This document shows, in pieces, positions 1-64,000 of a stretch of DNA of 64,000 bases (the stretch's first letter is position 1; each line of letters begins with the position of its first letter). The position numbers were made by a program, and so were the translations under genes. Location of the stretch: positions 96,465-160,464 of the forward strand of contig NZ_JAVFCB010000008.1 of assembly GCF_030865425.1 (NCBI RefSeq), given 5' to 3'. The notes below the pieces were generated by a model. The model saw only the letters and a program-made list of their open reading frames with translations, searched no databases and was not told the origin of the DNA. Source of the stretch: Microbacterium capsulatum. GTDB taxonomy: Bacteria; Actinomycetota; Actinomycetes; Actinomycetales; Microbacteriaceae.

Positions 1-818
1 AGCGACCCCCAGTCGGCGCTGGGCGGAGGCGCGCCGACGCCGAGGAAGGCGAGGCCGGACATCATCACGATGGTCCCGGACATCTCCATGCTCACATGCA
101 CGTAGATCGCGTCGAGCGAGTTCGGCAGCGCGTGCCGCAGCATGAGCCGCGCGCGGGTCATGCCGGTGATCTGCGCGGACTCGACGTAGGCGTTCGTCAT
201 GGTCTCGCGGAGGATCGCGCGCATGATCCGGGCCGTGCTCGGCCAGGCCGCGGCGACCATCGCGACGACGATCGAGGTGAGCGACGGTCCGAGCGCGGCC
301 GCGAGGCCTAGCGCGAGCACGAGCGACGGGATCGACATGAACATGTCGACGATCCGCATGATCACCTCGTCGACCGAGCGCGGAACGAGAGTCGAGATGC
401 TGGCCACGAGCACGCCGACGACGGTCGCGGCGAGCACGACGAACACGGCGGCGAGCAGCGTCATCGGGGCCCCGGCGAGCAGCCGGGAGAGGATGTCGCG
501 ACCGGTGTCGTCGGTGCCCAGCCAGTGGCCGGGGCCGGGACCCAGCAGCGCGTCGGTCGGCTTGATCGCGTAGGGATCCTTCGGGGCCAGGAGGGGACCG
601 ACGATCGACAGGATCAGCAGGAGACCGGCGAGCACGAACGCGATGCGGTCGACCATCGGCGAGCGACGGCCGAGCAGCTTGCGCGCGATCGCGCCGATGC
701 CGCGGCCGAGGGCGGCGGGTGAGGCGGCCTGGGAGAGGCGGCGGGCGGCGCCGGTGCCCTCGACGGTCTCGACGGAGACGGTCGCGGCGCCCGGCTGCGG
801 TTCGAACTGCGGGATCAT
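1..818 (-). CDS. dppC: ABC transporter permease, DppC-type (3' end outside window)
   Basis: Second inner-membrane subunit of a peptide/nickel-type ABC importer. The reading frame is open to the window edge, giving about 272 residues and lacking the C-terminus. After a roughly 50-residue cytoplasmic leader come a first membrane helix, the periplasmic stretch HWLGTDDTGRDILSRLLAG typical of DppC/OppC, further helices, and the ATPase-contact loop containing RETMTNAYVESAQITGMT. The ATG at 816-818 overlaps the upstream dppB stop as ATGA, so translation is coupled. The ATPase subunits expected downstream lie outside the window. The family is certain; the substrate is not. Confidence 0.93.
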   Translation of the reverse strand, partial: MIPQFEPQPGAATVSVETVEGTGAARRLSQAASPAALGRGIGAIARKLLGRRSPMVDRIAFVLAGLLLILSIVGPLLAPKDPYAIKPTDALLGPGPGHWLGTDDTGRDILSRLLAGAPMTLLAAVFVVLAATVVGVLVASISTLVPRSVDEVIMRIVDMFMSIPSLVLALGLAAALGPSLTSIVVAMVAAAWPSTARIMRAILRETMTNAYVESAQITGMTRARLMLRHALPNSLDAIYVHVSMEMSGTIVMMSGLAFLGVGAPPPSADWGS

Positions 819-1834
819 GCTCTGCCTACCTGGGACTTGCGGACGCGAGGATCGATCGTCATCTGCGTGATGTCGACGATGAAGGAGGTCACGATGAACA
901 CGAAGCCGATGATCAGCACCGCGCCGAGCACGGAGAACGTGTCGTGGTTGATGATCGAGGCGTACATGTAGCTGCCCACCCCGGGCAGGGAGAAGACGAC
1001 CTCGACGAGCACCGCGGCGCTCACCATCCAGCCGAACTGCATGCCGACGATGGCGAGGGTGGATCCGAGCGCGGAGCGCAGGCCGTGCCGGAGCACGATC
1101 CGTCCGCTGGGCACGCCCTTCGAGACCGCGAAGGTGATGTAGTCCGACTTCAGCGCGGTCATCATGTTCGAGCGCACGTTGCGGGCCAGGGTGGAGATGA
1201 ACGGGGTGCTCAGGGCGAGCGCGGGCAGCAGCAGGTGCCACAGCGAGTCGAGCACGTTGTCGATGTTGCCGAAAAGGATCGAGTCGAGCACGCTGAACCC
1301 GGTCACGGTCGGCGGGGCGAGGTCGACACTGTTCAGGCCCGAGATCGGGAACCAGGTGAGCAGCGATCCGAACAGGAACCGGGCCATCAGCGCGAGCCAG
1401 AAGATCGGGACGCCGCCCTGCATCACGAGGATGATCCGGATCGCGGTGTCGCCCGCGCGGCCCTCGTTGATCGCCGCGACGAGGCCGAGGGGGATCGCGA
1501 TGCACATCGTGATGAGCATGCCGAGGATGACGACCTGGATCGTCGTCGGCAGCACGTGCGCGATGTCGGCGGTCACCGGCTGGTGGGTGTACGCCGAGTT
1601 GCCGAGATCGCCGCGCACGGCGCGGGTGAGGAAGTCCCAGTACTGCACGATCAGCGGCCGGTCGAGGCCGAGGAAGTGCCGTGTCTGCTCGATCTGCTGA
1701 GCGTTGGCCATGCGGCCGGCGGCGACCGCGGCGATGTCGCCGGGGATGAGCCGCGACATCGTGAAGACGATCGTGGCGACACCCCACAGCGTGAGGATCG
1801 CGAGACCGATTCTGCGAATGATGAAGGAGAGCAT
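815..1834 (-). CDS. dppB: ABC transporter permease, DppB-type
   Basis: First membrane subunit of the importer, 339 residues, the usual DppB/OppB length. It starts with the classic N-terminal helix (IIRRIGLAILTLWGVATIVF), has the periplasmic segment FLGLDRPLIVQYWDFLTRAV, and later the cytoplasmic loop around LKSDYITFAVSKGVPSGRIV that contacts the ATPases. The gene lies 60 bp downstream of the binding-protein gene and overlaps dppC by 4 bp, giving the order binding protein - B - C in one operon. Confidence 0.95.
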   Translation of the reverse strand: MLSFIIRRIGLAILTLWGVATIVFTMSRLIPGDIAAVAAGRMANAQQIEQTRHFLGLDRPLIVQYWDFLTRAVRGDLGNSAYTHQPVTADIAHVLPTTIQVVILGMLITMCIAIPLGLVAAINEGRAGDTAIRIILVMQGGVPIFWLALMARFLFGSLLTWFPISGLNSVDLAPPTVTGFSVLDSILFGNIDNVLDSLWHLLLPALALSTPFISTLARNVRSNMMTALKSDYITFAVSKGVPSGRIVLRHGLRSALGSTLAIVGMQFGWMVSAAVLVEVVFSLPGVGSYMYASIINHDTFSVLGAVLIIGFVFIVTSFIVDITQMTIDPRVRKSQVGRA

Positions 1835-1894
1835 GTTCTTCCGTTCGGGAGGGGCCGAGTCTTCCTCGACCCCTCCCGGTTCAGGGTGTGCGGC

Positions 1895-3469
1895 TTACTT
1901 CGCCAGGGTCAGCAGGGAGATGTCGTACGTGGCCGCGATGGGCGAGTACGGGATCTTCGCGAACTTGTCGTTCTGCACCTGCACGCGCGACGGCAGCGCC
2001 ATCAGCATCGCCGGGTGGTCGGCGATGATCTGCTTCTGGGCCTGCTCGAAGTCGGAGCACGCCGTCTTCTTGTCGGTCGTGGTCGTGCCCTCGGTGAGGA
2101 GCTTGTCGACGGCCGGGTTCGAGTAGCGGGTGAAGTTCGACTGCCCGATCGCGGTGGAGCTCCAGGTGTGCGTGAGCATCGAGCCGATCTCCGGGAACTG
2201 CGCGAGGTCCCAGAGGATCGACACGTCCGGGGTGGTCTCGGGCTTCTTGATCATCTCGAGGTACTGCGAGAAGGTGATCTGCTTGACCTGGACGTTCAGA
2301 CCGATGTCGCGCAGGTTCGCCTCGAGGATCGTGCCCGCCGTGCTCTGCTCCGGGATGATCGACTGGTACGCGATCGTCACGGTCTGTCCGGCGACACCCG
2401 CCTCCTGGATCAGCTGCTTGGCCTTCGCCACGTCCTGCACCGTCGGCGTAGTCGAGTAGCGGCACTGCATGTAGGACGGGACCAGACCGTCGCCCGGCTT
2501 GCCCCATTCCTTGAGCGCGTTCTTGATGTGCGCGCTGTAGTCGTACGCGAGCTGGATCGCCTCGCGCACCCTGACGTCCTTGGTGATGCCGCCCGCGGTG
2601 TTCATCGCGCCGAGGGTCACCAGCGGGCTCGGGTACTCGTTGACGTGGAAGCCGTTCTTCCCCTTGAACGCGGCCAGATCGGTCACCGCCATGCTGCTGC
2701 CGATGTCCGCCGTGCCCGCGAGCGTCTCGTCGCGGATCGCGCTGTTCTCCTTGTAGATGTGCATGACGAGACCCGACGGGCGCTTCTTCTCGCCGTCCCA
2801 GTAGCCGTCGTAGCGGGTGAGGTCGACCTCCAGCGCCGGGTTGTAGCTCTTCAGCGTGTACGGGCCGGAGCCGGCCTCGTTGCTGCTCAGCCACTGCTGG
2901 CCCATGTCGGAGCCCTCGTGCTGCTTGACGAGCTTGGAGTCGACCACGTAGATGAGCGCGAGCGCCCCCGCGAACGAGAGGTTCGGGTCCTTCAGCGTGA
3001 TCGTCACCTGGTTCTTGCCGGTCGTCTTCGACGAGACGTAGTCGGTGAGGAACCCGGCGCTGCCCGAGGCGATCTTGTGCACGCGCTCGAGGGTGTAGAC
3101 GACGTCGTCCGGGGTGAGTGCGTTGCCCGAGTGGAACTTCACGTCGTCGCGGATGGTGAGCACGATCGACTTCGCGTCGCCGGCGTACTCGAACTTGGAG
3201 GCGAGGCGCGGTACGACCTCGCCCTTCGAGTTGTACGCGAGGATGCGGTCGTACAGGCCCGCGATGTAGAAGTCGTTGTTCGCGTTGGACGCCTGCTGCG
3301 GGTCGAGCGTCTCCGGAACGACGTGCGAGGCGATCACGCCGGTCTGGCTCTTCGGGCTGCCGGAACCGGAGGCCGCCGGCTTGCCGGTGGACAGTCCGCA
3401 GGAACTGAGCACCAGCACCGATGCTGTGGCGAGGACGAGCAGGCCTGCCCTCATTGGCAAGGATTTCAT
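1895..3469 (-). CDS. ABC transporter substrate-binding lipoprotein (SBP_bac_5 family)
   Basis: Extracytoplasmic solute receptor of the adjacent DppBC importer, 524 residues, the usual size for family-5 binding proteins. The N-terminus is a lipoprotein signal peptide ending in the lipobox VLVLSSC, so the mature protein should be membrane-anchored. The body has family hallmarks such as TLDPQQASNANN, KFEYAGDAKSIVLTIRDDVKFHSG and SGPYTLKSYNP. The start is preceded by AAGAAGG. A 5' region of over 100 bp upstream holds two FCD/GntR-like palindromes. The ligand (peptide, nickel, glycoside or other) cannot be told from sequence. Confidence 0.94.
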   Translation of the reverse strand: MKSLPMRAGLLVLATASVLVLSSCGLSTGKPAASGSGSPKSQTGVIASHVVPETLDPQQASNANNDFYIAGLYDRILAYNSKGEVVPRLASKFEYAGDAKSIVLTIRDDVKFHSGNALTPDDVVYTLERVHKIASGSAGFLTDYVSSKTTGKNQVTITLKDPNLSFAGALALIYVVDSKLVKQHEGSDMGQQWLSSNEAGSGPYTLKSYNPALEVDLTRYDGYWDGEKKRPSGLVMHIYKENSAIRDETLAGTADIGSSMAVTDLAAFKGKNGFHVNEYPSPLVTLGAMNTAGGITKDVRVREAIQLAYDYSAHIKNALKEWGKPGDGLVPSYMQCRYSTTPTVQDVAKAKQLIQEAGVAGQTVTIAYQSIIPEQSTAGTILEANLRDIGLNVQVKQITFSQYLEMIKKPETTPDVSILWDLAQFPEIGSMLTHTWSSTAIGQSNFTRYSNPAVDKLLTEGTTTTDKKTACSDFEQAQKQIIADHPAMLMALPSRVQVQNDKFAKIPYSPIAATYDISLLTLAK

Positions 3470-3603
3470 CCTTCTTCCCTTCGTTTGTCGTGGACGATCT
3501 GTCGTGGATGCGAGTGAGGACGGATCAGGTCGGACGACCCCCCGGGCCGAGCGAGCGGGTACACCCCGCAGGGCACAGGGCAGGATCGTGATCCGGAATC
3601 AGG

Positions 3604-3666
3604 ATGGCATACCATCTGGCACTTGTCACGTGTTTTTTTCCTGAATTTGCGCTATCTGGCATTCCA
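3604..3666. promoter_or_regulatory. Paired TGGCATWCCA operator-like palindromes upstream of the ABC importer
   Basis: TGGCATACCA lies at 3605-3614 and TGGCATTCCA at 3657-3666. Both have TGG/CCA arms and their centres are 52 bp apart, close to five helical turns. This TGG-N4-CCA form is typical of FadR/FCD-type GntR regulators. The pair sits between the divergent importer operon and the helicase gene. No cognate regulator is in the immediate neighbourhood. Confidence 0.5.
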
Positions 3667-3705
3667 AATGGCGGAAACGCCCTCGGGTGGGATGATCGGA
3701 GGATC

Positions 3706-6249
3706 ATGTCGCAGCGTCTCGATCCGTCGTCCGTCCGCCCTGCCACGGGGGATCCGGATCCGGATGCCGTCTACCTGGCCTTCGTGGACTGGGCGGAGTC
3801 GACGGGCATCTCCCTCTACCCCGCACAGGACGAGGCGGTCATCGAAATCGTGTCCGGACAGAACCTGATCCTGTCCACGCCCACCGGGACGGGGAAGTCG
3901 CTCGTCGCCGTGGCCGCGCACTTCGCCGCCCTCGCCGACGGCCGCCGCACGTACTACACGGCCCCGATCAAGGCGCTCGTGAGCGAGAAGTTCTTCAGCC
4001 TCGTCGACGTGTTCGGCGCGGAGAACGTCGGAATGGTGACCGGCGACTCGGCCGTGAACGCCGACGCCCCGATCGTGTGCTGCACGGCCGAGATCCTCGC
4101 GAACCTCGCCCTGCGTGAAGGGCCGGACGCCGAGGTCGGCCAGGTCGTCATGGACGAGTTCCACTTCTACGGCGACCCGGATCGCGGCTGGGCGTGGCAG
4201 GTGCCGCTGCTCGCGCTGCCGCAGGCGCAGTTCATCCTGATGTCGGCGACGCTCGGCGACGTGACCGCGCTCGCGGAGGATCTGTCGCGGCGCACCGGCC
4301 GCTCAACCGCGGTCGTGACCGGGGTCGAGCGGCCCGTGCCGCTGCACTTCACGTACGAGACGACGCCGATCCACGAGACGATCGACGACCTGCTGCACAC
4401 CGACCGCGCGCCGGTCTACATCGTGCACTTCTCCCAGGCCGCGGCGATGGAGCGCGCCCAGGCGCTCGCGAGCGCCAAGATCGCCACCCGGGAGCAGCGC
4501 GACGAGATCGCCGAGCTCATCGGCGGGTTCCGGTTCACGACGTCGTTCGGCAAGACGCTGTCCCGGCTGCTCCGGCTCGGCATCGGCGTGCACCACGCGG
4601 GCATGCTGCCGAAGTACCGGCGGCTCGTCGAGCAGCTCGCCCAGCGCGGCCTGCTGCGCGTGATCTGCGGCACCGACACCCTCGGCGTCGGCATCAACGT
4701 GCCGATCCGCACGGTGCTGCTCACCGCCCTGACGAAGTTCGACGGCACCCGGATGCGGCAGCTGAACGCGCGCGAGTTCCACCAGATCGCCGGCCGGGCG
4801 GGCCGGGCCGGTTTCGACACCGCCGGCACGGTGGTCGCGCAGGCACCCGAGCACGAGTCGGAGAACATCGCCGCGCTGAAGAAGGCGGGCGACGACCCGA
4901 AGAAGAAGCGCAAGATCGTCCGGAAGAAGGCGCCGGACGGGTTCGTGTCGTGGGGCGAGCCGTCGTTCCAGAAGCTCATCGCCGCTGAGCCCGAGACGCT
5001 GACCTCGCACATGCAGATCACGAGCGCGATGATGCTCAACGTGATCGGCCGCGGCGGCGACGCGTTCGGGAACATGCGCGCGCTGGTATACGACAACCAC
5101 GAGCCGCGATCGCGGCAGCGGATCCTCGCCCTGCGAGCGATCGGGATCTACCGGACCCTGCGCGAGTCGGGGGTCGTGGAGCAGTGCTTCGACGAGCTCA
5201 CCGGCCGCACCGACGTGCGCCTCACCGTCGACCTGCAGCCGAACTTCGCCCTGAACCAGCCGCTCTCGCCGTTCGCCCTCGCCGCATTCGACCTGCTCGA
5301 CCCGGACGAGCCGGCCTTCGCGCTCGACATGCTCTCGATCGTCGAGGCGACGCTCGACGACCCGCGCGCGATCCTCAGCCAGCAGGAGTTCGTCGCCCGC
5401 GGTGAGGCGGTCGCGGCGATGAAGCGCGAGGGCATGGAGTACGAGGAGCGCATGGAGGCGCTCGAGGAGATCACCTACCCGAAGCCGCTCGAGGAGCTGC
5501 TGACCGCCGCGTTCGAGACCTTCGGCGCCGCGCAGCCGTGGATCCGCGACTTCGAGCTGCACCCGAAATCGGTCGTCCGCGACATGTACGAACGGGCCAT
5601 GTCGTTCGGGGAATACGTCGCGCTGTACAAGGTCGCCCGCTCCGAGGGCGTCGTGCTGCGCTACCTGTCCGACGCCTATCGCGCCGCCTCGCAGACCATT
5701 CCCGAGCACCTCAAGACCGAGGAGCTGCGCGATCTCATCGAATGGCTCGGCGAGCTGGTCCGCCAGGTCGACTCGTCGCTGCTGGACGAGTGGGAGGAGC
5801 TGGTCTCCGGCCACCCGGTCTCGCACACGGACGAACCCGTCGTGCCGCCGGCGCCGAAGCGGCTCACGACGAACGTGCGCGCGTTCCGGATCCTCGTGCG
5901 CAACGAGCTCTTCCGCCGCGTGCAGCTCGCCGCGCGGGAGGATCTCGAGGCGCTCGCGGAGCTGGATCCGGAGTTCGGCGCGGACGGCTGGGACGCGGCG
6001 CTCGACGCCTACTTCGCCGAGCACGACGAGATCCTCACCGGCGCCGACGCGCGCGGTGCCGCGCTGCTCGTCATCGACGAGACGGGTGGGCCGGACCGCG
6101 ACCGCCCGGCCCGCTCCTGGGCCGTCCGGCAGATCCTGGACGACCCCGCCGGCGACCACGACTGGGGGATCTCGGCGACGATCGACCTGGACGCCTCGGA
6201 CGAGGCCGGCGAGGCCGTCGTCGTGGTGACGGCGGTGGACCGGCTGTAG
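3706..6249 (+). CDS. DEAD/DEAH-box helicase with DUF3516 C-terminal domain
   Basis: Superfamily 2 nucleic-acid helicase, 847 residues from the chosen ATG, which has GGAGG at 3698-3702. The N-terminal core shows motif I (STPTGTGKS), motif II in the form DEFH (VMDEFHFYGD), motif III (SAT) and motif VI (HQIAGRAGRAG). The C-terminal half matches the DUF3516 region of this actinobacterial group. An in-frame ATG at 3604 has no ribosome-binding site and lies in the operator region, so it was rejected. The family is related to Ski2/HelY-like RNA helicases; the RNA role is inference. Confidence 0.92.
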   Translation: MSQRLDPSSVRPATGDPDPDAVYLAFVDWAESTGISLYPAQDEAVIEIVSGQNLILSTPTGTGKSLVAVAAHFAALADGRRTYYTAPIKALVSEKFFSLVDVFGAENVGMVTGDSAVNADAPIVCCTAEILANLALREGPDAEVGQVVMDEFHFYGDPDRGWAWQVPLLALPQAQFILMSATLGDVTALAEDLSRRTGRSTAVVTGVERPVPLHFTYETTPIHETIDDLLHTDRAPVYIVHFSQAAAMERAQALASAKIATREQRDEIAELIGGFRFTTSFGKTLSRLLRLGIGVHHAGMLPKYRRLVEQLAQRGLLRVICGTDTLGVGINVPIRTVLLTALTKFDGTRMRQLNAREFHQIAGRAGRAGFDTAGTVVAQAPEHESENIAALKKAGDDPKKKRKIVRKKAPDGFVSWGEPSFQKLIAAEPETLTSHMQITSAMMLNVIGRGGDAFGNMRALVYDNHEPRSRQRILALRAIGIYRTLRESGVVEQCFDELTGRTDVRLTVDLQPNFALNQPLSPFALAAFDLLDPDEPAFALDMLSIVEATLDDPRAILSQQEFVARGEAVAAMKREGMEYEERMEALEEITYPKPLEELLTAAFETFGAAQPWIRDFELHPKSVVRDMYERAMSFGEYVALYKVARSEGVVLRYLSDAYRAASQTIPEHLKTEELRDLIEWLGELVRQVDSSLLDEWEELVSGHPVSHTDEPVVPPAPKRLTTNVRAFRILVRNELFRRVQLAAREDLEALAELDPEFGADGWDAALDAYFAEHDEILTGADARGAALLVIDETGGPDRDRPARSWAVRQILDDPAGDHDWGISATIDLDASDEAGEAVVVVTAVDRL

Positions 6250-6341
6250 TCGTCGGCCTCCCCAACGACGCTCGGCGGTTCCCGATCCCGCGTCGGCGGC
6301 CCGGCGTAGGGTCGAGGCAAGGGGAGCGAACGGAGGGCATC

Positions 6342-7469
6342 ATGAGCATTCACGACGACCGACGCGGAACACGAGAGGCCGGGCAGGAGAGGATCCATCA
6401 AGGGATCGTGCCGTCCTATCTGCTGAGCAGACTGGCGGAATCGGGACGCTACCCGCAGGCGGCCGAGGCGGCCCGGCAGACGCTGATCGGCCCGCTCCCT
6501 GCCGAGCACCGGGCGCAGCTGCGGCTGTCCATCGACGAGAACGGCACGCTCGTCGCCGAGGTCGATGCGGCGCCGAACCGCACGATCAGCGACGCGCACA
6601 CGACCGAGACCCTGCCGGGGACCGTGGTGCGCCGGGAGGACGATCCGCCGGTCGCCGACATGTCGGTGAACCAGGCCTACGACGGGCTCGGCGCGACGTT
6701 CCAGATGCTGCTCGACGCGTTCCAGCGCAACTCGATCGACGGGAAGGGCTCCCCGCTCGACGCGACCGTGCACTACGGATCCGGCTACGACAACGCGTTC
6801 TGGAACGGCGAGCGCATGGTGTTCGGCGACGGGGACGGCCAGGTGTTCCAGGGCTTCACCGGCGCGACGTCGGTCATCGGCCACGAGCTCGGCCACGGGG
6901 TCATCCAGGCGACCGCGGGCCTCGCCTATCAGGACCAGCCCGGAGCCCTGAACGAGTCGTGCGCCGACGTGTTCGGCGCCCTGACCGAGCAGCACCTGAA
7001 CAACCAGACCGTGGACCGGGCGACCTGGCTGATCGGCGCCGGGATCTTCACGCACTCCGTGCACGGCAAAGCGCTGCGCTCGATGCTGCACCCGGGCACC
7101 GCCTACGACGATCCGGAGCTCGGCAAGGATCCGCAGCCGGCCGACCTGAGCGGCTACGTGAAGACCACCGAGGACAACGGCGGGGTGCACATCAACTCGG
7201 GCATCCCGAACCGGGCGTTCGCGCTGTTCGCGGTCGCCCTCGGCGGCTACGCGTGGGAGACCGCCGGGTCGGTCTGGTACCGCACGCTCAGCAGCGGGCT
7301 CTCCTCGACCGCGAGCTTCGCGGAGTTCGCGCACGCCACGATCACGGAGGCCGACAAGGTCGACGCCGCGACCGGCGAGGCGGCGCGCACCGCCTGGGCC
7401 TCGGTCGGGGTGATCCCGGCCGCGTCCGTCACGGGAGCGGGTGATGCGCGAACCGGCACCGCCCGCTGA
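6342..7469 (+). CDS. M4 family metallopeptidase (protealysin-like)
   Basis: Thermolysin-family zinc protease, 375 residues. It lacks an obvious signal peptide, like protealysins, and begins with a short propeptide containing IHQGIVPSYLLSRLAE, the family's cleavage-site motif. The zinc site HELGH is at residues 181-185 and the third ligand is in NESCADVFGAL (Glu205). A later GGVHINSGIPNRAF segment supplies the catalytic-site His region. ATG follows GGAGGG. The 3' end overlaps the emfourin gene by 26 bp, so protease and inhibitor are made together. Confidence 0.93.
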   Translation: MSIHDDRRGTREAGQERIHQGIVPSYLLSRLAESGRYPQAAEAARQTLIGPLPAEHRAQLRLSIDENGTLVAEVDAAPNRTISDAHTTETLPGTVVRREDDPPVADMSVNQAYDGLGATFQMLLDAFQRNSIDGKGSPLDATVHYGSGYDNAFWNGERMVFGDGDGQVFQGFTGATSVIGHELGHGVIQATAGLAYQDQPGALNESCADVFGALTEQHLNNQTVDRATWLIGAGIFTHSVHGKALRSMLHPGTAYDDPELGKDPQPADLSGYVKTTEDNGGVHINSGIPNRAFALFAVALGGYAWETAGSVWYRTLSSGLSSTASFAEFAHATITEADKVDAATGEAARTAWASVGVIPAASVTGAGDARTGTAR

Positions 7470-7782
7470 CGGGGCCGACCCGCACGGCACGCCCCCGGAG
7501 CCCGGGGGCGTGCTGATCCTCGTCGTGCGCAGCGGCGGGATCGCGGGGATCCCGCGGCGCTGGAGCGTGCAGCCGCCCAGCGGTGAGGCCGCGTCCTGGG
7601 TCGCGCTGCTCGAGCGCTGCCCGTGGGACGACGAGATCGGCCCGGGCACGGGTGGGGACCGCTTCGTGTGGCGGATCGAGGCGCGGATCCACGAGGAGCG
7701 GCACGAGCAGGTCATCCCGGAGGAGCACCTCCTCGGCCCATGGCGCGAGCTGGTCGACGCGGTCCGCAACGCCTCCTCGTGA
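7444..7782 (+). CDS. Emfourin-family inhibitor of the adjacent M4 protease
   Basis: 112 residues. The core VVRSGGIAGIPRRW, followed by a conserved WVALLERCPW and a C-terminal helix, matches the protealysin inhibitor (emfourin/protealin) family, which is usually encoded directly beside protealysin-like M4 peptidases. The gene overlaps the protease gene out of frame. GTG at 7441 and ATG at 7444 are both possible; GGGAGCGG just upstream fits ATG better. The inhibitor role is by family and neighbourhood. Confidence 0.8.
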   Translation: MREPAPPADGADPHGTPPEPGGVLILVVRSGGIAGIPRRWSVQPPSGEAASWVALLERCPWDDEIGPGTGGDRFVWRIEARIHEERHEQVIPEEHLLGPWRELVDAVRNASS

Positions 7783-7799
7783 CCGGTCACCCACCCCCC

Positions 7800-7933
7800 G
7801 GTCGTTGAGCGAGGACGCCGAAGGCGACCGAGACGAAACGCCCTCGGACCCCGACGCCCCTTCGACGGGCTCAGGGACCAACCCACCCCCGGTCGTTGAG
7901 CGAGGACGCCGAAGGCGACCGAGACGAAACGCC
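7800..7933. repeat. Intergenic repeat cluster: two 43-bp direct copies around a GGCTCAGGGACC repeat
   Basis: A 43-bp sequence beginning GGTCGTTGAGCGAGGACG and ending GACGAAACGCC occurs identically at 7800-7842 and 7891-7933, each preceded by CACCCCC. Between them, 7857-7880 carries a second family containing CTTCGACGGGCTCAGGGACC. Related copies occur at 10149-10180 (first family) and, inside genes, at about 45,410-45,440 and 63,331-63,353 (second family). Confidence 0.85.
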
Positions 7934-7952
7934 TGCCACGCCGCCGCGCCGA

Positions 7953-8915
7953 TCAGCCGGCGGCCTCGACCAGCCGCGCGGCCACCGCGCGCAGCGCCGC
8001 CCGCACCTCCTCGCCGTCGAGCACCTCGAACCGGATCCCGGAGGTGCCGAGGTAGAGAGCGAACTCCTCCGGCGAGCGCGACCCGGCGACGAGCACGCTC
8101 GCGCCGTCGCCCTCATCGGTCACGGTCGCGACGGTGGCGTCGAAATGCCGGCGCACCTCGGCCGCGGGCGCGTGCATCCGCACCCGCGCGCGGTAGGGGT
8201 ACGGGGCCGTCGTGATGCTGCGTGACGTGAAAGCGCGCAGCGCCTCGTCCGGGATCTCGCGGTCGGGGAAGCCCTCCCGCAGCATGACGGGACGCCGGAT
8301 CCGGTCGATCCGCAGCGTCCGCCACGCCTCCCGCGCAGGGTCCAGGGCGACGAGGTACCAGCGCTCGGCGGTGTGCACGATGCGATGCGGCTCCACGACC
8401 CGGCGCGCCTCGACGCCGTCGTGCCGGGTGTAGTCGATCCGCAGGCGCCGCCGCTCGGCGATGGCGGTCGCGATCACCGCGACGACCTCGTGGTCGACCT
8501 CGGCGTCCGGGTCGTGGGAGGGATCCAGCGGCACGAGCGCACGCTCGACCTCCGCGATCCGGGTGCGCGCCGCGGAGGAGAGCGACTGCTCGAGCTTCGC
8601 GAGGGCGCGGCCCGCCGCCTCCTCCATCCCGGTCACGACGCTGCCCGCCGCGGCCCGCAGGCCCACGGCGATCGCGACGGACTCGTCGTCGGAGAGCGCG
8701 AGCGGAGGCACGCTCGCGCCCGGGCCGAGCCGGTACCCGCCATGCCGCCCGCGAGTGGCCTCGATCCCGTATCCGAGTTCGCGGAGGTCGTCGATGTCGC
8801 GGCGCAGGGTGCGGTCACTCACCTCGAGGCGATCGCGCAGTTCGGCGCCGCTCCAGTCGCGACGGGTCTGCAGCAGGGAGAGCAGGGCGAGGGTGCGGCC
8901 GGTGGTGCGGGTCAT
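7953..8915 (-). CDS. WYL-domain transcriptional regulator (YafY/DeoR-type HTH)
   Basis: 320 residues. An N-terminal winged helix (LLQTRRDWSGAELRDRLEVS, then RTLRRDIDDLRELGYGIEA) binds DNA. A central WYL region follows, with RLRIDYTRHDG and ERWYLVALDPAREAWRTLRI, thought to bind a nucleotide or nucleic-acid ligand, and then the WCX C-terminal extension. GGAGG precedes the start. It diverges from the epoxide hydrolase gene across a 61-bp gap holding a 19-bp imperfect palindrome, so it probably controls itself and that neighbour. Confidence 0.92.
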   Translation of the reverse strand: MTRTTGRTLALLSLLQTRRDWSGAELRDRLEVSDRTLRRDIDDLRELGYGIEATRGRHGGYRLGPGASVPPLALSDDESVAIAVGLRAAAGSVVTGMEEAAGRALAKLEQSLSSAARTRIAEVERALVPLDPSHDPDAEVDHEVVAVIATAIAERRRLRIDYTRHDGVEARRVVEPHRIVHTAERWYLVALDPAREAWRTLRIDRIRRPVMLREGFPDREIPDEALRAFTSRSITTAPYPYRARVRMHAPAAEVRRHFDATVATVTDEGDGASVLVAGSRSPEEFALYLGTSGIRFEVLDGEEVRAALRAVAARLVEAAG

Positions 8916-8936
8916 GCGCTCAGCCTCCTTCGCTCT

Positions 8937-8955
8937 CCGGTCATATTATGGCCGG
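8937..8955. promoter_or_regulatory. Imperfect palindrome in the divergent WYL/epoxide-hydrolase promoter
   Basis: CCGGTCATATTATGGCCGG matches its own reverse complement at 16 of 19 positions. Its AT-rich centre could serve as -10 for either direction. It lies in the only intergenic space shared by the regulator and the hydrolase. Confidence 0.5.
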
Positions 8956-8976
8956 AATGCTTCCGAGCATGGAGTC

Positions 8977-10146
8977 ATGAACGCATACCAGAGCGAGACC
9001 GCCGTCCTCCCCTTCCGCATCGAGATCGCTGGGGCCGCACTCGACGACCTGCGCACCCGACTCCGCAACGCCCGGTTCCCGGAGCCGCTGCCCGGCGACG
9101 ACTGGCGCGACGGCGTGCCGGTCGAGGTGCTCCGCGACCTCGTCGCCCGCTGGGAGCGGCACGACTGGAGGGCGACCGAGGAGCGCCTGAACGCGCTGCC
9201 GCAGATCACGACCCGGATCGACGGGCAGACGATCCACGCCGTGCACGTGCGCTCCCCGCACCCGGACGCGACGCCGATCCTGCTCCTGCACGGCTGGCCC
9301 GGATCGTTCCTGGAGTTCGAGGGCCTGATCGGACCGCTCACGGATCCGGTCGCGCACGGCGGATCGGCCGCGGACGCCTTCGACGTCGTGATCCCGTCGC
9401 AACCGGGATTCGGCTTCTCCACGCCGCTCGAGGACGCCGGCTGGACCGTGGCGCGTACCGCCGCCGCGTTCGCGGAGCTCATGACCCGGCTCGGCTACGA
9501 GCGCTTCGCCGTCCAGGGCGGCGACCACGGAGCGGCCGTCGCCCCCGAGATCGCGCGGCTCGCGCCCGAGCGGGTGATCGGCGTGCACGCGAACGGCTCC
9601 CTCGGCGGATCCTTCCTCGGCCAGGTCGACGACGCGACCGCCGCGCGTCTCACCCCGCTCGAGCAGGACCGGATCCGCCGGGTCGGCGAGTTCATGCAGC
9701 GCGAGTTCGGCTACATCGCGATCCAGGGCACCCGCCCCGGGCTCGTCGGCGCGATGACCGCGGACAGCCCGGTCGCGCAGTTCGCCTGGATCTACGACAA
9801 GCTGCAGGCGTGGACGCATCCCGCGGAGGCGGACGCGGTGGACGTGCTGGGCGAGCGGTTCGTCTTCGAGAACGCCGCGCTGTACTGGTTCACCGCGAGC
9901 GGCGGATCGTCCGCGGCCCTCGTCTACGCGTTGAACACCGCGTGGGAGGCGCCGAAGCCGAGCTCGGGCGTGCCGACCGCGGTCATCGCGTTCGCGCACG
10001 ACATCGGGCTGCGCTTCGCGGAGGAGCAGCACCACCGGATCGTGCGCTGGACGGACGTCGAGGATCGCGGCGGCCACTTCGCCGCGATGGAGGAGCCGGA
10101 GCTCCTCGTCGACGACATCCGGGCGTTCTTCGGGTCGCTGCGGTGA
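8977..10146 (+). CDS. Epoxide hydrolase (EHN domain plus alpha/beta hydrolase)
   Basis: 389 residues. It opens with the epoxide-hydrolase N-terminal domain (LDDLRTRLRNARFPEPLPGD and DWRATEERLNALPQI). The oxyanion motif HGWPGSFLEF and the nucleophile elbow GGDHGAAVAPEIA with Asp at the centre follow, then the cap region with IYDKLQAWTHP. The catalytic His is probably in EDRGGHFAAMEEPELL. ATG at 8977 is preceded by GGAG close by. Proteins of this type open epoxides by an aspartyl ester mechanism; the natural substrate is unknown. Confidence 0.9.
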   Translation: MNAYQSETAVLPFRIEIAGAALDDLRTRLRNARFPEPLPGDDWRDGVPVEVLRDLVARWERHDWRATEERLNALPQITTRIDGQTIHAVHVRSPHPDATPILLLHGWPGSFLEFEGLIGPLTDPVAHGGSAADAFDVVIPSQPGFGFSTPLEDAGWTVARTAAAFAELMTRLGYERFAVQGGDHGAAVAPEIARLAPERVIGVHANGSLGGSFLGQVDDATAARLTPLEQDRIRRVGEFMQREFGYIAIQGTRPGLVGAMTADSPVAQFAWIYDKLQAWTHPAEADAVDVLGERFVFENAALYWFTASGGSSAALVYALNTAWEAPKPSSGVPTAVIAFAHDIGLRFAEEQHHRIVRWTDVEDRGGHFAAMEEPELLVDDIRAFFGSLR

Positions 10147-10148
10147 CC

Positions 10149-10180
10149 GGTCGTTGAGCGAGCGCAGCGAGACGAAACGC
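10149..10180. repeat. Dispersed intergenic repeat, GGTCGTTGAGCGAG family
   Basis: Begins GGTCGTTGAGCGAGCGCAGC and ends GACGAAACGC. A shorter variant of the two copies at 7800 and 7891, lying directly after the epoxide hydrolase stop. Confidence 0.75.
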
Positions 10181-10219
10181 GGTTCCTCCCTCACCCGCCG
10201 TAACGGAACACCGCGGCTG

Positions 10220-10471
10220 TCAGTCGCCCGCGGACTCGCCCGCCTCGGCACCCGCCGTCTCGGGAGCCTCCGGCAGCGGGACCGGGATCGAGACGGATCC
10301 TCCCGCACCCGAGACGACCGGAATGCTCACGCCGCCCCCGCCGAGGCCGAGCCCGAACGGATCCGTCGCCGGCTGCTCGGGCAGATCGGTCGCCTCGTCG
10401 CGGTCGAAGGGCTCGGACGGGAGCCCGGCCCACTCGGTCGGCTCCTCCGGCTTTTGCGTGAACATGCCCAT
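10220..10471 (-). CDS. Small acidic low-complexity protein, function unknown
   Basis: 83 residues beginning MGMFTQKPEEPTEWAGLPSE, then a Gly-rich stretch (GLGLGGGGVSIP) and two SIPV repeats, ending in acidic Ala/Glu-rich sequence. No signal peptide or membrane segment. It looks like a conserved small actinobacterial protein, but I do not recognise a family. It stands alone between convergent and divergent neighbours. Confidence 0.55.
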   Translation of the reverse strand: MGMFTQKPEEPTEWAGLPSEPFDRDEATDLPEQPATDPFGLGLGGGGVSIPVVSGAGGSVSIPVPLPEAPETAGAEAGESAGD

Positions 10472-10511
10472 GCGTCCATTGTGCGCCAGAGCGCGTCGGC
10501 GGGGGCCGCCC

Positions 10512-11567
10512 TCACGCGCCGAGCAGGGTCCTCCGGGCGGAGGGCCGGGAGACGTCCGGCGTGAGCACGGCCAGCACGCGCACGAACGTCGTCATCCAGA
10601 CGAGCCCGAGTCCGACCGCGATCGCCTCGAGGCCAGCCGCGGAGTACAGCTCGACCGGAACGTGCAGCACGATGGCGACGACGAGCAGGATCCCGAGCCC
10701 GATCGTCGCGACCACGAGGGCCGGCGGCGGGCCCGGCAGGGTCCACGCGGTGACCACGGCGGCGGCCGCGAACAGCGCGAGCGCCCCGATCGCGGCGCTC
10801 AGATGCACGGGCCGGTTCACCTCGATCGGCACGAACCCGACGATCGCGAGGGCGAGACCGGTGCTCGCCCAGAGCGCGACGACGACGGCGATCCGACGCA
10901 GGTCCCGGTCGCCGAGCAGCCGGTGCAGATCCCGGCCGATGTACGAGCCCACCGTCGCGAAGAGCAGGCCGGCCACGACGAGCGTGCCGTTGAACGCCCA
11001 GCCGTGCGCGCCGAGGCCGAGCTGCGAGAAGTTGCGCTGCCACCAGTGCGGATCCGCCGCGGTCGCCATCGCGAACAGCGTGCCGATCGTGAGGAATCCG
11101 AACAGCAGCGCGGCGAGGTCGCGGGTGCGCAGGCCCACGCCGGCCGTGTACGCGAACCGGCCGCCGATCGCGGAGGCGACGCCGGCGATCAGCCCGCCGC
11201 CGAGCGCCGACGGGTGCCAGCCGCGCACACCCTCGGTCAGCACGACCCCCGCCAGCAGCATGCCGAGCGCGACGACGGCGGCGAAGGCGATGGTGAGCGC
11301 GACGGCCGAGGCGTCCGACACGATCGCCTGCCAGCGCGGCATGGGCGTTGTCTCGCCGCGGCGGTGCTGCACGGTGCTGACGACGAATGCGACGGCGGCG
11401 ATCGTCCCGGCGATGCCCGCGATCGGGGTGGTCATGCCGTCGGGCCCGGTCAGCGGGCGGATCGGGCCCTGCAGCGCCGCGAAGCCGACGCCGGTGCCGA
11501 GCGCGAAGCTGATCGCGGTCGCCCACACCGTGCGCGTCTCGTTCCTCAGCCGCTCCCGGGTCTCCAT
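10512..11567 (-). CDS. DUF998-like multi-pass membrane protein
   Basis: 351 residues with about nine to ten hydrophobic segments spread over the length, for example AIVSDASAVALTIAFAAVVA and RIAVVVALWASTGLALAIVG. The stretch FSQLGLGAHGWAFNGTLVVA resembles the signature of DUF998 membrane proteins. The short N-terminal leader METRERLRNETRT is cytoplasmic. No enzymatic residues are evident. Confidence 0.75.
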   Translation of the reverse strand: METRERLRNETRTVWATAISFALGTGVGFAALQGPIRPLTGPDGMTTPIAGIAGTIAAVAFVVSTVQHRRGETTPMPRWQAIVSDASAVALTIAFAAVVALGMLLAGVVLTEGVRGWHPSALGGGLIAGVASAIGGRFAYTAGVGLRTRDLAALLFGFLTIGTLFAMATAADPHWWQRNFSQLGLGAHGWAFNGTLVVAGLLFATVGSYIGRDLHRLLGDRDLRRIAVVVALWASTGLALAIVGFVPIEVNRPVHLSAAIGALALFAAAAVVTAWTLPGPPPALVVATIGLGILLVVAIVLHVPVELYSAAGLEAIAVGLGLVWMTTFVRVLAVLTPDVSRPSARRTLLGA

Positions 11568-11640
11568 CCCGTCATCGAACCACGGGCCGCCGACGTCGGC
11601 CGGGGCGGCGGGCCGGAACGCCCGGATCCGGAGCTCCGCC

Positions 11641-12201
11641 TCAGCGTGGAGCGCCGCCGGGCAGCCCGAGCGCCTCGCCGCGCGACGGCCAGCGCCCGTG
11701 GCGCTCCTTGAAGTCGATCGCGAGGAACAGCGGCGTCATGTCGTACCGCCGCACGTTCACCGCGAGCTTCCGGCCGGAGGTGGACCGGATCGTCAGGATC
11801 CGCCGTCCGCGCGTGCGCGTCAGCCGGTGGCTCGCGATGTCGGCGTACGCGATCGCGTGTTCGCGCCCCCAGATCGTGCGGTACCGGACCTCGTCGGCCC
11901 GCGGTGACACGTAGAAGTTCCGGTAGATCAGCACCGTCGCCAGCCCGCCGAGCGCCATCGCCACGACCGCGATCCGCATCGGCCACAGCATGCCCAGCGT
12001 GTCCTGCGCGGTGAACGCGTTGAGCGTGAGGATCGCCCCGACCGCGGCGAACAGCCCGCCGATGACCGGCACGAGCTTCGGCATGCGCTGCCGCTCGAGG
12101 CGGTTCGCCGCGCGGGACGGGAGCCGCATCCTCGCCACCGCGGCCGCCGCGAAGAAGATCACGACCGCCACCAGGAGGAGCTTCAGGAGGATGCCGGTCA
12201 T
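11641..12201 (-). CDS. Membrane protein with C-terminal PH-like domain, function unknown
   Basis: 186 residues. One N-terminal membrane helix (LLLVAVVIFFAAAAVARM) is followed by a basic patch and two more hydrophobic segments near residues 45-95. The soluble tail (YRTIWGREHAIAYADIASHR, then ILTIRSTSGRKLAVNV) resembles the bacterial PH-like (bPH) domains attached to membrane helices. The domain assignment is from appearance only. Confidence 0.6.
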   Translation of the reverse strand: MTGILLKLLLVAVVIFFAAAAVARMRLPSRAANRLERQRMPKLVPVIGGLFAAVGAILTLNAFTAQDTLGMLWPMRIAVVAMALGGLATVLIYRNFYVSPRADEVRYRTIWGREHAIAYADIASHRLTRTRGRRILTIRSTSGRKLAVNVRRYDMTPLFLAIDFKERHGRWPSRGEALGLPGGAPR

Positions 12202-12225
12202 CCCCTGACGGTATCAACCCGGCCC

Positions 12226-12290
12226 GAACTCAGGAGATCCCGGCCCCTCGGTCGCCGCGGGGCCGACGGGACGCAGGATCTCCTGAGTTC
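12226..12290. repeat. Perfect 15-bp inverted repeat (REP-like stem-loop)
   Basis: GAACTCAGGAGATCC at 12226-12240 is exactly inverted at 12276-12290 around a 35-bp GC-rich spacer that has its own CGGCCCC/GGGGCCG stem. It lies between two minus-strand genes and has no T tract, so it looks more like a dispersed palindromic element than a simple terminator. Confidence 0.75.
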
Positions 12291-12301
12291 GGAACCGCGC
12301 G

Positions 12302-13288
12302 TCAGCTCTCCGGGACCAGGATCGCGTGCTCCAGCCGGTCGTACGACGCCTCCATGCCGTCGACCATGCCTGTCGCGAGGATCATGTCGCGCGTGGCGAG
12401 GTCGGGGTACTCGATGAGGAGCGTGATGAGGGTCGCGCCGTCCTCCTCGTACAGGCTGAGGTCGTTCAGCGTGCTCGGACCGTCGGTGCCCTGCATGCGC
12501 TCGGTCGTGACGGCGCGGCGCGGGGCGTCGACGAGCAGCACCTCTCCCTCGAAGCCGAACGGCTCGCCCGGGGTGTCGCCGACCGGCGCCCACGAGTTCC
12601 GGTAGGTTTCGCCGACGACCGTGCTGTCGGTGCACTCGGTCATCTCCCAGCCCTCCGGGCCGAGCATCCACTGCCGGACCAGCTCCGGCTCGGTGTGCGC
12701 GCGCCAGACCAGCTCGCGCGGGCCGTCGACGAGCCGCGTGATGCGGACGTGGGTGTCGTCGAGCAGTTCGAGGCGGGTGCCCTTGCCCTGGGCGTACTCG
12801 CGGAGATCCTGCAGCACGGCGTCGAGCTGGCTCATCGCCATCTTCGTCCCCTCGACGACACCCATCGCGACGACCTGCTCGAGGGCCTCGACCGAGGCGA
12901 AGTGGCTCACCGTGACCATGCGGGATCCGCCGTCGAACGGCTCGAACGCGAAGGTCATCCGCATCGCCGGCATGTCCGGCAGCGGCCGGCCGTCGTCGCC
13001 GACGAAGCGGTCGATGACCTCGAAGCCACGCGGCTCGTCGATGTGCGTGAACTCCCACGATCCGGACGACGACTCGCCCTTCGGACCGTTCATCCGGTAC
13101 TGGGCGAACCCGCCGACGGTGTGGTCGAACGAGGTGAACGTGGCCGGCCAGCCCGGAGGGCCCCAGAAGCGCTCGAGCTGGCGCGGATCGGCGTACGCCT
13201 TCCACAGCCGCTCGACCGGGGCCGGGAACTCGGCGGTGACCGACAGGGTCAGGGCCTGCGGATCGGTGATGACGTCGGTGACGGGCAT
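12302..13288 (-). CDS. Tandem SRPBCC (AHSA1-like) domain protein
   Basis: 328 residues comprising two START-like Activator-of-Hsp90 (AHSA1) domains. The first begins VTAEFPAPVERLWKAYADP with RFWGPPGWPATF, and the second begins ITRLVDGPRELVWRAHTEPE with RQWMLGPEGWEM. Such proteins usually bind hydrophobic ligands. The gene lies 22 bp downstream of an ArsR-type regulator, the classic ArsR-SRPBCC pairing, and should be derepressed with it. Confidence 0.9.
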   Translation of the reverse strand: MPVTDVITDPQALTLSVTAEFPAPVERLWKAYADPRQLERFWGPPGWPATFTSFDHTVGGFAQYRMNGPKGESSSGSWEFTHIDEPRGFEVIDRFVGDDGRPLPDMPAMRMTFAFEPFDGGSRMVTVSHFASVEALEQVVAMGVVEGTKMAMSQLDAVLQDLREYAQGKGTRLELLDDTHVRITRLVDGPRELVWRAHTEPELVRQWMLGPEGWEMTECTDSTVVGETYRNSWAPVGDTPGEPFGFEGEVLLVDAPRRAVTTERMQGTDGPSTLNDLSLYEEDGATLITLLIEYPDLATRDMILATGMVDGMEASYDRLEHAILVPES

Positions 13289-13310
13289 GTCACTCTCTCC
13301 TTCGTTGGGG

Positions 13311-13688
13311 TCAGCGGTCTTCGGAGTCGGATCCGGGCGCGGCGGCCGGATCCGGATCCTCGGCGAGCAGGTCGTCGAGGCGGGCGATGCGGGCGCGCCA
13401 GAGGTCCTCGTAGCGGGCCAGGAGTGCGCGGGCGCGGGCGATCATGTCCGGGTTCGCACGGACCAGCCGCTCGCGTCCTTCGGCGCGCTTGACGATGAGC
13501 TCGGCGGCCTCGAGCACGGCGACGTGCTTCTGCACGGCCGCGAACGACATGTCGTAGTCGCGCGCGAGCGCGGACACGGACTGCTCGCGCTCGATCGTGC
13601 GGCGCAGGATGTCGCGCCGCGTGGCCGCCGCGAGGGCCTGGAACACCCGGTCGATCTGCTCATCGCTCAGTTCATTTCGTACAACCAT
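13311..13688 (-). CDS. ArsR-family transcriptional regulator
   Basis: 125 residues with a winged-helix core: IDRVFQALAAATRRDILRRT, then SALARDYDMSFAAVQKHVAV and the wing region LIVKRAEGRERL. It lacks the metal-binding Cys motif of ArsR itself and fits the subgroup paired with SRPBCC proteins. The -10 box ends only 8 bp before the ATG, so the mRNA is probably leaderless, and an 18-bp palindrome covers the start. Confidence 0.93.
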   Translation of the reverse strand: MVVRNELSDEQIDRVFQALAAATRRDILRRTIEREQSVSALARDYDMSFAAVQKHVAVLEAAELIVKRAEGRERLVRANPDMIARARALLARYEDLWRARIARLDDLLAEDPDPAAAPGSDSEDR

Positions 13689-13725
13689 TTGGTTGTAGAT
13701 TAGGCCGGCCGGATAGCGGTGTCAA
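13680..13725 (-). promoter_or_regulatory. arsR promoter with operator over the start codon
   Basis: On the minus strand, TTGACA (13720-13725) and TAATCT (13697-13702) are separated by 17 bp. Immediately downstream the palindrome TACAACCA-TT-TGGTTGTA (13680-13697) overlaps the ATG at 13686-13688. A repressor bound there would block both polymerase clearance and translation. Confidence 0.8.
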
Positions 13726-13729
13726 GAGG

Positions 13730-13734
13730 AAGAC
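13730..13734. repeat. Target-site duplication AAGAC, left copy
   Basis: AAGAC directly precedes the TGTCGG transposon end and recurs directly after the right end at 41158-41162. Five bp is the duplication length made by Tn7-family transposition. Confidence 0.93.
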
Positions 13735-13810
13735 TGTCGGAATCGCGTTGCAGTGACACAAACCGGCCTTAGGCGACACAGGCGGGGATCGCGGTGACAT
13801 CAAGTGTCAC
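13735..13810. repeat. Transposon left end: terminal inverted repeat and TnsB-site repeats
   Basis: The terminal 25 bp (13735-13759), TGTCGG...TGACAC, match the reverse complement of the right end at 18 positions. Inside, similar motifs recur about every 20 bp: TGACAC at 13754, CGACAC at 13774 and TGACAT at 13795, then inverted GTGTCAC at 13804-13810. This is the expected layout of TnsB binding sites. They precede tnsA and may also autoregulate it. Confidence 0.88.
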
Positions 13811-13933
13811 GAAACGCCGACGTGCCTCCCCCGTCGTGCGTGGGCGCGGAGGAGCATCAGCATTGGTTAGCAGGAGCAAGGGGGCTCCACCGCCCCATCG
13901 GCTTCGCGAGATCCGCTTGCGAGAGGGGCTACG

Positions 13934-14749
13934 GTGCGGCCAGTCAACGAGGCGAAGCAGATTGCTGTTCGTCGGCGATCATCGTCAACTGAGTTGCACT
14001 GGATCTCTCGCTCCGCCGAGAACGTCGCCGCCGGGACGAATCAGGAGTTCGCGGTAGTCGGACCTGACGTCGGCGACAACGACTGGGCTGTGATCGATCC
14101 GATGCGAGTGCGCAGGTCGGCGGGCGTTCGTCACTATTTCACGCCGGCGATGTACTTCTGGCAGCGCACGCGGTCCCACGTGTGGTGCGAATCGCAGGCG
14201 GAGCGCTGGGAGGTCCTGTGGTTGGACTTCAGCGATCAGGTCGAGCGACTGTGGTCCCAGCCGATGGCGATCGCTTTCGGCCATGGATCGCGACTGTCGG
14301 GATCCACGCATGTTCCGGACCTTCTGGCGCAGTTCGCCGACGGGACGTACGGCTTGTTTGATGTGCGTCCCGCGGCGCTGATCGATGAACCGGCCCGCAT
14401 GCAGTTCGCCGAGACGGCAGCTGTCTGCGAAACGGTCGGCTGGCGCTACAGAGTGCTCACCGGACATGACACCCGGGCCACTCAGAATCTCGACTGCTTG
14501 TCGGCATCCCGCCATGATCGTTGCCTTCCCACTCGCCAGATGGAGGCGTTGATCCTGGACACTGCCCGCGGTGGCCGGCCCCGCGGCGAGCTGTGCCAGA
14601 TCGTGTGTCCGGAGTGTCCGCCTCTGGCGTGCGCCTGGGTCGACAATCTGGCCTGGCGCCGCCTACTCCACGTCGACCTCGCCGCCGTATTCAGCAGCGA
14701 GACGATCTACGCGACAGCGAATCCATCCGGTGAACGAAGGGCAGGGTGA
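13934..14749 (+). CDS. tnsA: TnsA-like transposase endonuclease subunit
   Basis: 271 residues from GTG with GAGAGGGG upstream. TnsA cleaves the 5' strand at the transposon ends and works with TnsB in cut-and-paste excision. The nuclease core has the Glu region CESQAERWEVLWLDF (Glu86/Glu90), Asp129 in STHVPDLLA, then a Lys-position motif that reads FDVRPA. Arginine stands where classical TnsA has a catalytic lysine. It overlaps tnsB by TGATG. Confidence 0.88.
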   Translation: MRPVNEAKQIAVRRRSSSTELHWISRSAENVAAGTNQEFAVVGPDVGDNDWAVIDPMRVRRSAGVRHYFTPAMYFWQRTRSHVWCESQAERWEVLWLDFSDQVERLWSQPMAIAFGHGSRLSGSTHVPDLLAQFADGTYGLFDVRPAALIDEPARMQFAETAAVCETVGWRYRVLTGHDTRATQNLDCLSASRHDRCLPTRQMEALILDTARGGRPRGELCQIVCPECPPLACAWVDNLAWRRLLHVDLAAVFSSETIYATANPSGERRAG

Positions 14750-16791
14750 TGTCTCAGGAGTACAAGCTTCGGCTTGGCGACAGCGTAGAGATCGAGGGAG
14801 AAACCTGGGTCTGGGAAGGTGTCCGTCGCGGTGTCGACGCCAAGCTGCGCCGCGAGGGTACCGACGACGACTGGCAGATCGTGACCATGCCGGAGCTGCT
14901 CGCTCGTGCAGGCACCGCTCGGCGCGAGTCGACCATGCCGCTCCGGAACATCGCCGGAAACTGGCCGACCGACGTACTCGACATGGAGAGGCACCTGCTG
15001 GAGGTCTTCCGAGGCACCCCGATGGATCCGACTGCGACTGGTCCGCGTCCGGCTTATGACCTGACGCGAACCACTCAGGAACAGCGGATCGCGACCAAGG
15101 TCGAGGAGTTGGCCGGCACCTCTCTGGCACGGTCTCGGAAGGCGCTGTTCAACTTCTGGAAGGAGTACCAATCGACGGGCGTCGCCGGGGTGGATGCCCG
15201 GCTGCACCGGAAGGGCAGGAAGCGATTAGCGATCGCGAAGGCCGACCCACGTCTCGTCGCTGTCATCGATCGAGAGCTCGATAGTCGGGTCAACATGCCC
15301 ACGAGCAGTCGGCGCCACTGTGCCGCGCTTGTGCGACGGGCGCTGGAAGCGATGTATCCCGGTGACCAGATCTGCGCGATCAAGGACACCACCTTGCAGG
15401 GGTACATCAACGAACGCGACGCGGGGCGGTACAGCTTCGCGAAGTCGACCACTCGGCGCACCAGCGCCAACAGCCCCGTCCGGGAGTACTTTTCCCGTAG
15501 CGCTCATCGGCTCGGTGCAGTCTGCGAGATCGACTCGACCACATTGGACGTGCAGGTGTGGGACGAGAAGGGCACTGTATTCCGCCCCACCGTGACGGCG
15601 CTGTTCTGCGTCGCGAGCAGGGTGCCGCTGGCCTGGGCGATCCATGCGGACTCTCCCAACGGCTTCGACCACGCATTGCTGCTGGCTCGCGCCATCGTCG
15701 GTCGCCGGGCGATACCCGGCTCCGGGGCCGCCACCCTGTCGGGGTCTGCCACGCTCCCCGTTCAGCTGATGAAGAAGGTCAACCCGTATCTGGACGATGA
15801 GTCGCTTGCGGTGCCGTGGATCTTCCCGCATGCGATCACGGTCGACGGCGGCGCGGACTTCCGATCGGCCACTTTCGAGGCTGCCTGTCGCGCATTCGGC
15901 ATCACCGTGGTGCTCGCTCCGCCGAACGCTCCGACAGTCAAGCCGCATGTCGAGCGCAACTTCGGGACCACCTCATCGGACTTCGCGACATGGCTGGCTG
16001 GCTCCACTGGCAACTCCGTGTCGAACCGTGGCAAGCGCGATGCTCCGACTCTCACCTTGGATTCAGTGCGGCTCGCGTTCGACGTGTGGATCACCACCGT
16101 GTTTCTGAACAAACAGCACGGCGGTCTGAAGTCCCCCCTATTCCCCGGGCGCGAGTGGACGCCGAATCAGATGTACGCCGCGCTGTTCGAGGTCGGTCCG
16201 GGCGTCCAGCTCCCGTTCCGCGCGGAAGACTTCTTCGCCCTGCTGCCGACGGAACGGCGCGTCATCAGCAAGGAAGGAATCGATCTCCACAATCATCGCT
16301 ATGACTCCCCGCTGCTGGCAGATTTGCGAAACCGTTCGCTCACCGGTGCGGCCGCCGGGTCACGGCACGCACGCCAGTTCGACATCCGCTTCGACCCCTA
16401 CAACACCAACGCCGTGTGGGTGCAACATCCTGAGACCGAAGAGTGGATCGAGTGCTGGGACGAGGCGATCGATGACAAGGGCGCATGGATGGCCGCCGAG
16501 ACCGAGGTGAGGCTCGTCGAGCGCTTCGGCTACGGCGAACCCGGGGAGGCCCCGAAGACCGCAGAGTTCCTTGACGAGATCGAACGCCGGGCACGGAGCG
16601 ACAAGCGTGCACGCAACCGATATATCCGGGAGACACGCGCCGAGTCCGCGGACGCACAAGATGCGGACGCTCCGGTCACCGAGCCCGCCCCGATCGAGTT
16701 GCGCGAATGGGCCGATCCTGTGGACGTCGACGACATCGACTGGGAATCCTCGGCCTACGACATTGTGACGGTGAAAGAGATCCTGCCGTGA
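14749..16791 (+). CDS. tnsB: TnsB transposase (DDE integrase family)
   Basis: 680 residues. The DDE catalytic triad is clear: Asp262 in CEIDSTTLDVQVW, Asp366 in VDGGADFRSATFE and Glu402 in KPHVERNFGT, with the D-E spacing of 35 residues typical of retroviral-type integrases. N-terminal helical DNA-binding regions precede it and a Mu-type C-terminal beta-barrel (KEGIDLHNHRYDSPLL) follows. It joins 3' ends to target DNA. GTG at 14746 is an alternative start. It overlaps tnsA and tnsC by one base each. Confidence 0.95.
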   Translation: MSQEYKLRLGDSVEIEGETWVWEGVRRGVDAKLRREGTDDDWQIVTMPELLARAGTARRESTMPLRNIAGNWPTDVLDMERHLLEVFRGTPMDPTATGPRPAYDLTRTTQEQRIATKVEELAGTSLARSRKALFNFWKEYQSTGVAGVDARLHRKGRKRLAIAKADPRLVAVIDRELDSRVNMPTSSRRHCAALVRRALEAMYPGDQICAIKDTTLQGYINERDAGRYSFAKSTTRRTSANSPVREYFSRSAHRLGAVCEIDSTTLDVQVWDEKGTVFRPTVTALFCVASRVPLAWAIHADSPNGFDHALLLARAIVGRRAIPGSGAATLSGSATLPVQLMKKVNPYLDDESLAVPWIFPHAITVDGGADFRSATFEAACRAFGITVVLAPPNAPTVKPHVERNFGTTSSDFATWLAGSTGNSVSNRGKRDAPTLTLDSVRLAFDVWITTVFLNKQHGGLKSPLFPGREWTPNQMYAALFEVGPGVQLPFRAEDFFALLPTERRVISKEGIDLHNHRYDSPLLADLRNRSLTGAAAGSRHARQFDIRFDPYNTNAVWVQHPETEEWIECWDEAIDDKGAWMAAETEVRLVERFGYGEPGEAPKTAEFLDEIERRARSDKRARNRYIRETRAESADAQDADAPVTEPAPIELREWADPVDVDDIDWESSAYDIVTVKEILP

Positions 16792-17837
16792 TGCTCGAGC
16801 CGCTCGCCCTGGAGCACGACCGCAAGACGACCTTGCCGGGCCTCCGCGAGGCGCTGAATGCGCTTCCGCCCCGACCGCCCATATTGTCTTTCGCGGAATA
16901 CGTCGCGCTGCCCGAGGATGAGCGCGCTGTGTATGACGAGGCCCGGGACGACTTCATGCGCCTCACGTTGCGTGTGCCGACACCGGAACAGGATCTGAGT
17001 GCGCGAATCCTGGCCAAGCTCATCGCCTCGAACCCGCGCCGCAAGAACTCTCGCAGGGGACTCATGATCTCGGCGCCGATGTTCTACGGCAAGACCGAGC
17101 TCGCACTGCTCCTGGCACGCTCGGTCGAACACGAACATGCCAAGCGGTTCCCGGACTACGCCGCCGCCGGCGAAGTTCCGGTCGTCTGGGTGGAGGTGAC
17201 GGATCACGCCACCGGAAAGGCGCTTCTCTCCCAGATTGTCCGCTTCCTCGCGCCGACCGTCGGCTTGCCGACGCAGATCACCACAGAAGAGCTGCGGCGA
17301 CGGACCGTCGACCTGCTGCACATCCACCGCACGAAGCTGCTCGTCATCGACGAGGCGCACAACCTCAGCGGCTCAGACCCTTCGAGCGTCATCAAGGCGC
17401 TGCAGAACGAATCGTCGGCCACCGTCGCGCTGGTCGGGATCAGTCTCGCCAGCGGCAAGGCGTTCGGATCCGGCGCAGGTCTTCAGGTCACGATGAGGTG
17501 CGACATGGTCGAGCTGCGGAAGATCGACGGCAAGTCGGACGACGGGCTCGCACTGTGGAGGCGGTGGGTAGCGATCTTCGACCGCAACCTTCCGTTGTGC
17601 GATCACGTGCCCGGGACGCTTACCCGTAACGCCCGAGTCCTTCACAAGGCTGCGAACGGACGCCTCGCTGTGCTCGCGATGATCGTCGAGCGCCTGGTCG
17701 CCTCGATCGTCGACGACCCCCACCGCCAAGACGAACAGGTGACCCGGGAACGCCTGTTCGCGGTTCTGGACAGCCTCCGCCACACCACTGCGGTGCGGCA
17801 TCGGATCACGCTCGATGACCTGGTCGAGGCCGCATGA
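16791..17837 (+). CDS. tnsC: TnsC AAA+ ATPase
   Basis: 348 residues. The regulator links target selector to transposase. Walker A reads SAPMFYGKTEL (about 94-104), a variant with Met-Phe-Tyr before GKT, and Walker B reads LLVIDEAHNL (about 184-193). A sensor-like LVGISLASGKAFG follows. ATG overlaps the tnsB stop (TGATG) and its own stop overlaps tniQ by ATGA, making tnsA-B-C-tniQ one coupled unit. Confidence 0.93.
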   Translation: MLEPLALEHDRKTTLPGLREALNALPPRPPILSFAEYVALPEDERAVYDEARDDFMRLTLRVPTPEQDLSARILAKLIASNPRRKNSRRGLMISAPMFYGKTELALLLARSVEHEHAKRFPDYAAAGEVPVVWVEVTDHATGKALLSQIVRFLAPTVGLPTQITTEELRRRTVDLLHIHRTKLLVIDEAHNLSGSDPSSVIKALQNESSATVALVGISLASGKAFGSGAGLQVTMRCDMVELRKIDGKSDDGLALWRRWVAIFDRNLPLCDHVPGTLTRNARVLHKAANGRLAVLAMIVERLVASIVDDPHRQDEQVTRERLFAVLDSLRHTTAVRHRITLDDLVEAA

Positions 17838-19963
17838 TGGAAGATCTGGCCTGGGCAGTCAGACCGAAGTGGCATCGTTTCGAGTCCCCGCGCTCCTACA
17901 TGCGCCGCCAGTGTCAGGCTGCGGGTGTGCCGCTCTCCTTCGTCGAGCGCGGGCTGAAGCTGAAGGCCGATTACCATCGCTATACGTATCAGGTGTGGGC
18001 CGACGAGGCCGAGGCAGCAGCCACGATGGAGGCCGCCGCCGGTCGGCCCGCGGGCCACTATCTTCGCCTGAAACAACTCGCCCAGCCCGATCCTGAACAT
18101 GAGTACCAGGAACGATTCCTGTGCAGACTCTGCGCCGCCGGAGACCGCGTCGAACAGATCCCGCACGATCGCGAGAACTGGTGCCTTCGCCACGCCGGCC
18201 AGATGGTTTGGACGGGCCCGGGGTCAACCCCAGATACGCAACTCGTCGTCCCCTACGACGATGCACAGGCGAAGGCGGAACGCCGGTTCCGACGTCTCGT
18301 CAATAGCAGCCGTGTCAAAGCCCGTCTGCATGCGCGAGTGTGGGAGATGGTCCGAGACAACGCCTGGCTGACCGCGCCAGAAGGATGGAGCCCGGCGCTG
18401 GCGCAGTGCCTTGACGATCACGAGGTTCGGGGGCGCGCCGCGCTCTACGTCGAGACCGTCGCGGTCCTTGCCGTCCTATCCGAGGCGGCCATCGTCACCC
18501 GCTGGGCTTCGCTCCCGCCGCCAGACCTCCGGCGCGGCATCGTCGAGGCTCTACCGTCGGCTTGGATGCACGTCAGTGTGCTCGTGGAACGGATCGTGCT
18601 GTGGCTGCGCCCAATGCGCCGTGAACTGCGCCCCACGCGCATCGACCCACTGGACATCCCACTGGACATCGTCGACACACCGGCCATCATCGACATCACC
18701 GCGCCCTACCCCTTGTGGATCCAGCGCCACCCCCACGCAGTCGCAGAGTGGGCGTGGAGACGCAACGACCAAGCCCGAGATCCGTGGGAGTCACGAGGGA
18801 CATCCGTGAAGGCGTGGTGGGTCTGCGACACAGGACACGCCTGGGAAACCACCCCCTACCTTCGAGCAATCTCAGGCTGCCCCTACTGCGCGGGCCAGGC
18901 CGCATGGCTCGGACTGTCGGACCTAGGCACCCAGTACCCCGAGCTTGCGGCCGAGTGGGACCGCACACCGGGAGCAAACGCGGGAGATCCCGATCATGTG
19001 AGCACCGGATCGCGTCGGCGCATCAACTGGGTCTGTCAGCGAGGGCACCGCTGGGTAGCCGAAATCCAGAATCGAACGAGACTCGGAGCGGGCTGCCCCT
19101 TCTGCGCAGGACAACGAGCCATCCCCGGAGAGACCGATCTCGCCACCCTCCGACCCGATCTCGCAGCCCAGTGGAACCACGAACGCAACGGTGAACTGAC
19201 CCCGCACACGATCGGGGCTGCAACCATCCGGAAGGTGTGGTGGAAAGGTCCCTGTGGCCACGAGTGGCAAGCATCCATCAGCAACCGGACGCGGGGCGGC
19301 ACTGGATGCCCCTACTGTGCCCGCAAGCGTCCGATCCCCGGACTCAACGACCTCGCGACCGTTCGCCCCGACCTCGCCGCTCAATGGGACACGAGCAACA
19401 CGCTAAGGCCCGACGAGGTCCTCCCAAGCGCGGGCAAGAAGGTCACCTGGCGCTGCGCACGCGGCCACGTGTGGGAAGCGGCGATCTACAGCCGTTCACA
19501 CGATGGCCGAGGGTGCCCGTACTGTTCCGGACGGCGACCGGTGGTCGGCGAGTCCGATCTCGCCACCCTCCGACCCGATCTGATCAACGAATGGGACCCA
19601 TCGAACAAGCTGCAGCCCCACGAGGTGACTGCGCATTCGAAAATGCGTGCAACGTGGAGATGCGCCGACGGGCACGTGTGGAAGGCGATCGTCCAGAGCC
19701 GCACAAGCCGCCGTGGCACAGGATGCCCCACCTGCCGCGGCAAGCGCCCCGTCACCGGCCAGAACGACCTGGCGACGCTCCGACCCGACCTCGCGGCGCA
19801 GTGGGACACCAGCAACAGCAGCAGACCCGACCGCGTCAAGCCAACATCGAGACGTAAGGTGACCTGGAAGTGCACGAACGGACACACCTGGGTGGAGACC
19901 GTGATCAGCCGCTCGCACGGGAGCGGGTGCCCGGAGTGCGAGTCGGCTCGGTCGTCGGTGTGA
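17834..19963 (+). CDS. tniQ: TniQ-family target selector fused to six tandem treble-clef zinc fingers
   Basis: 709 residues. The N-terminal third resembles TniQ/TnsD: FESPRSYMRRQCQAAGVPLS and a zinc knuckle CRLC...CLRH (residues 97-120). From about residue 327 a DUF4379-like unit of roughly 68 residues repeats. Each has the form W-C-x2-GH-x-W ... GCPxC followed by a linker such as DLATLRPDLAAQWD. Five units are complete and a sixth ends the protein. In the third the first Cys is displaced (GPCGHEW). TniQ proteins choose the insertion site; the array plausibly reads DNA or RNA, which is inference. Confidence 0.85.
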   Translation: MMEDLAWAVRPKWHRFESPRSYMRRQCQAAGVPLSFVERGLKLKADYHRYTYQVWADEAEAAATMEAAAGRPAGHYLRLKQLAQPDPEHEYQERFLCRLCAAGDRVEQIPHDRENWCLRHAGQMVWTGPGSTPDTQLVVPYDDAQAKAERRFRRLVNSSRVKARLHARVWEMVRDNAWLTAPEGWSPALAQCLDDHEVRGRAALYVETVAVLAVLSEAAIVTRWASLPPPDLRRGIVEALPSAWMHVSVLVERIVLWLRPMRRELRPTRIDPLDIPLDIVDTPAIIDITAPYPLWIQRHPHAVAEWAWRRNDQARDPWESRGTSVKAWWVCDTGHAWETTPYLRAISGCPYCAGQAAWLGLSDLGTQYPELAAEWDRTPGANAGDPDHVSTGSRRRINWVCQRGHRWVAEIQNRTRLGAGCPFCAGQRAIPGETDLATLRPDLAAQWNHERNGELTPHTIGAATIRKVWWKGPCGHEWQASISNRTRGGTGCPYCARKRPIPGLNDLATVRPDLAAQWDTSNTLRPDEVLPSAGKKVTWRCARGHVWEAAIYSRSHDGRGCPYCSGRRPVVGESDLATLRPDLINEWDPSNKLQPHEVTAHSKMRATWRCADGHVWKAIVQSRTSRRGTGCPTCRGKRPVTGQNDLATLRPDLAAQWDTSNSSRPDRVKPTSRRKVTWKCTNGHTWVETVISRSHGSGCPECESARSSV

Positions 19964-20008
19964 TCTCTGAGCAGGATTGCTGACATCAGTCACTCGAGGC
20001 CGTTCTCG

Positions 20009-20443
20009 ATGGATGATCTTGTCATGGGACGAAACGTGCGGGGCGACGAGGCGGATGACCTACCAGCAAACCTCCGACGGCTCGCAAGCAGATTCGCCGT
20101 GGACTGGCCCGCTGTGATCGATGTCGGCGCGGGATGGTTTCCCCTGCTGATCAGGCTGGACGGCCAACTGGCCGAGATCGCGCCCGACTACGAGCTCCAC
20201 CAGTGCAAGTCGAAGTTCGGTGCCCTGAGCTTCTACGCGCAGCCGAGCGACGATCCGTCGATCTACAACGAGGAGTTCGTCGAGGCGATCCGCGCCGCGG
20301 AGTGGGAAAGCACTCGCACCTGTGAAGAGTGCGGCGAGCCCGCGGGCCAGTATGTCATTGGCCTTTGGGTCTGGACCCTCTGTGCCAAGCACGCGGCGGA
20401 GAAGAACGCCCAGTCCGAAGGCGGACATCCGGCAGGCCGCTGA
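20009..20443 (+). CDS. Small zinc-ribbon protein, function unknown
   Basis: 144 residues. The central part (IDVGAGWFPLLIRLDGQLAE, then KSKFGALSFYAQ) recalls a conserved bacterial family with the form GWxPLIxxLxxxLxxI and KEKFGxLRxY. The tail holds CEECGEPA...LCAKHA, a four-ligand zinc site. Start uncertain: ATG at 20009 or 20024, neither with a good ribosome site. First cargo gene after tniQ; no function can be assigned. Confidence 0.7.
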   Translation: MDDLVMGRNVRGDEADDLPANLRRLASRFAVDWPAVIDVGAGWFPLLIRLDGQLAEIAPDYELHQCKSKFGALSFYAQPSDDPSIYNEEFVEAIRAAEWESTRTCEECGEPAGQYVIGLWVWTLCAKHAAEKNAQSEGGHPAGR

Positions 20444-20446
20444 AGT

Positions 20447-20481
20447 CTAGCGTTTCGCTATACATCCTTAGATTTCGCTAG
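20447..20481. other. Small inverted repeats between convergent cargo genes
   Basis: TAGCGTTTCGCTA at 20448-20460 is palindromic, and CTAGCG (20447-20452) is inverted at 20476-20481. They lie between the stops of two convergent genes and may act as a bidirectional terminator, though no clear T tract follows. Confidence 0.3.
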
Positions 20482-21065
20482 ATTCGGCCTTCCGTCGTCG
20501 CGGCCGACCCCGCATCTATCAGCGCCGTGAGCTCGTCGCGCTGCGAGGTCGTGAGCCGGCCATGTCGGTGCCCATTGGAGATGGCCTGGCTGAGCAGGTA
20601 TGTCGGTGTTCCGAAGCGAACGCACTGATGGATCGCTGTCGCCAACTTCACGATCGGCACCTCACGCCACCAGGTGATCTGCTCGCTGTGGAGGTCCTGG
20701 CGGTGAACCACGTATTGGACGCCGCCGCTGCGCCGGATCCTTCGTTGGACGCCGACGGTCATGTGGATGTGCCCTGGGTTGATGTCGCTGACCTCGAAGA
20801 GATCCAGTGCAGTCTCGTGGCTCAGCGCAGCCTCCCGAGCGCCGGTCCACAGCACAGCTCGCATGTAGGGGTCGGCCTGATCGAACGGGTACTTCACGAA
20901 CCGATAGACACCATACGAGGCGTGTTCAAGGGTGCCACGAACGGCGAGCTGATTGAGCGCGCGGCGGGTGACCCCGAGTCCTTCCGCTTGGCTCGCAGTG
21001 ACGTAGCCGTGTTGACCCGACGCGGCCTCCCACAGCACGTCCCGGGCCAGCGCGTTCGACGCCAT
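20478..21065 (-). CDS. AbiEi-like antitoxin-domain protein without an AbiEii partner
   Basis: 195 residues. The N-terminal winged helix (GYVTASQAEGLGVTRRALNQ, then LEHASYGVYRF) and the following ALSHETALDLFEVSDINPG, HIHMTV and LATAIHQCVRFG are characteristic of the AbiEi type IV antitoxin/transcriptional regulator group. In AbiE systems the next gene encodes an AbiEii nucleotidyltransferase toxin. None is present downstream, and the upstream neighbour does not look like one. Confidence 0.82.
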   Translation of the reverse strand: MASNALARDVLWEAASGQHGYVTASQAEGLGVTRRALNQLAVRGTLEHASYGVYRFVKYPFDQADPYMRAVLWTGAREAALSHETALDLFEVSDINPGHIHMTVGVQRRIRRSGGVQYVVHRQDLHSEQITWWREVPIVKLATAIHQCVRFGTPTYLLSQAISNGHRHGRLTTSQRDELTALIDAGSAATTEGRI

Positions 21066-21101
21066 GTCAAAACACTACCGATTCCGTGGACATTCTGCCC
21101 G

Positions 21102-21773
21102 TCAGCCGCCGCGACTTCCGTCATCGTCCTCGAGGGCTTCCTCAATGGTCCGCGCGCCGAACTCAGCCGCCTCCGCACCGTAGAGGGTCCGGTCTCCCGG
21201 CTGAGGGTCGGGTGCCTCAAGCGCGAGTTGCTCTGCGGTCATCTCCTCCCATGCGCGGATCCTTGCCGCCCGCTCTGCCTGGAACCGTCGCGAGTGCGCA
21301 CGGAACACCTTGCCCACTCGCAGACTGCGTTCGACGCCGCGCTCCCAGCTGATCCAGCCACGTCGCCGCCACTCGATGGCGGCATGAATCCGGAAGTCTC
21401 CGATGAGCTGGCGTCGCTCACGGTAATCGAACTCGTCGACGATCGACGACGGGATGCCATCGGTATCAGGCAGGAGCTCGAGGAACATCTCAGAGAACGT
21501 CGGCCCCATGCCTGTGCGACGGCGCGTCTGTGCGATGAAGATCGCCGCAGCCAATCCCCACTCATCGGCAGTATCCGTTCCGGTGAACGACGCGAACACG
21601 TCTACCCAGGGAGTCGGCGGCGGGCCGTCGACTGACCTCCACCAGATCGGACGCGGATCGATAGCCACCAAGACCTCGACAATCACGGCCGACGCTGCAG
21701 GGGGCTGCGGCCCGACGGTCGGCCTCAGTCGGCGGGTCGCAGCAGCACACGTGCAAGCCGACATCCCGCGCAA
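21102..21773 (-). CDS. Conserved-looking protein of unknown function
   Basis: Up to 223 residues. The likely structured part begins VEVLVAIDPRPIWWRSVDGP, so a GTG near 21687 may be the true start instead of the ATG at 21773. It contains ADEWGLAAAIFIAQTRRRTG, IGDFRIHAAIEWRRRGWISW and a charged C-terminus. No catalytic motif or membrane segment is seen and I do not recognise the family. It is 36 bp upstream of the AbiEi-like gene and likely co-transcribed with it. Confidence 0.6.
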   Translation of the reverse strand: MRGMSACTCAAATRRLRPTVGPQPPAASAVIVEVLVAIDPRPIWWRSVDGPPPTPWVDVFASFTGTDTADEWGLAAAIFIAQTRRRTGMGPTFSEMFLELLPDTDGIPSSIVDEFDYRERRQLIGDFRIHAAIEWRRRGWISWERGVERSLRVGKVFRAHSRRFQAERAARIRAWEEMTAEQLALEAPDPQPGDRTLYGAEAAEFGARTIEEALEDDDGSRGG

Positions 21774-21804
21774 GCGCGGCGGTCGAGAGAGAAGAGATTG
21801 TTTC

Positions 21805-21844
21805 GTATGGCCTCCTGGATTATGCCATACCGACTAGGCCATAC
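21805..21844. promoter_or_regulatory. Three GCCATAC operator-like sites before the XRE gene
   Basis: GTATGGC (21805-21811) is inverted relative to GCCATAC (21824-21830), which repeats in direct orientation at 21838-21844 with a 14-bp step. The cluster lies between the divergent unknown gene and the XRE gene and overlaps an AT-rich stretch suited to a -10 box. Confidence 0.55.
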
Positions 21845-21873
21845 GGGAGCGATCGCCTCGCAACGCTGGATGA

Positions 21874-22158
21874 ATGGCGAAGCGCACCCGGGCCGACGAG
21901 GCGGCGTGGAGCGCGTACGCGAGCGAGTTGGCAGTGAACCTTCACCGGATCCGTCTCGAGCGCGGGTTGAGTCAGGAGGACGTCGCCTACGCCGCGGGCC
22001 TTACCCGGTACACCTACCAGAAGTACGAGAAGGGTGAGTCGAAGCCTGGGACGCCGGCGAACCCGACGCTCCGAACCCTGCTCGCGCTCTGCCAAGCGCT
22101 CGAAGTGACTCTCGTAGAAGTACTGCCGACCAAAACACCTGATCTCCGCCTCCGATGA
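21874..22158 (+). CDS. XRE-family helix-turn-helix regulator
   Basis: 94 residues, essentially one HTH_3 domain: NLHRIRLERGLSQEDVAYAA, then LTRYTYQKYEKGES and LRTLLALCQALEVTLVEVL. The basic N-terminus (MAKRTRADEAAW) precedes it. Three related sites lie just upstream, so it probably autoregulates and may set expression of the cargo on either side. Confidence 0.9.
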   Translation: MAKRTRADEAAWSAYASELAVNLHRIRLERGLSQEDVAYAAGLTRYTYQKYEKGESKPGTPANPTLRTLLALCQALEVTLVEVLPTKTPDLRLR

Positions 22159-22439
22159 GCGCCCAGCGAGATGATCCGCGGATCATACCGGGAGCGAGTC
22201 GGGACTTCTGACCTCGTCGACGACGGCTCTTGACCCCAGCGGCGCAACGCGCGGCGACTCTCTTGTTGACGCGCTAACCGATTGGGTGCCGGGGGCGGTC
22301 TTGGGCCGCGGATCTCGTTCCACGGCCCAAGCCCGACGGCTCGGATAGCCTCCTGCACCATCGTCGTTTTCTATGGTGCTGCGGCACCCTCCGGCGAGCT
22401 ACCCTAGACATAGCCCCATCGCCGACGGAGGGAGCCAAA
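22159..22439. promoter_or_regulatory. 281-bp intergenic region with three palindromes upstream of the Druantia-like operon
   Basis: ATGATCCGCGGATCAT (22171-22186) is a perfect 16-bp palindrome 12 bp after the XRE stop. TTGGGCCG (22301-22308) is inverted at 22323-22330, and GCACCAT (22355-22361) at 22373-22379. The region ends with GGAGGGAG before the GHKL start. It probably holds a terminator, the operon promoter and operators; which is which is not resolved. Confidence 0.4.
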
Positions 22440-23891
22440 ATGGGTCGCGCTCAGGAAGGTACGGTCGACTTGCTCGTACCTGACAACTTCATCCGCGCCA
22501 TCCGCGAATCCGGCTACGTGAGCCTGGCCACAGCCCTGGCCGAACTGATCGATAATTCCCTCCAGGCGCATGCCGCCAGCATCAATGTGACGGTGGAACG
22601 TGCCCACGCCGACGCGCTACCTGTGATCACCATCGAGGATGATGGCATCGGCATGAACAAGGACGAACTCACCGCTTGTCTGCTCTTCGGCGGCTCGTCC
22701 CGCTTCGACTCCCGCAACTCATTCGGACGGTTCGGGATGGGCCTCCCGGCCGCCTCGCTCAGCCAGGCACGCCGGGTGGAGGTCACGGCCTGGCAAGCAG
22801 AGACTCCCGCCCTCACAGTTGGACTGGACGTAGACGCCGTCGCCAGACGGGAGGGCGCAGCGCTGGCTCCCAGACCAGGCTCGGCCGGCACTTCAGCTTC
22901 TGGCTGCCGCGTCGTCTGGCGAGACTGCGACCGGATCGAGTACCGCCGCCTGGCCTGGCTGGAGCGATCCCTGCACCGCGACCTCGGTCGGATGTACCGC
23001 CGATTCCTGATGTCAGGGGTCGTGCTTCGCATCAACGGTAAGGCGGTAGCACCGACTGACCCGCTGTTGCGTTCGACCAAGATCAACGGAGGTACAGGCC
23101 ATCTGGCATTCGAGCCGATCCGCTACGAAATCTCCAAGACGGGTGGCGGAACTGGCTTCGTGACCGTCACCTTCGCCTCGCTTCCCGTTGCCCGCTGGCA
23201 CGACCTCGACAACGCCACCAAGCGTAAAGTCGGCATCATCGGTCAAGGTGGGGTATCCATCCTGCGGGCCGGACGCGAGATCGCGACTGGCTGGTATCTC
23301 ATGGGCGGCAAGCGCAAGGAGAACTACGACGACTGGTGGCGGTGCGAGATCGAGTTTGACCCCGACCTAGACGAGCACTTCGGCATCACCGTAAACAAGC
23401 AGGGGGTGCGACCAACTTCTGCCCTGCGTGAAGCCCTCGAACCAGAACTCGAATCTATCGCTCGTGTGCTGAACGCCCGAGTCCGCCAAGCCTTCGAGGA
23501 AGTAAAGTTTGAGGCGGCCGTTCAGGGGTCGTGCCGGATCGCGGGTGCCGCAGACGCTGACCTGCCGGTGATCCCCACCCCTGGCCGCACCGCCGGTGCC
23601 CTCACCTATCGGCTGGGTGCCGAGCAACTTTCCGGAGACTCCATGTTCAAACTGACGCTGCGGCAAAGGCGCCTCGACGTCATCATGAACATCGATCACC
23701 CGGCATTCGGTGCGCTATACCGTCCCCTCCAGGAGTTGGGAGACTCCGGCACCCAGGTGCGAACCGCGCTTGAACTAATGCTGCTGTCCTTCGCCCGCTC
23801 GGTCGCGTCGATGGGGCCAAGCGAACAGGAGTGTCGCGAACTGCTCGACGTCTGGGGCGCCACCTACGGACGAATGCTGGCTAAGTCATGA
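22440..23891 (+). CDS. GHKL (HATPase) ATP-binding protein, first gene of a Druantia-like pair
   Basis: 483 residues. The Bergerat-fold ATP site is complete: N-box ALAELIDNSLQ (Glu35, Asn39), G1 box IEDDGIGMN (about 65-73) and G2 box GRFGMGLPAASL (about 96-107). There is no histidine-kinase dimerisation helix, so it belongs with MutL/Hsp90/MORC-type ATPases acting as a nucleotide-driven clamp. A strong GGAGGGAG precedes ATG. Its stop overlaps the DruA-like gene by ATGA, implying a joint function. This family is not a component of the standard Druantia types known to me. Confidence 0.88.
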   Translation: MGRAQEGTVDLLVPDNFIRAIRESGYVSLATALAELIDNSLQAHAASINVTVERAHADALPVITIEDDGIGMNKDELTACLLFGGSSRFDSRNSFGRFGMGLPAASLSQARRVEVTAWQAETPALTVGLDVDAVARREGAALAPRPGSAGTSASGCRVVWRDCDRIEYRRLAWLERSLHRDLGRMYRRFLMSGVVLRINGKAVAPTDPLLRSTKINGGTGHLAFEPIRYEISKTGGGTGFVTVTFASLPVARWHDLDNATKRKVGIIGQGGVSILRAGREIATGWYLMGGKRKENYDDWWRCEIEFDPDLDEHFGITVNKQGVRPTSALREALEPELESIARVLNARVRQAFEEVKFEAAVQGSCRIAGAADADLPVIPTPGRTAGALTYRLGAEQLSGDSMFKLTLRQRRLDVIMNIDHPAFGALYRPLQELGDSGTQVRTALELMLLSFARSVASMGPSEQECRELLDVWGATYGRMLAKS

Positions 23892-25876
23892 CCGAACCAG
23901 ACGAGGGCAAGTTGCTTAACATATCGCTGCCCGGCGGCACCCCAAAGGCGGAGCGCGAAGGATTCCTCCGCTTGTGCAAGGCCCTGACCGAGGCAGATCT
24001 CGATCCGGCTGAGGCTCTTGACCGAGACCTCTGGTTCGCACGAGCAGATCTGGGAAACCTCTACAACAAGCCGACGCTCGCTGCTGCCGCCCATACGTTG
24101 ATCGATCTGGTCGAGCAAGGTTGGTCGCTATCGATGGCTTACAGACACGGTCCTTTGCTCACTCCGCCGCCAGCGAACCCCGACCCGGAGCTTGAGAAGT
24201 CCCGCATCCGACGCCAGGAGCACCTCCGTCGCGATTCCCAGCTTCGTAAACCCAGCGTCCGCCGTTTCGTAGAGCGCATGGAGAAGCCCCGCGACTTCGA
24301 CGGCAAGCTGGTCACCGTGTTCAACCTGATGCGGGATGGCCGCGAACTGGCCGATTCGCTGACGAGTGCCGCTGATCCCAGCTGCGTGATCCGCCCCTAC
24401 ATCCAGATCGTCGACGGGGGTACGTGCGAGCGAACCGGCTACGACCTACACGATATCTGGCGCTACTTCCGGCATACGTGGTCGAACGCCTACTTCACGG
24501 TGCCGGGTCGTTCCATGCCGGTCTTGGTCCGCGACGCAGCCACGCCGCACCACGCAGTCATCGGCTTGGCAGCGATCTCTAGCCCGGTGGTCCAGATCGC
24601 CGAGCGCGACCAGTGGATCGGCTGGGATACCGACACCTTCTTGAATGACGTCCGCGAGGCTCCGTCCGATGAGATCGCTTCGTGGCTTGCCGGAAGAATC
24701 GACGCCCAACTTGAGGAGATATATCTCGGCGATCTGCTTGCCGACAACGTGCTCCAGCCATCCGACCTCAAGCACCCAAGAAATGAAGTAATCGCCCTGC
24801 TACGAGCCGATGCCGAACGACATCGTCAAAAGCACCATCGAACTCCGCTCAGTGAAGTTCGGCAGATGGAACAGGACCCGTGGATTGAGCGCGCAACCTC
24901 TCCTCTGTTCCGCAGCAAGCGGTCGGCGACACTGGCCGACACCCTCGAGGCATCCCTCGCGCTCCAACCCTTCTTCTCACCGAAGCCCACGGCCGACGGC
25001 CTCCTTGACGCCCTGAAGGACGCCAAGGCTCGGGCGCAGATTCGCCGACTCGTCCGCCGGGCACGTGGTGAGCGAGTCGGTACCGTCATTGCCGACCTGA
25101 CGGTCTGCGGGGCTGTCGCTCCCTACAGTGCTCTAGCAGCGGGCAAGTTGGTCGGCGCGCTAGCTGTTTCACCCAAAGTCATAGCGGCGTACCGCGCGAA
25201 GTACGCCCGCCCCAGCGAGATCGCCTCCTCGATGGCAGGCCGTTCCATCGAACGTGAGTCACGTCTGTCTTTCATCAGCACCACATCGCTATATGGCAGC
25301 GGCTCCAGCCAGTACAACCGACTCCGCTGGCCGGCCGAGGTAATGGGTGGATCGAAGGACGAACGGATCTGCTTCACTGAACTCGGTCGATCCCGCTCCT
25401 TCGGAACCTCACAATTCACCGACGAAACTGTCGAGGCACTGGTTCGCCTGTCGCGGGTCAAGGGCTCCGTCGTGCGTGTCAACAGTGTCTTCGGCGAAGG
25501 CGTCAGCCCGCGCCTCCGAAAGGTCCGGCTTGGCTTGGCCGCCCTTGGGTGGCCAACTAGCGAACTCCTGAAGCATGGTCGAGAGCGAATCGTCTACGGC
25601 GTGAAGTTGGCCGAGAATCTGCGGGACTACTCGCTGGGGATCGATCCCGATCCCGAGTACTTGCTGGACCCAGAGCAAACGAATGAGACATCCGTCGGCA
25701 GTTGGTGGTTCGAACGGTGGGGCGAGCGGCGTGCGGAACAGCCCCGAGTTCGGGAGAGCATGCGTCGCCACCGCCTGGTCCGTCCGGTTAGTCACGGAGC
25801 TAGAGTCCCCTTGCCGGCCGATGACGTCGACGACGCACCCAGTGAATCGATGCTCTTCGCGGCCGAGGGCTTCTAA
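23888..25876 (+). CDS. druA: DruA-like protein (DUF4338), long form
   Basis: 662 residues. The DUF4338 signature of Druantia protein DruA is visible from about 168 onward: PYIQIVDGG, then GYDLHDIWRYFRHTWSNAY, PGRSMPVLVRDAA, HAVIGLAAISSPVVQIAERD and WIGWDTDTF. Later come VIADLTVCGAVAPYSALAAG and TTSLYGSGSSQYNRLRWP (about 463-480). Known DruA proteins, as I recall them, are shorter; here about 165 N-terminal residues precede the domain and a 100-residue tail follows. The stop codon overlaps that of the convergent nuclease gene. The biochemical role of DruA is not established. Confidence 0.88.
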   Translation: MTEPDEGKLLNISLPGGTPKAEREGFLRLCKALTEADLDPAEALDRDLWFARADLGNLYNKPTLAAAAHTLIDLVEQGWSLSMAYRHGPLLTPPPANPDPELEKSRIRRQEHLRRDSQLRKPSVRRFVERMEKPRDFDGKLVTVFNLMRDGRELADSLTSAADPSCVIRPYIQIVDGGTCERTGYDLHDIWRYFRHTWSNAYFTVPGRSMPVLVRDAATPHHAVIGLAAISSPVVQIAERDQWIGWDTDTFLNDVREAPSDEIASWLAGRIDAQLEEIYLGDLLADNVLQPSDLKHPRNEVIALLRADAERHRQKHHRTPLSEVRQMEQDPWIERATSPLFRSKRSATLADTLEASLALQPFFSPKPTADGLLDALKDAKARAQIRRLVRRARGERVGTVIADLTVCGAVAPYSALAAGKLVGALAVSPKVIAAYRAKYARPSEIASSMAGRSIERESRLSFISTTSLYGSGSSQYNRLRWPAEVMGGSKDERICFTELGRSRSFGTSQFTDETVEALVRLSRVKGSVVRVNSVFGEGVSPRLRKVRLGLAALGWPTSELLKHGRERIVYGVKLAENLRDYSLGIDPDPEYLLDPEQTNETSVGSWWFERWGERRAEQPRVRESMRRHRLVRPVSHGARVPLPADDVDDAPSESMLFAAEGF

Positions 25877-27102
25877 ACCGACTCAACCCGAAATGCCTCG
25901 GTCGCGACTGTAACCGACCCGATCGGCCAGTCCGTCTGCGGATCAGCGCCACGCCGTAATCCCAGAAGGCGCACGCGATCTCCCGACGCGAAGGGCGGCG
26001 CTGGGGTGGTAGTGCGAAGTAGCAGCTCAGGACGACCAGCGTCATTCAAGAGCCACCAACTGCGCTGCCCGTTCTGCTCGCCAATGACCCCCTCGTAGTC
26101 GAATAGGTCCCCCTGGTTGATGTCGGAAAGCTTTGGAGCAATGGTTGCCCAATAGCTGGCGCAAAGATGACGCACTGCGCAGTAACGGCAGTTCTCCTGG
26201 CTTGGCCTCGCAGTGGGGCTGCCCGACGCGATCTCCCCGTCAGCATCGGCGATCTTGGTTGCGAACTCTAGGGACAGGACTGCCATTTGGTCGGCATTCG
26301 GCACGTCGATGCTGACATCTTGGTCGCGGTACGCCGCGGTCAGGCTGGCGACACCCAACCCCCGCGGATTGACCTTCTCGTCGGCTCCCCAAAGCCACGC
26401 ATAGAGCTGCAGTTGGTCGGCATGGCCATCAGATTCACCGCCCGTCTTGTAGTCGATGATGTCAACGCGATCGTCTGAGATCATCAGCAAATCGACGCGA
26501 CCATAGAGCCGCTCGCGCTCGGCTACCAACTCAACCTCTGGGTGTGATCCCGCCCCGAGTTCTTGGCGCACAAACGCTCGCGAGCGGCCACCCTCGGCAG
26601 CCTGCGTCGAGTGTCGGGGGCCGGATACGAACTTCGTGCGACTGAGGTAGGTCTGCACCTGTGCCCGAGCGTCGGCGACCCGGGCTTCGAGATCGATTGC
26701 GATGCGGCGATGGAGATCTTTCGACAAACGCATGTTGTCCTTCAGCGAAGCGAGTTGATTCGCAAGCTCGTTTTCGACCACCGACGTGAATCCGCCCAGA
26801 TCGCGGATGACTTCGGCTGCTGATTCGGCCTGCGGGGACTCCACTGCGGCGTCAGCCATTGCCTTTACCACCACCTCCAGGGCTCCATGCACGACATTGC
26901 CGAACAGTGCCGGAACCGACGGCACCGACGGATAGCCCTCCTGATGTCCGAGATCTGGGTAGGTGGCTCGCCGCAGGCAGTACCTCAGCGGACAAGATGA
27001 AGCTTCCTCCAGCGTCGAGTAGCTCCAGCGGGCGGGAGGGCCCACGAGCACCGCTCGGCTGAAAGCGATACCGGTGGCGAGGGCACCCGGCGAGTCCGTC
27101 AC
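25873..27102 (-). CDS. PD-(D/E)XK nuclease with Fe-S cysteine motif (Cas4/AddB-like)
   Basis: 409 residues. RecB-type nuclease motifs are present: ALFGNVVHGALE (catalytic His region, about 66-77), GRVDLLMI (Asp about 218) and DIIDYKTG (D-x-K about 230). Four cysteines, SCPLRYC near residues 36-42 and CRYCAVRHLC near 305-314, match the 4Fe-4S arrangement of Cas4/AddB nucleases. A short beta-rich tail (PPFASGDRVRLLGLRRG) follows. It overlaps the helicase stop by ATGA, so nuclease and helicase are co-translated, suggesting a helicase-nuclease complex. Confidence 0.9.
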   Translation of the reverse strand: MTDSPGALATGIAFSRAVLVGPPARWSYSTLEEASSCPLRYCLRRATYPDLGHQEGYPSVPSVPALFGNVVHGALEVVVKAMADAAVESPQAESAAEVIRDLGGFTSVVENELANQLASLKDNMRLSKDLHRRIAIDLEARVADARAQVQTYLSRTKFVSGPRHSTQAAEGGRSRAFVRQELGAGSHPEVELVAERERLYGRVDLLMISDDRVDIIDYKTGGESDGHADQLQLYAWLWGADEKVNPRGLGVASLTAAYRDQDVSIDVPNADQMAVLSLEFATKIADADGEIASGSPTARPSQENCRYCAVRHLCASYWATIAPKLSDINQGDLFDYEGVIGEQNGQRSWWLLNDAGRPELLLRTTTPAPPFASGDRVRLLGLRRGADPQTDWPIGSVTVATEAFRVESV

Positions 27103-30100
27103 GCCAAAACCTTCTCAACAGCAAGGCTGGCGTTCGGCAAGCTCCGTGAGATTTCGATGTCATCGACCAGACGGACGGGAATCACCGCTTGGTTCTCTTT
27201 GGCGTCGTTCAGCAAGGCGTCGGGAGCTTGGTGTGGCGTCAGCGGGCTGTGAACTCCAAAGATGAACCTACGGTCACCCTTGGTCGCCAGAATCGGTGCT
27301 GTCACCACGCCGATGCCCGGGATGCTCACCTCAGCATCGCGCACAAAGTCGACCCCCGTGATGCCGCGTCCCTTGAGGTCGTTGTAGAGACGGTCGGTAG
27401 ACAGTTGCAGCCGTGATGCGTCGAGCGTTGGGGCGGTCCCGTACAGCAGGTACCGCAGCAAGCTCGCCCCGACTTTGCGGTCGAGGAGACCATGCTCGAA
27501 ACGGTTTCGGAAGCTGCGGATGCACCGATAGCAGGACTGGTCGCAGCCGGCGGGACAATACTCCAGCCGGGTGAGAGTCTCCTCTAGCACCTGAATCCCC
27601 AGTTCCTCGACGCGACGAGTGAATCCAGCACCGCCCGCCAGAGTGTCGTACAGGTAGATCTCGGCCTCTAGCCCTGCCGCCCCGCCCGGGGTCAGAGCCG
27701 GGCGGTACTCCGCCTGGAGCTCGGTCGCCTCGATATCGAGCAGCTGCGTCGCGGCGATAGTCATAGCCTCTGCGATGGTCCGAAGAGCCACCTGCGTCGA
27801 CAAGAACTGCGGAGCCAGCCGAACCGGCGAGGCCACCTTTAGTCGCACCAACAGAACATCGGTGATGAAGTCCGTCCCGAGGGCCAGACCTCGCCACGCC
27901 GAGTCTCCAGAACAATCCTGCTCGTTCTGGTCCGGGAATGGCTTCTTGTGCTGCCCGACGACAGTGCCGCCAGCGAGCGCTGTCGGCTCGATCTTGCCGC
28001 ACTTGAAACAGTATGTGTAGCCCTCGTTACCGGGACCAGTGTTGGTGACAATCAGCGTCTCGCGGTGATAGGTCTGCTGGATGCGGTCCGTCACCTCGGA
28101 CCAGGCCGACTCGTCGTCCGGTCCTGGAGCGACCAGCTTGGCTCGAGTGGCATAGCTCCGAGCCGGGGCATCATCGGGGCTCGTCCCCTCGGTCTCGTCG
28201 GCCGGGTGCGCAAACCCGGGCGGACGCATCCATGCCATCGCTTCTCCGAACGAATCCTCGGTACCGCAAGCCTCGCACTCGCGGATCTCCCCGGGGTGGG
28301 CTTCCTCCTGGTCGTAGTACTTGGCGTAGTGGCAAACTCGGCACTCGAAGTAGAGCTTGTGCGCTTGCCACGCCTTGTAGCGCTCCGCATTGACCGGCGA
28401 GTAGATCGCCCCGGAGCGCCACTCCTTGTTGTCGATCCAGACCACCTTGCCGGGGGCGTACTGGCTGAGGGCGACGGGTAGCCCCTGGCTCGGTGCGTAG
28501 CGGTAGGCAGCCCGGAAGGGTTGGGAGCGGTCGACGTCGAACACGTGAAAGGTGGCGACATCTGTTGGGAAGGCGTAGCGCGGCAAGACGCCCTTGTAGA
28601 GCAGTCGATCCAGCAGATTGGTTTGGCTCCGCATCGGGCTGGGTTCTTCAGCCCCATCCTCTGCCGGACCTTCGGCCTCGGCTTCCTCAGCTTCGGGTGT
28701 CGAGTCGCCGGCCTCCGGAGTCGGAAGTGCTCCCCCGGCGGTGAGATCGAGCGCACTGTCAATCGCGGCCAGGGTGTTCGAGACCAGGGCATCCAGAACC
28801 TGCTCACGACTAGCGGGCGGTAGTTCCGAGGGCAGCCAGTCGTCGACATCCGCCCGAAGCGATGCGTAGTTCTGGTTGAGCCACTTCTCCAGATCAGCTC
28901 GGTTGAGCGGCGACACCGTACCCACGAACTCTGGCACCGTGCCCAGCACCTCGAAGAGTTGCGACGACTGGGTATTGGGGTCGAAGGTCGGCAGCTTGTC
29001 TTGGTGGTACCGCTGCAGCAAGTATGCGGTGACGTGCCGCTTGGCGATCTCGTCGTTGTCCAACGTCAGCACTGGGTCGACCACCTTGCCGCGGATCATC
29101 TCGGCGGGCTCGCGGAAGTAGTGGTCGTCGTGAGTGTCAGAGCTTCCAAATGCCACGACAGTTGCCACGGCATTGCCACGACGTCCGGCTCGACCAGCTC
29201 GCTGTTGGTAGTTGGCACGGGAGGGCGGCATGTTGCGAAGGGCGACTCCGGACAACGCACCGATGTCGATGCCGACCTCCATCGTCGTGGTGCACGACAG
29301 CACGTCGATGGCTGCCCGCTCCTGGGCGCCCGCACTCGGCAACTCAATGTCGACGTCTTGGAACAGCAACTCGTGCTCCTCCGCCTTGGAGAACACGGCC
29401 TCGGACTGGGCCGCGTTTAGCTGGGCGGTGTGCTCGGCTGCGATGATGCTCATTGGCGGTTCGGGGTTGTCCCCGAGAGATCGCACTGTGCTGGCTCGGT
29501 AGTAGCCCTTGCGTGCTGTGAACACCGGATCACTATTCGGGTCGAGGATTCGCACCTGGTTCGCACCACAACTGACACACTTCGACGATCCAGGGAACGG
29601 CCGCTGAGTGAAACGGCATCGTTCGCAATAGCCCCACTCGCCTTCGAGCTCTAGCGCGACCTTGCCGGCCAGCATGTAGTGCTTGCTGCCACCAGCAGTC
29701 TCACAGAACCGCTGCTGCAGAACCGGTAGCCACTCCTTGTTGAACTGTCTAGCGAGGATCGCCGAATCAAGCCAACGCTCGAAGGGACGGAACTTGCCTG
29801 CATGAGGTCGGACGCCTTCCTTCTTCCCCCGCCAGTCCATCGTCATGCTTGGGAACCAGATGCCATTGCTCGGTGTGGCCCACTGCGCCAGCCAGACTCG
29901 GACCAGCGCCAGCTTCTTCTCGTCGGTGTCGGCAATGCCAGGCAGATTCGTCAAGTCCGCCAACATTGCGGCTCTGTCGGTCTCCCGCTCGCGGAGCGAT
30001 GCCAGACCCAGCGCCGCTAGGCCGTAGTATCGGTCGATCAGCGTGGCGTAGATGGCCTTCATCAATGACTCGGGCGGGTAGACCGCAAGCGACACCAATT

Positions 30101-32672
30101 CCATCTGAGCGGCGATATCGCCCGAAAGCGCCCCGGCATCGACTAGTCGACCGACATCCCGAAGGACGGCCATCGACTCACTCTGGCGGAGTTCCGGCCT
30201 AAGGCGGACCTTGAGCTTCTTAGCGCCCACCAGGGTCGCCAGCACCAACTGATGCAAGCCGATCTGTTTGTCCATACCGGGCAACATGGCGAGTTCGCTC
30301 CAGCCACGGATTATCAGGGGCCGGATGACGTCCCGCATCGCGTAGCTCTGCAGGTTCGGCGCAAGTCGAGCCGCAACCTGGCGAGAGTCTGAGAACGCCA
30401 GAACCTTGCGGCCACGAAGCGGCGCGAAGTCGCTGTAGGGGCTGGAAGGGGGCTGGACCTCGATCTGGCGAGCGATCAACGCCTGGAAGGGCTGGTCGCC
30501 CTTGGTCTGGTGGTCTTGGACCGATGACCGTCCGAAGCCAGCGAGCTTGCGGCAAACTCCACATGGCTTGAACTCGCCGCTGCCCGTGGTCTTGCTGTCG
30601 CTGTCATCCTCGTCATCATCGTCGGTATCGACGACCTCGCCATTCCGCTTACCCGGTAGATAGACGCTCCTGGTACGCGTCCCGAGTTTGGCGGGGTTGA
30701 GTCGCCCGGTGACGAGGTCCAAGTCGGCGATCTCAGCACCCTGATCGGGGTCGGGATCCTCGACCAGCAGGTCGAGCGGCTGCAGCTGCGGCACCGGACC
30801 CGTGGCGGTCTGGAAGCTGTCACCCGGCTCATGCCAAAGCGACTTCGGGTTGGTCAGGTCGTCCGTGTAGGCACGCAGATATGCCGAGCCGCAGTGTCGG
30901 CACGTGTAGAGCTCGAACACGCGTGCCCCGCACTCGCAGGTCTCACGCGGCTGTCCGTAGAGCTTGCCAACCGGCCCAGTGGTGTTGCGGACGACGGCAG
31001 GACAGTCGGCATCAGCGCAAGCCCAAAGTCCGGGCAATCCTCGATAGAAGGCGTGAACTCGACACGGCAAAAGGCCGGCGTCATCGCCGCTAAGTCGGGC
31101 TGCGCTGCCGAGTGCTACCAGTGACGTGACTGCTCGGTCCGCGGTCTCCCGATCGGCATCCGGGAAGATCTTTCCGCCGAGTTCCCCGACGGGCTGGGCT
31201 TCTTGCATGGTCTCATTGACCAGCAAACCCATCGGCTCGTAGTCCGTCAATGCCTGGTGCAGCAGCGCGCCGACTCCGTCGTCTGGGCTTGCCGAAACGC
31301 CGCGGGCGTCCAGCAACTCCCTAACCGCCTCCACCCTCTCGGCTTCAGTGTTGCCGTTGTAGAAGGCATCGAGAGCCAACTCTGCCAAGAGCTTCGCGTC
31401 GCTTGCCGTACCCGGCGCCGCCGTCGATCGCAGGTTCAGCTCTCCCGTGACGGTTCGGAACTCCGCTGGATCCTTGCCAGAGAGTTGAGCGGCGAAGGCG
31501 CTTGCGTATGCCTGATCGTTGAAGCTCGCACTCGTGGCGATGACCTGAAGTCTGTCGGCCGGAATTCCCAGTCGCGCTCGAAGTCGACGGAGGAGCAGAG
31601 CGACCTCGGCACCTGCTGCGCCGCGATAGAGGTGAGCCTCATCGACGATCAGCAGGAACTTTTCGTTCGGGTTGTTCGCGAGCCATTCTCGAGTGGCGTC
31701 GAACAAGGGGCGCTCCAGCGGCCGCATCAGCATGTACTCGAGCATCGAGTAGTTCGTGATCAGGACGTCCGGCGGGGCCGCAAGCACTTCGTGTCGTGTA
31801 AGCAACTCCGAGTCTTCGGGTTGCATGATCGCCCGGACGAAGTCACCGGAACTGTTCTTCCACCGGCTTCCCTTAGCTCCATACCAAGTACGGAGGTCTG
31901 GCTTGGCTGGCCACTTTCCACGCTGCGTCAACTGTCCGACCAGCTTGGAGGCCGCGTCGTGATTCCGGGCGTCCGGGTCATCCTGGCGGTCCAACAAGTC
32001 GATGTAGAAGTCCTCGACAGATTTGAGGCGCGTCTGATCGCGCTCCGTTTTACGAACCCCTGGGTAGAGCGTGCGACTGGTGTAGCGAGCGAAGCGAGCT
32101 GGACGGCCGGCCCACGACTGGAACTGGCCGGTTACCCGCTTATCACCCAGCAGCAGCCTGAGACGGCCCAACTGGTCGTTCACCAACGCGTTCATCGGAT
32201 ACAGGACCAGCGCCCTGACTGCTGGACGAGCAAAGGACTGAGGGCTATTTGCAGCCTCCCGAGCCAGCTTCGCAAGCATCGGCAACAGGAAGGACTCGGT
32301 CTTTCCCGAACCAGTACCAGTGGTTACCGCCAGGCTCAATCCATCACGCAGGGTCCACTCGAGTGCTTTGGCCTGATGTGTGTAGGGCGGGTCGTAAAGC
32401 AGTCGCGATCCACCTACGTTGCTAGTTAGCGATTCAAAGAGCTTCTGAGCGGCAGAGTCGAGCTCCAAGTCCGAGAAGCGCCGGTCCGTCTGGTAGCGAG
32501 GTGTGCTCTCGATGAATGGGGCTTGAGAGATGACGCCCTCCTGATCGAGGAGTTCCCGGCGCTGCTCGACAAGTGCCTGATCACCGAGGTGGTAGGTCGC
32601 CTCGATGTACTCCCGGAGAGCTGATTGAATCTTGGTGATCGTCTCGGCGATCGTCGGTGCTTCGGCAGTCAC
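27099..32672 (-). CDS. druE: Giant DEAH helicase with C-terminal DUF1998 domain (DruE-like)
   Basis: 1857 residues from a GTG that overlaps the previous stop as TAGTG and has GGGGGA 8 bp upstream; an ATG at 32702 would add ten residues. Walker A VTTGTGSGKTES is near residue 117, the DEAH box LLIVDEAHLYRGAAGAEV near 337 and IATSASF follows. The second RecA lobe has VGIDIGALSGVALRNMPPSR and QQRAGRAGRRG. Zinc clusters include YCERCRF...CVSCG and CRVC...CEACG. The C-terminus carries the DUF1998 signature YDTLAGGAGF...QSCYRCIRSF. This COG1205-plus-DUF1998 build at near 1900 residues is that of DruE. Confidence 0.92.
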   Translation of the reverse strand: MTAEAPTIAETITKIQSALREYIEATYHLGDQALVEQRRELLDQEGVISQAPFIESTPRYQTDRRFSDLELDSAAQKLFESLTSNVGGSRLLYDPPYTHQAKALEWTLRDGLSLAVTTGTGSGKTESFLLPMLAKLAREAANSPQSFARPAVRALVLYPMNALVNDQLGRLRLLLGDKRVTGQFQSWAGRPARFARYTSRTLYPGVRKTERDQTRLKSVEDFYIDLLDRQDDPDARNHDAASKLVGQLTQRGKWPAKPDLRTWYGAKGSRWKNSSGDFVRAIMQPEDSELLTRHEVLAAPPDVLITNYSMLEYMLMRPLERPLFDATREWLANNPNEKFLLIVDEAHLYRGAAGAEVALLLRRLRARLGIPADRLQVIATSASFNDQAYASAFAAQLSGKDPAEFRTVTGELNLRSTAAPGTASDAKLLAELALDAFYNGNTEAERVEAVRELLDARGVSASPDDGVGALLHQALTDYEPMGLLVNETMQEAQPVGELGGKIFPDADRETADRAVTSLVALGSAARLSGDDAGLLPCRVHAFYRGLPGLWACADADCPAVVRNTTGPVGKLYGQPRETCECGARVFELYTCRHCGSAYLRAYTDDLTNPKSLWHEPGDSFQTATGPVPQLQPLDLLVEDPDPDQGAEIADLDLVTGRLNPAKLGTRTRSVYLPGKRNGEVVDTDDDDEDDSDSKTTGSGEFKPCGVCRKLAGFGRSSVQDHQTKGDQPFQALIARQIEVQPPSSPYSDFAPLRGRKVLAFSDSRQVAARLAPNLQSYAMRDVIRPLIIRGWSELAMLPGMDKQIGLHQLVLATLVGAKKLKVRLRPELRQSESMAVLRDVGRLVDAGALSGDIAAQMELVSLAVYPPESLMKAIYATLIDRYYGLAALGLASLRERETDRAAMLADLTNLPGIADTDEKKLALVRVWLAQWATPSNGIWFPSMTMDWRGKKEGVRPHAGKFRPFERWLDSAILARQFNKEWLPVLQQRFCETAGGSKHYMLAGKVALELEGEWGYCERCRFTQRPFPGSSKCVSCGANQVRILDPNSDPVFTARKGYYRASTVRSLGDNPEPPMSIIAAEHTAQLNAAQSEAVFSKAEEHELLFQDVDIELPSAGAQERAAIDVLSCTTTMEVGIDIGALSGVALRNMPPSRANYQQRAGRAGRRGNAVATVVAFGSSDTHDDHYFREPAEMIRGKVVDPVLTLDNDEIAKRHVTAYLLQRYHQDKLPTFDPNTQSSQLFEVLGTVPEFVGTVSPLNRADLEKWLNQNYASLRADVDDWLPSELPPASREQVLDALVSNTLAAIDSALDLTAGGALPTPEAGDSTPEAEEAEAEGPAEDGAEEPSPMRSQTNLLDRLLYKGVLPRYAFPTDVATFHVFDVDRSQPFRAAYRYAPSQGLPVALSQYAPGKVVWIDNKEWRSGAIYSPVNAERYKAWQAHKLYFECRVCHYAKYYDQEEAHPGEIRECEACGTEDSFGEAMAWMRPPGFAHPADETEGTSPDDAPARSYATRAKLVAPGPDDESAWSEVTDRIQQTYHRETLIVTNTGPGNEGYTYCFKCGKIEPTALAGGTVVGQHKKPFPDQNEQDCSGDSAWRGLALGTDFITDVLLVRLKVASPVRLAPQFLSTQVALRTIAEAMTIAATQLLDIEATELQAEYRPALTPGGAAGLEAEIYLYDTLAGGAGFTRRVEELGIQVLEETLTRLEYCPAGCDQSCYRCIRSFRNRFEHGLLDRKVGASLLRYLLYGTAPTLDASRLQLSTDRLYNDLKGRGITGVDFVRDAEVSIPGIGVVTAPILATKGDRRFIFGVHSPLTPHQAPDALLNDAKENQAVIPVRLVDDIEISRSLPNASLAVEKVLA

Positions 32673-33757
32673 TAGCTTTCCCCCTGGGTAGTCGTCATCC
32701 ACAGAGTCTCGGTCAACGCCGACTGGAGACCCGCGAGTGCAGATGCTGGGATCCGGTACGAGAACAAGGCACCACGAGACTTGTCCACCGAGATCCCGAC
32801 CAACTCAAGGTACCGTTCGACCCAACTGGGCAGCGGAGAGAAGAAGTCAACGATGAACTCAGCGACCGGAGAGTGGCCGGGAATCGGTAGGACTCGATAA
32901 CTGAGCGGCGTGCGACGGGCAGCATCGATGGCAGCTTGCAAACGCCAGGCGTCATCGCGGGCAGGTGACGCAACGTTGTCCAGCGGCAGGTCAAGCAGCT
33001 TCTCGGGTGCCCCGTCGGACAGCCGGACCATGCACCAACGGTCCGCCCCATACGCCTGCGGGCGACGCCCGACGTAATCACCGCTGTCTCCTACTGTCGG
33101 CGCTCGCCAACGCCCTCGGTAGTAGGTCGGACGAAACGCCGGGTCAATGATGGTGAGCCCGTCTACAAATCCAGCTGCGGGCGCTACATCGAGACGCTGC
33201 CGGTACTGCTCAATGAACTCTCGAGCCGCCACTACGGCAGGCTGTCCAACCCACTGCTGAACATTGATTCTGTGCAGCCCAGCCTCACGAAGGCTGGCTT
33301 CTGCAGTATCGCCGTCGAGCAATGCCGTTCGAACGTGAGCCTCCGGTTCTACCGTGATAGTGGATGGCACCAGAAGTGCTCCATGCGGACGAATGCCAGT
33401 CAACAGATAGCGACCGGCTGACTTCGGAACGAAGCTCGGTGGCCCGAGGTACAGCAACCGATTCTTGCGATCTGAAGTGGCATCCGCCATTTCCAACAGG
33501 TCACCACCCGAGATCAGTCGATCGACCAGTGCCATAAGGTCGTCGCGACTCGGGGGCTCAGACAATACAGGAGTCAGCGCCTCGAGCACGGCATCCACCA
33601 GTGCTCGCGGTGTGGTGGGGGACAGGAAGGAGGCGGCACGTCGCACCGAGGCAGCAATGGCCTCCGGGTAGTCCAGTCCGAAGACCTCCTCGTCCAAGCC
33701 CAGGGCTCGAACCGAGAACGTAGCGACCTCGTCTACGGTTCGCATGGCGATGCCCAT
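32672..33757 (-). CDS. Unrecognised component of the Druantia-like operon
   Basis: 361 residues, no signal peptide or membrane helix. Visible landmarks are SGGDLLEMADATSDRKNRLL with YLGPPSFVPKS in the middle, and a C-terminal half with repeated PLSYRVLPIPG and FFSPLPSWVERYLELVG. I cannot assign a domain. It is translationally coupled on both sides (TGATG with the 1034-residue gene, TAGTG with the helicase), so it is almost certainly part of the same machine. It could correspond in position to one of the Druantia accessory proteins, but similarity to them is not claimed. Confidence 0.8.
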   Translation of the reverse strand: MGIAMRTVDEVATFSVRALGLDEEVFGLDYPEAIAASVRRAASFLSPTTPRALVDAVLEALTPVLSEPPSRDDLMALVDRLISGGDLLEMADATSDRKNRLLYLGPPSFVPKSAGRYLLTGIRPHGALLVPSTITVEPEAHVRTALLDGDTAEASLREAGLHRINVQQWVGQPAVVAAREFIEQYRQRLDVAPAAGFVDGLTIIDPAFRPTYYRGRWRAPTVGDSGDYVGRRPQAYGADRWCMVRLSDGAPEKLLDLPLDNVASPARDDAWRLQAAIDAARRTPLSYRVLPIPGHSPVAEFIVDFFSPLPSWVERYLELVGISVDKSRGALFSYRIPASALAGLQSALTETLWMTTTQGES

Positions 33758-36700
33758 CAGAACCCCCTACTCGACTGCTCGGCTTCACCCATTAGTCGGG
33801 TACCGACGACCGCAAATCGGGCGGCACGCAACAGTACAGGCGAAGTGATGACCTGTTGCATCAGGTAGCCGCGCTCGACCTCCGGCCACGACAGTATCCG
33901 GCTGGAGTGTCCGGCAAGCGTCAGAAGAAACCGTGGAGCCGAGTCGTGCCCGATGACACCACTGGCACGCAGTGTTCCCTGGATGACCCCACTGAATCCC
34001 GTCAGGAGAGCGGCCGGGTCTTGCCAGACATACAGGCTCTGGCCGATCTTCTTCGCGAGACGCTTCTGGTCTTCGCTGTCTCCGACCACGTCCTGCAGCT
34101 TGTCGATCAGGTCGAAGGGATCGTTCGAATTGGCCAGCTTGCGTTCGACGGCCGCCCAGCGGCTTCCGCCGGCTAGCGAAACCAGGGCCCGGGTGATGGC
34201 TTCGAGCACGATGTCCCGCTCGTGCTGAGCAAAGGCGTCGCCAGGTAGGTCGGCCTCGGCCCACCGTTGATGGTGAAGGACGAGCCGAAGGAGTTCGCCC
34301 GGGGTTCGCGCTCCAGTCTGGACGTTTGGCCTGACGCGAGTCCCCAGCAGGTCGTTCGGTCGGGTCGGCAGCAGGATGGTGGCCGAAGCGTCGATTCCCT
34401 CTCCGCCCTTGGCGCGCAACAAGCCACCCGTTGCCGGCACAAGTACGTCGGAGCGCGGGTCGAGTTCTTCGAGAGTCACTGGCGTCTCAACTCGGTACAA
34501 GAGCACCCGGGTGTCAGGGCTATCGGTCCGGTCGATGAGATGGGCGCGTGTCTGCTCGCGCTCACGGAACAGCTGCCACCGCAGAGGCTGGAAGCCACGG
34601 TCTGCGCGAAGCGCGGCATGGCCGATCCCGGCGCGAGATACCGTCAGTTCCAGCGACTCGGCCTGGTCGAAGCTTCCGGCGAAGCGATTGTCACCTCGAA
34701 CATTCTTGGCGACGCCTGCCCAGTCGGAGTCGAGAAGCGGCAGCGTAATGGACTGCGAGATCTTAGCTAGCTCCCGGTCAGACTGGCCTCGAAGTGACAC
34801 TGCCAGGTCAACACGCAAGCCATCCGGCCCGGCGATCGTGATTGCTCCAGGTGCCCAAATCTCGCTCATGGTCGGTCGGGCTGGCGAGGCCAGCAACCGG
34901 ATCCCCTCGCCCATTTCGGCAGCATCGCCACGAACCTGAGGGTCGCGGATCGTAACCAGCAGCGACCCCTCGGCCAACGTCTGCTGTGCGTTGCCGGTCA
35001 ACGTGATGCGCAACTCGTGTTCGCCCACCGAGAGGTCTTCCAGGCTCAAGAAGATTTCAGGGCTGCTATCGGGCCACTCCAGGCTGTATTGTTCGCCGTC
35101 CAGACTCAAGGCGCCGCCCGCAGGGATTTGCTCGGCGCGGATTCCTACCAGACCGGGTTCTCCGGCCATCCACTCAACGGCACCTTCACCGTCCCATGAA
35201 CTTGCCACGATTCCAACAGGACGAATCGCCACGTTGGCGACGACGCTCAGTCCGGCAGCTACGAGCGCCTTGGACTCGGCTTCGGTGAGCCGCTCGGGTA
35301 GGACCAACCGAGTAGCGATGGCGCCTGACACGTCTATCTTGACCGGGTCAAGACCCGGAATGCCGTCGCCAGTCCAATCCTCGCCATGGACGAGGTAGTA
35401 GGTGTTAGCGGGGCGGACTTGTTTCCCCTTGACCTCAACAGCGATACCCGGGCCACGCCGCTTAAACAGCCAGATCGGTCCGCGGGAGATCTCGACCTGG
35501 TCGCGGAGCAGGGCGTTGACGTCGCTACTGCCGTCCTCGAGTTCAATGAAGGACGCGTCGGAGATGGGCCAGCGAGTAAGCCGGATCTCCTGGCCAGCTG
35601 TCGCCAGACGTCCACGAGCCAAGACTGTGTCTTCGGCACCTTCGACCCAAGCGCGTCGAGTTCGCAGTTCGTCGTAGACATGAGTGAGGCTTCGACTGAG
35701 GCTGCTGAGGTCCGGCATTTGGGCATATACACGCCAGCCGGTCTCGCTACCTCGGAGAAGCAGGTGCGGGTCGGTCGGTTTTGGTAGCCGACCGTGCGGA
35801 TTGCCGCCTCCCGTCCGTGAGATGCTCGGCTGGAAGCCGTGGGCGCGGACCCGACTCGCGGCGTTGCGGGCTCCTTGCAGCCAGATCTTGGATTGGCGTT
35901 CCTGCTCCAGCCCTTTGACTAGCCGCAACAGCGTCGAGTGCAGCAGGTACGGAGATTCCTCCTCTTCGCCGTAGAGCAAGGCCGCGGCGACATGCCCGAG
36001 CAGCGATGTATTCGAGCAGAAGATGCGGAACCGCTCCGTATAGCCCCAGGCTCGAGCAGCCAATTGCTTGCCGAGGGCATCTGGCTCCCGGAGCAGTTCG
36101 GTGGTCAGGCCGGTCCGGAACTCATAGAGGAGTTGAGCCAGGTGCCGCTGCAAGTACACAGGCAAAACAGCGTGAGTAATCGGCCAGGCGATGATGGGGA
36201 AATTCTGTGCGAAGCCACCGCTCGGTACGGCACCGCCGTATTCGACCCCAAACTTCTGGAACAGCAGGCGGATGCGGTCGCGATCTCCATGAGTTGCCCA
36301 ACCGGGCGTTACCTCCTCAAAGCTCGGCCAGAACTCGTTGCCGACGTAGTCATAACCTGCCTCCGCGGCGTATACGACGAACGGAAGCCACGATTGCCGC
36401 CAGTATCGTGCACCGAAGCCGCTGGCCACCGCGTGACGAACGCTGTCGGTCAGGGTATCGAGGTCGTTCTCGGAAAGGTCGTGCTCGAGGGCGAACAGCG
36501 GCGCACCGACCGCGAGAGCACGCCGCTGCGAGTGCAATATGCGGAAGTGTTCATCGAGTCGCGAGTGAAGAAGACTCAATGACTCCATCGGCATGCGCGG
36601 AACGAGGGACACCAACTCAATCACTCCTCCCGGCCCCAGAACGGTGACGACGCCTAAGTCATCGCGAATAGTCTTGCGGATGCGTCCGACATCGAGCTTG

Positions 36701-36861
36701 CCGAACCGGCTCGGTTCATGAATTGCCCGCAGAACTGAGGCGAGTTCCTCGATCGTCGGTGCTGACGGCGGGCCCGGCGGTATACCCCTGAGCGCGGGCC
36801 CGACCCTCACATCCGTGAACTCGACATAGAGCGTCACCCCTCGCCGGTAGCCTCTGTGCAT
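33757..36861 (-). CDS. Large unrecognised protein heading the helicase operon
   Basis: Up to 1034 residues. The N-terminal half is helical with a striking block YWRQSWLPFVVYAAEAGYDY, then FWPSFEEVTPGW, VPSGGFAQNFPIIAWPITHA and LPVYLQRHLAQLLYEFR. The middle and C-terminus are rich in beta segments (residues about 430-800) and resemble stacked Ig- or OB-like folds. Such large proteins partner DUF1998 helicases in several defence loci, but I do not recognise this family. The ATG at 36861 overlaps the divergent SLATT start; a GTG at 36837 is a possible alternative. Confidence 0.8.
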   Translation of the reverse strand: MHRGYRRGVTLYVEFTDVRVGPALRGIPPGPPSAPTIEELASVLRAIHEPSRFGKLDVGRIRKTIRDDLGVVTVLGPGGVIELVSLVPRMPMESLSLLHSRLDEHFRILHSQRRALAVGAPLFALEHDLSENDLDTLTDSVRHAVASGFGARYWRQSWLPFVVYAAEAGYDYVGNEFWPSFEEVTPGWATHGDRDRIRLLFQKFGVEYGGAVPSGGFAQNFPIIAWPITHAVLPVYLQRHLAQLLYEFRTGLTTELLREPDALGKQLAARAWGYTERFRIFCSNTSLLGHVAAALLYGEEEESPYLLHSTLLRLVKGLEQERQSKIWLQGARNAASRVRAHGFQPSISRTGGGNPHGRLPKPTDPHLLLRGSETGWRVYAQMPDLSSLSRSLTHVYDELRTRRAWVEGAEDTVLARGRLATAGQEIRLTRWPISDASFIELEDGSSDVNALLRDQVEISRGPIWLFKRRGPGIAVEVKGKQVRPANTYYLVHGEDWTGDGIPGLDPVKIDVSGAIATRLVLPERLTEAESKALVAAGLSVVANVAIRPVGIVASSWDGEGAVEWMAGEPGLVGIRAEQIPAGGALSLDGEQYSLEWPDSSPEIFLSLEDLSVGEHELRITLTGNAQQTLAEGSLLVTIRDPQVRGDAAEMGEGIRLLASPARPTMSEIWAPGAITIAGPDGLRVDLAVSLRGQSDRELAKISQSITLPLLDSDWAGVAKNVRGDNRFAGSFDQAESLELTVSRAGIGHAALRADRGFQPLRWQLFREREQTRAHLIDRTDSPDTRVLLYRVETPVTLEELDPRSDVLVPATGGLLRAKGGEGIDASATILLPTRPNDLLGTRVRPNVQTGARTPGELLRLVLHHQRWAEADLPGDAFAQHERDIVLEAITRALVSLAGGSRWAAVERKLANSNDPFDLIDKLQDVVGDSEDQKRLAKKIGQSLYVWQDPAALLTGFSGVIQGTLRASGVIGHDSAPRFLLTLAGHSSRILSWPEVERGYLMQQVITSPVLLRAARFAVVGTRLMGEAEQSSRGF

Positions 36862-37390
36862 GGACGATAAGGGGGACGGGTCCGTGCGCCGCGCGGCCCT
36901 GCTGCGCGAGTTCGCGGAGCTTGAGAATCGCGCAATGTGGAGCTGTCAGGGACAGTTCGAGCAGGCCAAGAGCTGGCAGTCGATGAATACATGGGTCGGC
37001 TCGATCTCGGCGGCGTGCGCCGCGATCTCAGGTGCACTCGTGCTCGCAGCGCATGGCCTAGACATCGTGGGAGGTCTTCTCGCCCTGGTCGCCGCCGCCG
37101 GCGGAGCGATCTTGACCATCGTCAACGCATCGCAGCGTGCGACGAAGGCGACAGCGGCCGCGAATGCGTATCTCGAGATCCAGAACGCCGCGCGCCGGGC
37201 ACGTCGAGTCGATGTTCCCTGGATCGACCTCCAGGAGGCCAGGAACATCCTTCAGAGCCTCACGGAGCGGATGGACGAGCAGAACAAGTCGGCAGAACCC
37301 ATCGCGCCGAGAGCGTACCGGCGCGCGGGCAAGAACATCCGCAAGGGCGGCCAAAAGGCAACGGTCGAGGAGCTGTCCGCGAATGACTGA
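36860..37390 (+). CDS. SLATT-like two-transmembrane effector
   Basis: 176 residues. After a basic helical leader (FAELENRAMWSCQGQFEQAK) two adjacent membrane helices appear (WVGSISAACAAISGALVLAA and GLLALVAAAGGAILTIVNAS), followed by a long soluble helix (ATKATAAANAYLEIQNAARR). This is the layout of SLATT (SMODS/SLOG-associated 2TM) effectors, thought to form membrane pores when triggered by a nucleotide signal. A GTG at 36884, eight bp after GGGGGA, may be the true start. It overlaps the CD-NTase gene by 8 bp. Confidence 0.82.
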   Translation: MDDKGDGSVRRAALLREFAELENRAMWSCQGQFEQAKSWQSMNTWVGSISAACAAISGALVLAAHGLDIVGGLLALVAAAGGAILTIVNASQRATKATAAANAYLEIQNAARRARRVDVPWIDLQEARNILQSLTERMDEQNKSAEPIAPRAYRRAGKNIRKGGQKATVEELSAND

Positions 37391-38258
37391 ACGCAGCATC
37401 GGCTCTGCATTCGAAGAGCTGCTCGCGCGGCATGTGCCAAGTGACAGGGAGCGGACGGCGGCTACGAGCCACAGGGCGTCTGTCGAGAAGGCGCTATCCA
37501 GCGTGGAGAACTACGGCCTGCGTGAAACGGGTTCCTTCCGTCACGGCACTGCCGTTCGAGGTCATTCCGACGTGGATGTCATCGTTTCGCTTCGCGGGGT
37601 GCGGCCTGCGAGTCCGGACACGGCGTTGAATAACGTCCGGAATGCGCTCATCAAGACGTTCGTCTTCACGCCCATACGTGTGAGTAGGCCAGCGGTTGTC
37701 GTCGACTTCGCGGGCGGCGCAGAGCGATGGGAAGTTATTCCGGCCTACTACCGGCGGAAGGTGGGAGAGCACGTCGTCTACAGCATCCCCGCTCCCGGCG
37801 GCGGGTGGATGGAGACGGCGCCGAGCGCACACCTCACGTATGTTACGAACGCGAACAGGTTGCCATCGGGAGGAGCTAAAGGCTTGGCACGGCTCGTGAA
37901 GACGTGGAAGTACGCAAACCCGACGAGTGCCCGGGCGCTGTCGTCGTTCTATCTGGAGATGCGTGCCGCCCAGCGTATGCAGCGCGAATCGTCGTTCATC
38001 CCCTACTTGGACTTCGCGTACCTGATGCGCGATCTCGCGAGCAGCAAGCTCGCTGACATGAACGATCCGACCGAGCTCACGGGTCGTATTCGGGCTGCGT
38101 CGACCGAGCCCTACCGAGCTACAGCTCTCGCGACGCTATCTGCCGACGCCAAGCGCGTCGCCGACGCAATCGACCTCGAGAAGGCCGGACGACGTGGCGA
38201 GGCATGGGACAAGCTCAACTACGTCTTTCCCGGCGTCTTCCCGTCCCGCTTCTACTGA
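37383..38258 (+). CDS. CD-NTase (SMODS-type nucleotidyltransferase), CBASS-like
   Basis: 291 residues. The polymerase-beta-fold active site reads GSFRHGTAVRGHSDVDV (Asp63 and Asp65), with a third acidic residue in AVVVDFAGG (Asp108). It matches the GS...SDxD pattern of cGAS/DncV-like enzymes that make cyclic oligonucleotides. SHLTY-like and LARLVKTWKYAN segments form the helical C-terminal part. No ubiquitin-like E1/E2, HORMA or TRIP13 genes accompany it, so with the 2TM protein it would be a minimal type-I CBASS-like pair. The nucleotide product is unknown. Confidence 0.88.
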   Translation: MTERSIGSAFEELLARHVPSDRERTAATSHRASVEKALSSVENYGLRETGSFRHGTAVRGHSDVDVIVSLRGVRPASPDTALNNVRNALIKTFVFTPIRVSRPAVVVDFAGGAERWEVIPAYYRRKVGEHVVYSIPAPGGGWMETAPSAHLTYVTNANRLPSGGAKGLARLVKTWKYANPTSARALSSFYLEMRAAQRMQRESSFIPYLDFAYLMRDLASSKLADMNDPTELTGRIRAASTEPYRATALATLSADAKRVADAIDLEKAGRRGEAWDKLNYVFPGVFPSRFY

Positions 38259-38323
38259 GCGGAACCAGCTGAACCGCGAGCGGGCCCGTACAACGCACCT
38301 CGTACATCAACGTCGGTGGGTTC

Positions 38324-39079
38324 GTGCATCATCAGATTGTGACCGATCTCGAGAGCCTCGTCCCTCCCTATGAGCCAGCCGCCGACACGCTAGCCTTCGC
38401 TGGCAAGGCGGCCCTTACGATGGTCCCCATCGTGGGCTCCGTCGCGGCGGAAACGCTTGCTCACGCGCTCGCAACGCGACAAGCCGAGCGCCAACACGAG
38501 TTCGACGTCGCGATCGCACGAGCGCTGGCCGAAACGATCGAGCGACTCGATCAGAACATCACCGTCGAAGACATCGTCCAGTCGGACGAGTTCATCGCCG
38601 CCGTCACGCGTGCACAGCGGACCGCAGCCGAAACAGCCAGCCAGCAGAAGAGACACCGCCTCGCGGCGGCCGTGGCCCACGCGGGACGCTGGGCCGGCTT
38701 CTCGGTGAGTGAACGCGAACAGTTCACCCGCCTCGTGGATGACTTCGACGAGATGCACGTCTGGTTGCTGCACTACTTCACTGATCCGGCGGCCTGGCTG
38801 AAGGCGCGCGGCCTTTATGAGCAGCACTCGAACATCTACATGGGCGGAATAGACGGTCCCCTCGGGTCGGCGCTCGGACTCGACGGATCCGTATGGGGCG
38901 CACCCGTCCGGCAAGCCGCCGCCGATCTCGAGCGAGCGGGGCTCGCATCCATTCCGCTTGGGACCATCATGACTGCTCAAGGAATCTTCGACCCGCGAAC
39001 CAACGGGAAGGGGCAGCGGTTCCTCGCGTTCATCAACGAGCCGAACTCCCTCGCCGCCGAGCCGCCGGAAGCTCTTTGA
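38324..39079 (+). CDS. Uncharacterised cargo protein
   Basis: 251 residues starting from GTG (38324 or 38339). A mildly hydrophobic segment AFAGKAALTMVPIVGSVAAE near the N-terminus is followed by a charged helix (RQAERQHEFDVAIARALAET) and a helical middle rich in Gln and Arg. The Gly-Lys-Ala...Pro-Val-Val-Gly form recalls small bacterial proteins of unknown function with a similar N-terminus. It lies 65 bp after the CD-NTase gene on the same strand and converges with the SIR2 gene. Confidence 0.68.
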   Translation: MHHQIVTDLESLVPPYEPAADTLAFAGKAALTMVPIVGSVAAETLAHALATRQAERQHEFDVAIARALAETIERLDQNITVEDIVQSDEFIAAVTRAQRTAAETASQQKRHRLAAAVAHAGRWAGFSVSEREQFTRLVDDFDEMHVWLLHYFTDPAAWLKARGLYEQHSNIYMGGIDGPLGSALGLDGSVWGAPVRQAAADLERAGLASIPLGTIMTAQGIFDPRTNGKGQRFLAFINEPNSLAAEPPEAL

Positions 39080-39103
39080 CCCTTTTGCTACGAGCTGTCG
39101 TGT

Positions 39104-40882
39104 TCAGCCCCAGCGCTGGTACTTAACGATCACCGCCCGGTGCTCGGTCAGCGCGGCATCGACTGTTAGCTCACGGGCCGTGAAGAACTCCTCCCATGCG
39201 GTGCCCCGCCCACGGTCGATGACCTTGCGGAGTTCGATCTCGGCTACCGGTTCCTCACCGCGCCACGCCCATTCACCCACGTACTCTCCGCTGATAGCCC
39301 GGTCGCTGGTGAGACGTTGGATCAGACCTAGCCGATATTCGAACCCCCGGAATGCCTTCTCATAGTCGTCCTTGTTCGGGATGAGGCCAATCAGATAGTG
39401 GCGCAGCGCCGCTGTGAACAGATGAGAAGCCGGATAGAGCCACTTGTTGCCACCCCAACGGGTAAAGCCGTTGATGTTGTCTTCGTTGACGATGACTCGG
39501 CCGTAGTGAAGGACCTGGGCAGCGTTGACTCGCTGATCGATTCCGATCTGCGTGGGGCCGTCGACTTCTTCGACGATGCTCAGCAGCAGCCCTTCTCGGC
39601 CGCGACGGGTCGCCGTGATCGAGATCAATGCCACTGATGCCAACGCAGGAATCAGTCGCGCAGCGAGGTAGAGGGAGTTGAACGTGTGGGTGGGAACGGT
39701 CGAACCGGCATCGATAAGACGCTGCACCACATCTGCCCAGAGGGAATCGTGGGTCCCATCGTCATGCCATACGCCCGTGATGAGGAGGGGGGCAAGCTTC
39801 TCCATCGTGGCGAAATAGCCCGCGTACATCGTGTCCAACACGTCAAAGCCCACGGAGACGGTCTCCGCCGTCACTGGCTGAGCCGTGATGAAGTCGACAA
39901 CCTCGTCGACGGTGTTCATGACGAGGTCATGCAGATCGATCCGCCGGACCGGGTCCGGGAGATACCGCTTCAATCGCGCCACCGCCATCGCCGTCGTAAG
40001 TGGCGGTGAGGAGAGACGATCCAGGGCTTCCAAGCTCTCAACGAGCTCGCCGAACAAGTCGTCCGCACTCGACGCTGGAAGAACTCTCCCGTCACGAGCA
40101 GCGAGAATCCGCTGCGCGGCGTCACCTCGGCTGCTGCGCTGATCCCAATACAGTGGGTACCGACGAGACGGAGCATCCTCTAAGGCCGCAACCAGCGCGT
40201 GATCCCAGTCCGCCGACCAACCAGAAATTACCAGGCCGTATTCGTCGAACACCTGCGCGAGAAGGCGCTTCCACTCATCCGGATACTCGGACAATTCTGC
40301 AGGCGTGTTCCGGCTCCCGAGGTCGCGATAGTCACCATGTAGCTTGATGATCGTCGCCGGTGCGTGCGCCAGCGGCGCCATTCCATTCACCGCCTCGGGC
40401 CGTGCAATCACCTGCGGAGAGATCCCGATGGATTCGAGCGCGTGCTCCATCAACCGGTCGAAGTTCGTCGTGACTATGACACGGACGGATCCACGCTTCA
40501 TGAGTTCGGCGATTGCATGATGCGCTCGGCTTGGCTCGCGTAGCGCACCGGCGTCATCGTCCGCGCCCGGCTCGAAGAAGCCAGCAAGGAGCCCCTGCCT
40601 CGCAGCCGCCGACGGAGCAAGCTGCTCGAGAAGCGTCGAATACCCAAGATCACCGCTTCCGTGTTGCTTCCACCAAGCTTCCGGGTCTGCCCGAGCGACT
40701 TCGACTTCATCATCGCCGCCCCCGGCGGCGGCCACCCGCGAGACGAGCTCGGTAACGACACCCCACCCGGTGAGCAACCCCGCGCCGGTGGAGACGCCCG
40801 ACCCCAACATCACGGCGTACACGCCGGGCTGCGAATGCATCGACGTTGCCAGAGAAACTAGAGGCGAAAGCGGCTGACTCAT
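39104..40882 (-). CDS. SIR2-domain protein (putative defence NADase)
   Basis: 592 residues. The N-terminal SIR2-like domain has MLGSGVSTGAGLLTGW (about 25-40), VTTNFDRLMEHAL with Asn140, and TIIKLHGDYRDLGS with His182, the NAD-binding and catalytic positions of SIR2 NADases. About 330 further residues of unassigned sequence follow. In prophage and defence islands such proteins deplete NAD on phage infection; that role is inferred. No Shine-Dalgarno is evident before the ATG. Confidence 0.88.
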   Translation of the reverse strand: MSQPLSPLVSLATSMHSQPGVYAVMLGSGVSTGAGLLTGWGVVTELVSRVAAAGGGDDEVEVARADPEAWWKQHGSGDLGYSTLLEQLAPSAAARQGLLAGFFEPGADDDAGALREPSRAHHAIAELMKRGSVRVIVTTNFDRLMEHALESIGISPQVIARPEAVNGMAPLAHAPATIIKLHGDYRDLGSRNTPAELSEYPDEWKRLLAQVFDEYGLVISGWSADWDHALVAALEDAPSRRYPLYWDQRSSRGDAAQRILAARDGRVLPASSADDLFGELVESLEALDRLSSPPLTTAMAVARLKRYLPDPVRRIDLHDLVMNTVDEVVDFITAQPVTAETVSVGFDVLDTMYAGYFATMEKLAPLLITGVWHDDGTHDSLWADVVQRLIDAGSTVPTHTFNSLYLAARLIPALASVALISITATRRGREGLLLSIVEEVDGPTQIGIDQRVNAAQVLHYGRVIVNEDNINGFTRWGGNKWLYPASHLFTAALRHYLIGLIPNKDDYEKAFRGFEYRLGLIQRLTSDRAISGEYVGEWAWRGEEPVAEIELRKVIDRGRGTAWEEFFTARELTVDAALTEHRAVIVKYQRWG

Positions 40883-41075
40883 GATTCATCAATACCAGCC
40901 CGCCCACTGGCGACTGGGGCAGCGCCACCTGCAGACCCCGGCGAGTGTCGCGATTCCTCATTGGGCCTGCGCGGCGTGCCCACCGGCGCCGGCAGTCCGA
41001 ACTCCGCCCAGACGTGACCGCTCGTGATACCACACGGCGACGCAACGCGGAACTCTCATGTCCAGCATGGGGAAA

Positions 41076-41157
41076 GTGTCACGACAAAGACGCACCAGTT
41101 GGACGCCAGACCGCCGCGATACGCGACATCTAGTGTCATCTCGCCGCGTTCCCGACA
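41076..41157. repeat. Transposon right end: terminal inverted repeat and internal repeats
   Basis: Read on the minus strand from 41157 the end is TGTCGGGAACGCGG...TGACAC (41133-41157), paired with the left end. Further inside are CGACAT (41124-41129) and GTGTCAC (41076-41082), related to the left-end repeats. Confidence 0.85.
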
Positions 41158-41162
41158 AAGAC
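41158..41162. repeat. Target-site duplication AAGAC, right copy
   Basis: Directly follows the CCGACA end of the element and is identical to 13730-13734. Confidence 0.93.
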
Positions 41163-41282
41163 GATCGTCTACTCGGATCCGTAGTTGGTTGTCCTCAACC
41201 CGGATGCGATCTCGCGTCGGAGCGCTCACGCCCGATCAGCGGGCCCGCATCGACCAGTGACGAGCCAACACGAAGTGCTCCG

Positions 41283-41558
41283 TCATGCGATGGCGAGGTC
41301 CAGGCGGATGCGCGCGGCGGCCTCGTCGGCCCCGCGCTCTGCGGCGATCATCTCGACGAGGGTCTGCGCTTCCTCACGGCACGCCGGGCAGCCACGGAGA
41401 TGTGCGCGGAACCGCTCCGGCAGCGGTCCGCCGTGCTCGATCAGCTGTTCGAGAACCTCGTCGGACCGGTCGAAGCAGTCGTCGCAGGACATCCAGGGCT
41501 CCGCGCCCAGGTCCAGCTGACGCAGGATGTCGTCCTCCCATGTCCTGTCCTCGTTCAT
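41283..41558 (-). CDS. Zinc-binding anti-sigma factor
   Basis: 91 residues. The motif HLRGCPACREEAQTL gives the His-x3-Cys-x2-Cys of zf-HC2/ZAS anti-sigma factors, and a second pair CDDC lies in the N-terminal part. The ATG overlaps the sigma-factor stop as ATGA, the usual coupling of ECF sigma and cognate anti-sigma. No membrane helix is present, so it would be a soluble regulator, possibly redox- or zinc-responsive. Confidence 0.82.
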   Translation of the reverse strand: MNEDRTWEDDILRQLDLGAEPWMSCDDCFDRSDEVLEQLIEHGGPLPERFRAHLRGCPACREEAQTLVEMIAAERGADEAAARIRLDLAIA

Positions 41559-42198
41559 CGGGTCGCCTCCTTCGTCTCGATCGCTTCCGTGAATCCCTGC
41601 GCAGCCAGGTGCGCACGCAATCGGCGACGCGCGTCGTGCAGCGTCTTGTAGACCGCGTTGCGGGTGCTGTTCGTGCGCTGCGCGATGACGTCGATCGGCA
41701 CGCCCTCGACGGCGATGCCGATCAGCACGCGCTGCTGATGCGGGGTCAGGGCGTCCGCGATGCCACGACGCAGCGCGGTCTTCAACGCGTCCTGGGGGCG
41801 AGCTCGGAGGGCTCGTCGAGCACGGAGACCGGTTCGGGGATCGAGTCGATGCGGACCTCCCGCCGATTCCAGACCTCGCGCCGCACGGTCGTCGCGGTCT
41901 GCAGAAGCGCGAACTTGTACGCCCACGTGGTGAACCGGCTGCGCCCCTCGAAATCACCCAGCCGCGCCAGAACCGACACGACCGCCTCATCCGCGCTCGA
42001 CTGAACGATCTCCTCGGCACGCGCCCCGCCCACCGCGGCGCCGCCGCTCATGCGGCGCAGCTGCTGCCGTGCCGCCCGCACCATCAAGGCGTGCAACCGC
42101 CGCAGGGCGTCATCGCGCTCCAGCCCGGTGCCGGTCAGCCGCGCAACCCAATCGAACTCCGCGGCGTCGGCGTCCACGGTCCATGAGGCGTCGCCCAT
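41555..42198 (-). pseudogene. ECF-type sigma factor split by a frameshift
   Basis: The first part (from ATG 42198) carries sigma region 2: LHALMVRAARQQLRRMSGGA, EEIVQSSADEAVVSVLARLG and RSRFTTWAYKFALLQTA. It runs out of frame at ELAPRTR. The second part, in another frame, has region 4: LTPHQQRVLIGIAVEGVPID, then VIAQRTNSTRNAVYKTLHDA. They meet at a five-C run (minus strand GCCCCCAGG near 41,797). One extra C restores a continuous ELAPQDALKTAL. It is either a recent inactivation, a phase-variable tract or a sequencing error. Confidence 0.8.
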
Positions 42199-42373
42199 AG
42201 CACGATTGTGCTCCCTCACGGCCAGCGCTTGAAGTCCCATACCTGCTTGGTGTCGGCCGCGCCCGGAATCTTACCGACGTCCGCCCACCACGATTCCGCG
42301 GGTAAGAACGCCCGGGCCACCGACACGGAACGGGTATGGGAGCGACCCGCCCCCGCCGAGGAAGGCAGGAACC

Positions 42374-43084
42374 ATGAACACCACCATCGCGCGAATGCGC
42401 ACCGTCACCACCGCGACGCTCGCGGGCTTCGTCCTGGTCGCCGCGCTCGCGCTGACCGGATGCAGCACCTCCGCGGCGTCCGCGGCCCACGCCGACACCG
42501 GCGCCGGCGCGGCAGCCCCGATGCACATGGCGAACGGCAGCTCGATCGACAAGCAGATCGAGCTCTACACGACCATGTCCAACCTGTGGGCCCAGCACAT
42601 GGAATGGACCTACGCCACCGTCGTCGCCTTCGCCCAGGGTTCGCCGGGCCTGACGGCGACCCTGGACCGGCTGCTGCAGAACCAGACCGACATCGGCAAC
42701 GCCGTCGGGTCGTTCTACGGCACCGCCGCCGGGGACCAGCTGACCGCACTGCTGAAGACCCACATCGAGGATGCCGTCCCGGTGCTCACCGCGGCCAAGG
42801 CCGGCGACACGGCCGCGCTCAACACGGCCGTCGCGGCTTGGTACGCGAACGCGAAGCAGATCGGCGACTTCCTCGCCGCGGCCAACCCGCACTGGGGGAA
42901 GGCCGACATGGAGGACATGATGCAGACCCACATCACTCAGACCCTCGCATACGCGTCCGACCTGCTGCACGGTGACTATGCCAAGGCCATCGTGGACTAC
43001 GGAACCGCCGAGACCCACATGCAGCAGATGGCCACCATGCTCAGCGCCGGCCTGATCAAGCAGTTCCCGAAGAAGTTCGACTGA
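42374..43084 (+). CDS. Secreted lipoprotein, helical repeat family of unknown function
   Basis: 236 residues. The signal peptide ends in the lipobox LALTGC. The mature part contains two related helical halves: LWAQHMEWTYATVVAFAQ with RLLQNQTDIGNAVGSFYG, and HWGKADMEDMMQTHITQTLA with GLIKQFPKKFD. Similar proteins occur in bacilli and actinobacteria without an established role. It diverges from the ECF sigma gene over a 175-bp gap, so it may be a target of that sigma factor. Confidence 0.8.
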   Translation: MNTTIARMRTVTTATLAGFVLVAALALTGCSTSAASAAHADTGAGAAAPMHMANGSSIDKQIELYTTMSNLWAQHMEWTYATVVAFAQGSPGLTATLDRLLQNQTDIGNAVGSFYGTAAGDQLTALLKTHIEDAVPVLTAAKAGDTAALNTAVAAWYANAKQIGDFLAAANPHWGKADMEDMMQTHITQTLAYASDLLHGDYAKAIVDYGTAETHMQQMATMLSAGLIKQFPKKFD

Positions 43085-43191
43085 CCGACCCCCGTGTCCC
43101 GGCCTCGCGAAGGCCGGGACACGCAATCCGCGTTCCCGACGGGATCCCGGATCCGGTGGACGCACCGCGCGCGCCGACCTACCCTGAGCGC

Positions 43192-43668
43192 ATGGACGCG
43201 AACGCCGACCCGCACGTCATCGCCGCAGATCTGCTGCCCACGCCGTTCTCGGCGGCGGAGATCCGCGACGAGCTGCGGGGCGGCGCGCTGTTCCGGATCC
43301 GGGTCGAAGCCGCGGACGGATCCGTCACCGAGCGGATCAACCGCCTGATCGACGGCGACGACGAGGGCATCACGACGGAGAGCTGGACCGCAGACGCGGA
43401 GCCGACCCGGCGACGCAGCACGTGGCGCGAGCTGCAGGAGCACGCGGCCTTCCCCGCCGCCCTCGCGCGGCGCAGCATCGAGGTGCTCGAGCATCCGCTC
43501 GGGCGCGCGGAACTGATCCGCTACGACGTGGCGGATCCGGACGGCGACGAGGTGTTCTGGTTCTCGCCCGCGCATCCGGGGATGCCGGTGCGCTACGAGA
43601 TCTCGACCGCCGACGGCGTGATGCGCACGACCGTGGTCGAGATCACCCGCGACGCGGATCGGGGCTGA
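43192..43668 (+). CDS. Conserved hypothetical protein
   Basis: 158 residues from the ATG at 43192. The acidic protein has LPTPFSAAEIRDELRGGALF, TWRELQEHAAFP and VFWFSPAHPGMPVRYEISTA. No signal peptide or helix-turn-helix. It appears to be a soluble beta-rich actinobacterial family without a known role. Its stop lies a few bases before the partial duplicate of the ABC1 kinase gene. Confidence 0.7.
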   Translation: MDANADPHVIAADLLPTPFSAAEIRDELRGGALFRIRVEAADGSVTERINRLIDGDDEGITTESWTADAEPTRRRSTWRELQEHAAFPAALARRSIEVLEHPLGRAELIRYDVADPDGDEVFWFSPAHPGMPVRYEISTADGVMRTTVVEITRDADRG

Positions 43669-43688
43669 GCGGCGGCGTCAGCGCGGCC

Positions 43689-43749
43689 CGCGGCCGCGGA
43701 ACCCGGCGAACAGGGCGTGCAGCAGCTGTAGCCCCGACACGCTCATCAG
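43689..43749. repeat. Duplicate of the ABC1-kinase gene 3' end (left copy flanking fic)
   Basis: This 61-bp stretch repeats 44658-44721 with two mismatches and a 3-bp deletion (one codon). On the minus strand it still reads as the kinase C-terminus (MSVSGLQLLHALFAGFRGRG) up to a stop at 43678-43680. It immediately follows the fic stop codon, which itself lies in the repeat. It looks like an attachment-type direct repeat. Confidence 0.85.
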
Positions 43750-44582
43750 AACAGCGAGTCGCTGGACCGCTCGTCGACCTCCTCGTCCGACGCAAGAATC
43801 TGCATGAGGCGAACGTTGATGAACAGTCTTTCGCGCCCGACCTTCACATCGAACAGCGCCTCACGTTCGACAAGAGAGTTCAGCCAGGACGTGGCGGTGG
43901 GTCGCGACACTCCGCATCGCTCGACGACCTTGTTGATTCGCGCGTAGGGGTTCTCGAAGAGCGCGTCGAGGAGATCCGCGTTGCTGCCCGCCGTCGTGTG
44001 GGCCTTGATCTCCGCCCGAACGACTTCCTGGAGTTCCTGGATCCGATCGATCTTGCGAAGCGTCTTCGCGGCGGTTTCATGGATGCCGCGGAGCACGAAC
44101 CGGATCCAGCTCTCCCACGCACCATCGGCCGTCACTCCCAGAAGGAGTCGGTAGTACTCGTCCTTGTTCTGGATGATGAAGCGAGACAGATAGAGGATGG
44201 GGGCGTTCAGGAGTCCAGCCTCGACGAGCTGAAGGATGTTGAGGATTCGGCCGGTGCGCCCATTACCGTCCTCGAAGGGATGGATGGCCTCGAACTGGTA
44301 GTGGGCGATCGCCATCACGACGAGCGGGTCGATGTCCGCCGTCGTGTGAACGAATTCCGCCCAGTTCCCCAGCTTCCCGGGGATGACCGCCTCCCCGGTC
44401 GGCGGAGTGTAGATCGGCGCCCGGGTCCGGGGGTTTCCGATATATGTCCCAGGGAGCTTGCGCACCCCGATCTCACGACTATGGATGTTCGTGCACACAT
44501 CGATGGCCGCGTTCACCGAGATTGGACGCCTCGCGATCGCATCCATGCCCGCGAACAACGCAGTCCGGTAGCGAAGCGTCAA
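43746..44582 (-). CDS. Fic-domain AMP-transferase, N-terminally truncated
   Basis: 278 residues. The Fic motif HPFEDGNGRTGR is intact, and the C-terminal winged helix (NKVVERCGVSRPTATSWLNS) is present. Compared with full-length relatives, which have about 90 more N-terminal residues before an RYRTALFAG-like segment, this frame starts at a weak TTG right at MTLRYRTALFAG. The Fic_N region that usually carries the inhibitory helix is therefore missing. The gene is enclosed by a direct repeat of the neighbouring kinase 3' end. It is probably a remnant or deregulated copy. Confidence 0.75.
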   Translation of the reverse strand: MTLRYRTALFAGMDAIARRPISVNAAIDVCTNIHSREIGVRKLPGTYIGNPRTRAPIYTPPTGEAVIPGKLGNWAEFVHTTADIDPLVVMAIAHYQFEAIHPFEDGNGRTGRILNILQLVEAGLLNAPILYLSRFIIQNKDEYYRLLLGVTADGAWESWIRFVLRGIHETAAKTLRKIDRIQELQEVVRAEIKAHTTAGSNADLLDALFENPYARINKVVERCGVSRPTATSWLNSLVEREALFDVKVGRERLFINVRLMQILASDEEVDERSSDSLF

Positions 44583-44617
44583 ACATGTAAAAGATCAGCC
44601 AGATTTTTTACATGTTT
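44581..44617. promoter_or_regulatory. Inverted repeat upstream of fic
   Basis: AAACATGTAAAA (44581-44592) is exactly inverted at 44606-44617 over a 13-bp spacer. It is strikingly AT-rich for this genome and touches the TTG start. It could be an operator, a terminator stem or the scar of an element end. Confidence 0.45.
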
Positions 44618-44652
44618 TCCGGACCTGGCAATCGGGTTGGCATGTGACAAGG

Positions 44653-46494
44653 TCAGCCGCGGCCGCGGAAGAACCCGGCGAACAGGGCGTGCAGCAGCGG
44701 CAGCCCCGACACGCTCATCAGGACCGTGCCGAGCACGGGGTTCGGGGTGAGCACGATCGCGCCGGCGATCAGCAGACCCGCGAACAGCAGGCCGGAGACG
44801 CCGCGGCGGATCAGCGCGTCCAGCCGGTCGAACCGCCGCTCGAGCCGGGACGTGTCGAACGTCACCGACCCCTCGTCGACCCGGCCGATGATGTCGTCGA
44901 TCCGCTTCGGCAGCCGCCACGCGATGCCCGCGGTCGACACGGCCTGCCGGGCCAAGTCCTGCAGCAGGTTCCCGGTCTCGTCGCGGAGCAGGCGGGTCGC
45001 GTACGGCTCCACGGACTCCCAGATGTTGAACTGCGGATCCAGCCCGCTGCACATCCCGGACGTGAGCGAGACCGCGCGCATCAGCAGCAGGAGGCCCTCG
45101 GGCAGCTGCACCGGCAGCGAGCGCACCATGTCGCCGAACTCGCTCGCGAAGTCGTGGAACTCGCGCGGATCCACGTCCCGCAGCTCGGCGAAGCCCATGC
45201 CGCCGAACCGGGCGAAGATCGCGGTCATCGCCCGCTCGAGCTCGCGGGTGTCGGCGGAGGGGAGCAGGACGCCGATCTCCTTCGCCGCGGCGATGAGACC
45301 GCGCCCGTCCCGGGACGCCACGGCGATGAACAGGGTGCGCAGGCCGTGCCGGATCTCGTCCGGCACCTCGGCCATCATCCCGAAGTCGACGAAGGTGAGC
45401 CGCCAGGCCGGCTGCCCGGTCGCTGAGCCCGTCGAAGCGCCGCCCACCCGCGGCGTCACGAAGATGTTGCCCGGGTGCGGATCCGCGTGCACGAAGCCGT
45501 GCGTGAACAGCTGATCGAACATGACCTCGGCGAACACCCGCGCGACCTCGGCGGGGTCGATGCCGGCGGCGCGCAGGGCGTCGGTGTCGTTGATCTTGAT
45601 CGCGGAGACGTCCGAGAGCGTGAGCACCCGGCGCGTCGTGCGCTCCCAGGCGACGGACGGGGAGTCGACGCGCGGATCCGCCGCGAAGTTCTCGGCGAAC
45701 CGGTCGGCGGCGGCTGCCTCGTGCAGGTAGTCGATCTCCTCGAAGCTGGTCTGCGCGAACTCCTCGACGAGGGCGGGCGCGTCGACGCGGGAGGCCACGA
45801 ACCGGATCCGGCGCAGCCACTGCGCGACCCGCCGGAGCGCGGCGAGGTCGGTCGCGACGACCTGGTCGATCCCCGGCCGCTGCACCTTGACGACGACCTC
45901 CTCGAAGCCGGCGTCGGCGGCGTCGAGCGCGGAGAGCCGGGCACGGTGCGCCTGACCGAGCGAGGCCGCCGCGACCGGCGTCTCATCGAACCACGCGAAC
46001 GCGCGCTGCAGCGGCACGCCCAGCTCGGCCTCGGCGAGGGCGCAGATCTCCGGGTACGGCACCGCCGGGACTTCGTCCTGCAGCCCCGCCAGTTCGCCGG
46101 TGATCTCGGGCGGCAGCACGTCCATGCGCGACGACATGAACTGGCCGACCTTGATCATCAGCCCGCCGAGTTCGACCGCGAGCACGTGGAACCGGCGCGC
46201 GAGCGTGCGCATCCGGCCCTCCCTGGTCCGCTCGGCCGTCCCGGCGAACCCGATCCGCGGCAGGGCGATCTCGAACCACCACGTCTGCACGAGCACGCGG
46301 GCGGCGAACGCGAGGATCCGCCGGTACCGCGCCCGCAGGGCGGCGTCGGGCGCCCCGGGCGCCGGCGCGACTTCCGCCCGTGCCGGACCCTGGTTCGCGC
46401 GCTGCGCGCCCGGGCTCACCGGATCCGAGCCCTGCGGCTCCTGCACGGACGCGCCGTCTACGACGCTCTGCTCACCCGCCTCGCCGTCCACCAT
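44653..46494 (-). CDS. ABC1/UbiB-family atypical kinase
   Basis: 613 residues. The family's KxGQ motif appears in MIKVGQFMSSRMDVLPPEI, then ASLGQAHRARL, VVVKVQRPGID, the catalytic ADPHPGN and the metal-binding FVDFGMM. Two C-terminal membrane helices end in LHALFAGFFRGRG. Between DPHPGN and DFG an insertion GGASTGSATGQPAW is encoded by a copy of the genome's GGCTCAGGGACC-type repeat. Start ATG overlaps the PadR stop (TGATG). UbiB kinases support quinone or lipid metabolism; the actinobacterial substrate is unknown. Confidence 0.92.
   Translation of the reverse strand: MVDGEAGEQSVVDGASVQEPQGSDPVSPGAQRANQGPARAEVAPAPGAPDAALRARYRRILAFAARVLVQTWWFEIALPRIGFAGTAERTREGRMRTLARRFHVLAVELGGLMIKVGQFMSSRMDVLPPEITGELAGLQDEVPAVPYPEICALAEAELGVPLQRAFAWFDETPVAAASLGQAHRARLSALDAADAGFEEVVVKVQRPGIDQVVATDLAALRRVAQWLRRIRFVASRVDAPALVEEFAQTSFEEIDYLHEAAAADRFAENFAADPRVDSPSVAWERTTRRVLTLSDVSAIKINDTDALRAAGIDPAEVARVFAEVMFDQLFTHGFVHADPHPGNIFVTPRVGGASTGSATGQPAWRLTFVDFGMMAEVPDEIRHGLRTLFIAVASRDGRGLIAAAKEIGVLLPSADTRELERAMTAIFARFGGMGFAELRDVDPREFHDFASEFGDMVRSLPVQLPEGLLLLMRAVSLTSGMCSGLDPQFNIWESVEPYATRLLRDETGNLLQDLARQAVSTAGIAWRLPKRIDDIIGRVDEGSVTFDTSRLERRFDRLDALIRRGVSGLLFAGLLIAGAIVLTPNPVLGTVLMSVSGLPLLHALFAGFFRGRG
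44658..44721. repeat. 3' end of the ABC1-kinase gene (right copy flanking fic)
   Basis: The authentic C-terminal coding stretch of the kinase gene, matched by 43689-43749 on the other side of fic. Confidence 0.85.
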
Positions 46495-47090
46495 CAGTCG
46501 GCGAGGATCGCGTACAGCCTGCGCCGAGCCTCGTCGAGCACCTCGATCGCCTGCTGGATCTGCTCCGGCGTGCCGGTGCGCGCGACCTGCGCGACGGCTC
46601 CGGCCAGGTCGACGCCCGCCTTCGGCAGCGCGCCGAACGGCATTCCGGCGCCGGCGCGGGCTCCGGGGCCCTCCCACGGCGCGGGCTTGTCCGCCTCGTC
46701 GGCGACCTCGCGGCCGGCCTCGGTGAGCGAGTACGTCTTGCGCCCGCCCTGCTCGGCGGCCTCGATGAGACCCTCGTCAGCGAGCAGCTGCAAGGTCGGA
46801 TAGACGGATCCGGCGCTCGGCTTCCAGGCGCCGCCGCTGCGCTCCTCGATCTCCTGGATGATCTGGTAGCCGTGCATGGGCCGCTCGGCGAGCAGCGCGA
46901 GCACCGCCGCGCGCACGTCGCCGCGCGCCATCCGCGGGGTTCCGCCGCGGTGCTCGAACGAGGCGCGCAGCTGTTCCATGGCCTCCCACAGCCCGGCACC
47001 CGGACCCGCGCCCGGCCGTCCGCCGAACCCGTGTCCTCCGTGCCCGAACCCCGGTCCGCCGAATCCCCGCGGTGAGTACGTGCCGTTCAT
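46494..47090 (-). CDS. PadR-family transcriptional regulator
   Basis: 198 residues. A Gly-rich leader (GFGGPGFGHGGHGFGG) precedes the PadR winged helix: AVLALLAERPMHGYQIIQEI, then GSVYPTLQLLADEGLIEA and GRKTYSLTEAGREVA. A C-terminal dimerisation helix follows. ATG has GAGGAGG upstream. TAACGATATGTCGTTA lies 43 bp before the start and is the likely autoregulatory operator; the kinase gene is in the same operon. Confidence 0.93.
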   Translation of the reverse strand: MNGTYSPRGFGGPGFGHGGHGFGGRPGAGPGAGLWEAMEQLRASFEHRGGTPRMARGDVRAAVLALLAERPMHGYQIIQEIEERSGGAWKPSAGSVYPTLQLLADEGLIEAAEQGGRKTYSLTEAGREVADEADKPAPWEGPGARAGAGMPFGALPKAGVDLAGAVAQVARTGTPEQIQQAIEVLDEARRRLYAILAD

Positions 47091-47132
47091 GGTGACCTCC
47101 TCGTGGTCGGCTCGATCCCCTCGAGCGATGTT

Positions 47133-47148
47133 TAACGATATGTCGTTA
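47133..47148. promoter_or_regulatory. PadR operator candidate
   Basis: TAACGA-TATG-TCGTTA, a perfect 6-bp inverted repeat with a 4-bp centre in the region upstream of padR. Confidence 0.6.
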
Positions 47149-47229
47149 TGTATCGGAAGGGAAGAGCCCCGGCGGATCCAGCCGGGGTCGGATCCGGACC
47201 CATGCGGACCCACGCGGATCCATCCAGGA

Positions 47230-47316
47230 ATTTGGTATCCAAATCTTCCTTCGAGATCACGGACATCCCCGATATATCCGGACCGATTCGACCCGTTTCA
47301 GCCCAGTGGTATACCA
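47230..47316. promoter_or_regulatory. Two GntR-type operators upstream of the APC permease
   Basis: ATTTGG-TAT-CCAAAT at 47230-47244 and the perfect palindrome TGGTATACCA at 47307-47316, with centres about 74 bp apart (near seven helical turns). The second overlaps a plausible -10 (TATACC). Both resemble the TGGCATACCA sites at 3605 and 3657. Confidence 0.55.
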
Positions 47317-47367
47317 TTGCCTGTTGGCCCTGCGCCTGGGGTCGTCCCCGCACAAAGGAATCGGCGA

Positions 47368-48756
47368 ATGACCGCACCCGCACCGTCCCTCGAGCTGGAC
47401 GATCGTCCGCGCACCCTCAAGCGCGAGCTCGGCCTGCCCGCGCTCATCGCCTACGGCCTCACGTCGATGGGCGTGCTGTCGGTGGTGTCGGTCTATGGCC
47501 CCGCCACCCAGATCAGCGACGGCCACCTTCCCGCCGCCTACGTGGCGGCGATCGTCATCATGCTGTTCACCGCGCACAGCTACGGGCGCATGGCCGCGCA
47601 CGTGCCGATCACCGGCGGCGCGTACGCGTACGTCACGCGCGGGTTCGGTCCGGCGACGGGCTTCCTCACCGGCTGGGTCATGCTGCTCGACTACCTGTTC
47701 CTGCCGATGGTGAACTTCCTCCTGTTCGGCCTTTACTTCAACAGCCTGTTCACGTCGGTGCCGTCGTGGGTCGGCACGCTGCTCTGCATCCTCGTCGTGA
47801 CCGTGTTCAGCATCATCGGGGTGAACTGGATCAAGCGGATGAACTCCGTGGTGATCGTCGCGTCTGTGCTGGTGATCGTCGCGTTCCTCGTGCTCGCCGT
47901 GATGAACGCGCCGCACGTCGACGTGGCGGCGATCGCGAAGCCGCTCTCCCTCGGCGACGGCGGCCTGCTGCCCATCCTCGCGGCCGCGGCGATCGTCGCG
48001 TTCGCCTTCCTCGGCTTCGACGGCGTCGCGACCCTCTCCGAGGAGACGAAGGATCCGCGCCGCAAGGTCCCGAAGGGCATCGTGCTCGCGACCCTGTTCG
48101 CCGGCCTCGGCTACCTCGCGTTCGCGATCGCCGGCAGCCTCATCGCCCCGGACTGGACGAAGCTCCAGAACCTCGACGCCGCAGGGACCGAACTCATGCA
48201 GCACGCGGGCGGCGACGTGCTCATGGTGATCTTCGTGATCGTGAACACCGCCGGCATCGTGCTGTGCGGCACCGCGGCCCAGATGAGCGTCAGCCGCGTG
48301 CTGTTCGCGATGGGCCGGGACGGGATCCTGCCTCCCGTGCTCGCCCGCCTGCACCGCCGCTTCCGCACGCCCTACGTCGCCGCGCTGCTCGTGTCGGCGA
48401 TCGCGCTCGTCGCGCTCTTCATCACGCTCGACCAGGCCGTGTACATGATCAACTTCGGCGCCCTCATCGCCTTCGCGATGGTGAACCTCGCCACGATCAA
48501 GGTGCTCTTCTTCGACATGCGGCTGCGCCGCGGCTGGGGGCTCGTCCGCCACCTGCTCATGCCGATCGTCGGGTTCGTGTCGATCGCCTGGCTGTGGACC
48601 TCGCTCGCGCCGTTCACCTACGTGCTCGGCGGCACCTGGCTGGCCATCGGCGTGGTCATCTACCTCGTGCGCCGCAAGCGCAACGGCGGGCCGCTCGCGC
48701 TGCAGATCGACGACGCCAGCACCGAGGCGATGCCGACGCTGCAGTACCAGGACTGA
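47368..48756 (+). CDS. APC-superfamily amino-acid/amine permease
   Basis: 462 residues with about twelve membrane helices. The first helices contain YGLTSMGVLSVVSVYGPATQ and MAAHVPITGGAYAYVTRGFG; the family loop FLGFDGVATLSEETKDPRRK sits between helices 7 and 8. AAAGGAA precedes ATG. It is 20 bp upstream of an amidohydrolase gene, so the pair likely takes up and deaminates or hydrolyses a nitrogen-rich compound. The substrate is unknown. Confidence 0.92.
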   Translation: MTAPAPSLELDDRPRTLKRELGLPALIAYGLTSMGVLSVVSVYGPATQISDGHLPAAYVAAIVIMLFTAHSYGRMAAHVPITGGAYAYVTRGFGPATGFLTGWVMLLDYLFLPMVNFLLFGLYFNSLFTSVPSWVGTLLCILVVTVFSIIGVNWIKRMNSVVIVASVLVIVAFLVLAVMNAPHVDVAAIAKPLSLGDGGLLPILAAAAIVAFAFLGFDGVATLSEETKDPRRKVPKGIVLATLFAGLGYLAFAIAGSLIAPDWTKLQNLDAAGTELMQHAGGDVLMVIFVIVNTAGIVLCGTAAQMSVSRVLFAMGRDGILPPVLARLHRRFRTPYVAALLVSAIALVALFITLDQAVYMINFGALIAFAMVNLATIKVLFFDMRLRRGWGLVRHLLMPIVGFVSIAWLWTSLAPFTYVLGGTWLAIGVVIYLVRRKRNGGPLALQIDDASTEAMPTLQYQD

Positions 48757-48776
48757 CCCCGCCGAGAGGATCCCTC

Positions 48777-49832
48777 ATGACCGCGACCGCCTCCGCACCG
48801 CTGCTGCGCACCCCGGGCCTCGTCGACGCCCACATCCACCCGGACAAGTCGTCGTGGACGCTGCCGTGGCTCTCGCGCGACCCGGCCGGCACCCTGTCGG
48901 AGCTGATCGAGAACGACCGCGCCGTGCAGGCCGGATACGCCGTGAGCGTGGAGGAGCGCGCCCACGCGCTGCTCTCCCGCGCGCTCGCGCACGGCACGCT
49001 CGCGATGCGCGCGCACGTCGACGTGTCGAGCGAGCTCGGCACCGCGAACGTCGAGGGCGTACGGGCCGCGGCGGAGCGTCTGCCCGACCTGACCGTGCAG
49101 ATCGTCGCGTTCCCGCAGTTCGGCCTTCTCACCAACCCGGGCACGCTCGACGCGATGGCCGCCGCGCTCGAATCCGGTGCGGATCTCGTCGGCGGGATCG
49201 ATCCGGGCGGCCTCGAGGGCGATCTGCACGGGCACCTCGACGCGGTGTTCGGCCTGGCGGATCGCGCCGGGCGCGACATCGACATCCATCTGCACGACGG
49301 CGGCGAGGACGGTCTGGCCCAGATCCGCGAGATCGCCCGCCGCACGATCGCCGGCGGCCGCCAGGGCCGGGTGACGATCGGGCACGCCTTCGCGCTCGGC
49401 GATGCGATGCTGCCGAGCCTCGGCGCCACGCTCGACCTCGTGGCCGAGGCCGGTGTGTGGATCACGACATGCGCGCTCGGCGCCGATCCGATCCCCGACC
49501 TCGACCGGCTGGAGCGGCACGGCGTGCGCGTCGCCCTCGGATCCGACGGGGTGCGCGACTCGTGGACCCCGTTCGGCACCGGCAGCATGCTCGACCGCGC
49601 CCACCTGCTCGCGTACCGCACCGACGCCAGGACCGACGCCGAGCTCGAGCGCGCCTTCCGCATCGCCACCGTGCACGGGGGCGAGCTGCTGGGTCGCCCC
49701 GAGATCGCCGATTGGACGTCCGAGAGCGAGACGCGTCTGGAGTTCGCCGCGGAGAGCCTCGCACAGCTCGTCGTGGATCGGCCCGCCCCGCAGCGCGTGC
49801 TCGTCGGCGGCCGGGAAGTGGCGGCGCGCTGA
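48777..49832 (+). CDS. Cytosine-deaminase-like amidohydrolase
   Basis: 351 residues of a metal-dependent TIM barrel. Ligands are visible as VDAHIHPDKS (His-x-His), IDIHLHDGGEDG, IGHAFALGD and ALGSDGVRDSW (Asp). The HPDKS form and short N-terminus fit the CodA/creatinine-deaminase/N-isopropylammelide group. GAGAGGA precedes ATG. Co-transcription with the APC permease points to catabolism of a cyclic amidine, pyrimidine or hydantoin-like compound. Confidence 0.88.
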   Translation: MTATASAPLLRTPGLVDAHIHPDKSSWTLPWLSRDPAGTLSELIENDRAVQAGYAVSVEERAHALLSRALAHGTLAMRAHVDVSSELGTANVEGVRAAAERLPDLTVQIVAFPQFGLLTNPGTLDAMAAALESGADLVGGIDPGGLEGDLHGHLDAVFGLADRAGRDIDIHLHDGGEDGLAQIREIARRTIAGGRQGRVTIGHAFALGDAMLPSLGATLDLVAEAGVWITTCALGADPIPDLDRLERHGVRVALGSDGVRDSWTPFGTGSMLDRAHLLAYRTDARTDAELERAFRIATVHGGELLGRPEIADWTSESETRLEFAAESLAQLVVDRPAPQRVLVGGREVAAR

Positions 49833-49885
49833 CCCGGCCCGGCGGCGCGCCCGAGCGTGTCCCCGCCACGGCTTACGGTGGAGGG

Positions 49886-50611
49886 ATGACGATCACGGCC
49901 GCGGCAGACGGATCCGCCCTGGGCAACCCCGGGCCCAACGGCTGGGCCTGGTACATCGACGACAAGCGGTGGGCGGCCGGCGGATCCCCGCACGGCACGA
50001 ACAACCAGGGCGAGCTGCGTGCGGTACTCGAACTGCTGCAGGCCACGACCGGCATCGACGAACCGCTCGTGATCGAGTGCGACAGCCGGTACGTGATCGA
50101 CTCCGTGACCAAATGGATGCCGGGCTGGAAGCGCCGCGGCTGGCGCAAGTCCGACGGCGGTCCGGTGCTCAACCGCGACCTGCTCGAGGGCATCGACGAG
50201 GCCCTGCGCGGCCGTGACGTGTCGTTCACCTGGGTCAAGGGGCACGCCGGCCACCCGCTGAACGAGGCCGCGGACGCGCGCGCGAACGCCGCGGCGACCG
50301 CGTACCAGAAGAAGCAGGAGCCGGAACGGGGGCCCGGTTTCACCGCGGCGCCTGCTCCCGCGCCCGCCCCGGAGCCGCCCGCGCCCGCGCGCCGCGAGGC
50401 CGTGGCCCTCCCCGTGGTCGCGTCGTCGGCCGTGCCGGCACCGGCGCTCTGGGCCGAGGCGTCCGACCTGCTCGACGGCCTCGACGCCCCGGCGGCTACG
50501 ACCGGGATCGCGCTGACCGTCGCCCTCTCGCCGGCCGAGCACGCGCGCCTGCGCGACCGCGCGGACGCGCAGGGCATCAGCCTCGAGGAAGCCCTGCGCC
50601 GGCTGATCTGA
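49886..50611 (+). CDS. rnhA: Ribonuclease HI with C-terminal extension
   Basis: 241 residues. The catalytic carboxylates are in ADGSALGNPGPNGWAW (Asp), NNQGELRAVLELL (Glu), IECDSRYVIDS (Asp) and HPLNEAADARANAAA (Asp). It cleaves RNA in RNA-DNA hybrids. The last 90 residues are a Pro/Ala linker and a terminal segment LSPAEHARLRDRADAQGISL resembling a ribbon-helix-helix arm, which standard RNase HI lacks. GGAGGG overlaps the start region. Confidence 0.92.
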   Translation: MTITAAADGSALGNPGPNGWAWYIDDKRWAAGGSPHGTNNQGELRAVLELLQATTGIDEPLVIECDSRYVIDSVTKWMPGWKRRGWRKSDGGPVLNRDLLEGIDEALRGRDVSFTWVKGHAGHPLNEAADARANAAATAYQKKQEPERGPGFTAAPAPAPAPEPPAPARREAVALPVVASSAVPAPALWAEASDLLDGLDAPAATTGIALTVALSPAEHARLRDRADAQGISLEEALRRLI

Positions 50612-50642
50612 CCCCCGACCGCGCCGGATCCGCGCACATCCA

Positions 50643-50708
50643 CGGAGATGTGCAGAAACCTCGGACGGATCCGCCGCCGAATCCGTCCGAGGTTCGTGTA
50701 CATCTCCG
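50643..50708. repeat. Nested stem-loop repeat element, copy 1
   Basis: Outer arms CGGAGATGT (50643-50651) and ACATCTCCG (50700-50708) enclose an inner 13-bp stem ACCTCGGACGGAT / ATCCGTCCGAGGT (50658-50670, 50681-50693) with a 10-bp loop. A decayed copy lies at 55387-55443. Confidence 0.8.
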
Positions 50709-50774
50709 GACGGGGCGCGCGCACGAGGATCGGGATCCCGCCCGCCCCTGCGCTCGAGGGCCTCGTCGTCGACT

Positions 50775-50819
50775 CATTCCCGGGAATGCCTTGACCGATT
50801 CTTTGGGATCCCATAACTT
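50775..50819 (+). promoter_or_regulatory. NCS1 permease promoter with GntR operator
   Basis: TTGACC (50791-50796) and TAACTT (50814-50819) are 17 bp apart. The perfect palindrome TGGGATCCCA (50804-50813) fills the spacer, where a repressor would exclude polymerase. Upstream, CATTCCCGGGAATG (50775-50788) is a second perfect 14-bp palindrome abutting the -35. Confidence 0.7.
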
Positions 50820-50892
50820 GGATTCCGCACATTCGCATTGTCGCGAAGGACGTCCCCCTCGTCTGCGCGGCACCCGATGCAAAGGACAGACG

Positions 50893-52404
50893 ATGACGTC
50901 TCACCCCCGTCCCGAAGCGGTCGCCGACGCTCCGCACACGCGGTACAGCACGCGGCTCTACAACGCCGACATCGCCCCGCGCGGCGACGACGGCCACTGG
51001 CGCACCTGGGATCTCTTCGCCTGGTGGATGTCGGCATGGCACAGCCTCGGCAACTACACCGCCGCGGTCGGGCTCCTCGTCCTCGGTCTCATGGGGTGGC
51101 AGCTCGCCCTCGGCCTGTGCCTCGGCGTCTACATCATCTACGTCGCGAGCAACGTGATGGGCACCGCGGGCCAGAAGGTCGGCGTGCCGTTCCCGGTGTT
51201 CGCGCGCGCGAGCTTCGGCGTGTTCGGATCCAACATCCCCGCCCTGCTCCGCGCGATCGTGGCGGTCGCCTGGTACGGCATCCAGACCTACCTCGCCTCG
51301 GTCGTGGTCATGGTGCTCGTGCTGAAGATCTGGCCGGCGGCCGAGGCGCTCACCAAGCCGAACTTCCTCGGCCTGTCCGAGCTCGGCTGGTTCTGCTTCC
51401 TGGGCATGTGGGTCGTGCAGCTCGCGGTGCTCTACCGCGGCATGGAGACGGTCCGCAAGCTCTCCGACTTCGCCGGACCCACCATCTGGGTCGGCATGTT
51501 CGCGCTCGCGATCTGGACGCTCGGCCGGGCCGGCTGGAAGCTGAACTGGAACTACCACATCGGCGCCGCACCGCTCGAGTTCTGGCCCGCGATCGGCGCG
51601 ATCCTCGCCGCCGCGTTCCTGCTCGTGTCCGACCTGAGCGGCCCGATCCTGAACTTCGCCGACTTCACCCGGCTCTCGCCGAGCCGCAAGACGGTCATCA
51701 ACGGCAACCGCCTCGGCCTGCTCGTGAACGGCATCGCGTTCTGCCTGGTCTCGGTCACCATCGCCCTGGCCGCGCTCGAGGTGTACGGCAAGGCGATCAA
51801 CGACCCGACCGAGCTGCTCAAGGACATCGACAGCGTCACGATCCTGATCCTGTCTATCGTGCTCATCGCGATCGCGACGGCGGGCGCGAACGTCGTGCTG
51901 AACTTCGTGTCGCCCGCCTACGACTTCTCGAACGTGGCGCCGCACAAGATCAGCTTCCGCACGGGCGGCGTGATCACGGCGGTGCTGTCGATCGTGATCA
52001 CCCCGTGGAACCTGTACTCCAACCCGGTCGTCGTCAACCTGTTCCTGGGCGGGATCGGGGCGCTGATGGGGCCGCTCGTCGGCATCATCGCCGCGGACTT
52101 CTACCTCATCCGCAAGACGATGGTGGATCAGCACGCGCTGTACAGCGACGACCCGAACGGCAAGTACTTCTACGGCCGCGGCACGAACATGAACTCGGTG
52201 ATCGCGTTCGTGATCGCCGGTGGCGTGGCCCTGTGCATCGCGCTCGTTCCCGCGTTCTCGGCGATCAGCCCGTTCGCCTGGCCGATCGGCATCGTGCTCG
52301 GCGTCGCGGCCTGCCTGGTCGTGAACCGGATCCGTCCGAATCTGCAGGCCCGCACGGAGGACCTGCAGGCCCAGGCCGCCGAGACGGCCGCCGCGACCGA
52401 GTGA
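50893..52404 (+). CDS. NCS1-family nucleobase/hydantoin/allantoin permease
   Basis: 503 residues with about twelve membrane helices. The N-terminal motif LFAWWMSAWHSLGNYTAAVG is the NCS1 (Mhp1/PucI-type) signature, followed by GVPFPVFARASFGVFGSNIP and later SDLSGPILNFADFTRLSP. AAAGGA precedes ATG. The gene ends 16 bp before a strong terminator. Shared operators with the hydantoinase-type gene suggest it imports that enzyme's substrate. Confidence 0.93.
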   Translation: MTSHPRPEAVADAPHTRYSTRLYNADIAPRGDDGHWRTWDLFAWWMSAWHSLGNYTAAVGLLVLGLMGWQLALGLCLGVYIIYVASNVMGTAGQKVGVPFPVFARASFGVFGSNIPALLRAIVAVAWYGIQTYLASVVVMVLVLKIWPAAEALTKPNFLGLSELGWFCFLGMWVVQLAVLYRGMETVRKLSDFAGPTIWVGMFALAIWTLGRAGWKLNWNYHIGAAPLEFWPAIGAILAAAFLLVSDLSGPILNFADFTRLSPSRKTVINGNRLGLLVNGIAFCLVSVTIALAALEVYGKAINDPTELLKDIDSVTILILSIVLIAIATAGANVVLNFVSPAYDFSNVAPHKISFRTGGVITAVLSIVITPWNLYSNPVVVNLFLGGIGALMGPLVGIIAADFYLIRKTMVDQHALYSDDPNGKYFYGRGTNMNSVIAFVIAGGVALCIALVPAFSAISPFAWPIGIVLGVAACLVVNRIRPNLQARTEDLQAQAAETAAATE

Positions 52405-52419
52405 CGCACGGACGATGAG

Positions 52420-52448
52420 AATGCCCCCGGGGATACCCCGGGGGCATT
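52420..52448 (+). terminator. Rho-independent terminator after the permease
   Basis: A 13-bp perfect stem AATGCCCCCGGGG / CCCCGGGGGCATT with the three-base loop ATA, followed by TCTTCT. It may also serve the convergent amidohydrolase gene. Confidence 0.88.
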
Positions 52449-52478
52449 TCTTCTGCGCCGTGTCCGTCGCGCAGTGTC

Positions 52479-52532
52479 GCTCGCGTGGCTCGCGTGGCTC
52501 GCGTGGCTCGCGTGGCTCGCGTGGCTCGCGTG
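52479..52532. repeat. Minisatellite: six units of GCTCGCGTG
   Basis: Six perfect tandem 9-bp units, then a degenerate GCGCGCGGC. They lie between the terminator and the stop codon of the convergent amidohydrolase gene. Confidence 0.9.
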
Positions 52533-52545
52533 GCGCGCGGCGCGA

Positions 52546-53973
52546 TCACCCCACGGGCACGCGCGCGGCGGGACGCGTCACGCCCGGGCGCTCCGAGAAC
52601 GGCGCCTGACCCACGAACCGGCCTACCGGGCCCGGATCCGCGAACGCCCCCTCGTCGACGACGACGCGCCCGGCGCTGACGACGTAGCGCGCCCAGCCGC
52701 CGAGCTCCAGGCCCTCGAACGGCGTGAAGTCGCTGTCCTGGTGCAGGTCCTCGGCGTGCACGACGCGGCGCTCCTCCGGGTCGAACAGCACGAGGTCGGC
52801 GTCGAAGCCCACGGCGACGACGCCCTTGCGGTGCAGACCGTTCACCCGGGCCGGGGTCGCGGAGAACATCGCGACGAAGTCCTCGATCGGCTGCTCCTCC
52901 TGGATGACCATCGCCGTGTAGCCGGCGGCCATCCGGGTCTCGGCGCCGGGGAGACCGTGCGGCATGTGCCGCACGTCGTCGCTGTGCTCGCGCTTCTGCG
53001 CGAGGTCGTAGCTGGTGTGGTCGGAGGAGAGCGTGTCGACCAGGCCGCGGCGCACCCGCTCGCGCAGGCCCGCGACGTCCTCCGCGCTGCGCATCGGCGG
53101 GCAGCAGGCGAACATCTCCGGCGACGCCGAGGAGTACACCGAGTCGTCGCGCAGCAGGTAGTGCGGGCAGATCTCGGAGTAGGCGTGCATGCCGCGGGCG
53201 CGCGCGGCGGCGACCGCGTCGACGGCGTCGGGCGTGGACTGGTGCACGAAGTACACGGGGGATCCGGTGTACTCGGCGATCGCGAGGATCTCGCGCACCG
53301 AGGCGTCCTCGCTGATCCGCGGGCGGGACTCGTGGAGGTGCGCGATGCCCACCTGACCGCGGTCGGCGCACGCGGCGGTGCGGTCGACGATGATGCCGTC
53401 ATGCTCGGAGTGGATGTAGGCGAGCCCGTCCAGCCGTGCCATCTCGTGCATCACCCGCACGATCGTGTCGTCGTCCGACATCGTCGAGCCGCGGTTGGTG
53501 GTGTACATCTTCACGGAGTGCACGCCGAGCTTCGCCATCTGCTCGAGCTGCGCCGAGGTGGTGTCGTCCCAGGTGATCACGGAACCGTGCAGGGCCACGT
53601 CGCAGCGGGCGCCGTTCTCGGAGATGAGCCGGATCTTGCGCTGCAGAGCGTCGATCGGCCGCTCGCTCGCATCGGCGGGGATCCCGAAGTCGAGGATCGT
53701 CGTGGTGCCGCCGCGCAGCGCCGCGGACGTCGTCGAGGCGTACGTGTCGAGGGAGCGATACTTCCCGGTGACCTGCTCGGCGTGGCAATGCCCGTCGACG
53801 CCGCCCGGGATCGCGATCAGCCCGGTGGCGTCGATCGTGCGCACTGCATCGGGCAGGGCCGTGTCGGGGGCGAGCAGGCCGGCGACCGTGCCGCCCTGGA
53901 CGGCGATCGTGGCGTTCACGGCGCCGTCGGCGTTGACGATGGTCGCGCCCGTGATGAGGAGGTCGAAGATCAT
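52546..53973 (-). CDS. Dihydropyrimidinase/hydantoinase-type cyclic amidohydrolase
   Basis: 475 residues of a two-metal amidohydrolase. Ligand motifs are VDGHCHAEQ (His-x-His), SVKMYTTNRG (the lysine expected to be carboxylated), IHSEHDGI, GIAHLHESRPR and SSDHTSYDL (Asp). It opens cyclic amides such as dihydropyrimidines, hydantoins or allantoin. The chosen ATG (MIFDLLITGATIVN) has GGAG upstream; a longer frame runs through the operator. It has its own promoter with a TTGGGATCCCAA site. Confidence 0.9.
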   Translation of the reverse strand: MIFDLLITGATIVNADGAVNATIAVQGGTVAGLLAPDTALPDAVRTIDATGLIAIPGGVDGHCHAEQVTGKYRSLDTYASTTSAALRGGTTTILDFGIPADASERPIDALQRKIRLISENGARCDVALHGSVITWDDTTSAQLEQMAKLGVHSVKMYTTNRGSTMSDDDTIVRVMHEMARLDGLAYIHSEHDGIIVDRTAACADRGQVGIAHLHESRPRISEDASVREILAIAEYTGSPVYFVHQSTPDAVDAVAAARARGMHAYSEICPHYLLRDDSVYSSASPEMFACCPPMRSAEDVAGLRERVRRGLVDTLSSDHTSYDLAQKREHSDDVRHMPHGLPGAETRMAAGYTAMVIQEEQPIEDFVAMFSATPARVNGLHRKGVVAVGFDADLVLFDPEERRVVHAEDLHQDSDFTPFEGLELGGWARYVVSAGRVVVDEGAFADPGPVGRFVGQAPFSERPGVTRPAARVPVG

Positions 53974-54028
53974 GGAGGACTCCGATCGGGGTCTGCGGAC
54001 AGCGAGGATCAGCACCGATTTCTCGCGA

Positions 54029-54040
54029 TTGGGATCCCAA
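54029..54040. promoter_or_regulatory. GntR operator before the amidohydrolase gene
   Basis: TTGGGATCCCAA, a perfect 12-bp palindrome between the gntR stop and the amidohydrolase start. Confidence 0.75.
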
Positions 54041-54046
54041 GCGACG

Positions 54047-54769
54047 TTAGCTGACCGGGTCCCCCTGGTCAACGGTCTCGCCGGCCGACCCCGGCTCCGC
54101 ATCCGTCCCCTCGTCGAAGAGCAGCTTCATCGTGGCGTTGCGGTACGCGAGCACGTGGGCACGGGCGAGGGTCGCGGCCCATTCGGCGTCGCCCGCCGTC
54201 ACCGCCTCCGCGATGCGGGCGTGCTCGACGACGACGGAGTTCACGTCGGCGACCTGACGGAACAGCCAGTGCAGCCGGCCGAGGATCGGCTCGAGCATGT
54301 GCTCCAGCGCCTCGTTGCCGCTCAGCGCGATGAGCTCGTCGTGGAAACGGGCGTTCGCGGCGTGCGCCGCCTCGATGTCGCCGTCGCGCACCGCCGCCTG
54401 CGCCTCGGCGATGGTCGCGTCGAGATGGTGCTCGGCGCCCTCCGCGACGCGCAGCGCGGCCTCGCGCGTGGCCACGGACTCGAGCGCCTCGCGGATCATG
54501 TAGAGGTCCAGCACCTGGCGCTTGCTGAGCGACGTGACGATGAGACCGCGCGAGGCGAGGGACTCGACGATCCCCTCGCGCTGCAGCACCCGCAGCGCCT
54601 CGCGCACCGGGTGCCGGGAGACGCCGAAGCTCTCCGCGAGGTCGCGCTCGACGAGCCGCTCCCCCGCCGGGAGGCGCCCGTCGAAGATCCGCGCGCGGAT
54701 CTCGTCCGCCACGATGTCGCGCATCGGCACCTGGTGCTGATACAGCCTCTCCGACGCGTTCTTCGCCAT
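54047..54769 (-). CDS. GntR-family regulator (FCD subfamily)
   Basis: 240 residues. The winged helix (IVADEIRARIFDGRLPAGER, DLAESFGVSRHPVREALRVL, LASRGLIVTSLS) is joined to an all-helical FCD ligand domain with metal-site residues in ARFHDELIALSGN and EHARIAEAV. The start with GGGGAGGTGG upstream (54769) is preferred over a longer frame beginning at 54832. It sits among three TGGGATCCC sites, so it is the probable repressor of the local catabolic genes and itself. Confidence 0.92.
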   Translation of the reverse strand: MAKNASERLYQHQVPMRDIVADEIRARIFDGRLPAGERLVERDLAESFGVSRHPVREALRVLQREGIVESLASRGLIVTSLSKRQVLDLYMIREALESVATREAALRVAEGAEHHLDATIAEAQAAVRDGDIEAAHAANARFHDELIALSGNEALEHMLEPILGRLHWLFRQVADVNSVVVEHARIAEAVTAGDAEWAATLARAHVLAYRNATMKLLFDEGTDAEPGSAGETVDQGDPVS

Positions 54770-54822
54770 CGCCACCTCCCCGGGTTCCGCTCCAGAATAT
54801 CCGCGCGCCACGACTCGGAGCG

Positions 54823-54851
54823 TTGACACCAATTTGGGATCCCGTTATCGT
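54823..54851 (+). promoter_or_regulatory. Promoter with GntR operator before the allophanate-hydrolase-like gene
   Basis: TTGACA (54823-54828) and TATCGT (54846-54851) are 17 bp apart. TTTGGGATCCCG (54833-54844) lies in the spacer, the same arrangement as in the NCS1 permease promoter. Being upstream of divergent gntR, it may serve both genes. Confidence 0.72.
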
Positions 54852-54909
54852 CGCTGGACGACGGGAACCCCGTCAGAGACGTGTCCGCAGCCGGAGGAAG
54901 GTGAACGCC

Positions 54910-55290
54910 GTGAAGGTCAGAATGTTCGTGAACGGGCAGGCGATGTCGGGCGGATCGCTCAACGACGCCCTCGCCGAGGCGGAGCTCGTCGGTCGCCGGC
55001 GCACCGCGGCCCGGTACCGGTTCTTCAGTGTGCGGGACGAGTTCCCGGCGCTGTACCCCGTGGAGACCGGCGGTGCGCAGATCTCGGGCGAGATCTACGA
55101 GGTGGAGGACGCGATCCTGCGCGACAAGCTGCTGCCCCGCGAGCCGAAGGAGCTGGAGCTGACCATCATCGAGATGGATGACGGCACCGGATCCCTCTGC
55201 ATGCGCCTGCGCGAGGAGTGGCTCGGCCACGAGGACCTCACCGACATCAGCGAGATCGGTGACTGGAGGCTCGTGCGCGCGAACGCCTGA
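54910..55290 (+). CDS. Allophanate-hydrolase C-domain-like protein (gamma-glutamylcyclotransferase fold)
   Basis: 126 residues from a GTG eight bp after AGGAAGG. The sequence MFVNGQAMSGGSLNDALAEA, RYRFFSVRDEFPALYPV, ISGEIYEVEDAILRDKLLP and LTDISEIGDWR closely follows the small C-terminal domain of allophanate hydrolases, which hydrolyses N-carboxycarbamate in urea/ureide breakdown. Here it stands alone. Its place under the GntR operator supports a role late in ureide nitrogen release. Confidence 0.85.
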   Translation: MKVRMFVNGQAMSGGSLNDALAEAELVGRRRTAARYRFFSVRDEFPALYPVETGGAQISGEIYEVEDAILRDKLLPREPKELELTIIEMDDGTGSLCMRLREEWLGHEDLTDISEIGDWRLVRANA

Positions 55291-55386
55291 GTGAGGCGAG
55301 ACGCATCCCGCGGTTCGGATGAACCTCGGGGGCGCGGGCTCGTCGTTTTCGGCCTTCGAAGGCGGCGCGGATCCGGTGCACAGCGT

Positions 55387-55443
55387 CGGAGATGTTCCGG
55401 AACTTCGGACGGATCGGCGAATTCGGTCCGACGTTCGCGTACA
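55387..55443. repeat. Nested stem-loop repeat element, decayed copy 2
   Basis: Starts CGGAGATGT, continues AACTTCGGACGGATC and CGGTCCGACGTTCGCGTACA. Aligned to the element at 50643 it keeps the order and most bases, but the inner stem has mismatches. Confidence 0.65.
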
Positions 55444-55536
55444 AGTCCGCGCGAAGCGCACGACAGCATGAGGGCGATCCGGGCGACGGGCATGAGGACC
55501 CGGCACCGGCCGGATCCCGACCCTCGGTCCTGCCCG

Positions 55537-56403
55537 TCAGCGCCCGGCGAGCAGCTCTCGCAGCCGCGCGGCCTCGTCCGCCGGCATTGCGTAGCCGTGC
55601 TCCGGGGCGGGGTACGCCCCCGACCGCACCTCGTCGGCGTAGGCGGCGACGCCGTCGATCATGGCGCTGCGCAGCTCGGCGTAGCGCTTGACGAACTTCG
55701 CGGCGCCGCCGTCGTAGATCCCGAGCAGGTCGTGGAACACGAGCACCTGCCCGTCGGTCGCGGAGCCCGCGCCGATCCCGATCACCGGAATCTCGAGCAG
55801 CGGCATGAGCGCGGCGGTGACCTCGCTCGGCACCGCCTCGACGACGAGCAGCGCGCAGCCGGCGTCCTGCAGGGCAAGGGCGCTGTCGATCACGGCGAGC
55901 GCGGCCTCGGCGGTGCGGCCCTGGGCGCGGTAGCCGCCGAGCGAGGTCGCGGTCTGCGGGGTGAGGCCGACGTGCCCGACGACGGGGATCCCCGCCGCGA
56001 CGAGGGCCCGGGCGCGGTCGACGGAGGTGCCGCCGCGCTCGATCTTGACGAGGTCGCAGCCGGTCTCCTTGACGAAGCGCTGGGCGGTGGCGATCGCGTC
56101 GGCGTCGGAGGCCTCGTACGACCCGAACGGCAGGTCGGCGACGAGCAGCGGACGGGTCAGCCCGCGCCGCACGGCCTTGGTGAGCATGATCATCTCGTCG
56201 ACCGTGACCGGCACGGTGCTGTCGTAGCCGAGCACGGTCATCGCGGCCGAGTCGCCGACGAGCACCATGTCGACGTCGGCGGCCTCGGCGACCTGCGCGC
56301 CGGGGTAGTCGTAGGCGGTGACCATGACGATCGGCTCGCCGGCGGCCTTCTTCGCGGCGAGGTCGCCGAGCGCGATCGGGCGGCCCGGGGCGTACGCGCT
56401 CAT
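55537..56403 (-). CDS. panB: 3-methyl-2-oxobutanoate hydroxymethyltransferase
   Basis: 288 residues. Makes ketopantoate from 2-oxoisovalerate and methylene-tetrahydrofolate in pantothenate synthesis. Landmarks are [40 protein letters not shown], the metal-site region [13 protein letters not shown] and KIERGG, with VGHVGLTPQ downstream. It overlaps panD by ATGA and is the last gene of the operon. Confidence 0.96.
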
Positions 56404-56792
56404 GCGCCCGCCTCGGTGAGCAGCTTGTCGACCTCGGCGTCGACCTGGATGATCCCGTTCGCCCGGTCGACGTGCACGACGGTCGGCACGTAGTCGGCGA
56501 GGTCCTCGCGCGAGTAGTCGGCGTAGGAGATGACGATGATCGTGTCGCCGGTGTGCACGAGGCGGGCGGCGGCGCCGTTGACCTGGATGATGCCGGATCC
56601 GCGCTCCCCGGCGATCGTGTACGTCTCGAAGCGCGATCCGTTGTCGACGTCGACGATGTGCACCTGCTCGTGCGGCAGGATGTCGGCGGCCTCGAGCAGG
56701 TCGAGGTCGACGGTGATGGATCCGACGTAGTGCAGATCGGATCCGGTGATCGTCGCGCGGTGGATCTTCGACTTCAGCATGGTGCGTCGCAT
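56400..56792 (-). CDS. panD: Aspartate 1-decarboxylase proenzyme
   Basis: 130 residues. Converts aspartate to beta-alanine. The self-cleavage site Gly-Ser appears in [12 protein letters not shown], giving the pyruvoyl prosthetic group at the Ser; the nearby [14 protein letters not shown] and the active-site [16 protein letters not shown] fit the family. An internal ATG (MLKSKIH) is the other possible start. It overlaps panC (TGATG) and panB (ATGA). Confidence 0.96.
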
Positions 56793-57643
56793 CAGGCGCT
56801 CGCTCTCAGGAGGTGGTTGTCGATGAGTCGGGCGGCGCCGACCCGGGCCGCGACGGCGAGGAGTGCGTCGCGGTCGAGGCGGGTCACCGGGGTCAGGTCT
56901 TCGGCGTCGCGGAGTTCGAGGTACTCGGGGGCGATGCCCGCGTCCTCGAGGATCCGGGTCGCCGCGGCTTCGATGGCTGCGCCGTCGCGCTCGCCCTTGT
57001 CGACCGCGGCCTCCGCCGCGTCCAGCGCCCGGTTCAGCGCCGTGGCCTGCCGCCGGGCGGCGGGCTCGAGGTAGACGTTGCGCGAGCTCATCGCGAGCCC
57101 GTCGGCCTCGCGGACGATGGGGCAGGCCTCGATCCGCACGTCGAGGTTCAGGTCGCGCACGACCCGACGGACGACGAGCACCTGCTGCGCATCCTTCTGC
57201 CCGAAGTAGGCGACGTCGGGCGCGACGATCCCGAACAGCTTCGTGACGACGGTCGCGACGCCGTCGAAGTGGTGTGCGCCGCGGGCGGCGCCGTCGAGCA
57301 CGTCGGTGATGCCGGCGACGTGGATGTTCGTGGCGAAGCCGTCGGGGTAGATCTCGGCGGGCTCGGGCGCGAAGAGGAGGTCGACGCCCTCTTGTTCCGC
57401 CAGGGTCGCGTCGCGCTCCTCGTCGCGAGGGTAGGAGCTGAGGTCCTCGTTGGGGCCGAACTGGGTCGGGTTGACGAAGAGGGAGACGACGACGAGGTCG
57501 TTGTTCCTCCGGGCCTCGCGCATGAGGCTGAGGTGGCCCTCGTGGAAGGCGCCCATGGTCGGGACGAGGCCGACGGACTGGTCGTTGCGCTTCGCCTCGC
57601 GCACGGCGGCACGGATCTCGGCGATCGTGCGGACGATCCTCAT
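56792..57643 (-). CDS. panC: Pantothenate synthetase
   Basis: 283 residues. Joins pantoate and beta-alanine with ATP. It has the adenylation signature [20 protein letters not shown], then [25 protein letters not shown] and the KMSKS-like MSSRNVYL. The ATG overlapping the DUF2520 stop (ATGA) is chosen over an upstream in-frame ATG at 57688. Confidence 0.96.
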
Positions 57644-58392
57644 GCGGGGTTCTCCGTTCTGGCGGCGAGCGCCCGGGTGCTGTCGCACAGCTCGTCGAAG
57701 AGGGGGATCAGGTCGGGATCGTCGTCGGCGATCGCGGCTCGCTGGCGGGCGACGGTCTCTTCGTCGCCGCGGGCGATCGGCCCGGTGAGCGCTTCCGCGG
57801 CGCCGCGGTCGACCCAGTTCTCGACGGTCTGCCGCACGAGCGGCGCAAGGAGCTCGCGCGCCTCGTCGGGGTGGATCCCGGCGGATCCGGCGACCTGCTC
57901 GGCCGCATCGAGCACCGCGAGAAGCAGGTTCGAGGCGATCGACGCCGACGCGTGGTACGCCCGGCGCTGCCGCCCGTGGACACGGAACGGTAGCGCCCCG
58001 AGCGCCCTCGCGAGCTGCTCGGCCATGTCGAGCGCGTCGATGTCGCGCCCGTCGATCGCGGCGCCGATGCCGTGGAAGACGGTCGCCGGCTCGGATCCGG
58101 TGAAGGTCTGCAGCGGGTGGACGCTGAAGTCGACGTCGTCGAGGCCCGTCGCTCCGGAGGCGTGGCCGATGAGGCGGGCGTGGGGGCGGGCTACGTCTGC
58201 GGCACCGGGAATCGCGGCGTCGGGGACGGCGAGGAGTGCGACGTCGGCGTCGGGGATGCTCTCACCGCGACGGATCGGGCCTGTCACGTCGAGCCCGGCC
58301 TCTTCGAGGGCGCGTGCGAGCACGGTGCCGAGGCGTCCCGCGCCGATGACGGCGACGCTCGTTCCAGGGGGCAGGAGGGGTGCGGAGTTCAT
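57640..58392 (-). CDS. Rossmann-fold DUF2520 oxidoreductase-like protein, first gene of the pan operon
   Basis: 250 residues. The dinucleotide-binding motif [20 protein letters not shown] opens the protein and the DUF2520 helical domain (HPLQTFTG, then [20 protein letters not shown]) closes it. The fold resembles ketopantoate reductase, and its position before panC invites the idea that it supplies that missing step. No panE is seen here. That function is not established. Confidence 0.88.
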
Positions 58393-58554
58393 TGTTGGAC
58401 CCAGGCCGAGTTCGGGCGGCGAGGTTGGGTCGAGTATCCGCCTCCGAGGGGATCCAGTCCAAATCGCGGATCAAAATGGAAAGGATGCTGTGCTATATAT
58501 TGCGCACTATACGCGTGCGTAGCCTACTTATCTGTGCAATTCGATCTAGCGGAC

Positions 58555-59397
58555 TCAGCAGCCGGCGGCGCCCGGCCGCTCGCCGCAGGTGTTCTGGACG
58601 AGCGCGGTGCGGGCGGTGACGACGCGGATGGTCTGGCTGGCCGGCGGGCCGGCGAGGGTGCCCGAGATCGTCTGCCAACCTGCACCGAGATCGATGTCTG
58701 CGATGTAGGTCGTGGTCACCGTGGCCGTATAGGTGCCGGGCGCCTTGTATACGTGGCTCGTGTCCGTCGGGGTGAACTGCGGCTGGGCGGCGGTCCACGG
58801 GGTGCCGGGCGAGGGGCTCGTGCGCTTTTCGCCGTCGCCGTAGTCGAACAGGTGGGAGACCGCCGTGAATCGGACAGTGAGGGCACGGCCGAGGACCGAG
58901 CCGGGGACGCTCTCCGTGCGAGCCGTGCTGAGGAAGTTCGCGGGTAGCCCGACCACGGCGATATTGCTCGGCTCTGCACTGAGGGTCGCGCCAGTTGGAA
59001 CGAAACGCGCGAGGTCGCTGATCGTGATGGTCCGGCCCGGGGCAGCAGCGGTTTCGAGCACAGTGTCATCGCGCATCGCACTGCAATCCAGATTCGCGTT
59101 GATCACTCGGCAATCGTCGATGCCATCATCGCGAGGCGGCGCGGGGGCTGGAGTCCGCTCGGTTGCGGTGCCACCGGAATCGTTGTCGTTGACGACACCT
59201 GCATTAGTGGTTCCACCTAGATCAGTGGTTTGGCTCCCACTCACCGTCAGATTCTTTCCGTCGGTGCTCGCATCAACTTTTGAACCCGAGGCCGCCGCAT
59301 TCGGGTCATACTGCCCACCGTCGGGTTGCCCAGCGCCGATGAAGATCAACGACGCAAGCACTGGCACGACGGCCACGCTCCGAATCGCAAAGGTCAA
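58555..59397 (-). CDS. Secreted PKD-like domain protein
   Basis: About 280 residues from a TTG overlapping the upstream stop (TTGA). An N-terminal hydrophobic segment (AVVPVLASLIFIGAG) acts as signal peptide, followed by a Ser/Thr/Gly-rich linker. The C-terminal part HLFDYGDGEKR, TDTSHVYKAPGTYTATVTTT has the PKD-fold signature. It likely functions at the cell surface with the lipoprotein encoded just upstream. Confidence 0.78.
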   Translation of the reverse strand: MTFAIRSVAVVPVLASLIFIGAGQPDGGQYDPNAAASGSKVDASTDGKNLTVSGSQTTDLGGTTNAGVVNDNDSGGTATERTPAPAPPRDDGIDDCRVINANLDCSAMRDDTVLETAAAPGRTITISDLARFVPTGATLSAEPSNIAVVGLPANFLSTARTESVPGSVLGRALTVRFTAVSHLFDYGDGEKRTSPSPGTPWTAAQPQFTPTDTSHVYKAPGTYTATVTTTYIADIDLGAGWQTISGTLAGPPASQTIRVVTARTALVQNTCGERPGAAGC

Positions 59398-59933
59398 CAA
59401 TGGTCCGCGGCCATCTGTGAGTCCGTGATTATTAGGGATCGCTTCTCTTGTGCGAACTCGATCGCGAGTTCAACCCTGGGCTTTCGGTCGGCTGGGGTGA
59501 TGTCCTGACCACCAGCATTCAACAAGCGTGTTTCGGAGACGTCGATGCAGACCTTGCCACGGACAAGTGCCGTCGGAGGGCGCATCACCGAATCCACACC
59601 CTCAAAGCTCAACACGCGGGTATCACCGCTGACCGTGGTCCCCTCAGCTTTGCGATTGCGAACTGAGTTCGTGTCGAATTCCAGCGCCTTGCCTCCGAGG
59701 AGGTCCTGCGGCCGAGCTCCAGCATCACCCGCGTTGCGGGAGTTCAGCGCATCCACATACTCCCGGTACACCTGCTCCGCGGCCTTGAACGCATCCGCCT
59801 CGCTCGTGAACAGCGGGGTCGGAGACGGCTTCGGATCCGGGCCGGGGGTGCAGCCAGCGAGCGCGACGGCCACCGCGAGCAGACCGGCGGCAAGACCGGT
59901 ACGGACAGCGGTGCGACGTGGCGAAGGGATCAC
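59394..59933 (-). CDS. Secreted lipoprotein, function unknown
   Basis: 179 residues. The signal peptide ends in the lipobox VALAGC, followed by a Pro-rich spacer. The mature part begins SEADAFKAAEQVYREYVDAL and resembles actinobacterial NTF2-like lipoproteins. Its stop overlaps the PKD-like gene, forming a two-gene envelope operon. Confidence 0.8.
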   Translation of the reverse strand: MIPSPRRTAVRTGLAAGLLAVAVALAGCTPGPDPKPSPTPLFTSEADAFKAAEQVYREYVDALNSRNAGDAGARPQDLLGGKALEFDTNSVRNRKAEGTTVSGDTRVLSFEGVDSVMRPPTALVRGKVCIDVSETRLLNAGGQDITPADRKPRVELAIEFAQEKRSLIITDSQMAADHC

Positions 59934-59996
59934 GCCTTCACCGTAACCGCAACCCTGGGCGCGGCGTCGGGGTTATCCACAGGCGCTCGCACCGCC

Positions 59997-60404
59997 TCAC
60001 TCGATCTCGCGCCGGGAGCTCGCCGACTCGATACCACTGAGCACCTTGTCATCGCTGCGGCGTCGAACGGCCGAACGATAGGACCTGGTGATCTCGTGTG
60101 CGACGAGGTCGGTGAGATAGCTCCACGGATCCTCGGTCACCATGAGCCAGGTGTGCTTGGCGCCATAGGCCTCTTCCTCGAGGATCTCCAGCGCGACGGC
60201 GGCGACGCCGCGAGGATCGATCACCGCTCCGACATCGGCGAGCACGCGGCGCACCACCTCGGGAACGATGCGGTTCGCGGCCTCGCGACGGAAATGAACA
60301 CGATCCGCGTCGTCGACGTCACGACCGGCGTCGAAGATCCCGCCGGAGCGGAGTGCGATGAGAAAGGTACGGAGCTGGTCGTTGCTCCAGGCGCGTTCGG
60401 GCAT
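59997..60404 (-). CDS. Hypothetical helical protein
   Basis: 135 residues. Mostly helical with ANRIVPEVVRRVLADVGAVI, AALEILEEEAYGAKH-like sequence and a basic C-terminus (ITRSYRSAVRRRSDDK). No secretion signal. I do not recognise the family; the arrangement superficially recalls a sigma region 2, but this is weak. Confidence 0.65.
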   Translation of the reverse strand: MPERAWSNDQLRTFLIALRSGGIFDAGRDVDDADRVHFRREAANRIVPEVVRRVLADVGAVIDPRGVAAVALEILEEEAYGAKHTWLMVTEDPWSYLTDLVAHEITRSYRSAVRRRSDDKVLSGIESASSRREIE

Positions 60405-60976
60405 GGTCGGTCCTGTCGTATGTCGAGTCGAACGATGACAAGTGACGGGCCGGGTGAACGGCCCGCCGCTACGGCTGCGACGTCAGTCGCCCCGGTAGCA
60501 CTCGAACGATTCCGACCGCTTCCGAAGCACGTCGATCAGCGCCGGCGCGGGCGCTGATCGGGATCCGAATGCACGACATAGGAGATCGACCATAGAACTG
60601 CCGACCCGGACCGTCAAGAGGACGCACAGGATCCGTTCGCCGAGAGCCGATGTCACAATGGCGCCGGAGTCTCGGAGATGGATTTCGCGGCCGCCCGGCG
60701 GGTGGGAGCAGCGAAATCCATCCTCACGGCGGGCACGAACACCCTCGGAGATGGATTTCGCGGCCGCCAGGCCGGTGAGAGCAGCGAAATCCATCTCCGG
60801 GCCGCGCCGGGATCCGCGCCTCCGGGCCGCGCCGGGATCCGGGCCTGCCGGCCGCGCGCCCCGGGGGAGCCCGACCCCGTCCGGCACCACCCCCACCCGC
60901 ACCACCCCCGCGGATCCACCCCACCATCCGCCGGTAGACTGGACGGGCCCCGCCTCCCCTCGCTCCAGGAGCCCGC
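60405..60976. other. 572-bp intergenic region before purL
   Basis: No convincing gene. It holds a strong hairpin GATCAGCGCC (60534-60543) / GGCGCTGATC (60550-60559), the two GGATTTCGC stem-loop repeats at 60674-60799, a 21-bp direct repeat TCCGGGCCGCGCC... at 60796 and 60821 (period 25), and near its end a possible purL -10 (TAGACT, 60934-60939). Confidence 0.6.
60674..60799. repeat. Two tandem REP-like stem-loops
   Basis: The second copy has perfect 16-bp arms CGGAGATGGATTTCGC (60746-60761) and its inverse (60784-60799) around a 22-bp loop. The first (60674-60725) is the same element with a slightly decayed outer arm. They lie in direct orientation 72 bp apart. Confidence 0.88.
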
Positions 60977-63301
60977 GTGACCTCGAACACCCCCACCGAC
61001 CACGTCCCCGACTCGGTCGCGAACGCAGCCGCGACCCCGGAGAAGGAGCAGCCGTACGCGGCGCTCGGGCTCAAGGACGACGAGTACGCGCGGATCCGCG
61101 AGATCCTCGGCCGCCGCCCCACGTCGGGCGAGCTGGCCATGTACTCGGTGATGTGGAGTGAGCACTGCTCCTACAAGAGCAGCAAGAACTACCTGCGCCG
61201 CTTCGGCCAGAAGGTCTCCGACGAGATGAAGCAGCGCCTCATGGTCGGCATGGGGCAGAACGCGGGCGTCGTCGACGTCGGCGAGGGCTGGGCCGTCACG
61301 TTCAAGGCCGAGTCGCACAACCACCCCTCCTACATCGAGCCGTTCCAGGGCGCCGCGACGGGCATCGGCGGCATCGTCCGCGACATCATCTCGATGGGCG
61401 CCCGCCCGGTCGCCGTCATGGACGCGCTGCGCTTCGGCGCCATCGACCACCCCGACACCCCGCGCGTCGTGCACGGCGTGACGGCCGGCATCAGCTTCTA
61501 CGGCAACTGCCTGGGCCTGCCGAACATCGGCGGCGAGACGGTCTTCGACTCCGTCTACCAGGCCAACCCGCTCGTGAACGCGCTCGCGGTCGGCGTGCTC
61601 CGCCACGAGGACCTCAAGCTCGCGAACGCCACCGGCGTCGGCAACAAGGTCGTCCTGTTCGGCGCCCGCACCGGCGGCGACGGCATCGGCGGCGCGTCGA
61701 TCCTCGCCTCCGACTCCTTCGACGAGAAGGGCCCGACCAAGCGCCCCGCCGTCCAGGTCGGCGACCCGTTCGCCGAGAAGGTGCTCATCGAGTGCTGCCT
61801 GGAGCTGTACCGCGGCGAGCTCGTCGAGGCCATCCAGGACCTCGGCGCCGCCGGCATCTCCTGCGCCACCAGCGAGCTGGCCGCCAACGGCAACTCCGGC
61901 ATGCACGTCTCGCTCGACAACGTCCTCCTGCGCGACCCCACGCTGACCGCTGAGGAGATCCTCATGTCGGAGTCGCAGGAGCGCATGATGGCGATCGTCG
62001 CCCCCTCCAAGCTCGACGCGTTCCTCGCCGTCGTGAACAAGTGGGACGTCGAGACCTCCGTGCTCGGCGAGGTCACCGGCGACGGCCGCCTCATCATCGA
62101 CTGGCAGGGCGAGCGGATCGTCGACGTCGACCCGTCCACCGTCGCCGTCGACGGCCCGGTCTACGACCGCCCGGTCGCCTACCCGTCGTGGATCGACGCA
62201 CTGCAGGCCGACGCGGCCGAGCTGCTGCCGCGGCCGACGGATCCGGCCGAGATCAAGGACCAGTTCCTGAAGCTCGTCGCCTCCCCGAACCTCGCCGACA
62301 CCCGCTGGATCACCAACCAGTACGACTACTACGTGCTCGGCAACACCGCCCTCGCCTTCCCCGACGACGCCGGCATGATCCGCGTCGACGAGGAGTCCGG
62401 CCTCGGCTTCTCGATCGCCACCGACGCGAACGGCCGCTACTGCCAGCTCGACCCGTACGCGGGCGCGCAGCTGGCCCTCGCCGAGGCGTACCGCAACGTC
62501 GCCGTCACCGGCGCGGTGCCCACCGCGATCACCGACTGCCTCAACTTCGGCTCCCCGGAGAACCCCGAGGTCATGTGGCAGTTCGGCCAGACCGTCGACG
62601 GCCTCGCCGACGGCTGCTTCGAGCTCGGCACCCCGGTCACCGGCGGCAACGTCTCGTTCTACAACCAGACCGGCGACGTCCCGATCCACCCGACCCCTCT
62701 CGTCGGCGTGATGGGCATCATCGACGACGTCTCCCGCCGGATCCCCTCGGGCTGGCAGGACGAGGGCCAGAACATCTACCTGCTCGGCACCACCTCGACG
62801 GAGCTGAGCGGATCCGCCTGGGCCGACACGATCCACAGCCACCTCGGCGGACTGCCGCCGAAGGTCGACCTCGCCGCCGAGAAGCGCCTCGCCGGCCTGA
62901 TCTCCGCGGCCCGGGACGAGTGGCTGATCTCCTCCGCGCACGACGTGTCGGAGGGCGGCCTCGGCCAGGCCCTCGCCGAGGGCGTCATGCGCTTCGGCGT
63001 CGGCGCACGGGTGTGGCTGACCGAGCTCATGGAGCGCGACGGAGTGGACGCCGCGACGGCTCTGTTCTCCGAGTCGACCGGCCGCGTGGTCGTGACCGTG
63101 CCGCGTGAGGACGACGTGAAGTTCCGCGGCCTGTGCGAGGGCCGGGGCTACCCGGTGCTGCGCATCGGCGTGACCGACAGCGCGCCGCAGCTCGAGGTGC
63201 AGGACCTGTTCACGGCCTCGGTCGACGAGCTCCGCGCCACCTCGCAGGCCACCCTGCCCGCGGTGTTCGGCCCGACCGTCGCGGAGCCCGTCGGCGCCTG
63301 A
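60977..63301 (+). CDS. purL: Phosphoribosylformylglycinamidine synthase subunit II
   Basis: 774 residues from GTG, the length of the small-type PurL that works with PurQ and PurS. It carries [16 protein letters not shown], the ATP-site [52 protein letters not shown] and the second-half repeat [19 protein letters not shown]. It catalyses FGAM formation in purine synthesis. PurQ/PurS are not in the window. Confidence 0.97.
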
Positions 63302-63315
63302 GCGCGAGGAGACGC

Positions 63316-63477
63316 ATGAACAGCACCGACCCTTCGACAGGCTCAGGGACCGCCGAGGACCTGTCGCTCTACACCGAGCGACGGCAGCGGCGGATCCGCA
63401 TCACGGCCTGGGTCGTGATCGTCGCGCTGATCCTCGTCGGCGGCGGATCCACCGTGCTCGCGGTGCTGTTCGGCTGA
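63316..63477 (+). CDS. Small single-pass membrane protein
   Basis: 53 residues with one helix (ITAWVVIVALILVGGGSTVL) preceded by a basic RRQRRIR, so the N-terminus is cytoplasmic. Its N-terminal DPSTGSGTAED is encoded by a copy of the dispersed repeat CTTCGACAGGCTCAGGGACC. GAGGAG precedes ATG, 15 bp after purL. Confidence 0.72.
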   Translation: MNSTDPSTGSGTAEDLSLYTERRQRRIRITAWVVIVALILVGGGSTVLAVLFG

Positions 63478-63535
63478 CCCTTCCGGCGGCGCCTCGGCGG
63501 CGCCTCGGCCCGGCCGCGCACGGTAGGTTCGGTGC

Positions 63536-64000
63536 ATGCGATCCGACCGTGCGGCGACCCTCCAGGACATCGCCGATCGGCTCGGCGTCTCCCGCTCCAC
63601 CGCCTCGTTCGCGATCACGGGGCGCGGGCGGGTCTCGGAGGAGATGCGCCGCCGCGTGCAGGAGGTCGCCGCCGAGCTCGGCTACCGGCCGAACACGGTC
63701 GCCCGCAACCTGCGCGGCGCCCGCACCGGGATGATCGCCCTGCGCCTGCCTCCGGACAGCACCGCCATGTCGTACTACATGGAGGCCACGTTCGGCATCG
63801 TCGAGGAGGCGGACCGGGCGGGCATGATCGTGTTCATGCTGCCCACCGAGCAGCGCCCCGAAGGCGTCGACCAGCTGCCCGCCGACGCCGTCATCGCCCT
63901 CGACCCCGCCCTCGACGACCCGGTCGTGCACCTGCTGCTGTCCGGGCGCGTGCCGGTCATCACCGGGGAGCCGGTGCCCGAGGGCATGCCGTCGCCGCGG
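63536..64000 (+). CDS. LacI-family transcriptional regulator (3' end outside window)
   Basis: 155 residues visible. The LacI helix-turn-helix is clear: LQDIADRLGVSRSTASFAIT, then GRVSEEMRRRVQEVAAELGY and the hinge RPNTVARNLRGARTGMIALR. The sugar-binding-protein-like ligand domain begins after it and continues past the window. Target genes are probably downstream. Confidence 0.93.
   Translation, partial: MRSDRAATLQDIADRLGVSRSTASFAITGRGRVSEEMRRRVQEVAAELGYRPNTVARNLRGARTGMIALRLPPDSTAMSYYMEATFGIVEEADRAGMIVFMLPTEQRPEGVDQLPADAVIALDPALDDPVVHLLLSGRVPVITGEPVPEGMPSPR

Follow-up and report, generated by a model that had tools for sequence, protein, structure and literature searches.

Tn7 makes a 5-bp duplication of its target. 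Its selector protein TnsD recognises a 36-bp site in glmS, with insertion about 25 bp away, and carries a CCCH zinc motif (PMC2918618, in the part available). More generally, the available part of Faure et al. (2023; PMC10293859) describes TniQ/TnsD selectors as modular proteins whose diverse, long C-terminal extensions presumably serve to read the attachment site, and TnsF as a separate protein with several N-terminal zinc fingers, for which one natural fusion of the N-terminal region to TniQ is recorded. The defence cargo of Tn7-like elements is treated by Benler et al. (2021; PMC8649781), whose available text includes an Actinobacteria-dominated clade with no experimentally characterised member. 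The window analysed here, a stretch of 64,000 nucleotides from Microbacterium capsulatum, adds an actinobacterial Tn7-like selector whose tail is of a different kind.

A complete Tn7-like element

The element spans 13735-41157 (27.4 kb), has the ends TGTCGG and CCGACA and is flanked by a 5-bp duplication, AAGAC. It bears the hallmarks of Tn7-like transposons, namely a selector gene placed fourth in a single operon of consecutive overlapping ORFs (tnsA-tnsB-tnsC-tniQ), together with inverted ends that have motif repeats inside them and a target duplicated over 5 bp. The TGACA-type motifs of the left end are probable TnsB sites. Cargo genes related to defence occupy 20478-40882, and PADLOC gave no match for the selector protein itself.

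13730-13734, no strand: target-site duplication AAGAC, left copy, identical to the five bases after the right end
13735-13933, plus: left end, TGTCGGAATCGCG terminal repeat followed by repeated TGACA-type motifs
13934-14749, plus: tnsA, endonuclease subunit (NCBIfam NF033179 TnsA_like_Actin, 6e-35, over cut-off)
14746-16791, plus: tnsB, transposase (Pfam Mu-transpos_C, 6.5e-9; transpos_IS481 under cut-off)
16707-17837, plus: tnsC/tniB, AAA ATPase (Pfam TniB, 1.6e-12; start codon uncertain)
17834-19963, plus: likely tniQ/tnsD-like target selector with six-unit DUF4379 array, its start overlapping the tnsC stop
20478-21065, minus: AbiEi-like gene, cargo
22440-23891, plus: MzaB-like ATPase, cargo (under NCBIfam cut-off)
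23888-25876, plus: Druantia type I DruA, cargo
25873-27102, minus: DruK-like nuclease, cargo
27099-32702, minus: DruE, cargo
32672-33757, minus: DruD, cargo
about 37389-38258, plus: SMODS nucleotidyltransferase, cargo
39104-40882, minus: SIR2-like gene, cargo
41075-41157, minus: right end, CGCGTTCCCGACA terminus with inward TGTCA motifs
41158-41162, no strand: target-site duplication AAGAC, right copy

The TniQ-like core of the selector

The fourth gene encodes 709 residues (ORF 17834-19963, plus strand), composed of an N-terminal core and a C-terminal array.

17834-18724, plus: TniQ-like core, residues 1-297, with C97-x2-C100 ... C117-x2-H120
18725-18889, plus: DUF4379 unit 1
18890-19105, plus: DUF4379 unit 2
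19106-19318, plus: DUF4379 unit 3, WWxGxCGH variant
19319-19525, plus: DUF4379 unit 4
19526-19735, plus: DUF4379 unit 5
19736-19939, plus: DUF4379 unit 6

The first-pass annotation had read this protein as a TniQ target selector carrying a six-unit zinc-finger array, and the reading holds, though without a direct Pfam TniQ match: PF06527 finds nothing in the window protein at E<=1. The core is assigned to TniQ because of a profile-profile match, a CxxC-x16-CxxH motif and gene order. With hhalign, the core profile matched 15 independent PF06527 proteins over the cut-off at 94% probability (E 1.8e-8 and 1.3e-7 in two runs), while all seven controls, one reversed and six column-shuffled, fell under 1%. 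Six relatives from the same class, retrieved by profile, have PF06527 as their best match (E 2.5e-6 to 0.55, one over the cut-off), and one of six orthologues matches it directly, at E 6.4, across the expected span. A genome-wide PF06527 search returned no match, its own controls being equally silent. The CCCH zinc motif (C97, C100, C117, H120) is invariant in 18 of 18 aligned cores. Two predicted core models have pLDDT below 50 over most of residues 1-135 and much of residues 1-112, respectively; with both so poorly predicted N-terminally, the lack of a TniQ among the Foldseek and VIA-align matches of either model does not count against the fold. The window protein is the likely target selector of the Tn7-like element.

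The DUF4379 array

Six stretches of the protein match Pfam PF14311 (DUF4379, "probable treble clef zinc finger"), at E 2.1e-87 and 287.7 bits against a cut-off of 24.5, well outside what chance would give. The tandem W-C-x2-GH-x-W...GCPxC units originally described stand; their closing Cys-x2-Cys pairs have their last residues at 352, 424, 495, 564, 634 and 702, a spacing of 68-72 residues. Unit 3, however, departs from the formula, reading WWxGxCGHxW with the first Cys displaced in all seven six-unit proteins aligned. Likewise, the repeats were said to be still highly similar in DNA. The quoted 20-mer does occur as exact copies at 19141-19160 and 19561-19580, but repeat copies overall share only 60-72% identity over 50-87 nt, and as protein the units are 30-63% identical. 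Units have same-order orthologues in other species and are therefore old; alignment of these orthologues shows that residues specific to each unit are kept, and the array is under purifying selection.

Predicted unit models reach block-mean pLDDT values of 70-93 and match solved DUF4379 chains, modelled unit 3 superposing on 6sga chain Fd with Z 11.3, 1.8 A over 69 residues and 41% identity. Among the matches found, the solved relatives are only mitochondrial ribosome proteins, so contact with RNA is equally precedented, and the units' contact with DNA is putative. DUF4379 units also exist apart from a TniQ core, in a helicase and methyltransferase fusion on a Rhodococcus plasmid and in mitochondrial ribosome proteins. 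The net charge of the array is +18 in the window protein and -9 to 0 in eight seven-unit arrays of the G344 type; because the charge changes sign between arrays, the idea that they all act as an electrostatic clamp was dropped.

Orthologues occur in 24 of 366 genomes of the genus, the window's own included, and carry 2, 4, 5, 6 or 7 units, as counted with Pfam (G344 has seven and G526 five; a regular expression missed one unit in each). The array is modular and its length varies in nature; the first-pass annotation had supposed that it could expand or contract. No close orthologue read through to the end lacks units 1-2, and recombination seems to have swapped the 3' part of the array in some pairs. 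The class also includes TniQ relatives that have no array. In viral contigs, 20 stretches matched a pattern and none was confirmed.

A constant insertion site before arsR

12302-13288, minus: AHSA1/SRPBCC gene, paired with arsR (Pfam AHSA1, 5e-34)
13311-13688, minus: arsR-family regulator gene, host side of the insertion (Pfam HTH_20, 2.4e-7; HTH_5, 0.0014)
13680-13697, no strand: palindrome TACAACCATTTGGTTGTA over the arsR start codon, 37 bp from the element

The palindrome TACAACCATTTGGTTGTA is a probable ArsR operator, and the resolved insertion sites before arsR share its core, AACCATTTGGTT. In 14 elements tnsA lies no more than 3.4 kb from a located left end (139-213 bp in 13 of them, 3,385 bp in G352); all 14 are inserted before arsR-AHSA1 in the same orientation, and together they cover 2, 4, 5, 6 and 7 units. 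The distance from element end to the first base of AACCATTTGGTT is 51-52 bp in 13 elements and 66 bp in one (G318), which has the same selector as G244 and yet differs from it in distance (66 vs 51 bp). A two-unit element, G432, is situated inside arsR, about 79 codons in and on the opposite side of the operator. Matched 5-bp duplications were found at single elements in five of the 15 sites scanned (with 6, 6, 6, 7 and 2 units), and a tandem in G244 has two further right ends with matched duplications; at nine of the 15 the sequence examined held none.

The site pattern occurs once per genome in 28 of 32 genomes searched and is absent in four (backward-read control, 0 of 32), the sites having been retrieved by a pattern that itself includes the operator, which is also conserved for its own regulator. 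The palindrome core does not vary among 19 occupied sites that are collinear, and conservation of the third positions of arsR codons 5-10 drops to 0.37-0.79. The right-hand flank of the window element is too poorly conserved across 99 genomes to reveal an empty site.

Since the arsR site is constant across 2-7 units, array length does not set the target here. This runs against the suggestion that changes in the array alter targeting: when unit number was compared with insertion site among homologues, as the first-pass annotation proposed, the site did not follow it. The selectors of G318 and G244, identical residue for residue, sit at the same gene although the flanks of the two hosts share only 74% identity over 1,367 bp; the elements themselves are 99.97% identical over 18,467 bp. 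In G316 and G547, whose arrays have seemingly been exchanged, the site is unchanged. Targets other than arsR were at one point considered for L036 and L040-L043, the left flanks of which first looked unrelated, and were overturned by longer sequence; the end of L036 (G352) lies 3.4 kb further out, at arsR, and in the L040-L043 genomes ends of another sequence type were located at arsR. With these, an early view in which a different array would imply a different site was abandoned.

Far-diverged array-bearing relatives occupy other sites, two at tRNA-Gly(CCC) and one at the 3' end of nrdF. Arrays are kept in all of three diverged lineages with three different sites, the attachment sites now being the arsR promoter, tRNA-Gly(CCC) and the nrdF 3' end. 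The whole selector differs in these relatives, and their sites therefore do not single out the array. An automatic search for ends of diverged elements gave nothing clear for 13 loci of 20 kb; at 60 kb it gave two clear elements of ten (G182, G281), the other eight scoring like chance. For G333a, ARAGORN and inspection by eye gave the link to tRNA-Gly; no matched duplication accompanies it, and its orientation relative to the tRNA differs from that of G281.

How the site may be recognised

Capture of a nucleic-acid guide had also been proposed for the array. Fingers that hold a guide RNA pairing with the target would accord with the ribosome assemblies in which the nearest solved relatives of the units occur; such a mechanism is nevertheless scarcely credible in view of what the searches returned. 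Exact matches between an element and its 250-bp target flank reached at most 12-14 nt in five elements, a length that in each case between 14 and 51 of 60 shuffled controls equalled or exceeded. The operator region has no match of at least 10 nt to the element in the window, and matches of 10-11 nt in the other four elements. An Rfam scan of 13600-41300 yielded no family at threshold, and no stretch 3' of tniQ is conserved across six relatives. A guide matching the target, by which CRISPR-associated (RNA-guided) transposons are defined, was not found.

It is fairly probable that the window protein is a protein-guided selector of the TnsD kind, with treble-clef units in place of the helix-turn-helix tail, and that it targets the arsR-AHSA1 promoter region. 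The operon, the element ends, the duplication and the constant site with 2-7 units are directly observed. On these, the TniQ core would recruit TnsC, and the C-terminal string of DUF4379 fingers would be the DNA-contacting extension; the selector, presumably by binding the palindrome or adjoining arsR DNA, would deliver TnsC and TnsAB to this single chromosomal site. Insertion would follow at a fixed spacing of 36-37 bp from the palindrome, measured to its nearer edge, and immediately upstream of a TTGACA-like promoter box. To define the site, the core and units 1-2 would suffice, and the number of extra units would be optional, these probably adding affinity or touching neighbouring DNA.

Rather unlikely, by comparison, is an array that is accessory and takes no part in site choice, with the TniQ core recognising arsR (units 1-2 may cap it structurally) and the fingers binding TnsC, non-specific DNA or RNA. 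A site that is constant while units range from 2 to 7 would fit this, as would the array-less relatives, the unconserved net charge and the occurrence of the same units without a TniQ core in the Rhodococcus plasmid fusion and mitochondrial ribosome proteins. However, no close orthologue read through to the end has fewer than two units, purifying selection acts on the units, their specific residues persist among orthologues, and arrays have been retained by three diverged lineages with three sites. Retention of each unit's own residues between orthologues would also fit a modular DNA reader, in which each unit reads a few bases and the sequence of the array programmes the target, and far relatives do combine other arrays with other sites. 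That the array reads target sequence at all, as first suggested, is plausible; that it works in this programmable manner is highly unlikely, because 2, 4, 5, 6 and 7 units lead to the same site, at the same distance but for one, the apparent array exchange between G316 and G547 left the site in place, the identical arrays of G318 and G244 are found at arsR genes of quite different coding sequence, and third codon positions are less constrained beyond the palindrome.

A bolder and distinctly unlikely proposal is that the DUF4379 units are DNA-reading modules, units 1-2 reading the operator region of arsR and, in the tRNA-Gly and nrdF lineages, the arrays reading the respective genes. If so, a Tn7-like transposase would be re-aimed by swapping the first units, which would make the system a counterpart to CRISPR-guided transposition that is programmed through protein.

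Comparison with known systems

Among the papers listed from open-licence literature, judged by titles and abstract beginnings, none deals with a TniQ with DUF4379, with arsR as a Tn7-like site or with such Microbacterium elements; DUF4379 is mentioned a single time in each of three papers. The kinetoplastid mitoribosome proteins mt-SAF33 and mS66 and plasmid zinc-ribbon proteins have the same DUF4379 (PF14311) unit fold, and those examined lack a TniQ core. Modularity and a C-terminal extension are shared with the selectors in the available part of Faure et al. (2023; PMC10293859), which names helix-turn-helix extensions, TnsE, Cas effectors and TnsF, and no zinc-finger array fused to TniQ. 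Similarly, the element is actinobacterial and combines tnsABC with tnsD, like the clade of Benler et al. (2021; PMC8649781), the available part of which gives no site or selector architecture for that clade.

The likeness to Tn7 and its TnsD (attTn7 at glmS) is close. Common to both are the TnsABC operon partner, a TniQ-type core with a CCCH zinc motif, a long C-terminal extension, and the use of one safe site beside a conserved gene, at constant distance and with a 5-bp duplication. Unlike the helix-turn-helix extension of TnsD, that of the window selector is a DUF4379 treble-clef array, and whereas Tn7 inserts at the 3' end of a coding region, the window element sits on the promoter side of arsR. 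Furthermore, in contrast to TnsD, the tail here varies from 2 to 7 units with the site unmoved. This natural deletion series, of 2, 4, 5, 6 and 7 fingers at one site, makes two questions testable: where in a TnsD-like protein the site is read, and what is bound by DUF4379 fingers, which are widespread and occur also in plasmid helicase fusions and mitochondrial ribosome proteins.

Element and neighbourhood

The selector gene belongs to a Tn7-like element bounded by a left end at 13735 (TGTCGGAATCGCG) and a right end at 41157 (CGCGTTCCCGACA), with AAGAC flanking it at both ends.

17834-19963, + strand: selector open reading frame, 709 residues

Upstream of this gene are tnsA (NF033179), tnsB and tnsC in overlapping frames, and the cargo holds many genes for defence (Druantia type I, AbiEi-like, MzaB-like, SMODS, SIR2-like). 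Beyond the left end, in host DNA, lie an arsR gene and then a gene with an AHSA1 domain. Adjoining the Druantia genes, a protein of 1034 residues (33757-36861, - strand) is without a match in PADLOC or in Pfam at E<=0.01. The tnsC gene of a relative (G547, locus L096) is broken up, close to the 3' end, by about 1.4 kb.

Core domain

PF06527, the Pfam TniQ family, gives no match to the window protein, and the core is taken as a diverged TniQ from profile comparisons. C97, C100, C117 and H120 are common to 18 aligned cores, and hhalign of this alignment against 15 PF06527 proteins of the same class returned a probability of 94% over two runs, with E-values of 1.8e-8 and 1.3e-7 and 68 columns aligned in the second, while all seven reversed or column-shuffled controls fell under 1%. 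Searched against the class, the core-alignment profile matched 7 of 296 genomes at E<=1e-10, including its own and one of the same genus; the six short, array-less proteins tested from the core-profile matches in the class all had PF06527 as best match (E 2.5e-6 to 0.55, one above the cut-off). Matches to the PDB were weak: unrelated proteins come first among the eleven listed, which include six TniQ sequences (E 1.3-1.6) aligned to profile positions 14-49.

Finger array

Six PF14311/DUF4379 zinc-finger units occupy residues 298-702 (E 2.1e-87) with a period of 68-72 residues, bearing out the modular array described by the first-pass annotation. Its further claim, that the repeats are still alike at the DNA level, stands for the 20-mer it cited, with exact copies at 19141 and 19561, but not for the units as wholes, which have drifted to 60-72% DNA identity over 50-87 nt and 30-63% protein identity. 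Residues particular to each unit are kept across orthologues. A phmmer search relates the units to DUF4379 proteins from the mitochondrial ribosomes of kinetoplastids, including mS66 and chain Fd of 6sga (E 3.5e-11). A predicted model compared by structure concurs, aligning 69 residues with 6sga Fd at 1.8 A (Z 11.3, identity 41%); this ribosomal setting is RNA-rich. The window protein also matches 79 plasmid records, by the array part alone among the 40 matches listed, and a Rhodococcus sp. WAY2 plasmid (L161, 4196-8236) encodes a 1346-residue protein combining six DUF4379 units with a helicase and a methyltransferase domain.

Unit number was compared in same-genus genomes, of which 24 of 366, own included, match the core (309 residues) at E<=1e-30. 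Units were counted by Pfam for seven proteins and by motif and eye for the remainder, giving two units in four genomes, four units in one genome and five in another, six in eight and seven in nine, with one protein ending at a contig edge. A public genome scan (17 loci) contributed a six-unit protein of M. murale CCM 7640 and a five-unit one on a short contig. Array length does vary between relatives, as had been supposed; units 1 and 2 are present in every close orthologue read to its end, and the two-unit proteins hold just these two.

Insertion site of close relatives

The site survey covered 25 genomes, the 24 and M. murale, comprising 14 elements with tnsA close to a located left end, at 139-213 bp in 13 of them and at 3,385 bp in G352, and eleven others. 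Across the left end of all 14 lie arsR and the AHSA1 gene in constant orientation. The reference point for distances is the first base of AACCATTTGGTT, the core of a palindrome over the arsR start codon that is probably the ArsR operator; the element end lies 51-52 bp from it in 13 of 14 and 66 bp from it in G318. These 14 elements carry 6 units in nine cases, 2 in two, and 4, 5 and 7 in one each, so that within this group the target is unchanged despite differing array length, contrary to the proposal that a changed array re-aims the element.

Among the eleven others, G344 (7 units) has an element bounded by TTTTC at the same arsR site with the operon 19 kb inside, and six genomes (G227, G317, G490, G475, G409, G495) have the same end type at the site, with tniQ some 18-41 kb further in and on the correct side, the elements being unclosed. 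The arsR placement of G199 is consistent only with a circular contig, the matching TCTTG of G286 (2 units) was found on a different contig, and G382 could not be linked to the site. The exception is G432 (2 units; L100, L118), in which an end lies inside arsR near codon 79 and splits the gene, leaving codons 1-84 and 79-end about 60 kb apart, and the operator bears another end. In the seven-unit G344-type group (L040-L043, L046, L062) the terminal sequences differ (TGTGACTTGCGGCTTTAGATCGG), and in several genomes a tnsA-like start immediately follows the arsR-side end, the working operon lying some 18-41 kb further in; these elements are probably composite.

Matched duplications around a single element were found at 5 of 15 scanned sites (G000, G326, G316, G344 and G520, with 6, 6, 6, 7 and 2 units), and nine of the 15 showed none within the sequence examined; in G244, matched duplications occur at two further right ends, distal ones within a tandem. 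This genome (Microbacterium flavum DSM 18909; L033/L051/L083) has at least three Tn7-like elements seemingly in tandem at one arsR site, with three right ends each followed by a further left end, two with the duplication CTTCC. From this tandem, it seems that new insertions go into an arsR site that already holds an element. One and the same element (99.97% identity across 18,467 bp) is present in G318 and G244, between flanks that are 74% identical, at 66 bp and 51 bp from AACCATTTGGTT respectively; the element therefore moves and reaches arsR anew. Of 32 genomes, 28 contain the site pattern once and 4 lack it, and a slightly longer pattern occurs once in each of 8 genomes. Eight of the 28 lack such an element end, and three (G333, G211, G394) have an end but no close tniQ.

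Selection and recombination

The dN/dS of the units is 0.05-0.42 in nine pairs, wherever dS exceeds 0.1 and the ratio is computable, much like the core, with the last unit among the fastest in most six-unit pairs. In G316/G547, dS is 0.28 in the core versus 1.2-2.3 in the units, and along the array it rises from 0.05 in the core to 0.51 in unit 6 (G344/G199) and likewise from 0.08 to 0.86 (G344/G227), by the unit numbering of that comparison; because of this pattern, the 3' part of the array seems to have been exchanged by recombination, the site remaining unchanged. Site conservation was measured over 19 of 27 sites, occupied and collinear ones. The palindrome core does not vary among them, which proves nothing by itself as the fetching pattern contains that core; the stretch towards the insertion is variable (mean 0.59), and arsR codons 5-10 are conserved at 0.37-0.79 in their third positions.

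Distant relatives

At E<=0.001 the core matches 6 of 199 family genomes, own included, and the other five have arrays behind TnsABC. Of ten diverged elements examined over 60 kb each, two showed clear ends: G182 (duplication GAAAG), inserted 19 bp past the nrdF stop codon, and G281 (duplication CCATC), directly after tRNA-Gly(CCC). The end of G333a also adjoins its tRNA-Gly(CCC), no duplication being found. These placements of far relatives at nrdF and tRNA-Gly(CCC) indicate that the site does shift within the family over long periods, core and array both having changed by then. In L078 (G089), one TnsABC set is followed by two tandem array-bearing TniQ-like genes. Four diverged elements (L080, L082, L075, L068) each carry, ahead of tnsA, a small divergent gene of a common type with PRYxPR[DE][YF] near its start, which is perhaps a regulator.

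Relation to known selectors

Capture of a nucleic-acid guide by the array had also been suggested, and the tests for a guide were negative: element-to-target matches in five elements did not exceed those of shuffled controls, no Rfam family reached threshold, and comparison of six relatives showed no conserved stretch after tniQ. The best reading of the selector is a TnsD-like protein in which fingers take the place of the helix-turn-helix domains of Tn7 TnsD.
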